Assembly: GCF_932294415.1 (NCBI RefSeq)
Contig: NC_065536.1
Coordinates: 50,034,354 to 50,098,353, forward strand
Source of the DNA: Quercus robur
Taxonomy: Eukaryota > Streptophyta > Magnoliopsida > Fagales > Fagaceae
Length of the DNA stretch: 64,000 nt
Direction of reading: 5' to 3'
Shown here: positions 1 to 64,000 of the stretch, piece by piece
Numbering within the stretch: position 1 is the first letter of the stretch
How the letters are laid out: each line of letters opens with the position of its first letter
The notes under the pieces: generated by a model
What the model was told of the DNA's origin: nothing
The model's database searches: none
Seen by the model: only the letters and a program-made list of their open reading frames with translations
Position numbers and translations under genes: made by a program

Positions 1-171
1 TTGGTTGGCAGGAAGGGTACCTGACTCAGTAGTGGGGTCTTTGGCTACCCTTTTCCTCTTCCTGCGTTGACGTGGCTCAGGAGGGATTAGCTTACAGAGG
101 AGTCGGTTGTGGGGCAACATAGCCCCCGACCGGCTGTGCTCCTAGGACCAATGTTCGAGAGCCATATTATG

Positions 172-2177
172 TCGTTGAACCATCCCTACAGTCAGATTAA
201 TGGGAACTGGAATGTCTGTAGGTAGGACTTCGATTGGAATATGTACCGCCTGACCGTGAAAAACTGTGTCGCCTGAACCATCACGAACCAGGTCAAGTGA
301 GCTTTCTCAGACTATTCTAGGCCCTTGGTGTCTAGCTTCACCACTGGTAAGCCCGTTCGGCAAAAATCCAGGCAACCGAACATTAAGATAGGACAAAAGG
401 GGGCTTCCGATTATTAAAGCTCTCGAAGGGTCTTCATAGCTAGTGTACGAAGGCACGCAACATAGAATCAAGTGAGAGGCTCTCGGTTGCCCATCGCAAT
501 GCACAAAAATTTTTGAGCGCAAGACAAAGTTCAACTCGTATAACACTCAAATCAGGTTGGAACCTTTTGGAGTCTACAATGAGAAACAACGAACAAAGTT
601 AACAAAAATGTATATGGCAATAGTAACAGATCAAATGTGCAAACAAAAAAATCAAAAAAAAAAAACAAAAAAACAAAAACAAAAAAAAAAAATGTTGAAA
701 AGAAAACTTAAAGTAAAAATGTGCACTGCAGGGTCATTCTAAAGAATTAGAAAAGAGGGTACCGACCTATCTAGTGGGGAGAGGTTGGGCAGGTGAGTTC
801 TTTATTAAGCCAATTCTCGCTCATTCTCACAAACTCCCCCGTGGAGTTCCTATTGGAGTCGAGGAGACAAGGTATCAACATAACCATGGTTTTTCGGATT
901 TGAAGGTAATACCCATTCCTTAGGCTTCCTCAAATAGCGTATAGGAAGTTAATATCATGGTGTGTGTTAGGTTCTAAAAGTTTAGAAAAATTGGTAAATC
1001 ATGAACACAAACTTGTCTAGATATAGATCCTAGAGTCTATAGGTATTATTAGACAATGCTCATGTTGATATAAGTCAAGATTCAGGAACATACAAGCGGC
1101 AAGAAGAAGATTTCGCAATTTGCCTTGTTCAACTGATCGAGAAACAAGCTTGACCAATCGAAATACGGGTCTGCAGAATTTTAAGTTCGGCCCAACAGCA
1201 GTTCAAGCCCAAAAAGGATTAGGGTTTCAGATCTCCTTCATCTAGTATACAAAGGAAACCCAAGGCATGTTTATTACGACTTTAGAGGTGCTCTTGTGAG
1301 ATCTAAATGGTTCTGTGCCTTCCTCTATTAAAGTTACTACCGGATATCACTCTCATATCTTTAGAACCAATAGATCTAAAGTTGATGCATGAAGATCAAC
1401 AATAGCTAAAGATCTAAACCTTCAAAGGTGGTTTGGAGTCACAAACAGGAGAGTTTGTGTTGATAGTCACAAGTGTGGGTGCTTGTGTTGCAAAGGCCAA
1501 GGAAAGAAGTAGTCCATGGACTTGGAGCTATTATGGGGTCGTGGTAGTAAGTTCTACGTGTAGTAGCAATAAGATGTTAGTGGTCTAAGTCTTATTGTAA
1601 ACTTCAATTCCTTCTAGTAGATTTGGTTTTTACCTTGAGGATAGCTACGTTAAATTCTCCCTAGGTTTTTTACCAATTTGGTTTTCCTGGGTCATCATAT
1701 CATTGTGTTCTTTATATTTTCCGCTGCTTTACATGATATGACTTTATTGTTTTAACCTAGATCTGAATAATAAACCTAAGTATTCACTTGGTTAATTAAT
1801 TAGGTTAAACAATCTAGTTTACAGGGATCTAAAACCTAATAGTGTGTAAGGTTTAGGTTGTACAGTCAGTTAAGACGCCCCATAAAGTTTACTACCCTAT
1901 AAAAGTTGGGTAGACATTAGTCGGGGCTAAGCTCGTAAAAACTAAGAGTTCTAAGTAAAAATGGATCTACTGGAAATCTAACTCCACCCTCTAGTATAGA
2001 CATTAAAGGAAAAAGGACCACATGAGGCAATCTTTGGTCTTCTATATCTCCCTCATGACAGTATAATATATTCACATCACGAGGGATATTAAACCTAGTC
2101 TTGAAGGATTCTATGTCTGCATTTGTGTTTAAAAGGTCCGAAAAAACCCATATTTTCCTTTTGCGTCGCTGAACCAT
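172..2177 (-). pseudogene. Retrotransposon accessory ORF (Transposase_28-like), tandem copy A
   Basis: Minus-strand fragments at 2177-1917, about 960-780 and 546-307 read as one decayed protein once a solo LTR is removed. They resemble the plant 'putative gypsy type transposon' domain (Pfam Transposase_28 type): the stretch FNIPRDVNILYCHEGD, then a segment rich in FP and SILEGGVRFP, then LTHHDINFLY-like residues. The same order occurs in the antisense gene of the Gypsy element at 24,114-26,712. An A-rich intron-like stretch at 640-700 separates the middle and last pieces. Several stops and frameshifts make it non-functional. Copy B lies at 2301-3224. The family name is from memory; the homology between copies is seen directly. 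Confidence 0.6.
965..1841 (+). mobile_element. Solo LTR (Copia-like), 877 bp
   Basis: The insertion begins TGTTAGGTTC and ends AACCTAATA, so its ends are inverted (TTAGGTT/AACCTAA). It is flanked by a perfect 5-bp duplication GTGTG (960-964 and 1842-1846). Copy B of the surrounding sequence has the unoccupied site, with GTGTG present once at 2921-2925 and identical flanks. There is no internal coding sequence, so this is a solo LTR left by recombination. The terminal TA instead of CA is probably a point change. The Copia assignment is from general LTR style only. Confidence 0.8.
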
Positions 2178-2300
2178 CCCTGCGATCGGATTAGGGGGAA
2201 CTGGAGCATCTGTAGTGGGTACTTCGACTGGAATATGTACCGCCTGACCGTGAAAAACTGTGTCACCCGAACCATCACAAACTAGTTCAAGTGAGCTTTC

Positions 2301-3224
2301 TCAAACTATTCTAGGCCCTTGGTGTCTAGCTTCACCACTGGTAAGCCCGTGCAGCAAAAATCCAGGCAACCGAATGTCAAGATAGGACAAAACCAGGCTT
2401 CCGACTATTAAAGATCTCGAAGGGTCTTGGTAGATGGTGTACGAAGGCATGCAACTGAGAATCAAGTGAGAGGCTCTTAGTTGCCCATTGCAGTGCCCAA
2501 AAATTTCCAAGCGCAAGACAAAGTTCAGCTTGTACAACACTCAGGGCAGGTTGGAACCTTTTGGAGTCTACAATGGGAAACAACGAACAAAAAAGTTAAC
2601 AAATATATATGGCAATAGTAACAGATCAAACGTACAAACACAAAAAAAAAAAATGGAGAAAAGAAAACATAAAGTAAAAATGCGCACTACAGGGTCATGC
2701 TAAAGAATCAGAAAAAAGGGTACTAACCTATTTGGCAGGGAGAGGTCGAGCAGGTGAGTTCTCTGTTGAGCCAATTCTCACTCACTCTCATAAACTCCCC
2801 CGCAAAGTTCCTATTGGGGTCGAGGAGACAAGATATCAACCTAACCATGGTATTTCGGGTTTGAAGGTAATACCCATTCCTTAGGCTTCCCTGAATAACG
2901 TATAGGAAGTTAATATCATGGTGTGTAAGGTTTAGGCCGTATAGTTGGTTAAGACGCCCCACACAGTTTACTACCCTATAAAAGTTGGGTAGACATTGGT
3001 CAGGGCTGAGCCCGTAAAAATTGAGAGTTCTAAGTAGGATCTATTGGAAATCTAACTTCACCCTCTAGTATAGACATTAAAGGAAAAAGGACTACATGAG
3101 GAAATCTTTGGTCTTCTATATAGTCCTTGTGACAATATAATATATTCACATCATGAGGGATATTAAATCTAGTCTTGAAGGACTCTATGTCTGCATTTGT
3201 GTTTAAAAGGTACGAAAAACCCAT
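2301..3224 (-). pseudogene. Retrotransposon accessory ORF (Transposase_28-like), tandem copy B
   Basis: This is a second copy of the same coding segment, offset by about 1,994 bp from copy A and without the solo-LTR insertion. Pieces at 3224-3030, 2962-2723 and 2540-2301 (minus) correspond to the three pieces of copy A. Visible landmarks are LNTNADIESFKTRFNIP, LNQLYGLNLTHHDINFLY and SGEARHQGPRIV. Stops and frameshifts separate the pieces. Because this copy is uninterrupted, it shows the pre-insertion state of the site that the solo LTR at 965-1841 entered. Confidence 0.6.
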
Positions 3225-3430
3225 CTTTTCCTATTAAGATAACTATGGAAGAACGAGAATGAAAGAAATAAGAGAAAGAAGACTTACTAAGTAACTTCTT
3301 GATGGTAGGGGTGGTTTCAGGAGAGATTTAAGGGCTCAAGAATTAACAATAAGAGGGATTCTGAATTTGAAAGAAACTAAACAAAGTTATAAATGAGTAG
3401 GATGATAGTATTTAAAGGGAAAAAGGTCAT

Positions 3431-4621
3431 TGTTGATACCCATTTTCGCGACACATTTCGTACAAGCCCGATTCAACTAAGCCCGACTTCTTTGTGGGCT
3501 CAATTCATGTATTATATGTTATTTTATTCTTTTAAGCATGGCCTAAGCCCATGTGACTTATGGGGGAAATTAAGGAAGTGTGGTTTGGAGGGTATGGGTC
3601 GGTTCCTTTTGGACCTTTTGCATGAGCCCAACCCATGCATGTTACCAAGTGGGCAAGGGACACTGGTAGCATCTCACGCTCATGAAGGAGGTCTTGTATC
3701 CAAAATTTCCACCCTAAAATAGCTTTTATGCTCTGGGTTACTGTGGCCTAAAGTTTTTACCCAAACCCTTTTTTTTTTTTCCATTAAACATAGTTGGCTC
3801 CCATTGGTCAACTCCATCTGCTAGCCTTCACTTAGTTGAGCCTCCCAATGGTCTGAAATTTCTGACCAAAAGCCACCAATTAAAGAAAACCCACTTTATT
3901 TCCAAAATCATGCTAAAAGCATACCAAACTCTTCCCTAAACAAAAGCAACCCAAGCCAAAACACCAAAATAGTATCATAGGGGATAAAAGCCTCTTCTAC
4001 TACTCAAAAACCAGTCAAGAGCAACACCCCAAACTCTATATAAAACTCTCTCTTCAGCTCATAAAGAGGCAGCCATGTTTTACCAACAAACCTGAAACTT
4101 CAGAGCAAAACTCTATTCATCCAGTCAACAATCTCACAATTCCAGAGCTTGGGGGTGGAAATATAGGTACAGGGGAACCTTTCCTCTCTTTCTCACGACC
4201 TCCCTTAATTTCCTTTTCTGGGTGACTGTGGGTCAGACTTGTTAAACCACGTTTTCCCTATAGAACTGAAACTTGAGAGCAAAAACCCACTTAGCCAAGA
4301 GACATTCTCACAATTCTGAACCTTAGGGGTGGAAATATGGGTACAGGGGAACCTTCCATCTCTTCCTCATGACCTTCCACAATTTCTTCTTCTATGTGAC
4401 TGTGGGTCGAAGTTTCAGACCTGTTATGTTTTTATGCTTTTTTCTGCACTTTCATTATTAGCATTTTGATTTTCTCTTGTCAAAATACCATTAACCTTTT
4501 GTTCATTATACATTTGGAATTTTGGGCTTGATTCTCCACAAATAAACACTTCTAAAGAACCCAATGGGAGATTCAGGCCATTCTTGCATTTTTAACCCTT
4601 GTCGCAAAAACGTCCCCGACA
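3431..4621 (+). mobile_element. Probable solo LTR, 1,191 bp
   Basis: It starts TGTTGATACCC and ends CCCCGACA (TG...CA). The flanking pentamers GTCAT (3426-3430) and ATCAT (4622-4626) match at four of five bases. A TATA-like TATATAAA lies at 4037-4044 (+). The interior has no convincing protein; the open frame at 3393-3722 crosses the left boundary and is not credited. A segment of about 180 bp is tandemly duplicated inside it. Confidence 0.6.
4147..4400 (+). repeat. Local tandem duplication inside the solo LTR
   Basis: The phrase beginning GGGTGGAAATAT and continuing GGTACAGGGGAACCTT occurs at about 4152 and again at about 4330, roughly 180 bp apart. Both are followed by a similar CTCTTTCTC/CTCTTCCTC stretch and a GTGACTGTGGGTC block (about 4222 and 4398). 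Two diverged copies are present, probably made before or after insertion of this LTR. Confidence 0.6.
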
Positions 4622-4647
4622 ATCATTTAATGTAACTGCAAACAACT

Positions 4648-5755
4648 TAAAAGTTCAAAAACGTGTACAAAACACCTTTGAACGTTTAGACCCCCAAATT
4701 ACAGCTTAACCAATACAAGCAATATGTTAAACAACTAGTGTGCGGAAACTTAACACATGCTATAATACGAAATTGGTTAAATACCATCTAAGCCATAACA
4801 AAATAAAACCACAGCAGATAATAAAAAGGCAAAGATAGAGAGGAAGGAAGATGCAAACACAAAGACAACACGCGATGTGTTATCGAAGAGGAAACCGAAG
4901 TCCTCGGCGAAAAACCTCTCCGCCGCCCTCCAAGCAATAATCAATCCACTAGAAAATACAGTTGGGATACAAGGACAGCAATAGACCCTCCAAGCCTAAT
5001 CTACCCAGTGCACCTAAGCCCTCCAAGCTTCTTGCTCCAACGAGGTTGCGCCGAACCTTTTTCTTTTCTACCTTCCCGGATTCCGCTACTAGACCGTAGC
5101 ATCAACCAATGAAGATTGGCTCCTTCCTAACTGCTTCCCAGAAATCCAAACAACTGTCTCACAGTGATGATGATGGTGAGAACCAGGTTTGGTATAATGC
5201 CTCTCAAGGATTTGACAATGGAGAGGAAGAGAGTAGGGGAATTTGAAGAGACTCTAAGGTATAGATTGTGGGTGAAACAATCTTGTTTTTCTTTAGGGTT
5301 TCTCTCTCAAAATTCTCTCTGGAAGCTCTCTTTCAATGGTGGGTAAAAGGGGTATTTATACTGGAGTGGGAGAGGAATGTGAAACGTCAGGTTTTACAAA
5401 ACAGGGGTGGCTCGCGGCTTGACCTCGCGGCTTGACCAAGTCGCGAGATCCAGTCGCGAGTTAACCGTATGGCCAGTTGTCCTGTTTTGTCCTGTAATGC
5501 TCCAGCTAGCATGACTGTTCATTTTCCAGCATGCTTGGCACGTGTGCTGCTTCTGGCGGCTTGCAGCCGCGAGTCACCCGCGAGTCCCAGCCGCGAGTCT
5601 CTGTTTTCTTGCACACTCTTGAGCAATCTTCACTCTATCTCACTCACTACCCTTACAACAAACCCACCTAAATACAGGGTTACTAAATGCTGAATTACAA
5701 GCAAATTTGGCACGGAATAAAGCCAATTAGATGGTTGATTAAATTCAACCTTACA
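4648..5755 (-). repeat. 3' LTR of the Copia element
   Basis: On the minus strand it begins TGTAAGG and would end in CA, but the last C has become T (TAAAAG on the plus strand at 4648, versus TGAAAG in the other LTR). A TATA box, TATAAATA on the minus strand, lies at 5353-5360. Upstream of it (plus 5405-5600) is a cluster of CGCGAG/CTCGCG motifs, including TCGCGGCTTGACC twice in tandem. These are likely U3 control motifs. Confidence 0.92.
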
Positions 5756-5768
5756 ATCTCCCCCTTTG
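5756..5768 (-). other. Polypurine tract of the Copia element
   Basis: On the minus strand this reads CAAAGGGGGAGAT directly before the 3' LTR start TGTAAGG. It is the expected plus-strand primer for reverse transcription. Confidence 0.75.
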
Positions 5769-6545
5769 GCTATTCCGTGACAAAACCCTAAAACAGACTC
5801 TAGACTTAACATGTGAGTTGGGAACAGTTGAACAAAACTCACTCACACCTAACTCTAGAAGCTGTGAAGCACTTGAATCATATGAACATAATACTCCTGA
5901 AACACAACAATACACCATGATCATTGTAAGCAGAAAATTATAAATGCATATGAAACAGGCAATATGTGATCAAGCAAAGATGGAGTTAATAAACAAACCA
6001 TGACTTGATCAACCAAGTGAACACCACAAGGTAGTGATCACAGTGCTCATTCACACTTGGAATGAACACAAGGACATACAAGTTAACAAGCACAAGGCAA
6101 GATACTTGTATGCTCAACACTTAACCAATGCATAACACACAAGGCATATGCATCTAGGAACAATCCTACAAGGGCACAAAAGTGACAGTACATAAACCAA
6201 AATGCAGAACATTTAGATTAAAGTACTGATTTCAACATAGCATAAAGGCTGCATTAAGCAAGGTACATACCATAAAGCCTACAAACTATGCATAAAACAT
6301 TAACCCTAAAAGCTTACAAAAGCACATGGGTACAAACACAAAAACATCCTGAATAACAGTTTACAAAACACAATATATCAACTTAAAGAGAAGAAGAATG
6401 TAAAGACACTCCCCCTTAAGTAATATTCTCCCCCTCTGATCATGCCCATCACTCCCCCTTTTTGTCATGGAATAGGCTAGTCATCCTCTTCCAGCTTTCT
6501 CTGAATTTGATCCAATTGAGTTTGAAGAGAAGTAAACTTCATATC

Positions 6546-7571
6546 CTATCGAGTGCTGTGATGGTGTAGAGAAGCTGTGAGCCCAGACATCTTTGTATTC
6601 AACTCGTGGACAGAGGATACAATGCGATCAAGTTTCTCATCTAGGGAGAGAGTGCTAAACTTAGAGTCACTGTGAGATGCAGAAGTTTCGGGTTTGGCTC
6701 TCTTCCGACTATGTCCAATGCTTGCATTGAATGTACGCATGTTGATTGGACTTGGTTTAGAGAGAGGAGATTCATCAGCCGTTGGATAAATTCCCTTGAG
6801 CTTCAAGATCCGTGAAATGAGACTGCAGAAAGGAACGCATATCCGAGACTCATTTCAAAGAACCGTTTTGCGCAGAACATGAAATATATGAGCACAGATG
6901 TCTATTTCCACATCAGAGATTAGATCATGAAGAAACAAAGCACGTCCGAGGTTCATATACCCAGTGCTTGATAAAGGGTACAAATTGTGAAACATCACAA
7001 TTGTAAGCACTCTCAGTTTTGGAGAAAGGGAGGAAACACTGATGGATTTGCCATTTGGTGAGAACTCCAAGTCTTGAACAAGACTTTCTTTGAGAAGCTC
7101 CTCATCAGGACAGAGATCATCATAAATCGATGAATGTCGGAAAATGGGTCTATTGATGTGAAGAATTTCTACCAGATATGTAGGAGAGACAAAAAAGCTC
7201 TTGTTCCGAACCCAGCACTTAAGTTCATCTCCTTCCACAATTGCGTTAGCATAAAATTCTTTTACCAACTCTTCATACACGTCATCCAGATCAGATAGAA
7301 GGTAATTCCAATCCTTGTGAGCAAACCATTTCGGAATGTCAGTGTCATGAAGTGATGGCTGATCCAAAGCTCTTTCTAGTAATGGTGTGGCATGTAGAAA
7401 GAAATTCTCATAAGATTGATAGGCTGCATATGATCTGAACTTGTTGGGATCGAATCTCCTTGATGAAGAGCGAGTCCCTTTTGGCTGAGGTGGGTAATCA
7501 TCAACATCAATTACTAGTTCCTTCCCTTTGGAACTACCTCCTTTCACAGCAGCTTTCTTGAATGGTGACAT
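6546..7571 (-). pseudogene. Accessory ORF between pol and 3' LTR (plant transposon-protein type)
   Basis: On the minus strand one frame runs from ATG at 7571 to a stop at 6546 (about 340 residues). A single in-frame TGA at 6855-6857 interrupts it after residue 238. The N-terminus is basic and Ser/Lys-rich, followed by DPNKFRSYAAYQSYENF. The middle has LVKEFYANA, SPTYLVEILHINRP and a region ending VEIDICAHIFHVL, and the tail is Ser-rich. This matches the pattern I know as the 'putative plant transposon protein' domain (Pfam Transposase_32 type); the function is unknown. It runs in the same direction as pol. An acceptor-like ATGCAG ends 7 nt upstream of the ATG. A related ORF sits in the same place in the Copia at 38.7-44.2 kb. 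Confidence 0.7.
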
Positions 7572-7578
7572 GACCAGT

Positions 7579-8071
7579 CTGCATTATGAACAAGGGAAAT
7601 GACAGAACACAATCCAACAGACTAAATTAGCAGTGGGTTAGTGAAATTTTAGGGACAATGAAGAAACCCTAATAGCTGGATGAGAATGGTCAGAAAAAAA
7701 AAAAGCAATGAGGGACACAAATGGCCCAAATTGAACTACACAGTATAGGGAGACCAAATAGAACCACATAATCAGCTGAAAAAGGACCCACATTCAACAA
7801 CACATCAACATGATACCACACAGGATCATAGTGAAACACGACATCAACAGCAGATCAGACAAAAATAGCTAACCCTAGCTAAGCACATGATGAAGAACAC
7901 AACCACCAAAATAAACTAGCTCAAAAACAGAAACACAAGCATCCAAGCGAAGCATGGACAAAGAATAATAGTTGAGCTAAAAACCCATCACAAAATCACA
8001 ATCAAATGTGAATAAACCAGAGGGAAAACCATAACAACAAGTAAAATAGAGTGCAGGACAGAAAACCATAC
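7579..8071 (-). other. Predicted leader intron of the Copia accessory gene
   Basis: The minus strand reads CTAACAG then GTATGG at the donor (exon ends 8072) and TTCATAATGCAG at the acceptor (exon resumes 7578). The ATG follows after 7 nt. The intron length would be 493 bp. This is sequence-based inference; an RNA read across the junction would prove it. Confidence 0.5.
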
Positions 8072-8490
8072 CTGTTAGTCGACGATTTTGAGCTGAAAAG
8101 AGGCAAGTAGTGGAGATCGAAAATGGAGGCACGGTGACAATGTGTAAGAGCAGAGATGAAAGACAATGAACAGTCACAAAAAGATCGAGGGAAAAATAAA
8201 AAGTTTAAAAACTGCCCCTGTATATCCAAAACACGCGATTTTCGCGACTGAAACGAGTCGCCAAAAAGTCGCCAGATCAAGCCGCCAAAACACTCAAGGA
8301 CACAAATTTGAAAAAATTTTCTAAGTGTTTTTTCCGACTCGAAGGTCTACCCGCGAGTGAGTCGCGAGCTGAGCCGCGAAAATCTCTGAGTGAACCTCGC
8401 GACTGGACCTTCCACTCGCGAACAAGTCGCCAAAAATGACTAGCGAGGATGCGACTGTGGCTCGCGACTTGACATACCCGCGATTGAGCT
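8072..8490 (-). promoter_or_regulatory. Candidate internal promoter for the accessory gene: CGCGA motif array, TATA-like box, leader
   Basis: Plus 8230-8490 is dense in TCGCGA, CCGCGA and TCGCCA words, unlike the A/T-rich surroundings. One stretch, GTGGCTCGCGACTTGAC, differs by one base from the LTR (GTGGCTCGCGGCTTGAC at about 5407). A TATA-like GATATACA on the minus strand lies at 8220-8226, immediately downstream of the array in the direction of the accessory ORF. About 120 bp of possible leader then runs to the splice donor at 8072. The LTRs carry the same motif class just upstream of their TATA box. Confidence 0.5.
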
Positions 8491-9556
8491 GCCAAAACAG
8501 GGCAAAACTGGATTTTTGAAATATTCCGATTTTTAAAACAAAATACTTTCCAAAAAACACCTAAAACACTCAAAAATATTTTTGTGCTTGAATTAACAAA
8601 GATTGAGCATGTGAAAACACATTTCATTAAGTACAATCACACAAATGAATATGGCATTTATTGAACATAAACTTGTGTGTTGTGTGTGGATAACAACAAT
8701 GAGATAGTCCTTCGTCTAATGTGAAGCTTCAATGATCAATTCAACCAAGGCACACACAATTAGCACTAGATCATGTGACCCATCTCAATTATAGAAATAT
8801 GTATATATGACCTCCCACACAACTTGATAACATAACTTGAAGCTTATCATTTGACTCCACTTTCAATCATAACATTTGATCTTTTTGATCTTTTGAGGCG
8901 ATCATCTCTCATTGTGAGAGTGATATATGACATTTCACTTTAAAGAACAGGCCTTTGGTCTTTTTGAATGAACATTCACTTTAATATAAGGTCGCTTACC
9001 CTTTTTCCTAGTCAAATACTAGAATGTGCGACAGGCTTTTGCAGCTCAATATCTCTTTTCATTTGGAGATTTACATTTGGTGAGCTCTTTTTAGCAAAAC
9101 AAAAATAAAAAGTGGGAAGATATATAGACACAAGTCTATGCATGTCTCAAGATCAACATAACCATTCACTAATCATTCATGACAAGTTTGAAGATCTATT
9201 TACAACAATCACATAGATTTCAAGATTTTTCCCACAGTGATATAAGTGCATGAAAACAAGCAATGCTCGAAAATGCACAAAGCCATTAGCACAAAGGTAT
9301 AAGGCAAAACAAGTTTTGAGACAATACTCAACAAAGTCAATCAAGCTTTTTGATTTTCTAATTTTTATGTGATTTTTGGATTTTTGACACAAGAAATAAA
9401 AATGATTGAACAAACATAAAAAGAAGCAACAGTATTCACAAATGGACAAACAAACAAGAAACATGTTGCACAAAAAGCCAATCAAAGAGGTGTGTGCCCC
9501 AACACAGACAGACTTATCATATTATAAATATGTGAAGCACACAACACACAAGAGAG
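8491..9556. other. Non-coding stretch between pol and the internal promoter
   Basis: This is A/T-rich sequence inside the Copia element, downstream of the pol stop. I see no convincing reading frame; open frames here are short and low-complexity. It probably contains the 3' untranslated part of the gag-pol RNA. Confidence 0.6.
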
Positions 9557-12500
9557 TCAAGGAATTGTACCAACACCAATGGTCTTACGGAGTGATTCAA
9601 ACCGTGGACCATCGAGAGGCTTGGTGAAGATATCCGCCTTTTGATTGTCGGTGTGTATGAACTCAAGACATACAACTCTTTCCTCTACCAAATCCCGAAT
9701 GAAATGGTAACGTATCTCTATGTGTTTGGATTTTGAATGCTGGACAGGATTCTTGGAAAGATTGATGGCACTGGTGTTGTCACAGAAGACACACATCGTT
9801 TCTTGAGGAATTCCATAGTCATGAAGTAATTTCTTCATCCAAAGAAGCTGAGTGCAGCAACTTCTAGCAGCGATGTATTCTGCTTCTGCAGTAGATAGAG
9901 ACACTGAATTCTGCTTCTTGCTCATCCACGAGACAAGATTGTTACCAAGATAAAAACAGCCGCCTGAAGTGCTTTTCCGATCGTCTACACTGCCAGCCCA
10001 GTCAGCATCTAAATACCCAGCAAGACAAGCATTTGAGTCTTTTGAATACCACAGACCATAGTTTGCAGTACCATTCACATATCGAATGATTCGCTTAGCA
10101 GCAGTCAGATGAGATTCCTTCGGATTAGCTTGATATCTGGCACAAACGCCTACACTGAAAGTAATGTTCGGTCTACTGGCTGTAAGGTAGAGCAAACTCC
10201 CTATGATGCTCCTATACAATGTAGGACTTACTTCAACTCCCGACAAATCCACATTCAGTTTAGTGGAAGAGCTCATGGGAGTGGAGGCATGTTTTTTGGA
10301 GTCTAATCCAAACTTCTTGACAATGTTTCTGGCATACTTCTCTTGAGATACAAATATACCCTCCTTTTGTTGTTTGACTTGAAGACCCAAGAAGAATGTG
10401 AGCTCCCCCACCATACTCATCTCAAACTCCTTCTTCATCTCCTCAGAAAATTCAGTAGCACGATCTTCGATAGTTGCCCCAAACACTATGTCATCAACAT
10501 AGACTTGTGCCACAAGGAGATAATCTTCATCATTTTTGACAAACAGAGTTCGATCGGTGTACCCTCTCTTGAAACCTCTATCTAGAAGATAATGTGTAAG
10601 ACGATTGTACCAGGCTCTAGGCGCTTGTTTTAAGCCATAAAGGGCTTTCTTCAATCTTAATACATGATCTGGAAAATGAGGATCCTCAAATCCTTTTGGT
10701 TGCTCAACAAATACCTCTTCATTTAGATATCCATTCAGAAATGCGCACTTAACATCCATTTGATAAAGTTTGAAATTCAAAGTGCACGCAATGGACATGA
10801 GGATTCGAATGGATTCGAGTCTTGCCACCGGAGCGAATGATTCATCAAAATCCACTCCTTCTACTTGAGTGTATCCTTGAGCTACTAACCGAGACTTGTT
10901 TCGAATTATCTCTCCATCTTCATCAGTTTTGTTTTTAAAAATCCACTTTGTGCCTATAACATGAATGTTCTCAGGCCGTGGAGCAAGTTCCCACACATCA
11001 TTCCTCACAAACTGATTCAGCTCTTCATGCATTGACTCAACCCAATTCTCATCTTGAAGAGCCTCTTCAACCCTTTTTGGTTCAAACTGTGCAAGATAAC
11101 AGTGATATGTTACATGATTGGCTAGCAGAATATTTCCTTTCCTGAGGCGAAGACCGTCATCAAGTGATCCTATGATATTACTTTCCGGATGATTCTTGAT
11201 AACTCTTGAAGATGGCCTTTTTGAAGTGGAAACTTCATCACTACGAGAGATAGGAAGATGAACTTCTGGAGGAGTAAGAGGACTTGAAGTTCTAGACATC
11301 GATCTCGTTTCCATTCTTGGGTTGATGGGAGTCGATTCTACTTCTGGTATAGGTTCTTCACCTTCTATATCCAAAGCTTCTACCTCAACATCAGGCTCTT
11401 CGGTGCTCGGCCCTTCTACATCATCAATCATTTCCACCTTAGGTAAGGCATCATCAATCTTGACATTTATGGATTCCATCACCGCCTTTGTTCTCTTGTT
11501 AAACACTCTATACGCTCGACTTGTAATAGAGTAGCCAAGAAAAATACCCTCATCACTTCTTGCATCAAACTTCCCAAGATTCTCTTGATCATTTAAGATA
11601 TAGCATTTACTTCCAAAAACCCGGAAATACTTCACTTTAGGCTTCTTCCCATTCCATATCTCATATGCAGTCTTCTTTGTACCAACTCGAAAAAAAATCC
11701 TATTGCCAATGTGACACGAGGTGTTGACAGCTTCTCCCCAAAATTTTTGAGGTATTTGCTTGTTAAGCAACATGACTCTTGCCATCTCCTGAATCACACG
11801 ATTTTTTCTCTCTACCACTCCATTTTGTTGTGGAGTTTTGGGAGCTGAAAACTCTCTTTTAATTTCATTCTTCTCACAGAAGGACTCGAATCTTACATTC
11901 TCAAATTCCCTCCCATGATCACTTCTAACTTTGGCTATCGGAATCCCCTTTTCGTTTTGTAGTTTCTTGCACAGAATCTCCAACCTCTCACAAGCTTCTG
12001 ATTTTTCTCTAAGGAATTCAACCCAAGTGTATCTTGAGTAGTCGTCCACAATGACCATAATGTATCTCTTCCCCCCTAGGCTTTCAATTCTGGTGGGCCC
12101 CATTAGATCAACATGAAGTAACTCCAAGCACCGAGAGGTGGCTATCACATTTACCTTGTGATGACTTGCCTTAGTTTGCTTCCCCATTTGACATGCACCA
12201 CAAACGGTCTTCTTCACTTTTCCAAACTTAGGAAGTCCCTCGACTGCTTCAAGTTTGGAGACTTTTGCTACTTGTTTGAAGTTGGCATGCCCAAATCTGT
12301 GATGCCACAGCTCCAACATATCCACCCGAGCACTTCTACACGATATTGGTGCCGTGGGAACTATTCCATAACAGTTATCTGTAGTCCGATTTCCTTCCAA
12401 AACCTGAATCCCCTCTTCATTGATGATCAAACATCCTTTCTTAGAGAATTGTACCAGGAAATCATCATCGCAAATTTGAGTGATGCTCAGCAAATTTGCC

Positions 12501-12871
12501 TTCAGCCCTTTTATGAACAGCACATCTTTCAACAGAGGCAAACCAGGTATCTCAATGGTTCCTTTGCCTAGGACTTGAGCATGACTTCCATCACCAAAGG
12601 TCACATAGTCACCAACCTTTTCTTTGAGTGTCTTAAACAGTGACTTATCCCCTGTCATATGGCGAGAACACCCACTGTCAAGATACCACAAACACGCATT
12701 AAACACCTTCAATGAGGTATGCATAAATAGGTTCACATGTGACAGACATTCTTGACCTTCAAACACAAACTCATCATCAGTTTTCATGCTTCTTTCAGAT
12801 TGATTTTTCATTTTCGGATTCCCAATCATCTCACACAACATTCTATTCTTTCTTTTATATTTCTTAATCAA
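9557..12871 (-). CDS. Copia pol polyprotein (protease, integrase, reverse transcriptase, RNase H)
   Basis: This is a continuous frame of 1,104 residues. In order: an aspartic protease motif at residues 65-67 (DSG in [13 protein letters not shown]); an integrase zinc-binding HHCC (H191, H195, C224, C227); an integrase core with D254 (HVDLMGP), D318 (RSDHGREF) and E354 (NGVVERKNR); and a reverse transcriptase with D706 (QMDVKCAF) and YVDD at 791-794. RNase H has D955/D957 (LDADWAG), E996 (STAEAEY) and D1031, and the end is KADIFTKPL. All catalytic residues I checked are present. The start is arbitrary, because pol normally continues from gag, which is deleted here. Order PR-INT-RT-RH identifies Ty1/Copia. 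Confidence 0.95.
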
Positions 12872-13130
12872 TGATTTAGATTCAAATATGCTACTGTGTA
12901 AGACAAGATTCTAATTTTCAAGATATTCCAGCATGTGAGCAATAACTCTAGCATGTTTCTTAGTTTTTAACAACTCTACAAGATCATCAGTAATACACCT
13001 TTCAGACATATGCATAGAGTCATTTTCACAAACACTTAAGCTACAATTCAGCATGGTATAATCCAAAACAACAACCACAACTCAGGGGTCTGGGATCATA
13101 CTTAGGTAATAAAACCACAACAAGTGTACC
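12872..13130 (-). pseudogene. Vestigial gag region
   Basis: Only about 260 bp separate the primer-binding site from the pol frame. On the minus strand it gives a broken frame with Cys/Ser-rich and Lys-rich pieces (for example LVELLKTKKHARVIAHML) like the C-terminal coiled part of Copia gag. No capsid region and no CCHC zinc knuckle remain. A full gag needs over 1 kb, so most was deleted. Confidence 0.6.
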
Positions 13131-13131
13131 C

Positions 13132-13143
13132 GCTCTGATACCA
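13132..13143 (-). other. Primer-binding site (initiator tRNA-Met type)
   Basis: The minus strand reads TGGTATCAGAGC, two bases inside the 5' LTR. It is the standard plant Copia site complementary to the 3' end of initiator tRNA-Met. Confidence 0.9.
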
Positions 13144-13145
13144 AT

Positions 13146-14253
13146 TGAAAGTTCAAAAACGTGTACAAAACACCTTTGAACGTTTAGACCCCCAAATTAC
13201 AGCTTAACCAATACAAGCAATATGTCAAACAACTAGTGTGCGGAAACTTAACACATGCTATAATACGAAATTGGTTAAATACTATCTAAGCCATAACAAA
13301 ATAAAACCACAACAGATAATAAAAAGGCAAAGATAGAGAGGAAGGAAGATGCAAACACAAAGACAACACACGATGTGTTATCGAAGAGGAAACCGAAGTC
13401 CTCGGTGAAAAACCTCTCCGCCGCCCTCCAAGCGGTAATCAATCCACTAGAAAATACAGTTGGGATACAAGGACAGCAATAGACCCTCCAAGCCTAATCT
13501 ACCCAGTGCACCTAAGCCCTTCAAGCTTCTTGCTCCAACGAGGTTGCGCCGAACCTTTTTCTTTTCTAGCTTCCCGGATTCCGCTACTAGACCGTAGCAT
13601 CAACCAATGAAGATTGGCTCCTTCCTAACTGCTTCCCAGAAATCCAAACAACTGTCTCACAGTGATGATGATGGTGAGAACCAGGTTTGGTATAATGCCT
13701 CTCAAGGATTTGACAATAGAGAGGAAGAGAGTAGGGGAATTTGAAGAGACTCTAAGGTATAGATTGTGGGTGAAACAATCTTGTTTTTCTTTAAGGTTTC
13801 TCTCTCAAAATTCTCTCTGGAAGCTCTCTTTCAATCGTGGGTAAAAGGGGTATTTATACTGGAGTGGGAGAGGAATGTGAAACGTCAGGTTTTACAAAAC
13901 AGGGGTGGCTCGCGGCTTGACCTCGCGGCTTAACCAAGTCGCGAGATCCAGTCGCAAGTTAACCGTATGGCCAGTTGTCCTGTTTTGTCCTATAGTGCTC
14001 TAGCTAGCATGACTGTTCATCTTCCAGCATGCTTGGCACGTGTGCTGCTTCTGGCGGCTTGCAGCCGCGAGTCACCCGCGAGTCCCAGCCGCGAGTCTTT
14101 GTTTTCTTGCACACTCTTAAGCAATCTTCACTCTATCTCACTCACTACCCTTACAACAAACCCACCTAAATACAGGGTTACTAAATGCTGAATTACAAGC
14201 AAATTTGGCACGGAATAAAGCCAATTAGATGGTTGAATAAATTCAAGCTTACA
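13146..14253 (-). repeat. 5' LTR of the Copia element
   Basis: This LTR has the same 1,108-bp length as its partner. Its ends are TGAAAG on the plus strand at 13146 and CTTACA at 14248-14253. The TATA box is at 13851-13858 (minus strand TATAAATA). The CGCGAG motif cluster is at about 13,903-14,095. It would drive the genomic RNA toward lower coordinates. Confidence 0.92.
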
Positions 14254-14511
14254 CAACTAATCAATACTTACCGTTGTTTCTACTCACGTGTGTCTCGGTA
14301 ATCGAAGCGTCAGATCATCTCGACCATTCAATGTAACAGATGCTATCACGTGCTTATAAAGATCAACATGTCATGTTTGCTATATTAATGGAGTGACATT
14401 TTTTCTTCCGGAGGTATAACCGTCGTTTTTGAAAAGCTTAGCCAAGCACTGAAGCAGGAATCCCCGATCCTATCCCCACTTCGTGAAAATGGGATCGTGG
14501 GGAGCTATTAC

Positions 14512-15205
14512 ATGGGGCTTGGGCCTAGAAAATCAATACTAACCCATTAACTAAGGCCCAAGATCGACATAAGTAGCCGAAGCCAGCCCATAAGACGGAA
14601 GTGGACCCCGATTGGAGTGAGCCCAGCCTGACGATACGTATGTTAGGACTTAGAAATTATCGTTCAAGGGAATCCCATAGTGTTCAGCCCACTACCAACT
14701 GATGAGGTGGTGGGAAATCAATGAAGAAATTATTAAATTCAAGTCAGTTGCCAAGAGTTGTTAGTGTCTTTGGGGAGCTTGTTGCCGAACGCTATTTGGT
14801 GTCTGGAACAAGTTTCAAGAGAATCCTTAGAAGGCATGATGGTTTCTAGGGATTCTGGTGAAAGTGGAAATGCATGGAAACTGGTGAAACAATAATGATT
14901 AGAATCCCATTAAAGAGTGACTATATAAGGAGATGGAAGGCAAACAAGAAGGGGGTGGGAAAAACTAGAAAAAGAGGGAAAGAGAGAAAACAAAGAGAGA
15001 AGGAGTGCGAGTAAAGAGGGGAGAAGAACAATCAGAGGGGAATGGGTGTAGGTCTAAAAAACTCACAAAGAGAATAGAAATTGGACTGCCCAGTTTGTGT
15101 TTGAAGCCATTTGCCGTAGGATTGTTAGGAAACCCACTAATAAATAAATTGGGGGCCTAAGTCCTTTGTCTAGGACATCAGCTCTCACAGGTTTGGAGAC
15201 CACAC
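14512..15205 (+). repeat. Probable LTR of the old split Gypsy element
   Basis: A purine-rich GGGATCGTGGGGAGCTAT ends at about 14,508 and is followed by TACATGGGGCTTGGGCC. This resembles the GCGGCTAT/TGTGGGGCTAG junction at the 3' LTR of the Gypsy element at 23.58 kb. A TATA box (ACTATATAAGGAG) lies at about 14,920. The right end falls where receptor-like homology begins (about 15,205-15,211). No second copy is in the window, so the limits are approximate. Confidence 0.4.
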
Positions 15206-15210
15206 ATCCT

Positions 15211-16117
15211 TTGCTGGAATGGTCCCTTCTCATCTTGGGAATCTTTCCAACTTGTTTTATCTTGATCTCTCTACGTTTGCATATCCACTAACACCACCAA
15301 TTTCAAATTTAAATTGGCTTTCTGGTCTCGCTTCTCTAAAATACCTCAGTTTGAATGGCTTGAACTTTTCCGAAGCAAAAACTGATTGGCTGCAAACTAT
15401 TAATCTACTCCCTTCTCTGTTGGAGTTGCGCTTGTCCTTTTGTCTACTTCACTATCTCCCTCAAAGTTTTCCCTCCGTCAACTTTTCATCACTTTCAAAA
15501 CTTGATATCTCTGGTAATGACTTCAACTCTTCAATTCCTCAATTAGTGTTCAATATCACTTCCCTCACAGATCTCAAACTTGGCAATCTTTATCTTAAAG
15601 GCTCCATCCCTAAGATTGCAAAGGGGAACCTATGCAATTTACAGACTTTAGATTTATCAGTCAATCATTTAAGTGGCAAAAAAACAGAATTTTTCCAGGC
15701 CTTTTTGGAATGTAGTAACAGTAGCCTAGAGCATTTAAATTTGAGCTTGAACCAACTCATTGGGAACATGCGTCATTCTTTGGGGTATATAAAACATTTG
15801 AGAAACCTTCAACTTTACAGCAACACATTCTCCAGTTCAATTCCATTATCTATACAAAACTTATCCCATTTGGAGATACTGGACCTCAATGTCAACATAA
15901 TGAATAGAACCATCTCAGAATTAATTGGACAGCTTTCTGAGTTGAGACTTTAGAGTGCTGCATCTCTAAAGGAATTATTGGCTGGCAAGATATCATGACT
16001 GAAACTTATTTCCGAAATCTTACAAAAAATTTTAAGTTTTCTTTGTTATCACCTAGGAACCTTTTAGTTTCCAATGTGACACGTGACTAGATTCCTTCGT
16101 TTAGTCTACAATATGTA
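15211..16117 (+). pseudogene. Truncated receptor-like protein (EIX2-like LRR) copy
   Basis: It matches the receptor gene at 47,170-50,122 from about 47,648 to 48,540. The first 244 codons (15,219-15,953) are open and contain LRR units (for example LGNLSNLFYLDLS, LLPSLLELRLS). A TAG then stops the frame, but nucleotide similarity continues to 16,117 (CTACAATATGT). It lacks the signal peptide, the N-terminal cap, most LRRs and the membrane segment. At the site where the full-length gene has a frameshift, this copy has the in-frame length (CAAAACTTATCCC), so it preserves the ancestral frame there. Confidence 0.85.
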
Positions 16118-17048
16118 AGCTCAATTAATTGTTTTTTTCATACTGTCCATGTAAACTGGTTTTTCGTAGTGAGGAGTTTCTTTGAAGCTGCAATGGTGTG
16201 TTTCCACGAGATGTTGTGTTTCCACTAGCTGAAATCACAAGCTAGTAAAAAATCTAAGATTCATATACAAACTAGTCTCCCAATATTATTTTTATTTTTT
16301 AAAAAGAGTCTATACATTTCAAGGAATTACAGAAGTTAACTAGGAATGTATACATATAAGCGAAATTGTGAAACATATTGAAAACCTGGGATGCACGGAC
16401 GCGGCTCCGGACCCAGCGCACCCGCGTCCGACGCGGCGGGACACGGCGACGCGGGAGGGACGCCGTAGACCGCGCGTCCGTGCCGCGTCGTGCCACGTGG
16501 ATTTCCCGACTCGCGCCGACGCAGCTCAAATAGGCGCCGACTTGCGCCGATTCGGCTCCCACGCACGCCGATTCGCGTTGAACCGGACGGATTCGCGCCG
16601 ATTCGGGCCGAATCGGATTGTATCGGCAGAATATCGGCGTGTTTCGGCCGGAAAAAGGAAATCGGCTGGTAAGGGGAAAAAAAAAAAAAAAAAAAAACCT
16701 TCTAGACTGGACTGGATATTGTTACGCTACTGTTGCCGGTGGACTGATTTGCTTCTTCATGTTCTTCTTTGCATCGTCTTTTGAGTTGTTCTTTGTTTTT
16801 TTTTTTTCTTTCTCTGGAAGTCTTCTGTAACGTAACTACTGTTTCTCTTTTTGACAAGTACAAAAACTTTTCTTTGTTTTTTGTCCCTCTCTGACCAAAC
16901 GTGAGAGCCACATCTTCCTTCTTCTTTTCTTTTTCTTTTTTTTTTCTTTTTTTTTTTAATGGAAAGCTACACGTGAGAGCCTCCTACTTTTTTTGTTTTT
17001 TTTTTACTTATTATTATCTATTTATTTTATTCTTATTATTTCTATACA

Positions 17049-17099
<51 letters not shown>

Positions 17100-17400
17100 A
17101 TATGAGTTTTCTATTATTATTATATATAAAAGCATGCTTAGTAATATATTAAAAATATTTTTAATAATTTTTTAATCGCCGAGCCCCGCCGCATCCGCAC
17201 CCACCTTTTTCAAAAATTGCCGAGTCCCGCACCCGTACCCACACCCGCACCCGAGTCCCAAAACGCACCTGTGCTTCATAGTTGAAAACAACTCTCACCA
17301 CCATTGACACAGAAGAAATCTTCACTATCAGATTCTAAACAGGACTGCATATCAAAAGATACTTCATCTTTAGAACCTACATGGAATGAGGGGCACCATT
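16118..17400 (-). pseudogene. Exon fragments of an At3g27210-like gene, with hAT insertion
   Basis: From 16,118 the sequence matches 51,070 onward, part of exon 3 and exon 2 of the gene at 50,791-53,072. The exon-2 counterpart (minus, about 17,375-17,298) still reads with residues such as FDMQSCLESDSEDFF. Between receptor and gene fragments about 2.5 kb present at 48,540-51,070 is missing, plus a further deletion of about 44 bp. An 896-bp transposon splits the intron counterpart. Homology to the 51.7 kb region continues to about 17,665. Confidence 0.75.
16386..17281. mobile_element. Non-autonomous hAT-like element, 896 bp
   Basis: It is flanked by a perfect 8-bp duplication TTGAAAAC (16,378-16,385 and 17,282-17,289). 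The related sequence at 51,374-51,381 has TTGAAAAC once with matching flanks, which is the empty site. Imperfect terminal inverted repeats are CTGGGATGCAC and CTATGAAGCAC (reverse complement of the right end). Both ends are GC-rich with many short subterminal repeats (CCGATTCG, GCGCCGA, CCCGCACC). The middle holds poly(T) and a TTA microsatellite (about 17,049-17,097). There is no transposase. Confidence 0.85.
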
Positions 17401-18106
17401 TTGTTAAAGATGATATATAGTTCACGAGCAAGTCAAGAGGAAATGGGCGTAGTGGTTGATTATGTAAACCAGTTACTAAAATGTGTAAGCTACAGAGTCA
17501 CAGAAGTAGAATACTTGGACACAGCTAGTTATTACAAGGCGCGTTCTATGATATCCTTTAAGAGGAAAGAAAAGTGGGATGAATGAAATTATAAGAAGAA
17601 TAAATAAATAGATAAACGTAAAGAGTATATGGACATTTTCTCACATATTTTTCTCAATACAAACATTCTGTGTGTTCTCCTTGAAACTTCTATAACCAAT
17701 TCTATTCACTCCATAAACTTATGGTAATACCAATAAAAAAAAAACACTATATGACTAATCAATTAGAATTCAAAATCCTATAAAAAAAAAAATTAGATTC
17801 AAAAAGGTCCATGAATTTTTTAGCGAATTAAGAAGAATATCACAAAGAACGCAAAAACGTTGAACTAATTAATTTTGGGCCTTAAATACTATGTTTATAA
17901 GTTCTTGTTGAGAGCTTGGATAGAGTGGAAAGCTTGAGTTTGGGCCTGGCAGTGTGTGTCGTGGTCAGACGCATACCCCATAAACCAATTAACATGTTAG
18001 AATGCTGGGCCGAAGACTAGTTAAGTTGAAAATCATTGAGGCCTTTCAATAGACTTGACCGGCAGGAAACGAGCCTACATTAGCTCAATAGTTTTGGGCC
18101 TTAAAT
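17401..18106. other. Gene-free sequence
   Basis: Up to about 17,665 this continues the duplicated region related to 51.5-51.8 kb. Beyond that it is A/T-rich. The phrase TTTTGGGCCTTAAATACTA occurs twice (about 17,873 and 18,092). I see no gene. Confidence 0.6.
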
Positions 18107-18115
18107 ACTAGTTAT

Positions 18116-18307
18116 GAGAAATGCTATGTCTACAATATTTCTACAACATTTTTACAACAAATTCTAAGTGGCAAGTTGTTACTGGTTGTTTTTGTTGGGG
18201 CAAAAAAGTAATCTTAGTGTTAGTTTTAAATTTGAACCAATAACAACTAACCACCCATGATTTGTTGTAAAAATGTTGTAAAAATATTGTAGACGTAGCA
18301 TCTCTCT
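18116..18307. mobile_element. MITE, 192 bp, probably Mutator-type
   Basis: Long terminal inverted repeats of about 45 bp (GAGAAATGCTATGTCTACAA against the reverse complement AGAGATGCTACGTCTACAA) bracket a short core. The flanking nonamers ACTAGTTAT (18,107-18,115) and ACTATTTAT (18,308-18,316) match at eight of nine bases, fitting a 9-bp duplication. Confidence 0.7.
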
Positions 18308-19287
18308 ACTATTTATAAGTTGTTTTAGTTAAACTAGCCTATGAGCACGCACTTTTGCCACGCGCGTACTCAGAGGTTATTTTTTTATAGTAAAGGTTAA
18401 TAATTTGTATTTATTATAATTTAGAAATATATTTTTTTTATTTTTCAAACAAATAAAAATGATAAACTTTAGAGGTAAGCAGTAACTATAATTTCTTTTT
18501 TGAATGTGAAGGAAAAAAAAATTTATAAATTTTAGGAGTTTTTTTTTTTTGAATTCAAAATGAAATTTTTTTTATTTGACATTTATGACACTATTTCTAA
18601 ATGAAGTTATCCTTCATTAATAAGGACATTTTTCAACCACAAAAAAATTTCAATTGAAAGAGGGGAATCCTATACAAAACTCACCCTTTAAATTTGAGTA
18701 AAATACAATTCAGTCCTCTAAATTTACTTTCTTTTAATTGAGCTCTCTAAGTTTCAAAAACTTATTCAATCAAGTTCTTCCATCCACTTATGTTAACTAC
18801 TTGTCGTAAAATATTTAATTTTGAATTGTCTAAAAAAATTTAATTAAAAATTCAAAAAAATAATTCAAAAAAAATTGAAAAGAAAAAGAAAAGGAAATAT
18901 GGTTAATCGAAGTGTGCAGTGGGTGTGGCATCGATGGGTGATGAGTTCGATCATGCTGGTTGTCATGGCTGTTGGAGTGTTGGGTAAAATATGGTCTCAT
19001 CGTTGCTAGGATAGGGTGCTTTTATAGTTTTAATTTTTAACAATGATGCGGCCGGCCAAAAGAGAGGTGGTTTGATCCTTTGCTATGTTCCCACTTGGAA
19101 TGCATTGTGAGTCAATGACTTTAGTAATTTGCATAGAAGCATCGGTGTCCTTCATTGGAGACGATCAAATCTAATTTCCTACAGTGATGTTGGACTTCAG
19201 TTTTGCTACCTGTGAATTTACCTTCTCACAGTCATGGCCTAAATCTCTATTCAAATTACTAAAGTCAGGTACTCTCAACAAGAAGAA

Positions 19288-19493
19288 GGTATTTGGTATC
19301 AAATAATACCATGTTAACAATATCAAAATTTAATAAGTGTGAGATATGTTAGTAAAAAATAACTTTTTTCAAAAAAAAAAAAAACTAACCCACCAATAAT
19401 TGAAAAACATGTGTTAATCGTTAGTTATTTTTACACATATGTCTCTCATTTATTAAATTTTGATTTGAATGACGTAATAAAATTTGAAATAAA
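19288..19493. mobile_element. Small MITE nested in the long-TIR element
   Basis: Inverted arms of about 75 bp share ATCAAAATTTAATAA and neighbouring words, with a poly(A)-rich hinge at 19,370-19,385. It begins GTATTTGG and ends near AAATAC. The target duplication is not resolved. Confidence 0.55.
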
Positions 19494-19727
19494 ATACTTT
19501 TTCCTAGAGGAGCGGGTGAGACCAAAAGTGATTGTGTTGCTATTTGGGTTGTGTTGCCGATAGTGTTGCTTCATTCACGCTGATCTAGGCAACCTGGTCT
19601 GTTCTTTTTTCATTTTTTTAATCTTAAAATATCATTTCTTTAATTAAAAAAAAAAGTACTCAAAAAAAAAAAAAATCAAATTTGGACAACTAATAGCTAT
19701 AACTAGTTAACAGAAGTGGATGGAAAG

Positions 19728-19905
19728 GTGAGTTCCAGTTAACTCAACTTATAAAGTTTTTGATGGTTGAATAAGAGATCTGGAGTTCAATCTCCGTCTA
19801 CACCAAAAACTAAATGATGTCTTGGTCTAATGACAAAGAGCTATCATCAGGAGCAAGCGCCATAAGTTAAAATTCTCTATAAAAAAAATTTTAAAAAAAA
19901 AAAAG
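19728..19905 (+). mobile_element. SINE, tRNA-derived type, 178 bp
   Basis: A perfect 13-bp duplication AGTGGATGGAAAG flanks it (19,715-19,727 and 19,906-19,918). The 5' part has box-A-like GTTAACTCAACTTATAAAG and box-B-like GGAGTTCAATCTCC, as in tRNA-derived plant SINEs. The 3' end is A-rich. It lies in the right arm of the long-TIR element and so is younger than it. Confidence 0.8.
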
Positions 19906-20015
19906 AGTGGATGGAAAGTATTAACTGAACAAATTTGAAATTTAGAAGACTTAATTGAACGAAAGTAAACTTAGAGGATTGAAATGAATTTTGCTCAAGC
20001 CTAGAGCGTAAGTTT

Positions 20016-21330
20016 TATATTTTTGCATTAAATTAAATAAACAAATTACACAAAAATTGAAAATTGTAGTTTCCCTAACTATGATGTAGTTGTCACCCAA
20101 AACAAAAAAATTTTGCTATTTCCCTCCTTAACTATGGGTAATAAACAATTTGCACACTAAGATTTCCATCAAATTTAATGGAAAATTTAATTTTCAATTA
20201 GAAATGCTTGTCAAGAAAAGTGCATGTTCCTAAACTGTTGATACCAAAATTGACCATTATTACAACTTTGGTATTTGCATTTTCTCCTCTAAAGACTTGA
20301 GTCAAGTTCATTGGATATATGGTTGTCACCAGCTCCTTAAATCGTGATCCTCAAAAACTACCACGATGCCATTTGGGGTTGATGTTGTTTTCTTCTTGCC
20401 TGATAGCGAAGATAACTTTACGTTCTACAATGAAATCCTTCACCACTTAGAGCACTCACATTAGGCTCAACATAGTGAAACTTGATTAAAACACTTTTTC
20501 GTGAAGTTCAATAGCCTTTAGACAAAAAGTAATTTATGAACAATAGCACAATACACGAATTGAGATATTTTAGCTCAATATTTCATTTTTTTTTTTAATC
20601 TCTCTCTCTCGGTGCTCGCGCGTGTAGATTAAGAAGTTTGTGCTAGAATTCACACTCCAATATGATCTTTTAAGTACATAAATGTCAATTCAACCTCAAC
20701 ATGATTGCATGAATCAGGTTGAAGTCAAGCTTTGTGAGAGAAGACATAGGTGGCGATTAGACTGTTGAAGAAGAAGAGCTTGCGAGGGAATTTTAAAACA
20801 GAGAGAAGATGAAGAAGGCAATGAATGTTTCTTTCTTTAAAGACAAGCATAACATCCTCCTTTATTGGGACTTTGGATGAGTGTATTCATAGAAAAAGAA
20901 ATATAAAGTTCATTTTATTTTTCCAATATAAGACTTTCAATAAGTCAAATTATGTATCTTGTAACTTGACAGATTCTAATATTTTCAATAAAGACATCCA
21001 AGATTCAAATTTTCATTATCCTAATAATCAAATTATCTGAAGTCTTTCTTACAATAAAACTAGTCCCATATTGGGAAAAAAAAATGATGTTAACAATATT
21101 TTTACTTAAAAATGAGCAGGTCTTTTTGTCTTATTTTTTTATTTTTAAGATGAAAACAGATTAATTTTTTACATGACAATTTCCAAAGGCTAAATCTTTA
21201 ATAGCCTTTCTCATAAGTTAAAAAATGAAGACGTACGCAGCAAATAAGAAAAAAAAATTCCAAAAATTTATAAGCATGAATCAGTAAGTTTTTTCTCTTA
21301 ATTGAGAGTTTATCAATCTTTAACTTATAC
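20016..21330. other. Gene-free A/T-rich sequence
   Basis: Short open frames occur (for example 20,825-21,040), but their composition is low-complexity and I recognise no domain. Around 20,450-20,590 a phrase (AGAGCACTCACATTAGGCTC) resembles common plant MITE ends, but no partner end was found. Confidence 0.5.
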
Positions 21331-21332
21331 AA

Positions 21333-21737
21333 TTAGAGCATTTACAATGGTGGTTGTAAAACTACTAAAAAGCTATTTTTAGCACTGCAAACACCAAAAT
21401 ACATGCTATATCAAAGGTGCTAAAGGTAAAAAAAATTAGCAACATGCTACCGTGATCAACTACTAATAGTCGACCATTGTAGCATGTTGCACTACTATTA
21501 TTTAATTCATTTATTTTCATGGGTTGGAGAGGAAGAGAGAGAAGTGAGAGACAGAAAGGTTATAGAGAAATTAATAATTTAATATGTTGGATTGTTTATA
21601 TTATTTTAATGGATTGTATGTAAAAATAGAAGACTTGATGTAAAGTGTATTGTAAAGTAGAGAGATAAAATAGATAAAATAGCTTCTGAGATGTTAAAAG
21701 CTAAATTTTTAGCACATTTGATGTGCATGCTTTAAGA
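21333..21737. mobile_element. Possible degenerate MITE
   Basis: The ends TTAGAGCATTTACA and (reverse complement of the right side) TTAAAGCATGCACA are similar, and the interior repeats AGCTATTTT/AAAATAGCT words. The target duplication is not clear. Confidence 0.35.
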
Positions 21738-21744
21738 GTTCTTA

Positions 21745-21993
21745 AATGTACCCTTATTATTGTGATTATTATTTGCTGCAATTTCTCTCTTAAATTTTTT
21801 TTTTTAATGGATTGACTTTTATTAAACAAAAGTGCAGAATTGAGCATTGGGAGCTGACAAACTACCAGACTATCTCTCTTAATATAACTAGTGTGTAACG
21901 CCGTGCATATGCACGAGTACAATTATTATACAGTTCAAATTATATATGGTATTAGCTTATATTTTTTTAAACCATACATCACATGTGATTGTT

Positions 21994-22024
<31 letters not shown>

Positions 22025-22665
22025 TTCAAATTTTATTTTATATTTAAATTTTCTATTAAAATCTTGGTTTATCATATTTTTTAATTGAATTTTAAATTAT
22101 ATTCCATAAATAAATTTCCCATTATATATGATTATTTTTTTTATGGTTTATTTATATTGAATTTCTTGTTTTCTACATTAAATTAATTCATTTGGCACAA
22201 AAATTTAAAAAAAAAAAATTAGATTAGATGGAACACGTGGCGCAAAATTAAACTCTAATTAAATTCAATTTTTACACTGAATTAACTCACTTGGAACAAA
22301 AATTTTAAAACTTAGATTAGATGAGACATGTCGCGCAAAATTAGACTCTAATTGAATTTTGATTTGAAATTTAACTGAATTTTCTCTCAATTTTAACTAT
22401 TAATATATATTTCATTTTGCCACTTGCAATGCCCATGGGGCACTTCTTAGTTACTTTAATGTGAACCCCTATTATTGTTATTATTATTTGCTGCAATCTC
22501 TTTCTTATTTTTTTTTATTTTTTATTTTTTATGGATTGACTTTTATTAAACAAAAGTGCATAATTGAGCATTGAGAGTAGACAGACTACCAGGCTATCTC
22601 TCTTAATATAATTTCATTTTCCCGCTTGCAACGCCCATGGGGCACTTCTTTGTTACTTTAAAATG
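21745..22665 (+). repeat. Interspersed direct repeats
   Basis: A block of about 145 bp (TATTTGCTGCAAT ... GACTATCTCTCTTAATATA) at 21,766-21,890 recurs at 22,484-22,612 with a few differences. The phrase GCCCATGGGGCACTTCTT also occurs twice (about 22,431 and 22,630). Between them lie an AT microsatellite (21,995-22,020) and A/T-rich filler. No coding sequence is seen. Confidence 0.65.
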
Positions 22666-22774
22666 AACTTCTTAATCTATATTAATTTTTAAGTAACAAC
22701 TCTAACTAATTATAAGTGAAATAAATTAAGAGCTATTTGCCCTACTCTTCCAACTGCTAAGAGTCATAGGTCCC

Positions 22775-23577
22775 TGTAGGATGTTGGTTTTGAGCACGCT
22801 TCCTATTGGACAAGAGATCTCAAGTCTAACTGACCCAATTCAATGAATTTTTAGAGAGTGGGCCTAAGAACTAGGTGTTGGTCTAAACCACAATCACAAT
22901 ATATGGTTGGGTGTGGACGGACCAATGAGGAAATGGGTTCAAGCCTGAGATGTTGTCCCCGAGTGTTTTGTCCGAGGAGCTTGATGTTCTTCTTCTTCTA
23001 CTTTCTGTACCAGGTTCCTGTGGTTTTTCAAGACCATGCAGGTTGCTGCCGTTTTTTTCCTTTTTCTCTCTTCCCCTCCCTTTCTCGCTGTCCCCCACTC
23101 TTGGGGGGGTCTTTCCCATTATATACTTCTTTCCAGTCAATACTAACCCTCCATCTGTTGATTGTGTAGGCCATTACTCGAGTGCTCGTCCCATCAGCCA
23201 CCTTCCCAAACCCTCTGTGAGTTGCGGCAACCAAGGCTATACTGTTTAGGGGTCCTTTCATCATTAATGTAGCCAGGACATTAGTCGGGCGCATTAAATG
23301 CGGAGGTGACAGTTTTTCCTTAAACTGCTCCCACTTCATACCCCAGTGTGCGTCCTGCTGTACCTGTCCTTTCTTCGGGGAATGCTTTGGGAGGCTGCCT
23401 TTAATGGTATGTCGTTCTTTCCCGCTAAAGTCTAGAACGCCGAGGACAGAATTGTCCTCGGCAACATCTCTAGACCATTTGGATTTTCAGCGCATGTCCT
23501 CAGACATTTCTATCCTCAACGTGGGCCTTGGGCTCAGCATAGAGTGGGCCAGGGTCGCCAAGTTCTCTAGCCCCACA
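22775..23577 (-). repeat. 3' LTR of the Gypsy element
   Basis: It runs from TGTAGGATG to CCCCACA on the plus strand. A minus-strand TATA (GTATATAATGG) lies at about 23,115-23,125. It includes short open frames that are not credited. Confidence 0.92.
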
Positions 23578-24113
23578 ATAGCCGCTCAAAATCCTGCTGT
23601 CCGGATCCTCGGACGGAGAGGAGGGTTTTGGTAATATCAGGCTTTTGTCGTGGCTTGTCACGTCCTGTCCTTCATTAATGCTAGAGTCTTTTTATATGCC
23701 CGAGATGCATTTCTAGCGCCTTGGTATGTGAAGCGTGTCTTCAATGAATGCCAGCAGCTCTGTGCTCCCCACATTCAATGGTACGATGGTGATTTCGACA
23801 GTTGAGATTTCCTCACCTTTATGGGCGAGAAAACCCGCACAATTATTTTTAATGGGAGGTATAAATTCCCATTTGAACGGGCTTGCTCTTTACTTTTGCA
23901 CTTAAGAATTCTTGCGCATATATCCCGAGTTCAGTCAAACTTCCAGCCAAACTCAAGTTTCTTTCCAGTATAAAGAGCCTGTTCGAGGAGCTTTTCCTCA
24001 TTTCTGTAAATTTTCTTCGCTCTTCAACTTGTGCTTTTCTTCTTCTAAGTCTATCTTTCTCTTGCTCCTCTCTTCTTTCGTCGTCCCCTAGGTCTCCTAG
24101 GCAGTTTCTAGAG
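23578..24113 (+). promoter_or_regulatory. Upstream region of the antisense accessory gene
   Basis: Between the 3' LTR and the accessory ATG lie two plus-strand TATA-like boxes, TTTTTATATGCC at about 23,688 and GGTATAAATTCCC at about 23,857. A pyrimidine-rich leader follows. It could serve as an internal promoter; this is inference from position. Confidence 0.4.
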
Positions 24114-26712
24114 ATGGGTAAATTAAAAAAGTTGATTGAAACCGAAGAGGCGATGGAAAAATTCATCGCCGATTATAGGATATCCCCCAATGTGGGTCTG
24201 AGGTACTATGATGAAGGGGAGTGGCACTTTAGGAGAAAAACGGGTGAGGTGGTGATCCCCAATCTTGCCTTTATAGAGGGGGGCATGAGAATCCCCATGC
24301 GATTAGTGATGAGGGATTACCTTAGGCACTTCCAATTAGCCTCCACCCAGTGTGCTGCTAACGTGTTTAGGATTCTGGGTTGTGTGGATGCTTTAAACAA
24401 GGAAATGGGGCTAAGGTTAACCCACCACGACGTGAACTGGTGCTACAACCTCTAACTCCTGAAAGGCAAGTCCTACTATTTGAAGACGAGGGACGATAAG
24501 GTTCAGCCTATTCAGTGCCTCCCCGAGTCCAGCAAAGGGTTAAACAAGGACTTCCTTATCGTGTCTAGGGAGTGGCACGATGGCCTTCCTTGCCCCACGG
24601 TGGAGGGGGAGCCAGGTGGGGTATCTAGAGTGGGAGAGGGACAACCCCCCTTTTTTTGCCATCACGTTTTGCACGGTTTGGTTACTGATATGAACATGCC
24701 TTCTTTTTGCAAATCCACACGCCTTTCAGTGGCACTTCCATCTGATCAACAAGGAAGATTTGGAAACTATTCTCAGGGTGGCGGCTTTTGTAAACGAGGC
24801 GGACAACCAAGTCTGGGCCGCTCACAAGATCTTGGGGTACGATCCTATCCAAAGATCATTTGCTGACCCAAAATACGTGATCAGGGTAAATGATCCCGGG
24901 CTTAAGAGATTCACTGTAGTTGAGCACGGATTTCTGATTCTCGAAGGGTCTCCTGTCTAGGAGGGCATCCCATTGGCCAGCTCTTCCTCATCCCACCAAG
25001 CGACGGAAGTCGAGAATGATTCGGGTTTGCCCAAAGAAGGATTCAGTGCGTTTAACCAGGCTAGATCACCTGCAAATCCCGTTGGTGACTTGGGTGACCT
25101 CGACCTTTCCGAGGCGGATTTCTTGTTAGCGGGGACATCCTCTCAGGTGGAGATGGGTCTTAAAAGGAAACCCCCGGCAAGCCTGTTCGACCTAATTGAG
25201 GGCCAGCCAAGGAAGGAGGCACCTAGAAAGTTGCAGTCCAAACCTTCGCCTCCTCCGCTACAGCCTCAACCTGTTCAAACCAGGTCTTCCCCTGCTCATT
25301 CGCGAACACCGTCTCCCCGGCCTAAACACCCTGCTTCCCCCCAATCGACTTTACCTCCTTGGCCTGAGCCCACCGACTCAAAGAGGAAGAAGAGTTCTAA
25401 GGACAAAAAGCCGATGGATGAGAGGGAGTCGCACACACCCCAAAAGGAGGGCAAAGCCCCACGAGCTCAAAAGCAGCTAAAGATTGGGCCTCAAGGTCAA
25501 GGCAAGGAGATCAATGCTCAGTCTACGCCCGTGGCTTGGCTATCAGCCCCAATGCTCCACGGGGAACCGTTGATGGAAGATGCCTCTCTAAGGGACTTTT
25601 GAGGCGGCGAAGGCGCTTATGTGGCCGACGCTTTGGAAAGGTCCCTGCTCCTCCCCACCGACGTGAAGGAGTTAAAGAAGATGCGGAGGCAGGAGGTCTT
25701 CCTCAGCATAAAGAGGAACCTAGCCATGGTAAGGCTTCTGATACTTGTGACTCCGTCAATTTTTTGCTCCTTAATTTCCCATTCATGGTGTGCTTGCTCC
25801 AATTGGCAGGCCGTCCAAGCCACTTATAGGTTGAAGGATGACTTTAAGGAGCAGAGCAAGTCCTTGGAGACCTAGCATAATAAGCGCCTGGATGCTGCTC
25901 ATACCCTTAAGAACTCTGAGGCTAACCTCACTAAGGCCAGGGAGGACCTAAAGGAGATGACTAAGCAGAGGGACAACGCTAAAGTAGGCCTATCTGGTGC
26001 CCAAAAGCAGGCCGAGGCCTAGACGAAGCACTTACTTGAAGCTGAAGAACAGTTGAGGATTGCAAAGGAGCAGATTGACGATTTAAAGAAGAAGTCATCT
26101 AAGGCAGAGATGGCTAGGGGCGTCACCGAATGGGCCAGGGATGAAGCTCTAAGGGCTAAAATGGAGCCTGAATTTGCTAAGATGGAAGCTGAGACCTCCA
26201 AGGACAAAGTTGACGAGGAGGCCTATGACGCAGGGGTGGCCGATACCCAGGCCGTCCTTAAGGCTCAAATCCCTGGGGTATGTTGGCTTTTCTACTTCCA
26301 GGTCTGGAATAAAGCTCTTAAACAAGTTGGGGTGGAGGCTTCGTCTGATCTATGAAAGACAGAGATGGTGTACTATCCTTCAGCCATTTGTGAGACCAAC
26401 TCTGAGACGGTGAGTGCTCCGAAGGAGACTGAGGTTGCTCAACCTAAGGCTGCCCTGAACGTGTCCCTTGCTAACGAGCCAACCAAGGGGGGCGAGCTTC
26501 CTAAGGTGACAGAAATAGGTGGGAGTTCTAACCCTGAGGCGCCACAGGTGGCTGTCGGTTCCATAGTCAGCGTTCAGGACCCTCACGCCGAGAAGCCACC
26601 TTTCTTGATTCAACCCCTTCAGTCTATTTCTCTGGCTAATGTTACTCAGGGCCCCAAGGCCAATCCTGCTCAGCTTCCCAAGGAAGGGGCCAAAATAAAG
26701 TTGAAGAAGTAA
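24114..26712 (+). pseudogene. Antisense accessory gene of the Gypsy element (Transposase_28-like, with introns)
   Basis: From ATG at 24,114 the product starts MGKLKKLIETEEAME, then IADYRISPNVGLRYYDEGEW and LRLTHHDVNW. This domain is also seen, decayed, at 172-3224. Next come a segment ending VVEHGFLILEGSP, a Pro/Ser/Lys-rich linker (about 25,000-25,560), a long coiled-coil (about 25,810-26,270, rich in KEQIDDLKKK-like repeats) and a final QVWNKALKQVGVEAS block. One clear intron (25,729-25,809, GTAAGG...TTGGCAG) keeps phase. Another near 24,610-24,730 is likely. Stops at about 24,453, 24,958 and 25,600 and in the coiled-coil show decay. Its role is unknown. It converges with pol. Confidence 0.7.
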
Positions 26713-27118
26713 AGACTCTGTCCACCTTTTGTGTTGGATTTCTTTTTAGTTTAGTTTTTCTTTTCTTTTTTTAGTTAATTTGCTTCTGTTTTAGGAGTCT
26801 TGGAATTCGTTTGTAACTGAATTTTTCGACTATATATATAAAATTCCTTTTTTCTTTTCCCTTTTGAATCATGTGTTTATTGCCTTTACCGATATTACTA
26901 TTACTGCAAATCTTTTGGCTTGTGAATTAATTAACCTAACGGGTGTGAATGGTCGTGTACATAATATGTTTGAAGTTAAATCCCTCAATACTGTCTTACC
27001 GGTATCAAGGGGACGCTTAGTTTGCGTCCACCCATATTTTCAGGGGGCTAAGTGTATAATCCGAGGTGTCGAGCGTACACTTAGTTCGTATCCACAGCTT
27101 TTACAAAATTTGAAGTAG
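26713..27118. other. 3' flank of the accessory gene
   Basis: This is T-rich sequence followed by a degenerate version of the 78-bp repeat theme (GGGGACGCTTAG, TCCGAGGTG). No gene. Confidence 0.5.
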
Positions 27119-27508
27119 CTAGTTTCCCCATAGGCTTAAGTCCGAGGACCACGCAAGGCCTTGATTCTGTCTAATACTTAGATTTTCCTAGAGTGACTAG
27201 TTTCCCCATAAGCTTGAGTCCAAGGTCCATGCAACGCCTTGGTTCTGTCTAGTACTTGGATTTTCTTAGAGTGACTAGTTTCCCCATAGGCTTGAGTCTG
27301 AGGACCATGCAAGGCCTTAGTTCTGTCTAGCACTTAGATTTTCCTGTAGTGACTAGTTTCCCCATAGGCTTGAGTCCGAGGACCATGCAACGCCTTGGTT
27401 CTGTCTAGCACTTAGATTTTCCTGGAGTGACTAGTTTCCCCATAGGCTTGAGTCTGAGGACCATGCAAGGCTTTGGTTTTGTCTAGCACTTAGATTTTTG
27501 CCAGAATG
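27119..27508 (+). repeat. Five tandem copies of a 78-bp repeat
   Basis: CTAGTTTCCCCATA recurs at 27,119, 27,197, 27,275, 27,353 and 27,431, exactly 78 bp apart. Each unit continues GGCTTGAGTC, GAGGACCATGCAA, GCCTTGGTTCTGTCTA and CTTAGATTTTCC, with a few changes per copy. It lies in the untranslated region between convergent pol and accessory gene. Tandem arrays in this part of Tat/Ogre-like elements are known seeds of satellite DNA. Confidence 0.95.
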
Positions 27509-27701
27509 CGAGACGTGTAATCAAGATGGACTCAAAATCTGAACTAGAAAAACACTTTTATTAATAGTAATACCTTCTTAGGTTATTTATATTCCATGGA
27601 CGGGCTACAGCTTTTTCATCTAAGTCTTCTAAATAGTACGCTCCTATCCCCGCGACTAAAGTAATCCGGTATGGCCCTTCCCAGTTGGGTCCTAGCTTTC
27701 C

Positions 27702-28800
27702 CTATGATGGGTTTTTGGCAGCACCCATAACTTTCCTCAGCACTAAGTCCACTGGTGCTAGTGGTCTAAGTTTCACGTTGGCATCATACCCCTGTTTGAG
27801 CTTCTGATGGTAATAGGCCAATTGGACCATTACCTTTTCTCTTCGTTCATTGATCAGATCTAGGTTCTTCCTCAGTAGTTCGTCGTTACTATCCGAGGTG
27901 AATGAACTCGTCCTCAGAGTTGGGAAGTTTGTCTCTATGGGGATAACAGCCACAGCCCCATAGGTCATGGCAAAAGGTGTTTCCCCCGTCGACCGCCGTG
28001 GTGTAGTCCGATAGGTCCATAGGACATGCGACAGCTCTTCCACCCATCTTCCTTAGGCGTCATCCAGTCTTTTCTTAAGTTTGTTGACTATGACCTTGTT
28101 GACAACCTCGGCTTGCCTGTTTCCCTGAGGATAGGCTGGGGTTAAGTACCTGTTAGTGATCCCCAACTCACAGCAGTATCTTTTGAAGGCCTTGCTGTCA
28201 AATTGTAATCCATTGTTTGAGATGAGGGTGCGAGGGACCCCAAATCATGTGACAATGTTTCTCCAAATGAATTTCTTAGCATCCAAGTCTCTGATATTGA
28301 CCAGAGGCTCAGCATCGACCCACTTGGTGAAGTAATCGGTACCGACCATTAGGTACCTCTTATTTCCTACTGCCTTTGGGAAGGTCCTACAATATCCAGG
28401 CCCCATTGGACGAAGGGCCACGGACTGGACAGAGGATTGAGGATCCCGCCAGGTTGATGAATATTCGGGCTAACCTTTGGCACTGGTCGCACTTTTTAAT
28501 ATACTCCAGGGCTTCCTTCTGCATAATCCTTGGGTAATGGCTCGGTGTGACAAAGATCTTCCTCATGTGTGACTCCCATAGATCCCTTCGTGCAGTTCTT
28601 CAAGCAGCAGTTCTGATACCTCAGGGTGGACGCACAGTAAATATGGTCTGGAATATGAGCATTTGTACAATTTATGGTCCTCTGACAACCAGAACTGAGG
28701 AGCTTTTCTTCGTATTTTCTCCGTCTCTGACTTCTCCTCGGGTAAGATGTCATTTTTAAGGAACTTCACAATAGGATCTATCCAGCTAGGGCCCACTCTG
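27702..28800 (-). pseudogene. Gypsy integrase, broken
   Basis: On the minus strand: a zinc-binding part with LHEGIYGSHT and a CxxCQ-type remnant; core pieces resembling DYFTKWVDAEPL and a decayed GVPRTLISNNGLQF (the usual second catalytic D is N); PQGNRQAEVVNK; then a long clean stretch VEELSHVLWTYRTTPRRSTGETPF (28,043-27,702) ending AKNPS. Multiple stops and shifts. It follows RNase H in normal Gypsy order. Confidence 0.75.
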
Positions 28801-28829
28801 ACCTCATGAACATGGACAATGCCTTTGTC

Positions 28830-29894
28830 TACTTCATTTGCTCTGTCCAGGTGCTCGACGAGAATAATTCGAGGCAAATCCCCTGCCGAGGAGGTGGCAA
28901 GCATTGCCAGTGAATCTGCATGAGTGTTTCCACTTCTGGGGACATGCGACAAGTTGAAAAAGTCGAAACCCGGCTGTAAGCATTTGACCCGGCTTAAGTA
29001 CTCTTACATCCTTACATCTCTGGCCTCTAATTCCCCCTTTACCTGGCCTACTACTAGTCTCGAGTCCAAAAATATCTCCACTGCCTTTCCTCCCATTTTC
29101 TGTACCATGGCGATTCCTTGTAGCAGGGCCTCATACTCGGCTTTGTTGTTCATGGCTGGGAACCTAAGTCTCAGGGACTTCTCTATAATGGCTTCCTCGG
29201 GAGATATCAGGACTAGCCCTACTCTAGATCCTCTCTAATTCGCTGCGCCATCAACGTACACCTTTCAGCATGGGGGTCCTGGTGTAGAGATCACTCCAAC
29301 CGATTTTCTATCCATGTTCTGCTCCTCTGCCACTGTTTCTACTGGGGGTTCAGCGAATTCGGCCACTAAGTCTGCCAAGACCTGGCCCTTTATAAAGGTC
29401 TGAGGCATGTATTTGATGTCAAAAGCTCTCAGGATTGTGCTCCATATGGCAATCCTTCTGGTGTAGTTAGCGGTTCTCAATACAGACTTCAAGGGTAGTT
29501 GGGTTAGAACAACCATTGTGTGGGCCTGGAAATAATGGGGAAGCTTTCGCATGGTATGGACCACAGCCAGTATGGCTTTCTTCAGGGGTAGGTATCTGAC
29601 CTCGACTTCATGCAGCATCTTACTCACGTAATAGATCAGCTTTTGGATGCCATTGTTGTCCCATATTAGCACCAAGCTCATAGCATGAGGGGCTACAGCA
29701 ATGTATGCGTATAGAACTTCATCGGCCTCGGAACTAGACATGATAAGTGGCCGGGATAGGTAATCTTTGAGTTGCTGGAAGGCCACCACACAGTTCTTGG
29801 ACCACTCAAACCCCTTCCACTTGTTGATCAAGAGATAGAACGGCCTACATCTATCCGCCGATCTTGAAATGAATCGATTGAAGGCTGCAATCAT
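28830..29894 (-). pseudogene. Gypsy RNase H region, broken
   Basis: Frame 29,894-29,265 carries the RT-linked RNase H (YYVSKMLHEVEVRYLPLKK, YFQAHTMVVLT, FIKGQVLADLVAEF). Frame 28,952 onward continues a second RNase H-like tail (MSHVPRSGNTHADSLAMLA). Internal stops separate them. A two-part RNase H region is typical of Tat-type Gypsy elements. Confidence 0.75.
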
Positions 29895-29924
29895 CCCAGT
29901 AAGCTTTTGGACCTCCTTTGCATT

Positions 29925-30791
29925 TTATGGTGGTTTCAGGTCGTTTATGGCCTTGATCTGGTCAGGATTAACCTTGATTCCCCTATAGGTAACCATGTAG
30001 CCCAAAAACTTTTCTGACCCCACGCCAAATGAGCACTTGGAAGCATTCAGGCGCAGCTTATATTTCCTCAAGACGCCAAAGGTGCTGCCGAGGTCCCTTA
30101 AATGCTCGGACACCACTTTACTCTTCACCACCATGTCATTGACATAGATTTCGATGTTCCTGCCCAGCTGTGGTTCGAACATTTTTGTCATCATCCTTTG
30201 ATAAGTTGATCCCGCATTCTTTAGGCCAAATGACATTACCTTGTGGTGGTAATTTCCGATTGGTGTTATGAAGGCCATTTTTTCCTGATCCCCCATCGCC
30301 AATGGTATTTGGTGGTAGCCTTGAAAGGCATCTAAGAAGCTCATCCGAGGATGGCCCGCTGTTGCGTCCACTAGCTGGTCTATCCGAGGCATTGGGAACG
30401 GGTCCTTAGGGCACATCTTATTTAGGTCTGTGAAGTCCACGCAGACCCGCCATTTCCCATTTTTCTTCTTGACCACCACTGTGTTAGCCAGCCATTCAGG
30501 GTAAAAAACCTCTTTGATAGCCCCAACGTTTTTAAGCTTCGCCACCTCGTCTCGAATCGCATTGGCAAGCTCTTTTTGACGAGCAATAGGGTGGTTGCTT
30601 TTTGGGAATGATGGTCGAGTTGACATTGAGATGATGGCAAATGAAGGCTGGGTCGATCCCGGCGGCATCGTAGGCATCCCGTGCAAATACGTCAATATTT
30701 CTTTTAGGGAACTCAAACAGCTTCTCTTTCTCCTAGGGGGCAGTCGAGCCCCTACTCGGAAGAACTTCTCCGGGTCGTCGTTAATGACCAC
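29925..30791 (-). pseudogene. Gypsy reverse transcriptase with altered active site
   Basis: The 288-residue frame has EWLANTVVVKKKNGKWRVCVDF, CPKDPFPMPRIDQLVDATAGH, FLDAFQGYHQI and MSFGLKNAGSTYQR. The catalytic box reads IYVNDMVV where YVDD is expected, one D to N change (AAT). That loss should abolish polymerisation. The frame ends at a stop just before RNase H. Confidence 0.9.
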
Positions 30792-30860
30792 CTCTTCTAG
30801 GTCTTCGCATTTCGCCTCCTCGGCAGTTGTGTTAGGGGGCGAAACCGGAATCTTTAGTTA

Positions 30861-31283
30861 CTATAAATTCTCTTCAGCGGAGGCTGAGGACTCTGTGTTA
30901 AGTCGATGTGAGACGGCCGCTACCATGCATTGCCTCACTGTGGGTTGGCAACCACGGATTTCTAGGACTTGGTCTCCTGACGGGAATTTCACCTTTTGGT
31001 GCAAAAAGGAAGCAACAGCCCCTAGGGTATAGAGCCAAGGCCTACCGACAATGGCTGTATAAGGAGAGTAGTTGTCCACCACGATAAAGTTCACCTCCAC
31101 TATTTCCAGGTCGGTCTGGATGGGCAACCTGATCCTGCCCTTCGGAATGACAAACTTCTCGTTGAAGCTCATTAGAGGGGAGTTGTAGGGCATCAAGTCC
31201 TCCAGCTTTAACCCCAGCCCCTTGTATAGGTCGGGGTACATAACCTCAACCGCGCTACCGCCATCCACCATTACTCTTTTCAC
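30861..31283 (-). pseudogene. Gypsy aspartic protease
   Basis: The minus-strand frame starts MKRVMVDGGSAVEVMYPDLY, with catalytic D-G-G as in plant Gypsy proteases, then LPIQTDLEIVEVNFIVVD and AIVGRPWLY. It is separated by stops from gag upstream and RT downstream. Confidence 0.8.
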
Positions 31284-31331
31284 ATCGTAGTTCCCGATTC
31301 GGAGGTTGATTAGTAGTGCATCGTCGTGGGG

Positions 31332-32699
31332 CTAAATGGTCCCGATCTTATATTCCTTTGCAAAGCTTATGACAGGACAAAAGCTCATCCTGGCCCTCTT
31401 CGGCCCCGGTTGGGACTCCTTGGCAGGCAGTTGAGCCATCGATAACACTTGTGCAGGGTGCATGTCTGTTCTCCCTAGCGCGGCCATGATTACGCTAATC
31501 GTTCTTGCGGGTGGCCTCAAGGTGGCATCCCTCCTGCCCTCTTAATGGCCTTAATGACCACTAGAATGATGCAGCAGGTGCTTTAGCCTTCCTTCCTAGA
31601 CTAGCTGGTCTAGGTGGTTCCAGAGGTTCTTGCAGTTCTCCGTAGTGTGGCCATAGTCTTAGTGGTATTGGCAATAAAGGTTCTGATCACGCTTCGAGGG
31701 TTCTCCCGCCATCTTATTCAGCCACCTAAAGTATAGCTCGTTCTTGATTTTCTCTAAAACCCGATGCACTGGTTCTCAGAATACAGCATTGACAGTTCAT
31801 GCATTGGTTGTACCGAGTTGCCTTACAAAGTCCTTCCTCAGGCGGTTGCTACCATACTAGTCTGACCTGAAATCCCTCCTCTCTTGAGGGATAACCTTCT
31901 CTTTTCCTCTTTCCTATAATTGGTCTTCCTTTACTCGCTTGTACTTATCGATCCGATCCATCAGTTGATGCATACTGGTGGCGGGCTTGCCAGTCAGAGA
32001 CTTCCGCAAGCCGTGATCAGCTGGGAGATTGTTTTTGAAAGTGATAATGGCGACGTCGTCAAATTTGTCTTCCATTTCATTGTACGTCTCCCAATATCTG
32101 TCCGAGTAGGCCTTTAACGTTTCTCCATCATGCATGGATAACGACAACAACGCGCTCAAAGGCCGAGGGGCTCTGCGATTTGTAACGAAGCGGGAGCCAA
32201 AAGCTTGGGTCAGCTGCCTATACAAGTCGATGGAGTTCGTCTTCAAACCATTAAACCACCTCATCGACACTGGTCCCAAGCTGGACGGGAAGACCTTGCA
32301 CATCAGCGCCTCGTTCTTAGAATAGACAGCCATCCTTTGGTTGAACTGGCTCACATGCTCTACCGGGTCTGTTCTACCTTTGTAAATGGCGAAGGTTGGC
32401 TGCTGGAACCGTCGAGGGAGTATGGGCCCTTCTATGTGGTGCGTGAAAGGCGACTTGGAGAGTTGATCCAGTGTCTTGCTCATGGCGTCGTTTCCCAAGC
32501 CCCTAGGAGATGGGCTTCTACGCCTACGCCTTTGGTAACGTTCTTCTTCGTGGCAGAAGGTCTCGCTTGAGGGAGTCCTCGATCTTCGTCTATAGTCGTC
32601 ATCATTTTCATCATCGGAGGGCGCGTCAAGTCTGGAACAAGATTGCCTTTGCTGTGCATGGTACAGCTTTCTTTTCAGATCGTCTATCTCTTGCTGCAT
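31332..32699 (-). pseudogene. Gypsy gag
   Basis: The main frame 32,699-31,914 (261 residues) begins MQQEIDDLKRKL. It has an Arg/Ser-rich segment and the retrotransposon gag domain (PILPRRFQQPTFAIYKGRTD, MRWFNGLKTNSI, YWETYNEMEDKFDDV). Past the stop, the minus strand still shows a zinc-knuckle-like CQYH...DYGHTTENC and a tail ending RARMSFCPVISFAKEYKIG, with several stops. Gag lies next to the 5' LTR as expected. Confidence 0.85.
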
Positions 32700-32996
32700 G
32701 GATTGCCTATCATTCTGTTTCTAAGACATATAGCTCCTGACTTCCTCCTGTTGTGGGGTCCGGTTGTTATTTTGTCTCTGAAGCACGTGGCTGCCCGTGC
32801 GAGAGTGGCTCCTGCTGGTTTGGGTGGTGTTTACGCTTCCCTCTCGAAACCTTCCATTCTCTTCGTTTTGGTTGCGCTCGGAGTTGGGGAAGTTACCTTG
32901 TCGTTGGGATTTGGCTAGTTCGAGCTAATGGGAGCCTTTTTAATGAGGGTCTGACCCTACCATGCCGGATCGTTGTCCTTACTAACACACAAGTTC

Positions 32997-33014
32997 TTCC
33001 CACAAACGATGCCA
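32997..33014 (-). other. Primer-binding site of the Gypsy element
   Basis: The minus strand reads TGGCATCGTTTGTGGG, two bases inside the 5' LTR. The same style of site (TGGCACCATCTGTAGGG) occurs in the Gypsy remnant at 35,416. Confidence 0.75.
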
Positions 33015-33016
33015 AT

Positions 33017-33817
33017 TGTAGGGTGTTGGTTTTCAGCACCCTTTCTATTGGACGAGAGGTCTCAAGCCCAACTAGCCCAATATAATGAATTTTTAGAAAG
33101 TGGGCCTAAGAACTAGGTGTTGATCTAAACCACAATCAAAATACATGGTTGGGTGTGGACGGACCAATGAGGAAATGGGTTCAAGCCTAAGATGTTGTCC
33201 CCGAGTGTTTCGTCCGAGGAGCTTGATGTTCTTCTTTTTCTACTTTCTGTACTAGGTTCCCGTGGTTTTTCAAGACCATGCAGATTGCTGCCGTTTTCTC
33301 CTTTTTCTCTCTTCCTCTCCCTTTCTTGCAATCCCCCACTCTTGGGGGGTCTTTCCTATTATATACTTCTTTCCAGTCAATCCTGACCCTCCATCTGTTG
33401 ATTGTCCAGGCCATTACTCGAGTGCTCGTCCCATCAACCACCTTCCCAAACCCTCTATGAGTTGCGGCAACCAAGATTATACTGTTCAGGGGACCTTTCA
33501 TCATTAATACGGCCAGGACGTTAGTTGGGCGCATTAAATGCGGAGGTGACAGCTTTTCCTTAAACTGCTCCCACTCCATACCCCCGTGTGCGTCCTGCTG
33601 TACCCGTCCTTTCTTCGGGGAATGCTTTGGGAGGCTACCTTTGATGGTGTGCCATTCTTTCCCACTGGAGTCTGGAACGCCAAGGACAGAATTGTCCTCG
33701 GCAACATCTCTAGACCATTTGGATTTTTAGCGCATGTCCTCGGACATTTCTATCCTCGGCGCGGGCCTTGGGCTCAGCATAGAGCGGGCTAGGGTCGCCA
33801 AGTTCTCTGGCCCCACA
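33017..33817 (-). repeat. 5' LTR of the Gypsy element
   Basis: It runs from TGTAGGGTG to CCCCACA on the plus strand. The TATA is at about 33,355-33,365 on the minus strand. It is followed inward by the primer-binding site. Confidence 0.92.
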
Positions 33818-33822
33818 GTCCC

Positions 33823-34840
33823 CTTAGGGCGTATTAATTTTAAATCTAAATAATTATAAACTCTTGATATTTTAAATTCATGAGAATTAAAATTCCTGAT
33901 AGTTTTTATTTATGTTGTTTAGATACGCTTAGAATTTTAATTTTAATTGTATTACAAAAATAAAATCTTTTAATGATATAATTCTTAATTAAATATATAT
34001 ATATATATATATATTCTTATATCATTTAGTAACTAAAGAATAACAGAATCAGTAATTCGACAATTATTTATAATTTTTTAAAAATGATAAAATCATCCTT
34101 TAAATATTTTTTGTAGGTGTGAAAAAATTAAACATTTTTTTTTTGAAATTAGTTCTATACAATTATTTATAAGAAAAAAATGAATTTAAGTAATTCTTAC
34201 TCACATGATATATGTAAGAATTGATATTTCATAGCTTGCGTTAGAGTTTTTCATTTAATGGAAATTGGTATTTTCATGAAAATTATAATTCTCAATATTT
34301 TGTTTTTACGAAATCTCAACAATTAACTATTCTTATTCTAAATTTCTATGTAAAAAACAAGCACTTAATAAAAAGTTTTGGAGTGTGCATTCCGTGATTA
34401 ATTTGCTCTTAGCAGAAAGGACAAAATTATACTCCAAAATCTGTTTAGAACTATCTTTTTTAACCAATTAGGTGACAAATTATAAGATTATTTATGTATA
34501 TTATTTAAACAAATCACATTACTCATTAAAAAAATTCATGTGATTAAAACTATACATAAATGATCTTTTCAATTACAATATAGTAGTAACTAGTAAATTG
34601 AAGCAAAATAACTTTAAACTTCTTTAGAGCAAAACTTTTTCATACAAGAAAATTTAATTGGTACCTAGCTAGGACCTGGAAGAGATAGATATATGGATTT
34701 TATATGCAAAGGGAATTCATTCCAAATACTCTCCTTATAAAACATCCTCTTTGTTAAATAAGAAAAATAGATCCAAGTTATTATGATGTTGCTCTTTAAC
34801 TAATAAGGGTAATTCTGAAAATTTGATAAACTTGTTCACA
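33823..34840. other. Gene-free A/T-rich sequence
   Basis: This holds an AT microsatellite at about 33,988-34,012 and otherwise unrecognised A/T-rich DNA. It separates two Gypsy elements. Confidence 0.6.
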
Positions 34841-35484
34841 TGAGGCAAAAGCTAACGTTCTTGATGAACTTGACGACCTTACTTGTGCATTCGTAAACGA
34901 CGGCACCATAAAGCTGACGGTTCCACTTCAAGGCCGACGGATGTGCCTCAAGATCGACGACACTTGCATAAGACGACTAGAATGCATCGACGAGATAAGA
35001 AGCTGACAAAAGGAAGCTGAAGGGAATAAATAAACCTTTGATGGATCTGACATGGCCTTGCTTGGCCTCCACGCATGAGTATATAAGGAAACATCGTGCG
35101 CTCGACGACTAACCTTAATCGAGGGAATCCCAATAAGGAAAGGATCCTGCAGGATACACGCATTAATGAAGATCTTCCCTACAAAGAAAAGCCCTCTATG
35201 CCAAGAAACGAATGTCAACCCTACCTACTATGCATAACTTACCCCAGCTCTGGCATTCTAGAGTTGTGAAAGTTCTCTAACTTGACCTTCAGAGAATATT
35301 TGGCTGGTACCACACTGGTACTCTCTACAAGGTCTTCTTTGTTTTTGTTTTGCAGGTGTTGTCTCGAGCACATGAGGACCGTGTAGCTTACTGATGATTT
35401 TTTGACATCATCAATTGGCACCATCTGTAGGGAACGTGAGAAGGATTTGTAAGCCATACTATCTCTTCCCGGACAAAGAGTCGC

Positions 35485-36430
35485 ATGGTACTTACTCGCT
35501 CGATGGCAACCACCAACAGTGCTCAAGGAGATGAACCACATACCACTACCCTCGAGAGGCAAGTTCAAACTCTCGCTGCTGTCGTAGAACGCCTCACCAA
35601 GCAAAACCATGATCTAGAGGAGCAACTACGACAAAAGAACACAAGACTTAACACTCAAGAGGAGGACCAAGAAGGCACTAACTCTGAGAGAAAGGACCAA
35701 GAAGGGTCAAAAGGTAGCAATGCCCCAAGCAAACTAGAGCGACAGGACACAAGTCATCCATCTGCCGCAGAGACAGCTCTACCTTACATTGTCGCGGAGA
35801 TGCAGATGATGAAGGAACGTATGGACTTCATGATGAACACCCTCAGAGGACGAGTGTCTAGCGACCTCGACAAGTTAGTTCATCGGACAGATTCACCCTT
35901 CACGGCATTCGTCACTTCATTCCCCCTTCTGCCGAAGTTTCGTATACCGTAGGTAAAGGCCTACGATGGATCTAAGGATCCCCTAGATCATCTAGAGTCT
36001 TTCAAAACCCTAATGCACTTGCAAGGCGTGACAGACAAGATCATGTGACGAGCCTTCCCAACCACACTGAAGGGTCTGACAAGGGTGTGGTTCAGCAGGC
36101 TGACTCCAAACTCCATTAGCACCTTCAAAGAGTTGAGTGCACAGTTCGCTTCACACTTTATCAAGGGGCACAGTTATAAGAAGTCCACTACATGCCTGAT
36201 GAACATCAAACAACGAGAGGATGAAATGCTGAGATCTTACATCACCCACTTTAACAAGGAGGCCCTCTCAATTGATGAAGCAGATGACAAGATACTCGTG
36301 GCTGCACTTACCAATCGATTACGGAAGGGTAAGTTCCTGTTCTCCTTATACAAAAATGACCCAAAAACTATGTCAAATGTATTTTATAGGGCTATTAAGT
36401 ACATGAATGTGGAGGATGCGCTACTGGCCT
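35485..36430 (+). pseudogene. Gypsy gag (plus-strand element)
   Basis: The frame begins MVLTRSMATTNSAQGDEP and includes a coiled-coil (TLERQVQTLAAVVERLTKQN) and the linker ETALPYIVAEMQMMKERMDF. After an in-frame TAG at 35,950 the gag domain continues: KAYDGSKDPLDHLESFKTLM, then WFSRLTPNSISTFKELSAQF and KILVAALTNRLRKGKF. A TGA at about 36,046 and a stop at about 36,430 break it. A zinc-knuckle remnant (CRFHCDHSHDTSNC) lies at about 36,665-36,705. Confidence 0.85.
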
Positions 36431-36847
36431 AAGAAGAGGGAAAGACAAGAAGATGCACGATAAGATAAGGGATGGAAGATGGCTAGGACGGGAGACCAAC
36501 AAGAGGACAAACGTTCCAAGCCCCCCACGGGAAGGTTTGCAAGCTTCACCCCACTTAATGCCCCTATCGACTAGGTTTTAATGCAAATCAAGGATGAAGG
36601 AGCGTTGACATTTCCCGGCAAGCTAAAGGGAGACCCCTGTAAGAGGTCCAGAGAGAAGTACTGCCGCTTTCACTGTGATCACAGCCATGACACATCTAAC
36701 TGCTACAACTTGAAGCAAAACTTAGAAGCTCTTATCAGACAAGGAAACTTGTAGAGGTTCGCCAGCAAGGAAAGAACATACCCACCACAAGAGTGGGTTG
36801 CCCGATGGGAGAACGAGTATCCCAGGCCACCTGTAGGAGACATAAGA

Positions 36848-37321
36848 ATGATTGTGGGAGGCACAGTGGCCTCTGGCTCGTCAAAAAAGGCCTATAAGAC
36901 TTACCTCAAGATGGTTCAAAATGTCCAGCTGACGAGCTTTGTACCAAAGATGGCATGGATCGATAACCCCATCATTGAATTCTCAGAGGAAGATGCTAGA
37001 CGTCTCCACCATCTGTATGACAATGTACTCGTCGTTAGCATACGGGTAGGAGACTACAACACACACCAGGTCCTGGTTGACAACGAAAACTCTGCTAACA
37101 TCCTTTACTACCCGGTGTTCCAGCAAATTAGGATTGATAGAGAACGGCTGATTTCGATCAATGCCCCGCTTGTTGGTTTCCCAGGGACTAAAGTTAAAGT
37201 ATATCCCCTCAGGGCAGTCACGTTACCCGTAACGGTTGGTGATTACTCTCAGCAGATCACTAAGGATGTCACATTTCTTGTTATCGATTGCTCATTTGCC
37301 TACAATGCCATCCTCAGATGA
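36848..37321 (+). pseudogene. Gypsy protease region (plus-strand element)
   Basis: The frame has IVGGTVASGSSKKAYKTYL and the active-site stretch VLVDNENSANILYYPVFQQ, where D-N-G is expected. Here Glu replaces the glycine. It ends at a TGA after AYNAILR. Confidence 0.75.
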
Positions 37322-37366
37322 ACTACCCTCAACTCGTGGAAGGCCATAACTCCAAACTACCACCTG

Positions 37367-38728
37367 ATGATCAAATTCCCCACCAAGTACGAAGTAGGAG
37401 AAGTATGTGGAGACCAAGTGGCTGCACGTGAATACTACATAGCAATGTTGGAAATGGACAATCATCTACAAACAATGAACATAGAAGAGCAGCGGACGGT
37501 AGCAGAGCCCGTTGAAAGATTGGAGGAGATACCCCTCGATAACTCTAGGCCCGAGCGAATGACCAGGATCAGCATTCTCACCAATCCGTCAGTCCGTCAA
37601 GAACTCACGTCATTCCTAAGAGAGAACCAGGACGTCTTTGCTTGGAGTCATGAAGACAAGCCTAGGATCAACCTTTCAGTCATGGTGCACAGGTTGAATG
37701 TGTTGCCTACTTTTCCCCCTTTCCGTCAAAAGAAGCGAGTATTCGCCCAAGAATGAGACCAAGCCATAGTGGAGGAAGTCCGCAAGTTGTAAGATGTAGA
37801 TTTCATTAGAGAAGTTTACTATCCCGATTGGCTGGCCAACATAGTAATGGTCAGGAAGTGAAGGATATGAGTCTTTATGGACCTAAACAAGGCGTGCCCC
37901 AACGATAGCTATCCTCTCCCACAGGTTGACGTCTTAGTAAACTCTATAGCCCGACACTAGTTGCTGAGTTTTATGGATGCTTTTTTGGCTACAACCGGAT
38001 AAAACTGGACGAAGCTGATCAGGAGAAGACTTCGTTTGTCACCAACCAAGGCCTTTTTTGCTACAAAGTAATGCTGTTCGGCCTTAAGAATGTGGGTGCA
38101 ATGTATCAGAGGCTCATGAATAAGATGTTTGCCCATCAGATCAAAAGAAATATCCAAGTCTACGTTGATGACATTCTTGTGAAAAGCGGAAGAGAGGATG
38201 ACCATTTGGACGATCTCAAGGAAACCTTCAACACCCTACGCTCTTATAACATGAAATTCAATCTGAGCAAGTGCGCGTTTGGGGTGGCGGCTGGAAAGTT
38301 CCTAAGATTTATGGTGTCTCAGAGAGGTATCGAAGTCAACCCAGACAAGATCTGGGCCATAGTGGAGATGGCACCACCAAGGAGCGTGAAAGAAGTCCAA
38401 AGCCTTAACAGCAAGGTAGTTGCGCTGAATAGATTCATGTTAAGGGCAATGGACAAGTGCCTATCTTTCTTCTACATGCTGAAGAAGTCTTTCGAGTGGA
38501 CACTTGAGTGTCAACGAGCATTCAAGTATTTGAAAGCCTACCTTTCTTCCCCACCGTTGCTAAGTCCCTCCAAACCAGGGGAAGACCTGTTCCTCTACTT
38601 GGCTATATCCCCAGCTGCTGTTAGTGCGGCCATTGTCCAAGAAGAAGACAAGGTGCAGTAGCCCGTGTACTACACCAGCCAGGCACTTCATGGTGCAGAG
38701 GAGAGGTACCTACCGATGGAGAAGCTCA
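37367..38728 (+). pseudogene. Gypsy reverse transcriptase/RNase H (plus-strand element), truncated
   Basis: After a leading frame (37,367-37,756) several stops occur through 37,950. The main frame 38,071-38,661 has MLFGLKNVGAMYQRLMNKMF, an intact VYVDDILV box, LNLSKCAFGV-like residues and the RNase H start (LFLYLAISPAAVSAAIVQEE). The match ends at EERYLPMEKLM, exactly at the Copia LTR. Confidence 0.85.
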
Positions 38729-40077
38729 TGATAGGCCAAGAATGTATTGACCCCTTGTGATGAATTTAACCAATTAATTAGCCAAGTTAACTAATTAATT
38801 CAATTACATGCAATAAGCGTAGTAGCATAAACAAATCACCAACTAAGTTAATATGCAACGGAAAATAAATTTGACGCGGGTGATTTGTTTACGAATAGGA
38901 AAAACCACCGAGGCAAAACCCCACCGGGTGAATTTAAGGTCACCACTCCCGAGAATCCACTATTATCACAACAAGCAGTTACAAGTAAAGAAATCCCAGT
39001 ACCTTATACCAACCTAATACCCAATTGGACTTGTTTTGTAGTGACAATCTCTCATTTTATTGCAAGGCTCCCAGTACGTGACTAACCAATTGCACGGATC
39101 CCAGTACGCAACTTAATCACCAACTTGAAAAAGATGTTAGCTGCAAAGTTCTTCAGCTCATCACAAGATAAAGATCAAGAAGCTCCTTGGTCACAAAACC
39201 CTACGATATACAAACACAACAGCTTCTTCAAGAGAAAGATGAACTAGGAAAAATTTTGTCTCCTGTCACAATTTGCACGAACAAAACTTTGTTTTACACT
39301 TACGCAACCTTTGACGGCCCTTAAAATAATCCTTATATATGTTTATGGTTGTGAGAAAAGAAAGCCCAAACACATATTCACGGATTGGATGAAAATCAGA
39401 GCTAAAAGTCTGTTTTTCATAAACCTCAATAGATAGCTTATCTGTCGAGCTGGCTGTCGAGCATCGGGCTTCAGCAACTTTGGAATCTCGATAAATACTA
39501 GCTGTCGAGCTAGTTGTTTAGTTTTAAAATCCAGCACTTGGTCACTTGTTTTTTGCAGAAACTTGCATGGTTTTAATGTTTATTCTTGAAACCTTGTTCC
39601 TTGAAGTATTAAACACATTCTAAATCTACCCAATTACAAGTAAAGTGCAAAACAAACAAATGAACATATGAGAGAAGTCATAAATCACTCAACTCATATT
39701 CACTTGTTGAATACAATAAAATCTATCCTAACACAAACTCTTGAAAAACTTTACAAGAAGAGAGTTTATGGCAAGAAAACTTTAACAACCTGTATTTCTA
39801 AAACACTTTAAACAAAACTCATCACAGCATCTTAGTGTGAAATAGAAATAAAAGATTGCATACAAGATATAAGATGTGCATAAAGAGAGAAAAGAAACAA
39901 CACATGAAAAGATAGGTGAATAGTATACATCAATAGATATAAACCAAATATAAATACAATGTATGTTACATGGTCAGAAGACCAATATACATGAGGTAAA
40001 TGTAAAAGAAAAGAAAAAGAAAAAAGGTAAGATCCCCACTACATCCCTCAAAAAAAATATGGACCCTCCCTCTAACA
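38729..40077 (-). repeat. 3' LTR of the pol-deleted Copia
   Basis: The left end TGATAGGCC is firm, because it is shared with 44,051. The right end is placed at CTCTAACA (40,077) because the next bases on the minus strand are purine-rich (AGGGGGAGAGTTAGC). A minus-strand TATA (ACATATATAAGG) lies at about 39,335. The word TCGAG/CTCGA recurs at 39,430-39,520 just upstream of it. Confidence 0.6.
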
Positions 40078-40172
40078 AAAATCTCCTATGCTAACTCTCC
40101 CCCTATGTATATGACCACTCTCAAATCAAAACTACTCTCCCTTTATGTCACGAGTGACAAAGGGTAAGTACA

Positions 40173-41174
40173 TCAAGTAGACATCTCCTCATCACTGGGT
40201 GAGCTAGAATCATCACTGTGTGTGTCAAGGCGAGCATCCATGTGCACAAGCTGTGCCATGATGGCCTCAAGTGTCACTCCACCCACTGAAGAAGAAGGAG
40301 CGAAGGTGGATGGAGCTGCAGGGTTGGAAGAGCTGCCGTCTCAGTCTGCATCAGCCTTAGGTGAAGCTGAGCATCACTTTGTCTAATAGTAGCTGTGTCA
40401 ATGGCATCCACAACGAAGAAGTGATCGGACGGAGGAAAGGAGACAAAAAAATGGCGAAGAATCCTCATGATAGCCAAAGGAAAATTGAGCTTATCATAGG
40501 TCATCGTATCTCTATAGACATCTATAAGGAATAGGATGAAGTGAGAAGGGAAGTTGATAGAAAGATCCTCAATGAGGGATAACAAAAATCGAGCACGTGG
40601 CTCTGTGATAGTGTCATAATGAGACAAAGGATGGAGAACAACTGTCATCACTATGTTAAGGTATCTCGGATTGGGTGTTTTGATGATCACCCTATGAAGA
40701 TGGTCTCTCACAGAATAGAGACATGAGTTCGTCTTTGGACATAGTCCTCAAACGATCGCAACTAGGGTAGTCAAGATGTGCTACCCTAGGAACGTGTAGT
40801 ACCTTGGATACAATCTCCAGAGTAACTACAATGCGCGTACCCCGAACGCGAGAGAAGAAATGAGATATAAAAGTATCAAATCATTGCATATTGGAGTAAA
40901 ACTTTTGTATGATCACGGAGGGACAAGTGACCGGGACCTCACACAATGACTCCTAACCCCTAATGTAGATGACAGTGGGTAGGTCAGTATCAGAAAAATC
41001 CGATAAGATGACTTGGCATTTTGAATGAATGCCTCATCGAGAAAAGTTCTCCAAAAAGTCCTTTCGAGCTTTATTATCACGGAACCGTATGTGAGAAGGA
41101 GTGGGGTCAAAAGAAGAAGATGCCCCGGAATGAAGAGGGTTCTGGGACAGGGTGGATTTTCATTTAGGTGCCAT
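40173..41174 (-). pseudogene. Accessory ORF (plant transposon-protein type), decayed
   Basis: Minus-strand ATG at 41,174 gives MAPK then a stop. Beyond it, similarity continues as HSGASSS, DPTPSHIRFRDNKARKDF, VPVTCPSVIIQKFYSN, then (shifted frame) LNIVMTVVLHPLSHYDTITE and RARFLLSLIEDLSINFPSHF, then (original frame) GGVTLEAIMAQL and an acidic end, stop at 40,173. Start and end are in one phase (1,002 nt), with compensating shifts and stops between. The FYSN and FLLSLIEDLS features recall the domain of the ORF at 6546-7571. It runs with gag. Confidence 0.7.
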
Positions 41175-41185
41175 AATGCAACTAA

Positions 41186-41579
41186 CTAAAAGAAAGAGAG
41201 AGAGGGAGAAAGAGACACACACAAAAAAACACCAAACAAATCAATATATAGGAATATAAAGAAATGAAGGTACATATACATGAAAATGCATGAACACGTG
41301 ACATGTAAACTTAAAAACATCATGGGCTCAGGCCAATCCAAACCTAACAGCACACAACAAATCAATAAATATAGCACACATCTATAATGCATCAAAATAT
41401 AGTTATAATGCAAGTGTGATGCAATGCATGATATTATTGGATTATATAAACATAACCCAACCCAAAAATTTCACCAAAACTTTATCAATTTCGAAAAACC
41501 CCAAAAGTTTTCAAAAAATCCCAAAATCTAGGTCAGAATGCATGAAATGTATGATTAAAGGCTAGAAAAGAGATCATAC
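41186..41579 (-). other. Predicted leader intron of the second accessory gene
   Basis: Minus-strand donor CTCATAG/GTATGATC (exon ends 41,580) and acceptor TTTCTTTTAG (exon resumes 41,185), preceded by a strong pyrimidine tract. The ATG follows after 11 nt. Length 394 bp. Splicing is inferred. Confidence 0.55.
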
Positions 41580-41990
41580 CTATGAGAAATGCAATGAAAA
41601 GACCAAAGAATAAGTAGGGAAGATGAAGAGGTTGAGTGAGAAGAGTTTGGGAGAGAGAAAAGTGATTTTCTGTCGAGAGAGATTGGGGAGAACTGAGAGA
41701 AAATCGTGCGGATCCAATATATAAAAAAACATAATTCTCGATAGATTAAGAGGTGTCGAGAGGTATCGAGGATTAAAAACATGTGTATTATCTGTCGAAG
41801 AGCTATCCAGAATCTGTCAAGAAGTGTCCACAACTAAAGGATCTCGATGGATCAAGGTAGCTATCGAGAAGCTATTGAGCATCCAGAAAGTTTTTTGATG
41901 GATCATGCAGCTATCGAGAATGCGATAAAAAGCAGCTGAAGGGTCTCGACAGATAGCCTAGCTATCGAGAGGTATCGAGAAGCTATCGAG
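41580..41990 (-). promoter_or_regulatory. Candidate internal promoter: TATCGAGA motif array, TATA box, leader
   Basis: Plus 41,730-41,990 holds many copies of CTATCGAG, TATCGAGA and TGTCGA. On the minus strand a TATA (TTTTATATATTGG) follows at 41,715-41,725, then a pyrimidine-rich leader (TTCTCTCAG, CTCTCTCGAC) to the donor at 41,580. The same motif family occurs in this element's LTR upstream of its TATA. The layout equals that at 8072-8490. Confidence 0.55.
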
Positions 41991-43090
41991 ATTACTTAAA
42001 AACAGTTTTTCAAAAAAGAGAAAAACACAGACATGAATGCAATCAAACATGCTACTCAACCAAGAATCCAATCAACATATTAAACTCTCAAAATCATCTC
42101 TCAACAAGAAAAATGTCAAGCACATAGATCATAAACACACACACACACACAATAGGTCTAACCAATTTTATATTTCAAAAACAAGTTAAGACAGTTTAGT
42201 GAGAATACATTAACACATGTATTATTTGTGATGGTCAAATCACATCGTACTTGCACATGTATCGAAGAGTAGCAAAGAATATTGCGTGTTGTATGTGAAA
42301 AACATCGCAAGGTTGCATAGATGTCTACATGTTATGACAATTTGAGATATAAGAAAATCATTTTAACTCACACACAATCATAACTGTTTGATAGGGACTA
42401 TCACATTCGAGGTACATCCTATAACTCCCACATCTCCTAGAATACACGCTTGCAATCATATATAAAGCATATTTATTCTTTTTGCTTTTATTTTTCTTTG
42501 CATATTTTTCTTTTAAGCAAACCATGCATGGGCATATAAGAGATAAAAAAGAAATATCCAATTATGTTAAGCTTTTGACATTGCACTTTTGCTATGCCGA
42601 AGTATACAGATGTCATTTCATGATTGGCAGGTAACAATGATGAGATGGTTATTTATGTCTTTCTCTTAGAATTTTCTAGTCCTTCTCGTCAAAAAAAGTG
42701 ATACGAATGTTAAGTACAAGAGATTACTTAATCTTACTCATCACAAACACGAGCCATAAAGCTCACTTGCTTAGTTGTGCATAGAGATACTCATCTAAGC
42801 TACAAAAGATACAAAGTTTAGAAAACTTTGTTTCAATGGCTATCCAAGGTACACAAGTACCAATATACACAAACACATAGTGTTTTTGTATTTCTTTTTA
42901 TTTTTCAATTTTTTATGAAAAAAATAAAGCAAAAACTGAAAACAAACAAACAAAAACATGTTAAAAAAAAAAAAAAACAAAGTATAAAACAAGATGCATA
43001 TGCATGAAAGCATGATTCCAAAAAGATAAGAAAACAAGCAAGAGAGTCCTACTTTAGATAGAAAGAATTAAAGCAGAGGACAAACAAAAA
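41991..43090. other. Non-coding part of the pol-deleted Copia
   Basis: This lies between the gag remnant and the promoter-like array. It has a CA microsatellite (about 42,137-42,151) and A/T-rich text. No RT, integrase or protease motif is visible. Confidence 0.6.
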
Positions 43091-43095
43091 GACAA

Positions 43096-43993
43096 TTAAG
43101 TCTTAGGATCCTTTATCACCCACACAACAGTCTTTGGCCGTGAAGATAAAAAGAAACGTGTCCTAATATGACTACTAAAGGACATAGAGGAATTAGAATT
43201 CCCCTGAAATTGAGTTAAAAAGCTCAAAGCTTTTAATAACTCACCAAGAATAGGTACAAAGCCTTTAGACAAAGGATGAGACCTATTGGACACTCGCTTA
43301 TGAGGAAACAACTTGAAACAATTAGGACAAGTGTGACCAGAAACACCACAATGGTGACAAAGATGAGTAGTTTTTGAACTACTATGCTTCCTAGAAGGAG
43401 GTCTAACCTTAGAGGTTGACAAAGATCTCAATTTAGGACAATTTGGCCTAATATGACCAACAATATGACAATGATGACAGTGGGGACAAATTCAGAATTT
43501 TTATTCTTCCTAGGAGGAGTTTTAGACATAGGTTTAGAAACTTCAGCGTTAACATCAGAATTTTTACCTTTATCTATCCTAGCAATATTAGCCTTCAACT
43601 CTTCATTATTCCTTTTAAATGGAGGAATATAAAAATCTTTTTTTTTTTTTTTTAGTTAGGCTCAACAAGAAGTTTGGCACTAGTTAATTTTTCAATTTCA
43701 GTTTTAAATTCAACTAATTGCTCTTCCAAACTCTTAATTTTGTCCATTTGAGATGAAATTTGAATTTTAAAATTCTCATTCAAATTATTGGTTTCATCCA
43801 ATTTTATAATCAAATCATCTTTTTCAAGCTTGACCCTTTTCAATTTAGCTTTTAATTTTGTAGAACTTTTAAAAGATCTCATACAAAAATTATAAAGCTT
43901 ACAATAGGCATCTTGAATATCATCATCATCATCATTTAACATAAGATCATGCAAATCAAAACAATCAAGAGTTTCCATGACAACAGGGGTCAA
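43096..43993 (-). pseudogene. Copia gag C-terminal region with two zinc knuckles
   Basis: Frame 43,993-43,652 encodes an acidic start (LMLNDDDDDIQDAYCKLY) and a coiled-coil rich in Lys/Glu/Leu. After a poly(T) run and a shift, a second frame has two CCHC knuckles, CHHCHIVGHIRPNC (about 43,500-43,460) and CHHCGVSGHTCPNC (about 43,360-43,320). It ends VVWVIKDPKT with a stop at 43,096. The capsid half is missing, and no pol follows. Confidence 0.75.
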
Positions 43994-44037
43994 TGGATTT
44001 TACACAATAGAGATTAACCCTAATCAGAGTGTGTCTA

Positions 44038-44048
44038 CTCTGATACCA
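44038..44048 (-). other. Primer-binding site of the pol-deleted Copia
   Basis: The minus strand reads TGGTATCAGAG two bases from the LTR end, as in the Copia at 13,132-13,143. Confidence 0.85.
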
Positions 44049-44227
44049 CTTGATAGGCCAAGAATGTATTAACCCCTTATGACGAATTAATCAATTAATT
44101 AGTCAAGTTAATTAATTAATTCAATTACATGCAATAAGCATGGTAGCACAAAAAAATCACCAACTAAGTTAATATGCAGCGGAAAATAAATTTGACACAA
44201 GTGATTTGTTTACGAATGGGGAAAAAC

Positions 44228-44671
44228 ATGAAGTTCACGTTCTGGGAAAGAAGAAATGTTCTTATGAAAAAAAAAACTAAAAAATTTAATTTAATTTAAT
44301 TATTTTAATGTTTATTTTTAAAATATTTTGAATTTTTCGATTTGGCTATTTGTTTTAATTTTTTATTAATTTAAATCTGGTGTGGCATTTAAAAAATACC
44401 AAATAATTTTTTTAATAATATTTTAATGGTTACGTCAGTGCCATATTAACTAGCAGGGCATTCTGTCTGCCATGTAAAAAATTTCTATTAGTAGGTTGAC
44501 AGCAAGGATTAAAATAAAATCAATTTTATTTTTTTAAAAACTATATTAGTAGCAAAATCAATTTATGGACCAAAATAAAATTGGTCTAAAATATAGAGAC
44601 TAAAAGTACATTTTCGGACCAAGTTTTAAGTTAGCTTTAGAATTCTGCCGTTTATCCTAAAAAAAAAAAAA
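44228..44671. other. Gene-free A/T-rich sequence
   Basis: The Copia LTR similarity stops at about 44,227 and unrelated A/T-rich sequence follows. No gene or clear repeat. Confidence 0.6.
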
Positions 44672-45002
44672 AAGTTAGCTTTAGAATTATTGTCGTCCAC
44701 TGGTTGGATTTTCTATTACAATTTCGGCTTGACCAAGTCTCCCTTACGTGTTTCTAAATAATAATAAAAAACTTATTTATATTACCAATAATTATATTTG
44801 TGTCTATAGCATTTTATAGATACTATTATTTTATAAAAAAAAACCTCCCTTTACTAACTACTGTCAACGTAATTTAGAAGTTGTGATTTTTCGTGTCTCC
44901 AGTGCCGACAGATTAAATAAAGGCTCCAAGCTCAAATTAAAGTATAGTCTTCTTGGTGAAATTTTTTTTCAAATATAATCTTGGTGAAAGTGTTACATTG
45001 TT

Positions 45003-45039
<37 letters not shown>

Positions 45040-46664
45040 CCACTACCTTTTTTTTTCTGAAAATATCTTTATCGTTGAGATCAAATTAATTTTCTCAAAA
45101 AACACAAATCAGAGAAGAAAAAAAAAAGGAATTTTAAGTTTTTAACAAATATTTGTGAATATATTGTGAAAATGTTATGAATATAGCCTTTCTCCACAAG
45201 ACAATCCTCATAAAAGGTAGGTCATAAATTCAAATTAAAAAATAAACCATTTTTATTTATGAAGTAAAAAAATTAAGACAAAAATGCAAAACTAACCGTC
45301 TAACTTTTTCCTTTTTTTCATTTCAGTTCTCTAACTTTCAGTTTTGTCAATTTAGTCCTCTAACTTTCAATTTTTATCAATGCAGGACTCCATTACAAAT
45401 CAGTTAGTGGCTGTCGTTAGAACTCCTAAAACGACGCCATTTTGCATTTTTTTTTTAATTCGGAATTAAAAGGAAAAAAAAAATCTGGAGAAAAAAAAAA
45501 AACATTAAGGGGAACGACCCTTCCCCAGTCGTTCCCCTTCCCCTAAAATCAAAACAGATCAAAGAAAAATCTAGCACAAAACCCAGAAAGAAATCAAAAC
45601 CAAAATGCAAAAAACATTAAAATCAAGAAACTAAGGCAAACCCATATGAATTTATGGTCATAACATAACTCGGTCACTTATCTTTGAAGATGAATGTACG
45701 AAGCATACTATTCATTTGAATCTTGCTCCAAAGCTCTCTTGCACAGATAAGCCCTTCTCTCTTGCATGGAGGACAATGGTGGGTGATGGTTTGGGTTTTT
45801 GACATTGCTCTCTCTGTCTTGCAAAGATCGGTGGATATGACCACCATTGCATGATATCGTTCATCTGGGTTTGCCAACATTTGACCGAGCTCCTTCTCCT
45901 CCCACCATAAATTCATATGGCTTTGCCTTAGTTTCTTGATTTTAATGTTTTTTGCATTTTGGTTTTGATTTCTTTTTGGGTTTTGTGCTAGATTTTTCTC
46001 TGATTTTTTTTGATATTGTCGTTCCCCTTAATTTTTTTTTTTTTTTTCAGATTTTTCTTATTTTCTTTTAATTTCGAATTAAAAAAAATTGCAAAACTGC
46101 AGCGTTTCAGGAGTTTTAACGGCAGCCACTAACTGAGTTGTAACGGAGTCTTGCGTTGATAAAAATTAAAAGTTAAAGAACTGAATTGACAAAACTAAAA
46201 ATTAGAAGACCGAAATAAAAAAATGTGAAAGTTAAAAGGTCAGTTGCATTTTTGCCAAAAATTAAAATTATAACCACCATACCAACTTTCCAATTTACCT
46301 TTTTACTTTTTCGTCAAAACAAAAGTTAGCTTTAGAATTATTGTTGTCCACTGGTTGGATTTTCTATTACAATTTCGGCTTAACCTAGTCTCCCTTACGT
46401 GTTTCTAAATAATAATAAAACACTTATTTATATTACCAATAATTATATTTGTGTCTATAGCATTTTATATATACTATTATTTTATTAAAAAAAAAAAAAA
46501 AAAAAAACTCCCTTTACTAACTACTGTCAACGTAATTTAGAAGTTGTGATTTTTCGTGTCTCCATTGCCGACAGATTAAATAAGGGCTCCAAGCTCAAAT
46601 TAAAGTATAGTCTTCTTGATGAATTTTTTTCTTTTCAAATATAATCTTGGTGAAATTGTAACAT

Positions 46665-46702
<38 letters not shown>

Positions 46703-47020
46703 GAGTTGCAAATTGCAATAGGATACTTACTATCCACTTTTTATTTTACGTTTTTTTTTTTCTGAAAATATCTTTATCGTTGAGATCAAATTATTTTCTT
46801 AAAAAACACAAATCAAAGACCAAAAAAAAAAAAAAAGAGGGAATTTTAAATTTTTAGCAAATATTTATGAAAATATTGTGAAAATGTTATGAATATAGTA
46901 TTTCTTCCCAAACAACTTTCATAAAAGGTAAGTCATAAATTCAAATTAAAAAATAAACCATTTTTATTTATGAAGTAAAAAATTAAAATTATAACCACCA
47001 TACCAACTTTAAATTACTAA
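44672..47020 (+). repeat. Tandem duplication upstream of the receptor gene
   Basis: A unit of about 700 bp beginning AGTTAGCTTTAGAATTATTG occurs at 44,672 and again at 46,324 in the same direction. Both copies contain TTGGATTTTCTATTACAATT, an AT microsatellite (about 45,008-45,040 and 46,669-46,695) and end at ATAACCACCATACCAACTTT. Copy 1 carries a 980-bp insertion that copy 2 lacks. Copy 2 ends about 150 bp before the receptor start codon. Confidence 0.85.
45277..46256. mobile_element. Long-TIR Mutator-like element, 980 bp
   Basis: Inverted arms of about 370 bp (for example AAATCTAGCACAAAACCC on the left, its complement on the right at about 45,978) leave a core of about 240 bp. Ends are GACAAAAATGC and GGCAAAAATGC (reverse complement). 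A perfect 9-bp duplication AAAAATTAA flanks it (45,268-45,276 and 46,257-46,265). Copy 2 of the surrounding duplication shows the empty site near 46,975-46,990. No transposase; arm length and 9-bp duplication point to a non-autonomous MULE. Confidence 0.85.
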
Positions 47021-47123
47021 TGTGAAAAACCCCCATTTCCAAGCAACTGCAGAAAGGAAAAATTAAAAAAATGCTTCTAAACATAAGCATGGGGGAAAAC
47101 ATTCTGAAATGAACTATGATCAT

Positions 47124-47130
47124 TATAAAT
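47124..47130 (+). promoter_or_regulatory. TATA box of the receptor-like protein gene
   Basis: TATAAAT 40 bp before the ATG at 47,170, the only good TATA in the last 100 bp upstream. Confidence 0.5.
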
Positions 47131-47169
47131 AGCATTTAAACCTTCGACATTGAAAATAGTCAAGCAACG

Positions 47170-50122
47170 ATGGCTAGCATGAAAACCACCTTTCTACTTG
47201 CTCTTATTTACCTTCTTTTGCAAACTGAGTTGATTTCACTTGAAGCTATATGGTCCAATTCTAGTGCTGGCAACTCCACTGTGGGTTGCATAGACATGGA
47301 AAGGGAAGCCCCTCTGAAATTTAAAGGACTTTATGATCCTTCAAGAAGACTTTCTTCCTGGGTTGGAGAAGATTGCTGCAACTGGTTAGGAGTAGGCTGT
47401 AGCAACCGAATAGGTAACATCATAAAACTCGGTCTCAATAGGACATTTTTCTGTGACCCATATTCTGGTATTACATCAACAGAATGTAGGAAGCACTGGC
47501 CTTTGGGTGGTGCTTTATCTCCTTCTTCGCTTGAATTAAAATTTCTAAATTACTTGGATCTAAGCTACAACGATTTCCAACAACTTCCCATCGCAAATTT
47601 CATTGGTTCTCTCAATAAGTTGAGTTACCTTGATCTATCCTCTGCAAACTTTGCTGGAACGATCCCTCCTCAAATTGGGAATCTTTCTAACTTGCTTTAT
47701 CTTGATCTCTCTGGGAATCCCCAAACAGCTTCAAATATAAATTGGCTCTCCGGTCTCTCTTCCCTAAAATACCTCAATTTGAATGTCGTGAACCTTTCCG
47801 AAGCAACTACTGATTGGCTTCAAACTGTTAATTTGCTCCCTTCTCTGCTGGAGTTGCACTTGTCCGATTGTGAACTTCATTATCTCCCTCAAAATTTTCC
47901 CTCTGTCAACTTTACGTCACTTTCAGTACTTGATCTCTCTCATAATGACTTCAACTCCTCTACAATTCCTCAATGGGTGTTCAATTTCACTTCCCTCACA
48001 AATCTCCAACTTATCTATTGTAATCTCACAGGCTCCATCCCTAAGATTGCAAAGGGTAACCTATGCAAATTGCAGACTTTGGATTTATCAGAAAATAATT
48101 TCAGTGGCGAAATAACAGAATTTTTCCAGGCCTTATCGGAATGCAGTAACAGTAGCCTAGAGGAGTTAAATTTGAGCGGGAACCAACTCATTGGGAATAT
48201 CCCACATTCTTTGGGGAATTTAAAACGTTTGAGAAAACTGAAACTTCACAGCAACACAATCTCCGGTTCAATTCCATCATCTATACAAAATTTTGTCCCG
48301 TTTGGAGATACTGTACCTCGAAGACAACAAGATGAATGGAACCATCCCAGAATCAATTGGACAACTTTCTGAGTTGAGAGAGTTGCGTCTCTCCGGGAAT
48401 TACTGGCAAGGTATCATGACTGAAACTCATTTCCTAAATCTCACAAAATTGTATGTTTTTTCCTTGTCATCATCATCTAGTAACCTTTTAGTTTTCAATG
48501 TGACACATGACTGGATTCCTCCTTTTAGTCTACAATATGTCTATATTTTGGACTGTCAATTGTACCCTACATTCCCTGCATGGCTTAGAACACAGAAGGA
48601 ACTCACAGAGATCCATTTAGTAAATACTGCAATTTCAGATACAATACCGAATTGGTTGTGGAACTTGTCTTCACAACTTACGGTGTTGGATCTTTCTCAT
48701 AACAAATTAATGGGAAACCTCCCCAAGTCATTAAACATCTCTTCCGTACCGTCGGTACTTCTAGATTTTAATCATTTAGAGGGTCCACTACCACTATGGC
48801 CTAATGTGACAAGGCTTTCTTTGAGAAGCAATTTACTTTCTGGACCAATACCGATAAGAATCAGCCAAGAAATGTCGCACTTGAGTACTTTAGATCTCTC
48901 TGGCAACTTTCTAAATGGTAGCATCCCATCATCCATAAATGGACTAGGACAATTGAAGTATCTTGTTCTATCAAACAATTGTTTATCCGGAAATATCCAC
49001 AACCACTGGAAGAGTATGCAAAGTCTGGTCTTCATAGATCTGTCCAAGAATAATCTATCTGGTGGCATTCCAAGCTCAATGTGCTCACTACCTTCTCTTA
49101 TGTGGTTGCAATTGAGTAACAACAATTTTTCTGGGAACCTCTCTTTATGCCTGAAATTTGTTCCAGGCATATCACTATTAACACTTGATCTTGGTGAGAA
49201 TAGATTGTCAGGGACCATACCAAAATGGATTGGAGAAAGACTTCCGTTCATAACAATATTAAGCTTAAGAGGAAATATGCTCTTTGGAAAAATTCCTAAA
49301 CAATTGTGTGGTGCCACTTATATCCATGTCTTGGACCTTGCCCAAAATAATTTCTCAGGATCTATTCCATCGTGTTTTGGTAGTTTGGCTGGTCACAAGT
49401 ATTTCTATGACAACACATATGCAGAAATCACAAAGCATATGGATTTGGTTGTTAAAGGAAGACAATATGAATACTACAATCAAATCTCAAATGTTAGTCT
49501 CATGGATTTTTCGAAAAATAGTCTTTCAGGAGAGATCCGAACAGAACTAACAAATTTGATCTTATTGAATTCATTGAATTTGTCATGGAACCATTTGACG
49601 GGAATGATACCAGAGAATATTGGAGCTTTGCGCCAATTAGAATCTCTTGACCTCTCTTGTAACCATCTTTCAGGTCACATTCCTTCAAGCATGTCTTCTA
49701 TGACTTTTTTGAGCCATTTGAACTTGTCATATAACAACTTATCTGGACAAATTCCATCATCCAACCAATTTCAAACCTTCAATGATCCATCCATTTATGT
49801 CGGTAACCCTGAACTTTATGGGCCTCCTCCATTGCCAACAAGTGTCTCAACGCCAAGTGACAGGAATGCAAAACATAAAGATCAAGAAGATGTACATGTA
49901 CATATTGATGGTGAAGATCAATTTGAAAAGTTATGGTTTTACCTAAGTATTACACTGGGTTTCATTGTGGGATTCTGGACTGTTTGTGGCAGCTTGTTGA
50001 TAAAGAAGTCTTGGAGACATGCTTACTTCTGTTTTGCTGATAAAGTGAAAGAAAAGCTTTTAGTGGTCATTGTAATGAAAATGGTTTGTCTGCAGAGGAA
50101 GATTCAAGCAGGAAGTCACTGA
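47170..50122 (+). CDS. EIX2-like LRR receptor-like protein, one frameshift
   Basis: This is an intronless gene for a plasma-membrane receptor-like protein without kinase. The family senses microbial ligands (tomato EIX2 and relatives) and signals through SOBIR1-type partners. Seen: signal peptide (residues 1-26), N-terminal cap with Cys pairs (SWVGEDCCNWLGVGC), about 28-30 extracellular LRRs of LxxLxLSxNxLxGxIP type, an island (VVKGRQYEYYNQISN), an acidic juxtamembrane stretch and a TM helix (LWFYLSITLGFIVGFW), then a short basic tail. An extra T in the run 48,291-48,294 shifts the frame after residue 374. The second frame continues to 50,122. Ignoring the shift the product is about 983 residues, normal for the family. 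The partial copy at 15.2 kb has the unshifted length. Either a recent null allele or a sequence error. Confidence 0.85.
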
Positions 50123-50790
50123 GATTAGGCTAATGTGATCAAGCAGTGTAATATATATGTATTGTACTAGTTCTTTGGTTGTCATGTATTGTACTTAATA
50201 TTTTTGCTTAAGCTTTTTGGTTAAGTAATGTCTCAATATGTGCCAAGTGGAGTCTCCTGTTATCTCCCCAACAAGAGCTTTAATAAATTTGAAGCTGCAC
50301 GTGACAAGACAAATTACAGTTTGTGCTTCTCGTGTATCTTGTGAAATATAGTGAAGATACTTGTTACCTCCATTATGCATGAATCACATGTCAATTTTTT
50401 GTTTGTTTTGCCATTCCAGATTGAGAATTGCATGGACTAATAATGGAGACATAGCAAAAGCACCTATAATCACAACCATTGAATAGACTACTATATCCTC
50501 AACGCAAGTTAACATGTAAAAAATTACTCTTTACATTTTACAAATGCAGTAATAACAGATAAGATCCCCAAGCACTTGCACAAGATATTACATGAGTGTC
50601 AATTCATATTTCACTTTAAAGAATGCCTCAACCACAAATAAAAATAAAAATAATAATTGAAATTTGCTTGAGGAAAGCTAGGTAATATGAAAAGTGAGCT
50701 TTAAGATCAAATTTTTGTCTTCTATGCTAGTTAGGAGTACCAATTCTTTAAAATATAGACATAGTAAAAAGCTAGGCATAGCTTCCAGCA
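50123..50790. other. Intergenic region between convergent genes
   Basis: This contains the 3' ends of the receptor gene (+) and the At3g27210-like gene (-). It is A/T-rich with no separate gene. Confidence 0.6.
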
Positions 50791-53072
50791 CTATGGTCCG
50801 GCAAGGCCCAGACTCTTCCTCCTCCCACTAAAGCTCAGGCTGCGCATCAAATTTGGAAGACAACATCTTGCAGACTTGGCAAATTTTCCCTTCCCATGGT
50901 TGTAACTTCTGTTGTGTATTGCCTCACTATTGCATGCAGAGTTTGCTACACATCCATAATGGTTTTTATTTGTAGATTTTGAAGAAAGGGGACAAAAGAT
51001 AGGATTGATTTTTGAACTCTCTTGTATATTTTGACTGCCATCGATAGCATCATCCCTAAAGCTCTCTTGAAAAAGCTCAATTAGTTGTTTCTTCATATCT
51101 GTTGAAGAGGGTTCAAGAATGGGACTGGAGCTACTATCCATGTAAACTGGATTTTTGACGTGAGGAGTTTCTTTGAAGCCGCAATGATGGATAGGAGTGT
51201 TCCCACGAGATGGGGTGTTATCTGTAGAAATTACAAGCTAGTAAAAAATATAAGATGCAAATATAAACTAGTCTTTCAATTTCTTTTCTTTTTAAAAAAA
51301 AAAAGAGATTCTATGCTTAGAATTATAGAAGTTAATAATAAACACATATATGCCAGCCAAATTCTGAAACAAATTGAAAACAACTCTTACCACCACTGAC
51401 ACTAAAGAAATCTTCACAATCAGATTCTAAGCAGGACTGCAGATCAAAATATACTTCCTCTTTAGAACCTGCATAACGGGCACCATTCTGTTAAAGATGC
51501 TATATTGTTCAAGAGCAAGTCAAGAGGAAATGGCCGTAATGGTTGAGTATGTAAAACATTTACTAGAATGTGTAAGCTACAGAGTCACAGAAGTGGAAGA
51601 CCTGGACCACTACATTTCCCAACAAGTCTGTGTAAACAAGTTTGCACACTGAAGTCAAAATCTCCCAACTTCAACCCACAGTTGATTTATACATTCCTTG
51701 AGAGGATAGTAAGGTGGGATGAAAGAAAATATAAGAATCAAAAAGAGTAAAGAATATATAGACATTTTCTCACCTATTTTTCTCATATTTTGGGAAGATT
51801 AATAATGGTGGGCTAGATAGAAAAGTAATAATCTCTCCTTTTTAACTTCTTTCCACTTTTCTAATCAATCCATCTTCCGTTCTCTCTTTACCATTTTCTT
51901 TACTCTCACTTTTCCACCTTACCAAACGCACTTTTGAATGTTTAAAAGACACCCAACAGTCCCAACCCAACAATCTTGGCGTATAATGGAGGCCATAGAA
52001 ATAGCTGTTTATAATTATCTCCTTTGGCTGCTACCACACTACTGGAAAGTTCCAAAATTTCAGTCCAATAGAATTTATGCTGTAAGAAATTACTATATTA
52101 CAGCTTCCTTCCCCCTCCTGCACTACAATTTTTTCTTCATATGTCACCATTTGCATGTAGCCATTCACTCTTCAAAGTCAAAAGGTGATTTGCCTTCATT
52201 TAAAGAAGGTAATTGCTAATTCTACAGTTAATGTGCTAAAACATCAAACTGATTCTTGTGTACCCTGCAAGTGCCAAGAGATCTAAAGAATGTGTAGAAT
52301 AATACTAGATCCCTCCTAGAAAAGGAAAAACCAAAAAAGAGAGAAATCCAAGAAGCATTTCAAAGGACAAGTGTACTGAACCACTATGATTGAGGACTAT
52401 GGAACCACCAAAACTGTCACATAATTTTTGTAGGTTCAAGCTAAAATAATACATCGACAAATCAAGTTATTTGAACCAAATCAAAATCATTTTCAACAAT
52501 AAATGACAGAATCCACAAAACTTCAAGTCATACTGTCATGGATCATATGTTCTTAAAGAAAACAAGAACCACATGCGTTACAAAAATGAGAACTTATTAC
52601 ATCAGAAAAGACAAGTTGATAATTATGCAGAACATGGATAAGCAAAGTGAGGATGAAACAAAGAACAATATAGTTGAAAAAATCCAAACCATCATCAAAC
52701 ATGAAAAAAAAAAAAAAAAAAAAAAAAAAAAGATAACATAGTCATAGTCCATAGAAGGAAACAAATGTAAAAGTACACGGTAATGAAATTGAATCTAACC
52801 CAAGCCAAACTTATATCCAAGTTTAGAAACATACTTAATTCTCGAGAACTGCCTACAGGGGACATTGCTGACGACTGAGGCTTCAAACTAAGCTCAGACC
52901 TTGAGTTTTGGCAATCTACTTTTTTTTCCTTGATGGGTGGTTCAATGAAGACACTGTCCTGTGTTGATTCTGTTGAACCAATTGAGCATTGAAGTGTCAA
53001 AGCTGAGTCTAAGGTATTAGAAACAGGAACACAACTTCCCACGTTTGAACAAATGCTACTACACTCATCCAT
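50791..53072 (-). CDS. At3g27210-like protein, three coding exons
   Basis: Exons: 53,072-52,835 (238 nt), 51,468-51,391 (78 nt) and 51,221-50,791 (431 nt), total 747 nt, 248 residues. Splice sites are AATTAA/GTATGT, TATGCAG, GGTG/GTAAGAG and TTTCTACAG, and phase 1 is kept at both junctions. Conserved landmarks of this uncharacterised plant family are FIEPPIKEK, SKEEVYFD, LESDCEDFFSVSGD, TPSRGNTPIHH, ELFQESFRDD and CCLPNLMRSLSFSGRRKS. The function is unknown. As I recall, relatives begin MGSC, a possible myristoylation start. Here that Met is Val (NVGSC) and the first in-frame ATG is 10 codons upstream. Fragments of exons 2 and 3 recur at 16.1-17.4 kb. Confidence 0.85.
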
Positions 53073-55950
53073 TATAGAAATCCAAACACCTTGTGAAATA
53101 CAAGAGAGACAGAAGAGAACAGAGAAATTAGTTGGGCTTATAATGCTTACAGAAAGAGAAAAGTTGCTACTTTATCTCCCAACCAAATTGTTGGGGAAGG
53201 AGTTGATTGGTCTTGAAAGCGAAGTAATTGCATTTGCAGGCGTGGGTCCCTTTTAGAATTGCTTCATGTGGAGGGGTGGGGTGTTGGTGACTTTGTGTGT
53301 AGGCCTGTAGTTTTGCAGTGATCGCTCACTAGCACGAAGGATTGTTTTTATTTTTTTTATTTTTTTTTTTTTTCATGTTCATGGCGTACATGCTGGAACA
53401 TGGTGTAGATTTTAGATTTTAGATTTTAGATTTTAGAATATTAGGTGCATCAGAGGCCAAGAAAATTAAAATAAACCAATAGTGATTATGACATATTTTG
53501 TTTGAAAAGTCAACTATATAGACATAATGATTAATGCAAGGATTGATTGAATCGGCATATCTGAAAGGTCGAAGATTGATTGAATCTGTAAGCCCATTAT
53601 CAAATCCTTTTCCCCCTAAACATAGTTTAAATTTGATAACTTTAAAAAAAAAAAAAAAAAAACCTCAAATAAGTGTTCGTGTGAAGTACAACTGCAAGAC
53701 CAAGTTTGGGTTTTCCTTTTCTTATTATTATTTTTTCAATATATTCTTGGTAGACTACCTCTAAATGAACCCAATCGTGCGAAGCACATATTTGAAGTAA
53801 GTTTACATCATACCTACCTGCGGTTTGAGCAATGATTCAACTCTAATTTTCACGTAAACGACATCAAACATAATAATAATAATAATAAATAAAGAAATAA
53901 ATAAAAATTACGTAGGAAGGACATATGGATAATTTGAGAAACTGTAAATTTCAAAAAATGAAAACTCTCTGTATATGTCTATAAATATTTTTAAAAAGAA
54001 TTTTTTTTTTTTTTTTGAAAAGTTAAAAAGAAAATTTTAACTTGCCCCTTAGTGGCTCCATTAATATTAAGGTCCTCAAGGATCCTGATTGCTACTGCAA
54101 AGAACAACAATATCTCCACTAAGGACATCGTAGAGATCGCCAAGCATGCGGTCAAAATCAATTTTGTGCATTTGATTAGATGTGTATTTGGGCGTGGATG
54201 AAAAATTAAAATTATTTTACTATTTAATTTATTTTTGCTATTATTTATGGATCCATTGCACTTTTTGGCATTATTTATGGGTTTCGTTGTACTATTTCAA
54301 CTAATTTTTACTTTTATTTTTATTTATAGTACTTTTAACAATAATTTTTCAGTTTCAGCAAAATAAGCGGTATCCAAATATATCCTAGGTTTTGATGGTG
54401 ACTTGTGACTCTCCCCGTCTTTTTTTTTTTTTTTTTTTTTTTTTTGGTTCTTTTCACTTTTGTGTGATTAGAAGGGTTGATGGAGTTTTGATTGAGCATC
54501 CCCTTCTTGATTATCAGTTTGTTTTTTCATAAATTTGAATCGATTTCTAGTTTATCGCTCTTGACCATTGGTGTTGGGCAAAAAATAATAAAAATAAGAT
54601 CTTGTGGACTTTAAGTGCTTCTCTTGATGTTGTAGAGAGTCCATATAAAATGAAGAGAGAAAGGAGCAAAAGAGAGACTATTGGAGATGTTCAAATAGCG
54701 TAAGTTAATTTATTATTCAATCAAGAAATTCTAATCCAAAGTTGATGATATTTCAACGTCCAATTTTCTTTGATTCTATCATTAATTTAATATTTGTATA
54801 ATGCTTGCCATTGTTTTCAACGTGTCTTGGCAGTAATAAAGAATTTTCTACATCCTTAAAGATTAACATCAATATGTGTAAAGTCTTGCAAAATAGAAAA
54901 AGTTGTTCATTTTACATATTTTGAGCAAAAAATCACCCACATTAGTGGATGTAAAATTGTGTATTTATGCACAATTGCTCAATTGTGCATATATACACGA
55001 TTACTATAGCACTTCTATCTATTATTTTATATTTTTTCCTCTCTCCCCTCTCTTGCCTTGTCAGACTCTCTCTCACCCACTCTTCAATGCCAAGAAGAAG
55101 AAGAAGAAGAAGAAGCCAACCATCACAACAACCCAGCACCGCTAACCACCACCACTGCAACCCAGTACCACCAACCACCACCACAACAACACGAACACAC
55201 CACAAAATCATCAAAATCGTTCTAAATCTAGATCCAAATTCATCAAACCCATATACAAATTCATATAAATAACCAAACCGAAATTGAAAAAAGAAGGATA
55301 AGAAGAAGAAAGAACGAGGAAGATGCTGAAGAGAAGCAAAACAAAAGTTCACCTCCAGCTGTGGGAGCCATTTATGAGATGGGAAAGAACAAAAGTTTTC
55401 ATTCAGACACCCCAAAAAAAACAAAAACAAAAAAAAAAAAAACAAAAAACAAAAACAAAAAACAAAAAACAAAAAAAGAAAACAAAAGTTCTCATTGGGC
55501 TTTGGATTTTAAAATGACAACGTGTAGATGAAGCGATGATTACCGATTGTGAGGCTATCATTTTCAGCTCCTCCACAGTACATAAATGCGCTATACATAT
55601 ATTTATCTAAGATAACATATTGTTAGAACATTTAAAATTAGAGAATAAAAGTATATATAATTATATATATGATTCTCAAACAATGACAAAGTGTATACAC
55701 TTGGGATATATGATAAAGAGAAATTATTGGTCTACTGGGCAGACTCCCCTCTAAGCCCAGCCAACTTTATGATTCCCCTATGATAAAGCCAAACACAAGG
55801 GTTTCAACTTTTAATAACAAACCAATATAGAACTTTTAGTCCAAGAAATAAATTTCATATCAATACAGAATTAATAATTATTATTTCCTGTTTGCTAGTA
55901 TCATCCTATTGTGTGCCAAATTTACTAGCCCCTCACCCTGTTCGTCTCTC
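53073..55950. other. Intergenic region
   Basis: This holds upstream sequence of the minus-strand gene, a heptamer repeat (TTTTAGA, about 53,407-53,438), poly(A) and poly(T) runs (53,643-53,660, 54,420-54,445), an AAG microsatellite (about 55,093-55,117) and an AAAAAC-type repeat (55,420-55,480). Long open frames here are low-complexity. No convincing gene. Confidence 0.6.
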
Positions 55951-56016
55951 TCTTGTATAAAATCACTTCTGCATTCATTAGTTATTACTCATTGGTGTCT
56001 TCTCAGACATTGCAAG

Positions 56017-56393
56017 ATGGATTACGAAGCTATAAAGGGTAATAGGATGAGAACAAGAAGCTTTCGCGATGAAAACTACAACAACAGAAGGCGTTTTTGC
56101 GGAGTTATCCCCTTCACTGGGGAGAAGATGAATACAGCAAAGAAGATACAGCGAGGGTTGCGGACAACAGCAATCAAAAGAAAGACGAATACAAAAAAGA
56201 AGAGACAACCACAGTTACGGTCGAAGACCAGAGCAATCAAAAGAAACCCAAGAAGAAGATTTTCCTATCTATGTTTTATTGGGGTGGAAAGAAGATTTTA
56301 TTATTCAGGAGACTCAAGCATCAGCTCGAAATTTATTTCATTGCATGCATCCCTAATGGCTATAAGACACCTACTGTCCTAATTTCAACTTGA
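56017..56393 (+). pseudogene. Possible small protein gene with a frameshift
   Basis: A TATA (TGTATAAAATC) at about 55,953 precedes ATG 56,017. The first frame reads MDYEAIKGNRMRTRSFRDE up to NNRRRF. At the T5 run 56,094-56,098 the more protein-like text moves to the next frame (RSYPLHWGEDEYSKED, KKKIFLSMFYWGGKK, ending PTVLIST, stop 56,393). A one-base change there would join them into about 126 residues. I do not recognise the family with certainty. It converges with KISH. It could instead be chance open frames. Confidence 0.4.
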
Positions 56394-56950
56394 TTGCCTA
56401 CTTCCTCATCTTCTTCCAAATTTCATTATTTGCATAAAGTACAGGCCAATGCCATTAACATATTGGCATACAATGTAACTTCACTAGTCCACAAAAGAAC
56501 TTTCATACATGCCACACATAGCATGCTTCGATCTAGAAGTTTATATTTTTGTAGTTAAAGTTGCTCGCACTCAACCATATGAAATGGCATTGCAAATGAA
56601 ACTTTATGTTACATTCAAGTAGGTTTCCAACTTAACATACCTACCATAATATACAACAAATGGCTGAGTTGCAACTGATTACATTTTCAGTCATAATCAT
56701 TCCTATGAAGAGTTTTTACAAACTAATGATCAAGCAAAGAATGGTTGCACCATCAATAAACAAATTTCCTGAGAAAAATGATCTACCTTCAATATGGAGT
56801 TGGCCAACTAGGTCTTGAAACAGTGGTTACCAGTATTCACACCCACAAAACCATATGATAATATTAAATTTCAAGGAGTGAACTTCTTTCTACATGATCC
56901 AAAGAAAAAGAAAAAAAAAGGTTGCATCTGAATACAGATAAGACGAGGAC

Positions 56951-58996
56951 TCAGAAAAAGATTATTGACACACCCATTGAGAAGCATCCAAAAGCCACCC
57001 ACGGGCTCAAGCGCTCACCTGTTACAGAAAAAACAAGCAAGGAAATGTCTGCCATTATTGCAATGTATGATAGAGTAGGTAATATGCTCATAGAATCCTT
57101 AATAAATAGTTAAATACACACCGATCAAAATATGCTTGTACTTTATTTTCTCATCTACAGTTTGCAAGTTTACAAGTTTGAATGTCATAATCTGTACATC
57201 CATCAATGAGCAATCTCCAATTCAGTGGACCCTTAGGTAATAACTCGACTAGTTGTCCTAAAAACTTCTAAATTAATCATATTCCTTCACATAATAAAGC
57301 ATAATTGTTAGGATTGATATAACCAAATCAGCATCTCTATTTTTGTGCTTTAAAATTCTTGAAATAATTTATTATAAAAATAAAAAATAAATAATAAATA
57401 ATAAATAAAAAATAAAAAAGATGAATCTTAGGTCATGGGACATAATTTGGGATTTGTTGGGCACTGCTTTTTTTTTTTTTTCCTTTCCTTTTCTTTTGTG
57501 TGAATAACATCTAAGGGCATCAACTACGACATCAACCAAGCCATAATCCCACATTTTTAGGATTGGGATTTGCTATGAATCCTCGACAAACTAGTTGGGG
57601 TCTCCCACATGTATCCTTTGCACACAATCAAACCATCTCATGTAGAGCCCTCATCTTTTCATCAATAGAGCCCTCCCTATCTTTAAGCGAATTTTCTTAT
57701 TTCAATTTTCTCTTTCCTTTATTTCCACTTATTCCTTTTAACATTCTCATTTCAACTCCTCTCCTCGATATGATTGAATATTGTACTAAACTTACATTAC
57801 ATGCACTATGTATTAATCCTACTTGGCCAAAAGTCTTTAGATTCTTGTTGTGGGTCCAGCCCACTTTAGTGGCAAGAAAGCCACATAAATTGCAAGACTC
57901 CTATTAGAAATAGGAGACCAAGTTGCTATGGAAAAATAAAGTGGCGGCTAGGTTATTTACCTAACATATAAATAGAGTTTTATATGTGATAGGGTGGGCA
58001 GTAGAAAAGAAAAGAAGAGTGCTGCCTGGAGTGAAAAAGAAAAAGGAAAGGAAGAGCTGCCAAGTGTGATTGCAGTGAGTGCAGTGAAGAAAGAAAAAAT
58101 TGTGTGTGAGAGCAAAGAAGACAGGGAGATTTTCTTTAGCCATGAGACATATACGAGAAGATTAATTTGGAGTTTTTCTCTAGGGATAAATTTTGAATAC
58201 TACAACCACGGGTAGTTGTTGTATTCAGAGTGTGACTGAAGATTTCAAGTGAGTTTATATTATTCCTAGAGAGATATTATTGTATTTGGTGAGGATCTCA
58301 AGTTAGGCATAAACTTGAGAGGATATTGTATTTGATTTGACAATAGTAAAATCATTGCAGCTCTGTGGATGTAGGCAAATTGTGAAACCACGTAAATATT
58401 GTCTTGTGTGATTATTTTCTTTGGCGCATATTTTTTCTCAATTTTGCATCTCACAGATTTGGGAATTTCGTGTATATTCCCTACAATTCTAAACTCTAAA
58501 GCATCTCTCCAAATTCTAACTTGACATTGACTCCTACATCAAGTTTCATTCACTAAAAGTATATCTTCTGCAAAAAGTATACACCAAGTGACTTCATCTT
58601 GAATCAATTTAGTAAGCTCATCCATCACTAGTGCAAAGAGATATGGACTTGGTGATGATCCTTAATACAAACCTATAGTGATAGGAAATTTGCTTGTGAA
58701 GCATCCACTTTTTCTAATACTAGTTTCAGCTCTGTCATAAATATCCTTAGCATACTTGGGAGGAACTCCTTTCTTTCCTAAAATCCAACACATAATTTCT
58801 CTATAGACCCTATCATATGCTTTCTCTAGGTCAATAAAAACCATATGGAGATATTTATGGGCTTCTCTATATACCAGAAAGTTAAAAAGAAAAAGAAGGC
58901 TCCTTTTCTATTTTTCTTGTTATCTTTACCTTGATGCCAACCCAAGGAGAGTTTCCTAGGTCTCCATCATCAACATTCATACTTCATAAATACACC

Positions 58997-59031
<35 letters not shown>

Positions 59032-60803
59032 CCCAAAAAGAAAGGAAGAAGAAGAAAGAGGAAATTGTCCCGAGAAGATAACAGATAAAAATCAAAATAA
59101 AAATGAAGTGAAAAGAGGGAAACAAGGAGTAGTTGTGGACTAGTCCAACAAAGATGGTGGTAAAACATCTAAATAAAGGCCTACCTATTCTGGCTGCCTT
59201 CCAAAAGAAACCACGAAACCTGTCAAATAAGCATATTACAGTCATTAGTCCACATTGTAAGTTTGTAACCACTTCATACAAATCAACCATCAGGCCAAGA
59301 CTGATTGCCTGTAATAACACCGAACCATGCTTAACATGGATAGATCAATAAAAAAAGGGACTAACTATACATAAATTTGAATAAAAGAAATAACAAAAAA
59401 TTGACATTAAAAAGACAACAGGTGATTGAATTTCAGTCAGGTTGAAGTAATTAGGCTTAATCAGAGCTAGAATGGGGAGAAGGGGATGGAGGAGGCAGAA
59501 ACCCTCATAAGATATTTCTGCAGCTTGTCTATTGTCTAATAATTAATAACCAGAACTTGTCATTTGACAACATGCAAAGAAATATCACTATAGTAGGCAA
59601 TTATTTTGTCAGAAAATTGTTTAAAAAACCAGTTTTAGATCAATTTTTTTGAAACCATAAAAGATAGTATTGATAGTCTCATTGCTTCTACAATCATGGT
59701 TTAAATTTTCTCCACAAGAGCAAGAAGAAGCACAGTAACCAAGGTAATATATGAGGCACTAAAAGAATCCAACTCAATGTGGCCTGCCACTAAGAAAATT
59801 TTGATGGTGTTGGGAGTAGAAAAGGCAGCAGCTATATGGAATTGGTATCTCAAGTAGGGAGCAGGTATCATGTTATGTACGCATCATCCCTCATTCTTAA
59901 ATGTGAAGTGATTAGTGAGGTACAACTTTGCCATTCAATGCGCACTTGCTGTCTTTGAATGTCAGCTTGGTTGGCACTACCTACTAACTGTTATGAAATG
60001 AGAAACCCAACTAGGATTTGTGATGTGTGAATGACAGGAAAAAGTAGAAACAGAAAAAGATTAAAACACAGGAACACAGGAACACCAAATTCACATGGTT
60101 CACCCAAAACTATAGGGTTACACCCACAGAGTTAATGTAGTTTAATTATAACGGTTACAAAAGGAGTTACAGGGATCATTAGCATATTCATATCGCCTTA
60201 TTCAACTATTACTAGGGGTACATGCATGTGTGAAGTCACTATAATGGGCTTAGACTTCTAATGTATTCTCAATACCCCAGTAATTGTACGGACACCAATC
60301 TGACAGGGGGCCAAACCCCCGGCATAGTCAACACAATAGATCTAACTCCACACACATCCCATTACTAACTATAACAAGCTAAATGCAAGAACAGAAAATG
60401 TGTTTACTGCAAAAAGTTCAGAGATTCAATTAAATCACTCTCCAACAAATTGCTATAACTTAACAAAACAAATTGCAGGAGAAGAAAATGATTGCAGTAT
60501 TTTCAAAATAATCATATCAAAATGAGACAACCACGAGACCTATCTATCAATCAAACACGAAAATCACACTCTAAAAAGAATAACAGAGACAAAATACCCC
60601 GTTCGCTGTTCAAGGATTGCTGGAAATTGCATCTTCAAGTAAGTGCAGGCGCAAATTCCCAACAGCACAACCGTTAAAAATGAATGGAAGTTGAAGAGTG
60701 CCGACTGGATCCCAGATATAACAATGTCAAAATTTCATTAATTTCAAACTTAAATCAACAAGAATAACTCAAGATTCAAATACTAAATAATCTTCGTTAC
60801 CAT
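56951..60803 (-). CDS. KISH: KISH (TMEM167 family) small secretory-pathway membrane protein
   Basis: Four coding exons: ATG at 60,803-60,801 (end of exon 60,843-60,801), 60,704-60,598 (107 nt), 59,219-59,185 (35 nt) and 57,018-56,951 (68 nt, TGA). Total 213 nt, 70 residues, in phase throughout. All introns are GT-AG (ATG/GTAACG, GATCCAG, GG/GTATTT, TTGACAG, ATAG/GTAGGC, CTGTAACAG). Landmarks: SALFNFHSFLTVVLL, YLKMQFPAILEQRTG, FRGFFWKAARIGERLSPWVA and a hydrophobic end GVSIIFF. That is the full-length family pattern, with an N-terminal signal-like helix and a C-terminal membrane helix. Yeast Ksh1 and metazoan kish act in early secretion. Intron sizes from 5' to 3': 94, 1,378 and 2,166 bp; the last holds a LINE and a solo LTR. 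Confidence 0.93.
57510..58900 (-). mobile_element. L1-type LINE fragment in KISH intron, split by a solo LTR
   Basis: Minus strand 58,844-58,540 has reverse-transcriptase residues MVFIDLEKAYDRVYRE, FPITIGL, then (other frame) YLFALVMDELT and FAEDILLV where FADD is usual. Left of the solo LTR the LINE tail continues: MRWFDCVQRIHVGDPN and YGLVDVVV-type text (57,640-57,510), then an A-rich end (complement of 57,470-57,485). It is 5'-truncated and broken. Same strand as KISH. Confidence 0.75.
57840..58489 (+). mobile_element. Solo Copia LTR inside the LINE
   Basis: It runs from about TTAGATTCTTGTTGTGGGTCC to ATTCCCTACAA. A TATA (ACATATAAATAGAG) lies at about 57,966. The 3' part has the familiar plant Copia LTR text (GGATGTAGGCAAATTG, GGGAATTTCGTG). 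No internal genes and no second LTR. Target duplication not resolved. It is antisense to KISH. Confidence 0.6.
59220..60597. other. KISH intron between the second and third coding exons
   Basis: This is 1,378 bp, A/T-rich. Around 60,020-60,370 a denser stretch resembles repeat DNA but no ends were found. No gene. Confidence 0.6.
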
Positions 60804-61415
60804 GTCCGGTTGTCCTTGTACAATTTATTTCCTTCCACGAAATCTACAAAAATGAAGAAATAAAACATCATGAGCAACATAATGCATAACACAAGCAAAC
60901 ACTAGCACAAGAACAACGAGCAAACCTAAATTACGCCTCAATAAACCAAATACACAACAGTAATAAAAATGAGAAATACCAGTCATTTACATTCACATCA
61001 ATCAGAGTTGGTGTATCTCACTTTACAAATAGAAAATAGAAATAAAACTTTACCGTACAAATGGAGTTCCTAACGTCGACAATACGAAAAACCAAGTAAT
61101 TCTTGAACATATATATTTTCTTTTTTCTTATTATCTTTTGTTAACACTTATACATAGGAATTGACGAATCATATAATTCACATTTTTTATCCTGTGATTG
61201 AATAAAAAATACGAACCAAGCAAGGAATATTCGAATCCAAAGCTTTGGCAGCCTTAGCGTTCTCAAAACCCTAAATCTTAATACGTACTCCGTTGCCGGA
61301 AATCTCAATTTTCACGAATAATACTAATAACAACAAGCGAGTGATTCCCACTAATTCCACTACGAATTAACGAGTTTAAAAAGGGGGAGAGAGAGAGAGA
61401 GAGAGAGAGTCTTAC

Positions 61416-61560
61416 TTTAGTCGAAATGACGAAAAAGGACACGGGGGTCGAGCAGGAGAACAAGGAATCCAGGAGTTTTCGGAGCTCAGCTATGAGAGAG
61501 CCTTTGTTCGGAAGTTATACAGAAGAGGAGGGAGAAATAGAAAAGAAAAGAAAAGGGCAT
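61416..61560 (-). other. KISH: Probable 5' untranslated exon of KISH
   Basis: Minus-strand donor CTAAA/GTAAGAC ends an exon at 61,416. Upstream is CT-rich leader text of moderate GC content, unlike its surroundings. A GA/CT microsatellite (61,385-61,410) sits just inside the intron. The exact transcription start is unknown. Confidence 0.55.
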
Positions 61561-61608
61561 GCCGGGAAATAGATCTACTTCGGTGCATCACTCAGCAAAT
61601 GACGGAGC

Positions 61609-61617
61609 GCCACGTCA
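61609..61617 (-). promoter_or_regulatory. TGACGTGGC element upstream of KISH
   Basis: The minus strand reads TGACGTGGC. This is a bZIP-binding core, also the UPRE-type word bound by stress bZIPs of the endoplasmic reticulum. It lies about 50 bp upstream of the probable first exon. Function inferred. Confidence 0.4.
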
Positions 61618-61619
61618 CG

Positions 61620-62623
61620 GAATTATACTAATACATTTATAAAGTGTTATTAGTGACACTAACACGGAGTTAATATGAGAGTAATACACTCAATTTGAGC
61701 TTTTTGCATTATTTAGTATTAACTTGTAATCTCATGTATATGCATAAATATACTTAAATATATATAATAAAATTATTGTATAATTCATACCTATATAATT
61801 TAAATAATTTTTATAGTCATTATTATATTTTGTTAATTCTTAGAAAAAGCATTGTAAAAATATTATTTGGTAGAAAATGTAAATTGTTCATATTTATTTT
61901 TTTTTAATTTTTTTATTACTTCTTAATTTTTATTATTCTAATTTTTTTTTATACCGTCACTAATTTTAGACTTGTTGGTTTTTATAATTTATTGTTACTA
62001 TTCTCATGTTAAGCCACATCAATAGCCACATCTCTCTCCCTCTCTCTCTCTCATTTTTAACTTTTTTCCTTCTTGTTAATCCCCAAACTATTGTTACACA
62101 TTTCCTAACATTTTTAATCAATTTTACCTTTTCATCTTCCTACTGCTATCTACCTTAAATATCACTCTTCTTCTATTCCTTTATCTTCCTCTATTTTTGC
62201 TTATTCTTATTCTCATCTTTTTACTATAAATTTGTAATTCTCTCACTTTCTATGCATAGCTTTCCCAATTCCCACACAAAAAAATAAAAAATAAAAAATT
62301 CTCTCTATCTCTCTTCTTTTTTTTTTTTTCTTTTTTTCTTTTTTTTTTTTTTTCCATTTCTTGGTTATTTATTTATTTATTTATCTTGCACCTCTATGTT
62401 ATGTTTATTAACTTTTGTATTCTTTAGAACTCTACTTTGAGTTGATAATACATGTTATCCTATCGTATTATAAAAATAGTATATACGAATATAGTATTAT
62501 TCTATTACATAGCATTAATTGGGTGTTTGTTAGTTATTATAAATCTTTTAACCCCTTTTCTCCTCATATAATTTTCTATAATTTTTTTATTATTTCTCAC
62601 ATTCTTTTCTTTTTTTTAATGAT

Positions 62624-62681
<58 letters not shown>

Positions 62682-62780
62682 TTTTTATTATTTCCTTGCC
62701 ACTCTACTTTAGGTTGATGAAACATTGTATTTTTTTTTATAACTCTATTTTAGGTTAATATATTTTGGTGTTATATTTTT
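61620..62780. other. Gene-free region with microsatellites
   Basis: Very A/T- and pyrimidine-rich. A CT microsatellite spans about 62,628-62,679 and a shorter CT block lies near 62,035-62,052. The open frame at 62,415-62,717 runs through the CT repeat and is not credited. Confidence 0.6.
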
Positions 62781-62789
62781 GAGTTCCCT

Positions 62790-64000
62790 AATACAAGTTA
62801 TCATGCCCCAAACCCCAAATGGTCCAAAGCATGAGAAAGACGTCTCAAAGTACCTGTAGATTTTTCCTTTTTGACAATCCAACCCACATAAATCATATCA
62901 AGTACCAACATCAAGAATTATCATAATAATTCCATTGAATATACTCTTTAAATAAGTCAGAGCTCTAAGCAATAATTACAAGAACCACTAGCCACAAAAT
63001 AATAGAGGTCTGAATAAATAATTACATATCATCAGCTTGTCCCATCAGTGGGAATAACGTCATAACCACTATAATATACAAAAAAATAAGTCAAGCCTAT
63101 TTTAAGATGTACATCATCTAATATCTCCATTACAAAAGTTCATCCTCCATCAGTAGTTAGTCTAACTACTGTTATCCACCAAAAAGCTGTCTCAAAAGAT
63201 TGTTGCTTACTCTGAAAAGTTTATAAAATAATGGGATGAGACAGAGCCCATTAAGTAACATATTTAATAGGGGTGGGGGAAATGCAAGTTCCATTTTCAA
63301 TGATAGTATTATGATATGACAAGAATAATTGAATAATGAAATACAAAATTTCTCAAAGTAAATACCTTGAAACTATATACTAGAATCTATGAGCACCAAT
63401 AATATAATTTCCAAAGGCATAATATTTAACATAAGATAAATTATCACAAATATACCACACTACCACATAGACCGGTCAGGGGATCCAATTCACAACTGGC
63501 ATGATATTGTCCTCTCTGATATACAGACTCTTGGCCCCATGGACAACAGCCTCACCCATACCCTCAAGATTTTTCTCTCCCCCCATGGGCAGCAAAGAGA
63601 GCGTGTCAAATAGGACCTCTCTTGCATGTGGTCTCTTGGCCCCATAGGCAGCAGCCTCACCTACTCACAATTAAGGAACCTCTTCCCCCCATGGGTAGTA
63701 GGGAAGAACGTGTCGTCCAAAGTGAAAGGGCACTGACTTGGATTTGATTTCGTTATCACAAAGACTACGAAAACCAAATCGGGTGATCACCGGGAAATCA
63801 CACATGGCATGGTGTTAAAACCACATAAGCTCACAGGTTATATTACTTTGAAACACATAGTTCATATCCAAGTAGTTTCAAAAAAACCTCAAATAATTTA
63901 ACTTCTACAAAGTTTGTAAGGTTTTCAACTTCATTCTTGTCAAGAGATTTTCTATCAGTTCCATGGGTAGTTTCCAAAAGTGTGTCTAGCCCAAAAACAT
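62790..64000. repeat. Probable LTR or other dispersed repeat, cut by the window end
   Basis: The text changes from A/T-rich to mixed composition at about 62,790 (CATGCCCCAAACCCCAAATGG). Two diverged direct copies of CTTGGCCCCAT...CAGCCTCACC lie at about 63,531 and 63,637, with related ATGGGCAGCAAAGAGAG and ATGGGTAGTAGGGAAGA blocks. It resembles Gypsy chromovirus LTR text I have seen in plants, but no ends are visible. Confidence 0.35.

Follow-up and report, generated by a model that had tools for sequence, protein, structure and literature searches.

A motif array, a candidate core promoter and a putative 5'UTR intron precede the PF20167 accessory gene of Sirevirus-like Copia elements in Quercus robur

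Foamy viruses, which are animal retroviruses, have an internal promoter that is served by Tas, the same regulator that serves the LTR; what the elements described here might share with them is the working arrangement of a second, internal promoter. A plant example is gene23 of the Ty3 element Grande, reportedly an accessory gene that lies between pol and the 3' LTR and has a promoter of its own and a nuclear product; it differs in being antisense to gag-pol, and no link to U3 motifs was seen in its description. Proposals for how plant LTR elements express a third gene include splicing, read-through and an internal promoter. The closest described system is that of the Sireviruses: a survey from 2010 (PMC2829016) already gives the general pattern, with repeated motif boxes in the LTRs and also before ENV in all 9 box-bearing ENV elements, next to six ENV-bearing Sireviruses without any boxes. 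The boxes are palindromes, with a CGG-CCG core in 12 of the 13 motifs and one without it, and an internal promoter was proposed and supported, its location not being pinned down: the survey had the motif boxes but found no promoter. The PF20167 domain has been recorded (PMC11728184) in the accessory frame of a sunflower Athila element. Another parallel is given by VANC of the VANDAL transposons (PMC5735166), an element-encoded anti-silencing protein that goes with family-specific short motifs in non-coding arrays; these are DNA transposons, for which binding was established by ChIP and EMSA.

We describe a feature that is real and that is a variant of the Sirevirus motif-box organisation, with a mechanism that we infer. 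The likeness to the boxes of PMC2829016 consists of an element-specific motif that is repeated in U3 before the TATA box and returns in the interval that separates pol from the third gene, and of several AGGGGGAG tracts. Different, and new with respect to that survey, are: i) a PF20167 gene in the place of ENV; ii) motifs that contain CTCG; iii) a definable core promoter region, with a TATA box in one of the two element types (the C2 type); iv) a putative 5'UTR intron; and v) signs that a block of the array has moved between the two sites. Our literature search, which covered few subscription papers, found no report of a mapped internal promoter together with a 5'UTR intron for a Sirevirus accessory gene.

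The window (the whole stretch of 64,000 nucleotides that was analysed) contains one element of each type. The features of the first, Copia 2, are:

38729..44227, minus strand: Copia 2, a pol-less relic of a Sirevirus-type Copia element; LTR stretches 38729-38905 and 44051-44227 are 90.4% alike
44051..44227, minus strand: remnant of the 5' LTR, 177 bp, U3 lost
44038..44048, minus strand: primer binding site, TGGTATCAGAG
43096..43999, minus strand: gag relic in pieces, with two CCHC knuckles seen by eye in the translation
41737..41995, minus strand: internal motif array of the CTCGAYAG type
41716..41723, minus strand: internal TATA box, TATATATT
41580..41690, minus strand: leader (exon 1), with a start site predicted from the position of the TATA box
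41182..41579, minus strand: putative 5'UTR intron, 398 nt, donor GT at 41579-41578 and acceptor AG at 41183-41182
40173..41174, minus strand: relic of the PF20167 accessory gene, with stops and frame changes
40097..40104, minus strand: polypurine tract, AGGGGGAG
38729..40094, minus strand: 3' LTR of about 1.37 kb, upper end placed by the rule of polypurine tract plus 10 bp (PMC2829016)
39425..39509, minus strand: 5 copies (up to 1 mismatch) of the motif in the U3 of the LTR
39332..39339, minus strand: TATA box of the LTR, TATATAAG, read from the sequence

This copy is dead: its accessory frame meets a stop already at codon 5, and the pol of Copia 1, used as query, had no match within it. It seems, by our reading, to be nested in a fragment of a Ty3 pol. 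The features of the second element, Copia 1, are:

4643-14253, minus strand: Copia 1 element, LTRs 97.8% alike
13142..14253, minus strand: 5' LTR, U3 motifs at 13909-14095
9557..12910, minus strand: pol, a frame of 1117 aa with RVT_2, rve, gag_pre-integrs and other matches
8210..8492, minus strand: internal motif array of the CTCGCGRC type
7579..8071, minus strand: putative 5'UTR intron, 493 nt
6858..7571, minus strand: PF20167 accessory gene, located behind pol and shortened by a stop
4643..5755, minus strand: 3' LTR, U3 motifs at 5411-5597

Judged by polypurine tract and primer binding site, both elements look like Sireviruses. The octamer AGGGGGAG is present four times in Copia 1 (6452, 6428, 6409 and 5758, the last being the terminal copy, placed according to the rule) and once in Copia 2 (40097), so that several copies are found in Copia 1 alone; two others lie elsewhere in the 64 kb, on the other strand. 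A Copia-type pol was found in Copia 1 and, among the relatives of Copia 2, in L010 and L018. The motif recurs in U3 and before the third gene as the RM boxes do in PMC2829016, and the palindromic CGG-CCG box is replaced by CTCGCGRC in Copia 1 and CTCGAYAG in Copia 2.

The sequence-only reading had proposed for Copia 2 an array, a TATA box, a leader, a donor, an intron of 394 nt ending in TTTTAG and, 11 nt further, the ATG of the accessory gene. The array, TATATATT (41723-41716), the donor (CTCATAG at the exon end, 41580, followed by GTATGATC) and the ATG (41174) lie at the proposed positions. We searched the same genome (786 Mb) with a 29-bp pattern of the array, allowing up to 2 mismatches, and recovered 54 places, the window's own included, where the reversed control gave 0. 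The 20 places listed next after the window's own were sampled from the 53 others, and at 15 of these the block that runs from promoter through leader and intron to start codon aligns to Copia 2 (73-79%), with the order array, homologous TATA box, leader, intron and ATG. In the family of 16 rows that consists of these 15 loci and Copia 2, the donor GT and the acceptor AG are each kept in 14 and the ATG in 13 rows, a TATA-like sequence is found in 14 and a strict TATA[AT]A in 12, the distance from TATA box to donor is 133-142 nt in 15, and the aligned intron measures 370-407 nt throughout, with a mean identity of 76% to Copia 2. The conservation of a GT-AG pair across the family, on which the earlier proposal had been made to depend, is thus present, yet with another acceptor: the AG of TTTTAG (41187-41186) is kept in 1 of the 16 rows, namely Copia 2 itself, and was rejected, and because the AG of the TTAG that lies 4 nt downstream (41183-41182) is kept in 14, the intron is taken to be 41579-41182, i.e. 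398 nt instead of 394, with the ATG 7 nt past the acceptor instead of 11, like in Copia 1. Neither site is a local outlier, since 7 of 32 GTs (including the donor) and 4 of 12 AGs (including the acceptor) are kept in at least 13 of the 15 rows, and chance alone will often place an AG within a few nt of an ATG; splicing is nevertheless favoured because of the combination of a pyrimidine tract, an AG beside the ATG and the recurrence of the arrangement in the other element type.

A pol that is 53-74% identical to that of Copia 1 is found upstream of the same layout at 2 of the 15 loci (L010 and L018), and at 7 others, where pol gave no match, LTR-like pairs are spaced by 5.9-6.8 kb; the family therefore includes pol-less copies that keep the array together with the accessory gene or its relic. 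No relatives were found in searches of viral_contigs and genome_contigs.

The same layout had been claimed for Copia 1, and what recurs in both types across this genome is the array, the donor and the acceptor, but not the TATA box. In the family of Copia 1 itself seven upstream regions were compared; the donor GT is missing from one of them (L029) and the acceptor AG from another (L030, with CGG). We then considered 14 more distant loci, chosen among 116 listed, with accessory proteins 57-75% identical to P0116. The C1-type count comprises 12 of these and Copia 1 (13 rows), L029, L037 and L038 being left out: L038 lacks a promoter region, and L037, tried as a fusion of LTR and gene, turned out to carry a nested solo Copia 1-type LTR (232-1344 of that locus) that is flanked by ATTAC at either end and sits upstream of an older element's accessory gene. 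The donor GT is present in 13 of 13 rows (10 by alignment; L036, L043 and L044 by a GTATG site of their own), and so is an AG at 0 to 7 nt before the position of the start codon (which is ATA in L042). None of the 13 rows, Copia 1 included, has a TATA[AT]A before the donor, and a canonical TATA box in Copia 1 was rejected on that ground. The alignment shows that several C1-type arrays close with a block resembling GAAAAnCGCGTGTTTT, after which comes a stretch like TTTTCCCTCG (8180-8240 in Copia 1); these might belong to a core promoter without a TATA box.

Taken by its sequence, the stretch probably comprises an internal promoter and the 5'UTR intron that belong to a PF20167 gene in the interval between pol and the 3' LTR of a Sirevirus-type Copia element. 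In working members sense RNA would probably start just downstream of the array and would be spliced in its 5'UTR, with the removal of a short intron of 370-407 nt (C2 family) or 493 nt (Copia 1), after which translation would begin at an ATG 0 to 8 nt past the acceptor. The main alternative, which we consider rather unlikely, is that the 5' LTR drives the accessory gene, through splicing or read-through, as PMC7264820 says of env-like genes; the array would then act as a boundary, enhancer or methylation feature instead of a promoter. PMC2829016 cites splicing and the suppression of stop codons for BAGY2, Athila and SIRE1, and the C1-type lacks a TATA box. The deletion derivative L029 points in the same direction: within its positions 1-1301 a Copia 1-type LTR (to about 845) is fused directly to the accessory intron, followed by a frame of 368 aa with no stops, and in such an arrangement the LTR can stand in for the internal promoter region. 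Expression from the 5' LTR would however need no local donor just upstream of the gene, and it leaves aside the constant spacing between TATA box and donor in the C2 family and the order of array and TATA box, which repeats that of the LTR.

The internal promoter reading is joined to the LTR by the motif itself, which we compared between arrays and U3 regions, with matches of up to 1 mismatch and 500 Markov-1 sequences as background. CTCGAYAG has 13 copies in the Copia 2 array (41740-41995; Markov mean 0.68, maximum 4) and 5 copies in the U3 of the Copia 2 LTR (Markov mean 0.19, maximum 2), where it lies upstream of the LTR TATA box as had been proposed; CTCGCGRC has 8 copies in the Copia 1 array (Markov mean 0.81) and 8 in the Copia 1 U3 (Markov mean 0.52). 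The Copia 2 array and its own U3 share 20 8-mers (shuffles 2.4 ± 2.1, maximum 11 of 500), and Copia 1 has 27 shared 8-mer positions (shuffle mean 2.7). The claim that the motif differs between the elements agrees with the cross comparisons, which gave 1 shared 8-mer position each and are at chance level (shuffle means 3.0 and 1.8, the latter for the Copia 2 array with the Copia 1 U3). Within the C2 family a cluster of exact motifs is also found in the 3' U3 region at 10 of the 15 loci; L013 and L017 have one near the 5' end of the locus only, and L014, L015 and L025 have none in U3.

The sequence-only reading had further suggested that each array evolves together with its own LTR, like a U3 copied in front of the accessory gene. 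This was compared in the same genome for 17 arrays and 17 U3s in hand-set windows (12 C1-type loci, Copia 1, Copia 2 and 3 of the 15 C2-family loci): an array shares on average 10.9 7-mers with its own U3 and 7.0 with the others (permutation p ~1e-4), a value that reflects the block of C1-type versus C2-type, because the rank of the own U3 among the 17 lies anywhere from 1 to 14. Alignment of array and U3 within the C2 family (11 of the 16 copies, the 5 without both windows being left out) gave a mean of 33.2 for the own and 33.2 for the other U3s. The arrays are thus related to their LTRs, and an own LTR is the better match across types but not within a type; from the ranks of 1 to 14 and the equal means we conclude that the array follows the LTR by element type and not by copy. 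The idea of a copied U3 stands in so far as an array-homologous block was found in LTR sequence at 3 of the 20 sampled places, as expected for moving blocks, but not for a whole U3, because no homology between internal promoter and LTR of the same window element was found outside the array.

The three places are L019, L023 and L024, where an array of the internal type lies within LTR sequence. All of the top five matches to the L019 block fall in internal arrays of the C2 family (115-178 bp, 77-84%, best E 4e-33), and the blocks of L023 and L024 behave in the same way. L019 and its 5' partner L050 (91% over 1122 bp) show that both LTRs carry the block, and neither pol nor the accessory proteins had a match there; for L023 and L024 a partner LTR was not seen. 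The same block therefore precedes the accessory gene in some copies and sits in LTRs in others. At two further C2-family loci (L020 and L021) the array is kept, a polypurine tract follows within about 300 nt and no match to the accessory gene was found. Blocks of the array may now and then be exchanged between U3 and accessory promoter, by recombination or template switching. A neutral origin of the arrays, as short repeats that expanded and were spread by recombination without any regulatory role, is improbable: blocks at both sites, a copy-level match to the own LTR that is no better than to others, and the Retand elements, which have family-specific tandem arrays of unknown function (PMC11963269), would all fit, but the position before the accessory gene and in U3 recurs in two types with accessory proteins that are 19-24% identical. 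For the internal promoter reading, one trans-acting factor could serve both promoters, since the short motif is common to array and U3.

The Copia 1 accessory protein matches PF20167 (Transposase_32) with 53.8 bits, above the Pfam gathering cut-off of 45, and the piece left in the Copia 2 relic with 21.9 bits, below it. Genome searches were scored for the best 150 of 6384 PF20167 candidates and the best 150 of 4883 matches to the Copia 1 protein. By our count 128 of the latter 150 have no stop inside the match, a favourable estimate because these are the best-scoring matches, and frames of 368 aa are found in many of them. The dN/dS of the accessory gene is low, at 0.10-0.28 in 7 of the 10 pairs of five open frames, three of the 7 having a dS above 1.7 and the other 3 pairs giving no value for dS. 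Among the protein matches listed, the named relatives come from Quercus suber and Lithocarpus litseifolius. Of 240 database proteins, 14 continue into the sequence upstream of the ATG, mostly with stretches rich in F, L, S and C, as would result from translating a pyrimidine tract. AlphaFold gave a poor model of the accessory protein (pLDDT 55), and a Foldseek search of the PDB with this model gave nothing at E ≤ 0.001.

A third type of PF20167 gene is represented by L051 (a frame of 389 aa), to which many places among the PF20167 matches listed are similar. The first 650 nt of its reverse strand contain an array of AACTCGATT, a motif that contains CTCG too, with 13 copies (up to 1 mismatch; Markov mean 0.18, maximum 2). 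No LTR was found for this type and L052 has no polypurine tract; it was left uncounted. We mention as speculative, and on balance unlikely, that the PF20167 protein itself recognises the CTCG-containing arrays of internal promoter and U3, which would make a self-contained trans-activator or anti-silencing circuit of protein and motif that diverge together, with pol-less elements keeping gene and circuit and borrowing pol. With two types that have a definable core promoter region and a recurrent putative intron, with many open copies and with blocks at both sites, the hypothesis of an internal promoter becomes directly testable, and likewise the question of which protein reads the boxes.

Three other features of the window were recorded. 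A Ty3 element (22775-33817, LTRs 91.7% alike) matches gag, RT and RNase H on the minus strand and contains a 78-bp tandem array at 27119-27498 and a plus-strand ORF with a weak PF04195 match (E 0.0016, below cut-off), and looks like the Retand lineage with an antisense TRP28 gene. A long inverted repeat (45306-46230; arms of 213 and 114 bp, 79% and 95% complementary), perhaps a foldback element, sits inside a local duplication (44665-45276 and 46316-46986). Finally, 15209-16116 and 47140-50122 contain related putative copies of a plant leucine-rich-repeat receptor-like gene, named by eye, with 84% DNA identity over 917 columns, of which the second is open in two overlapping frames.
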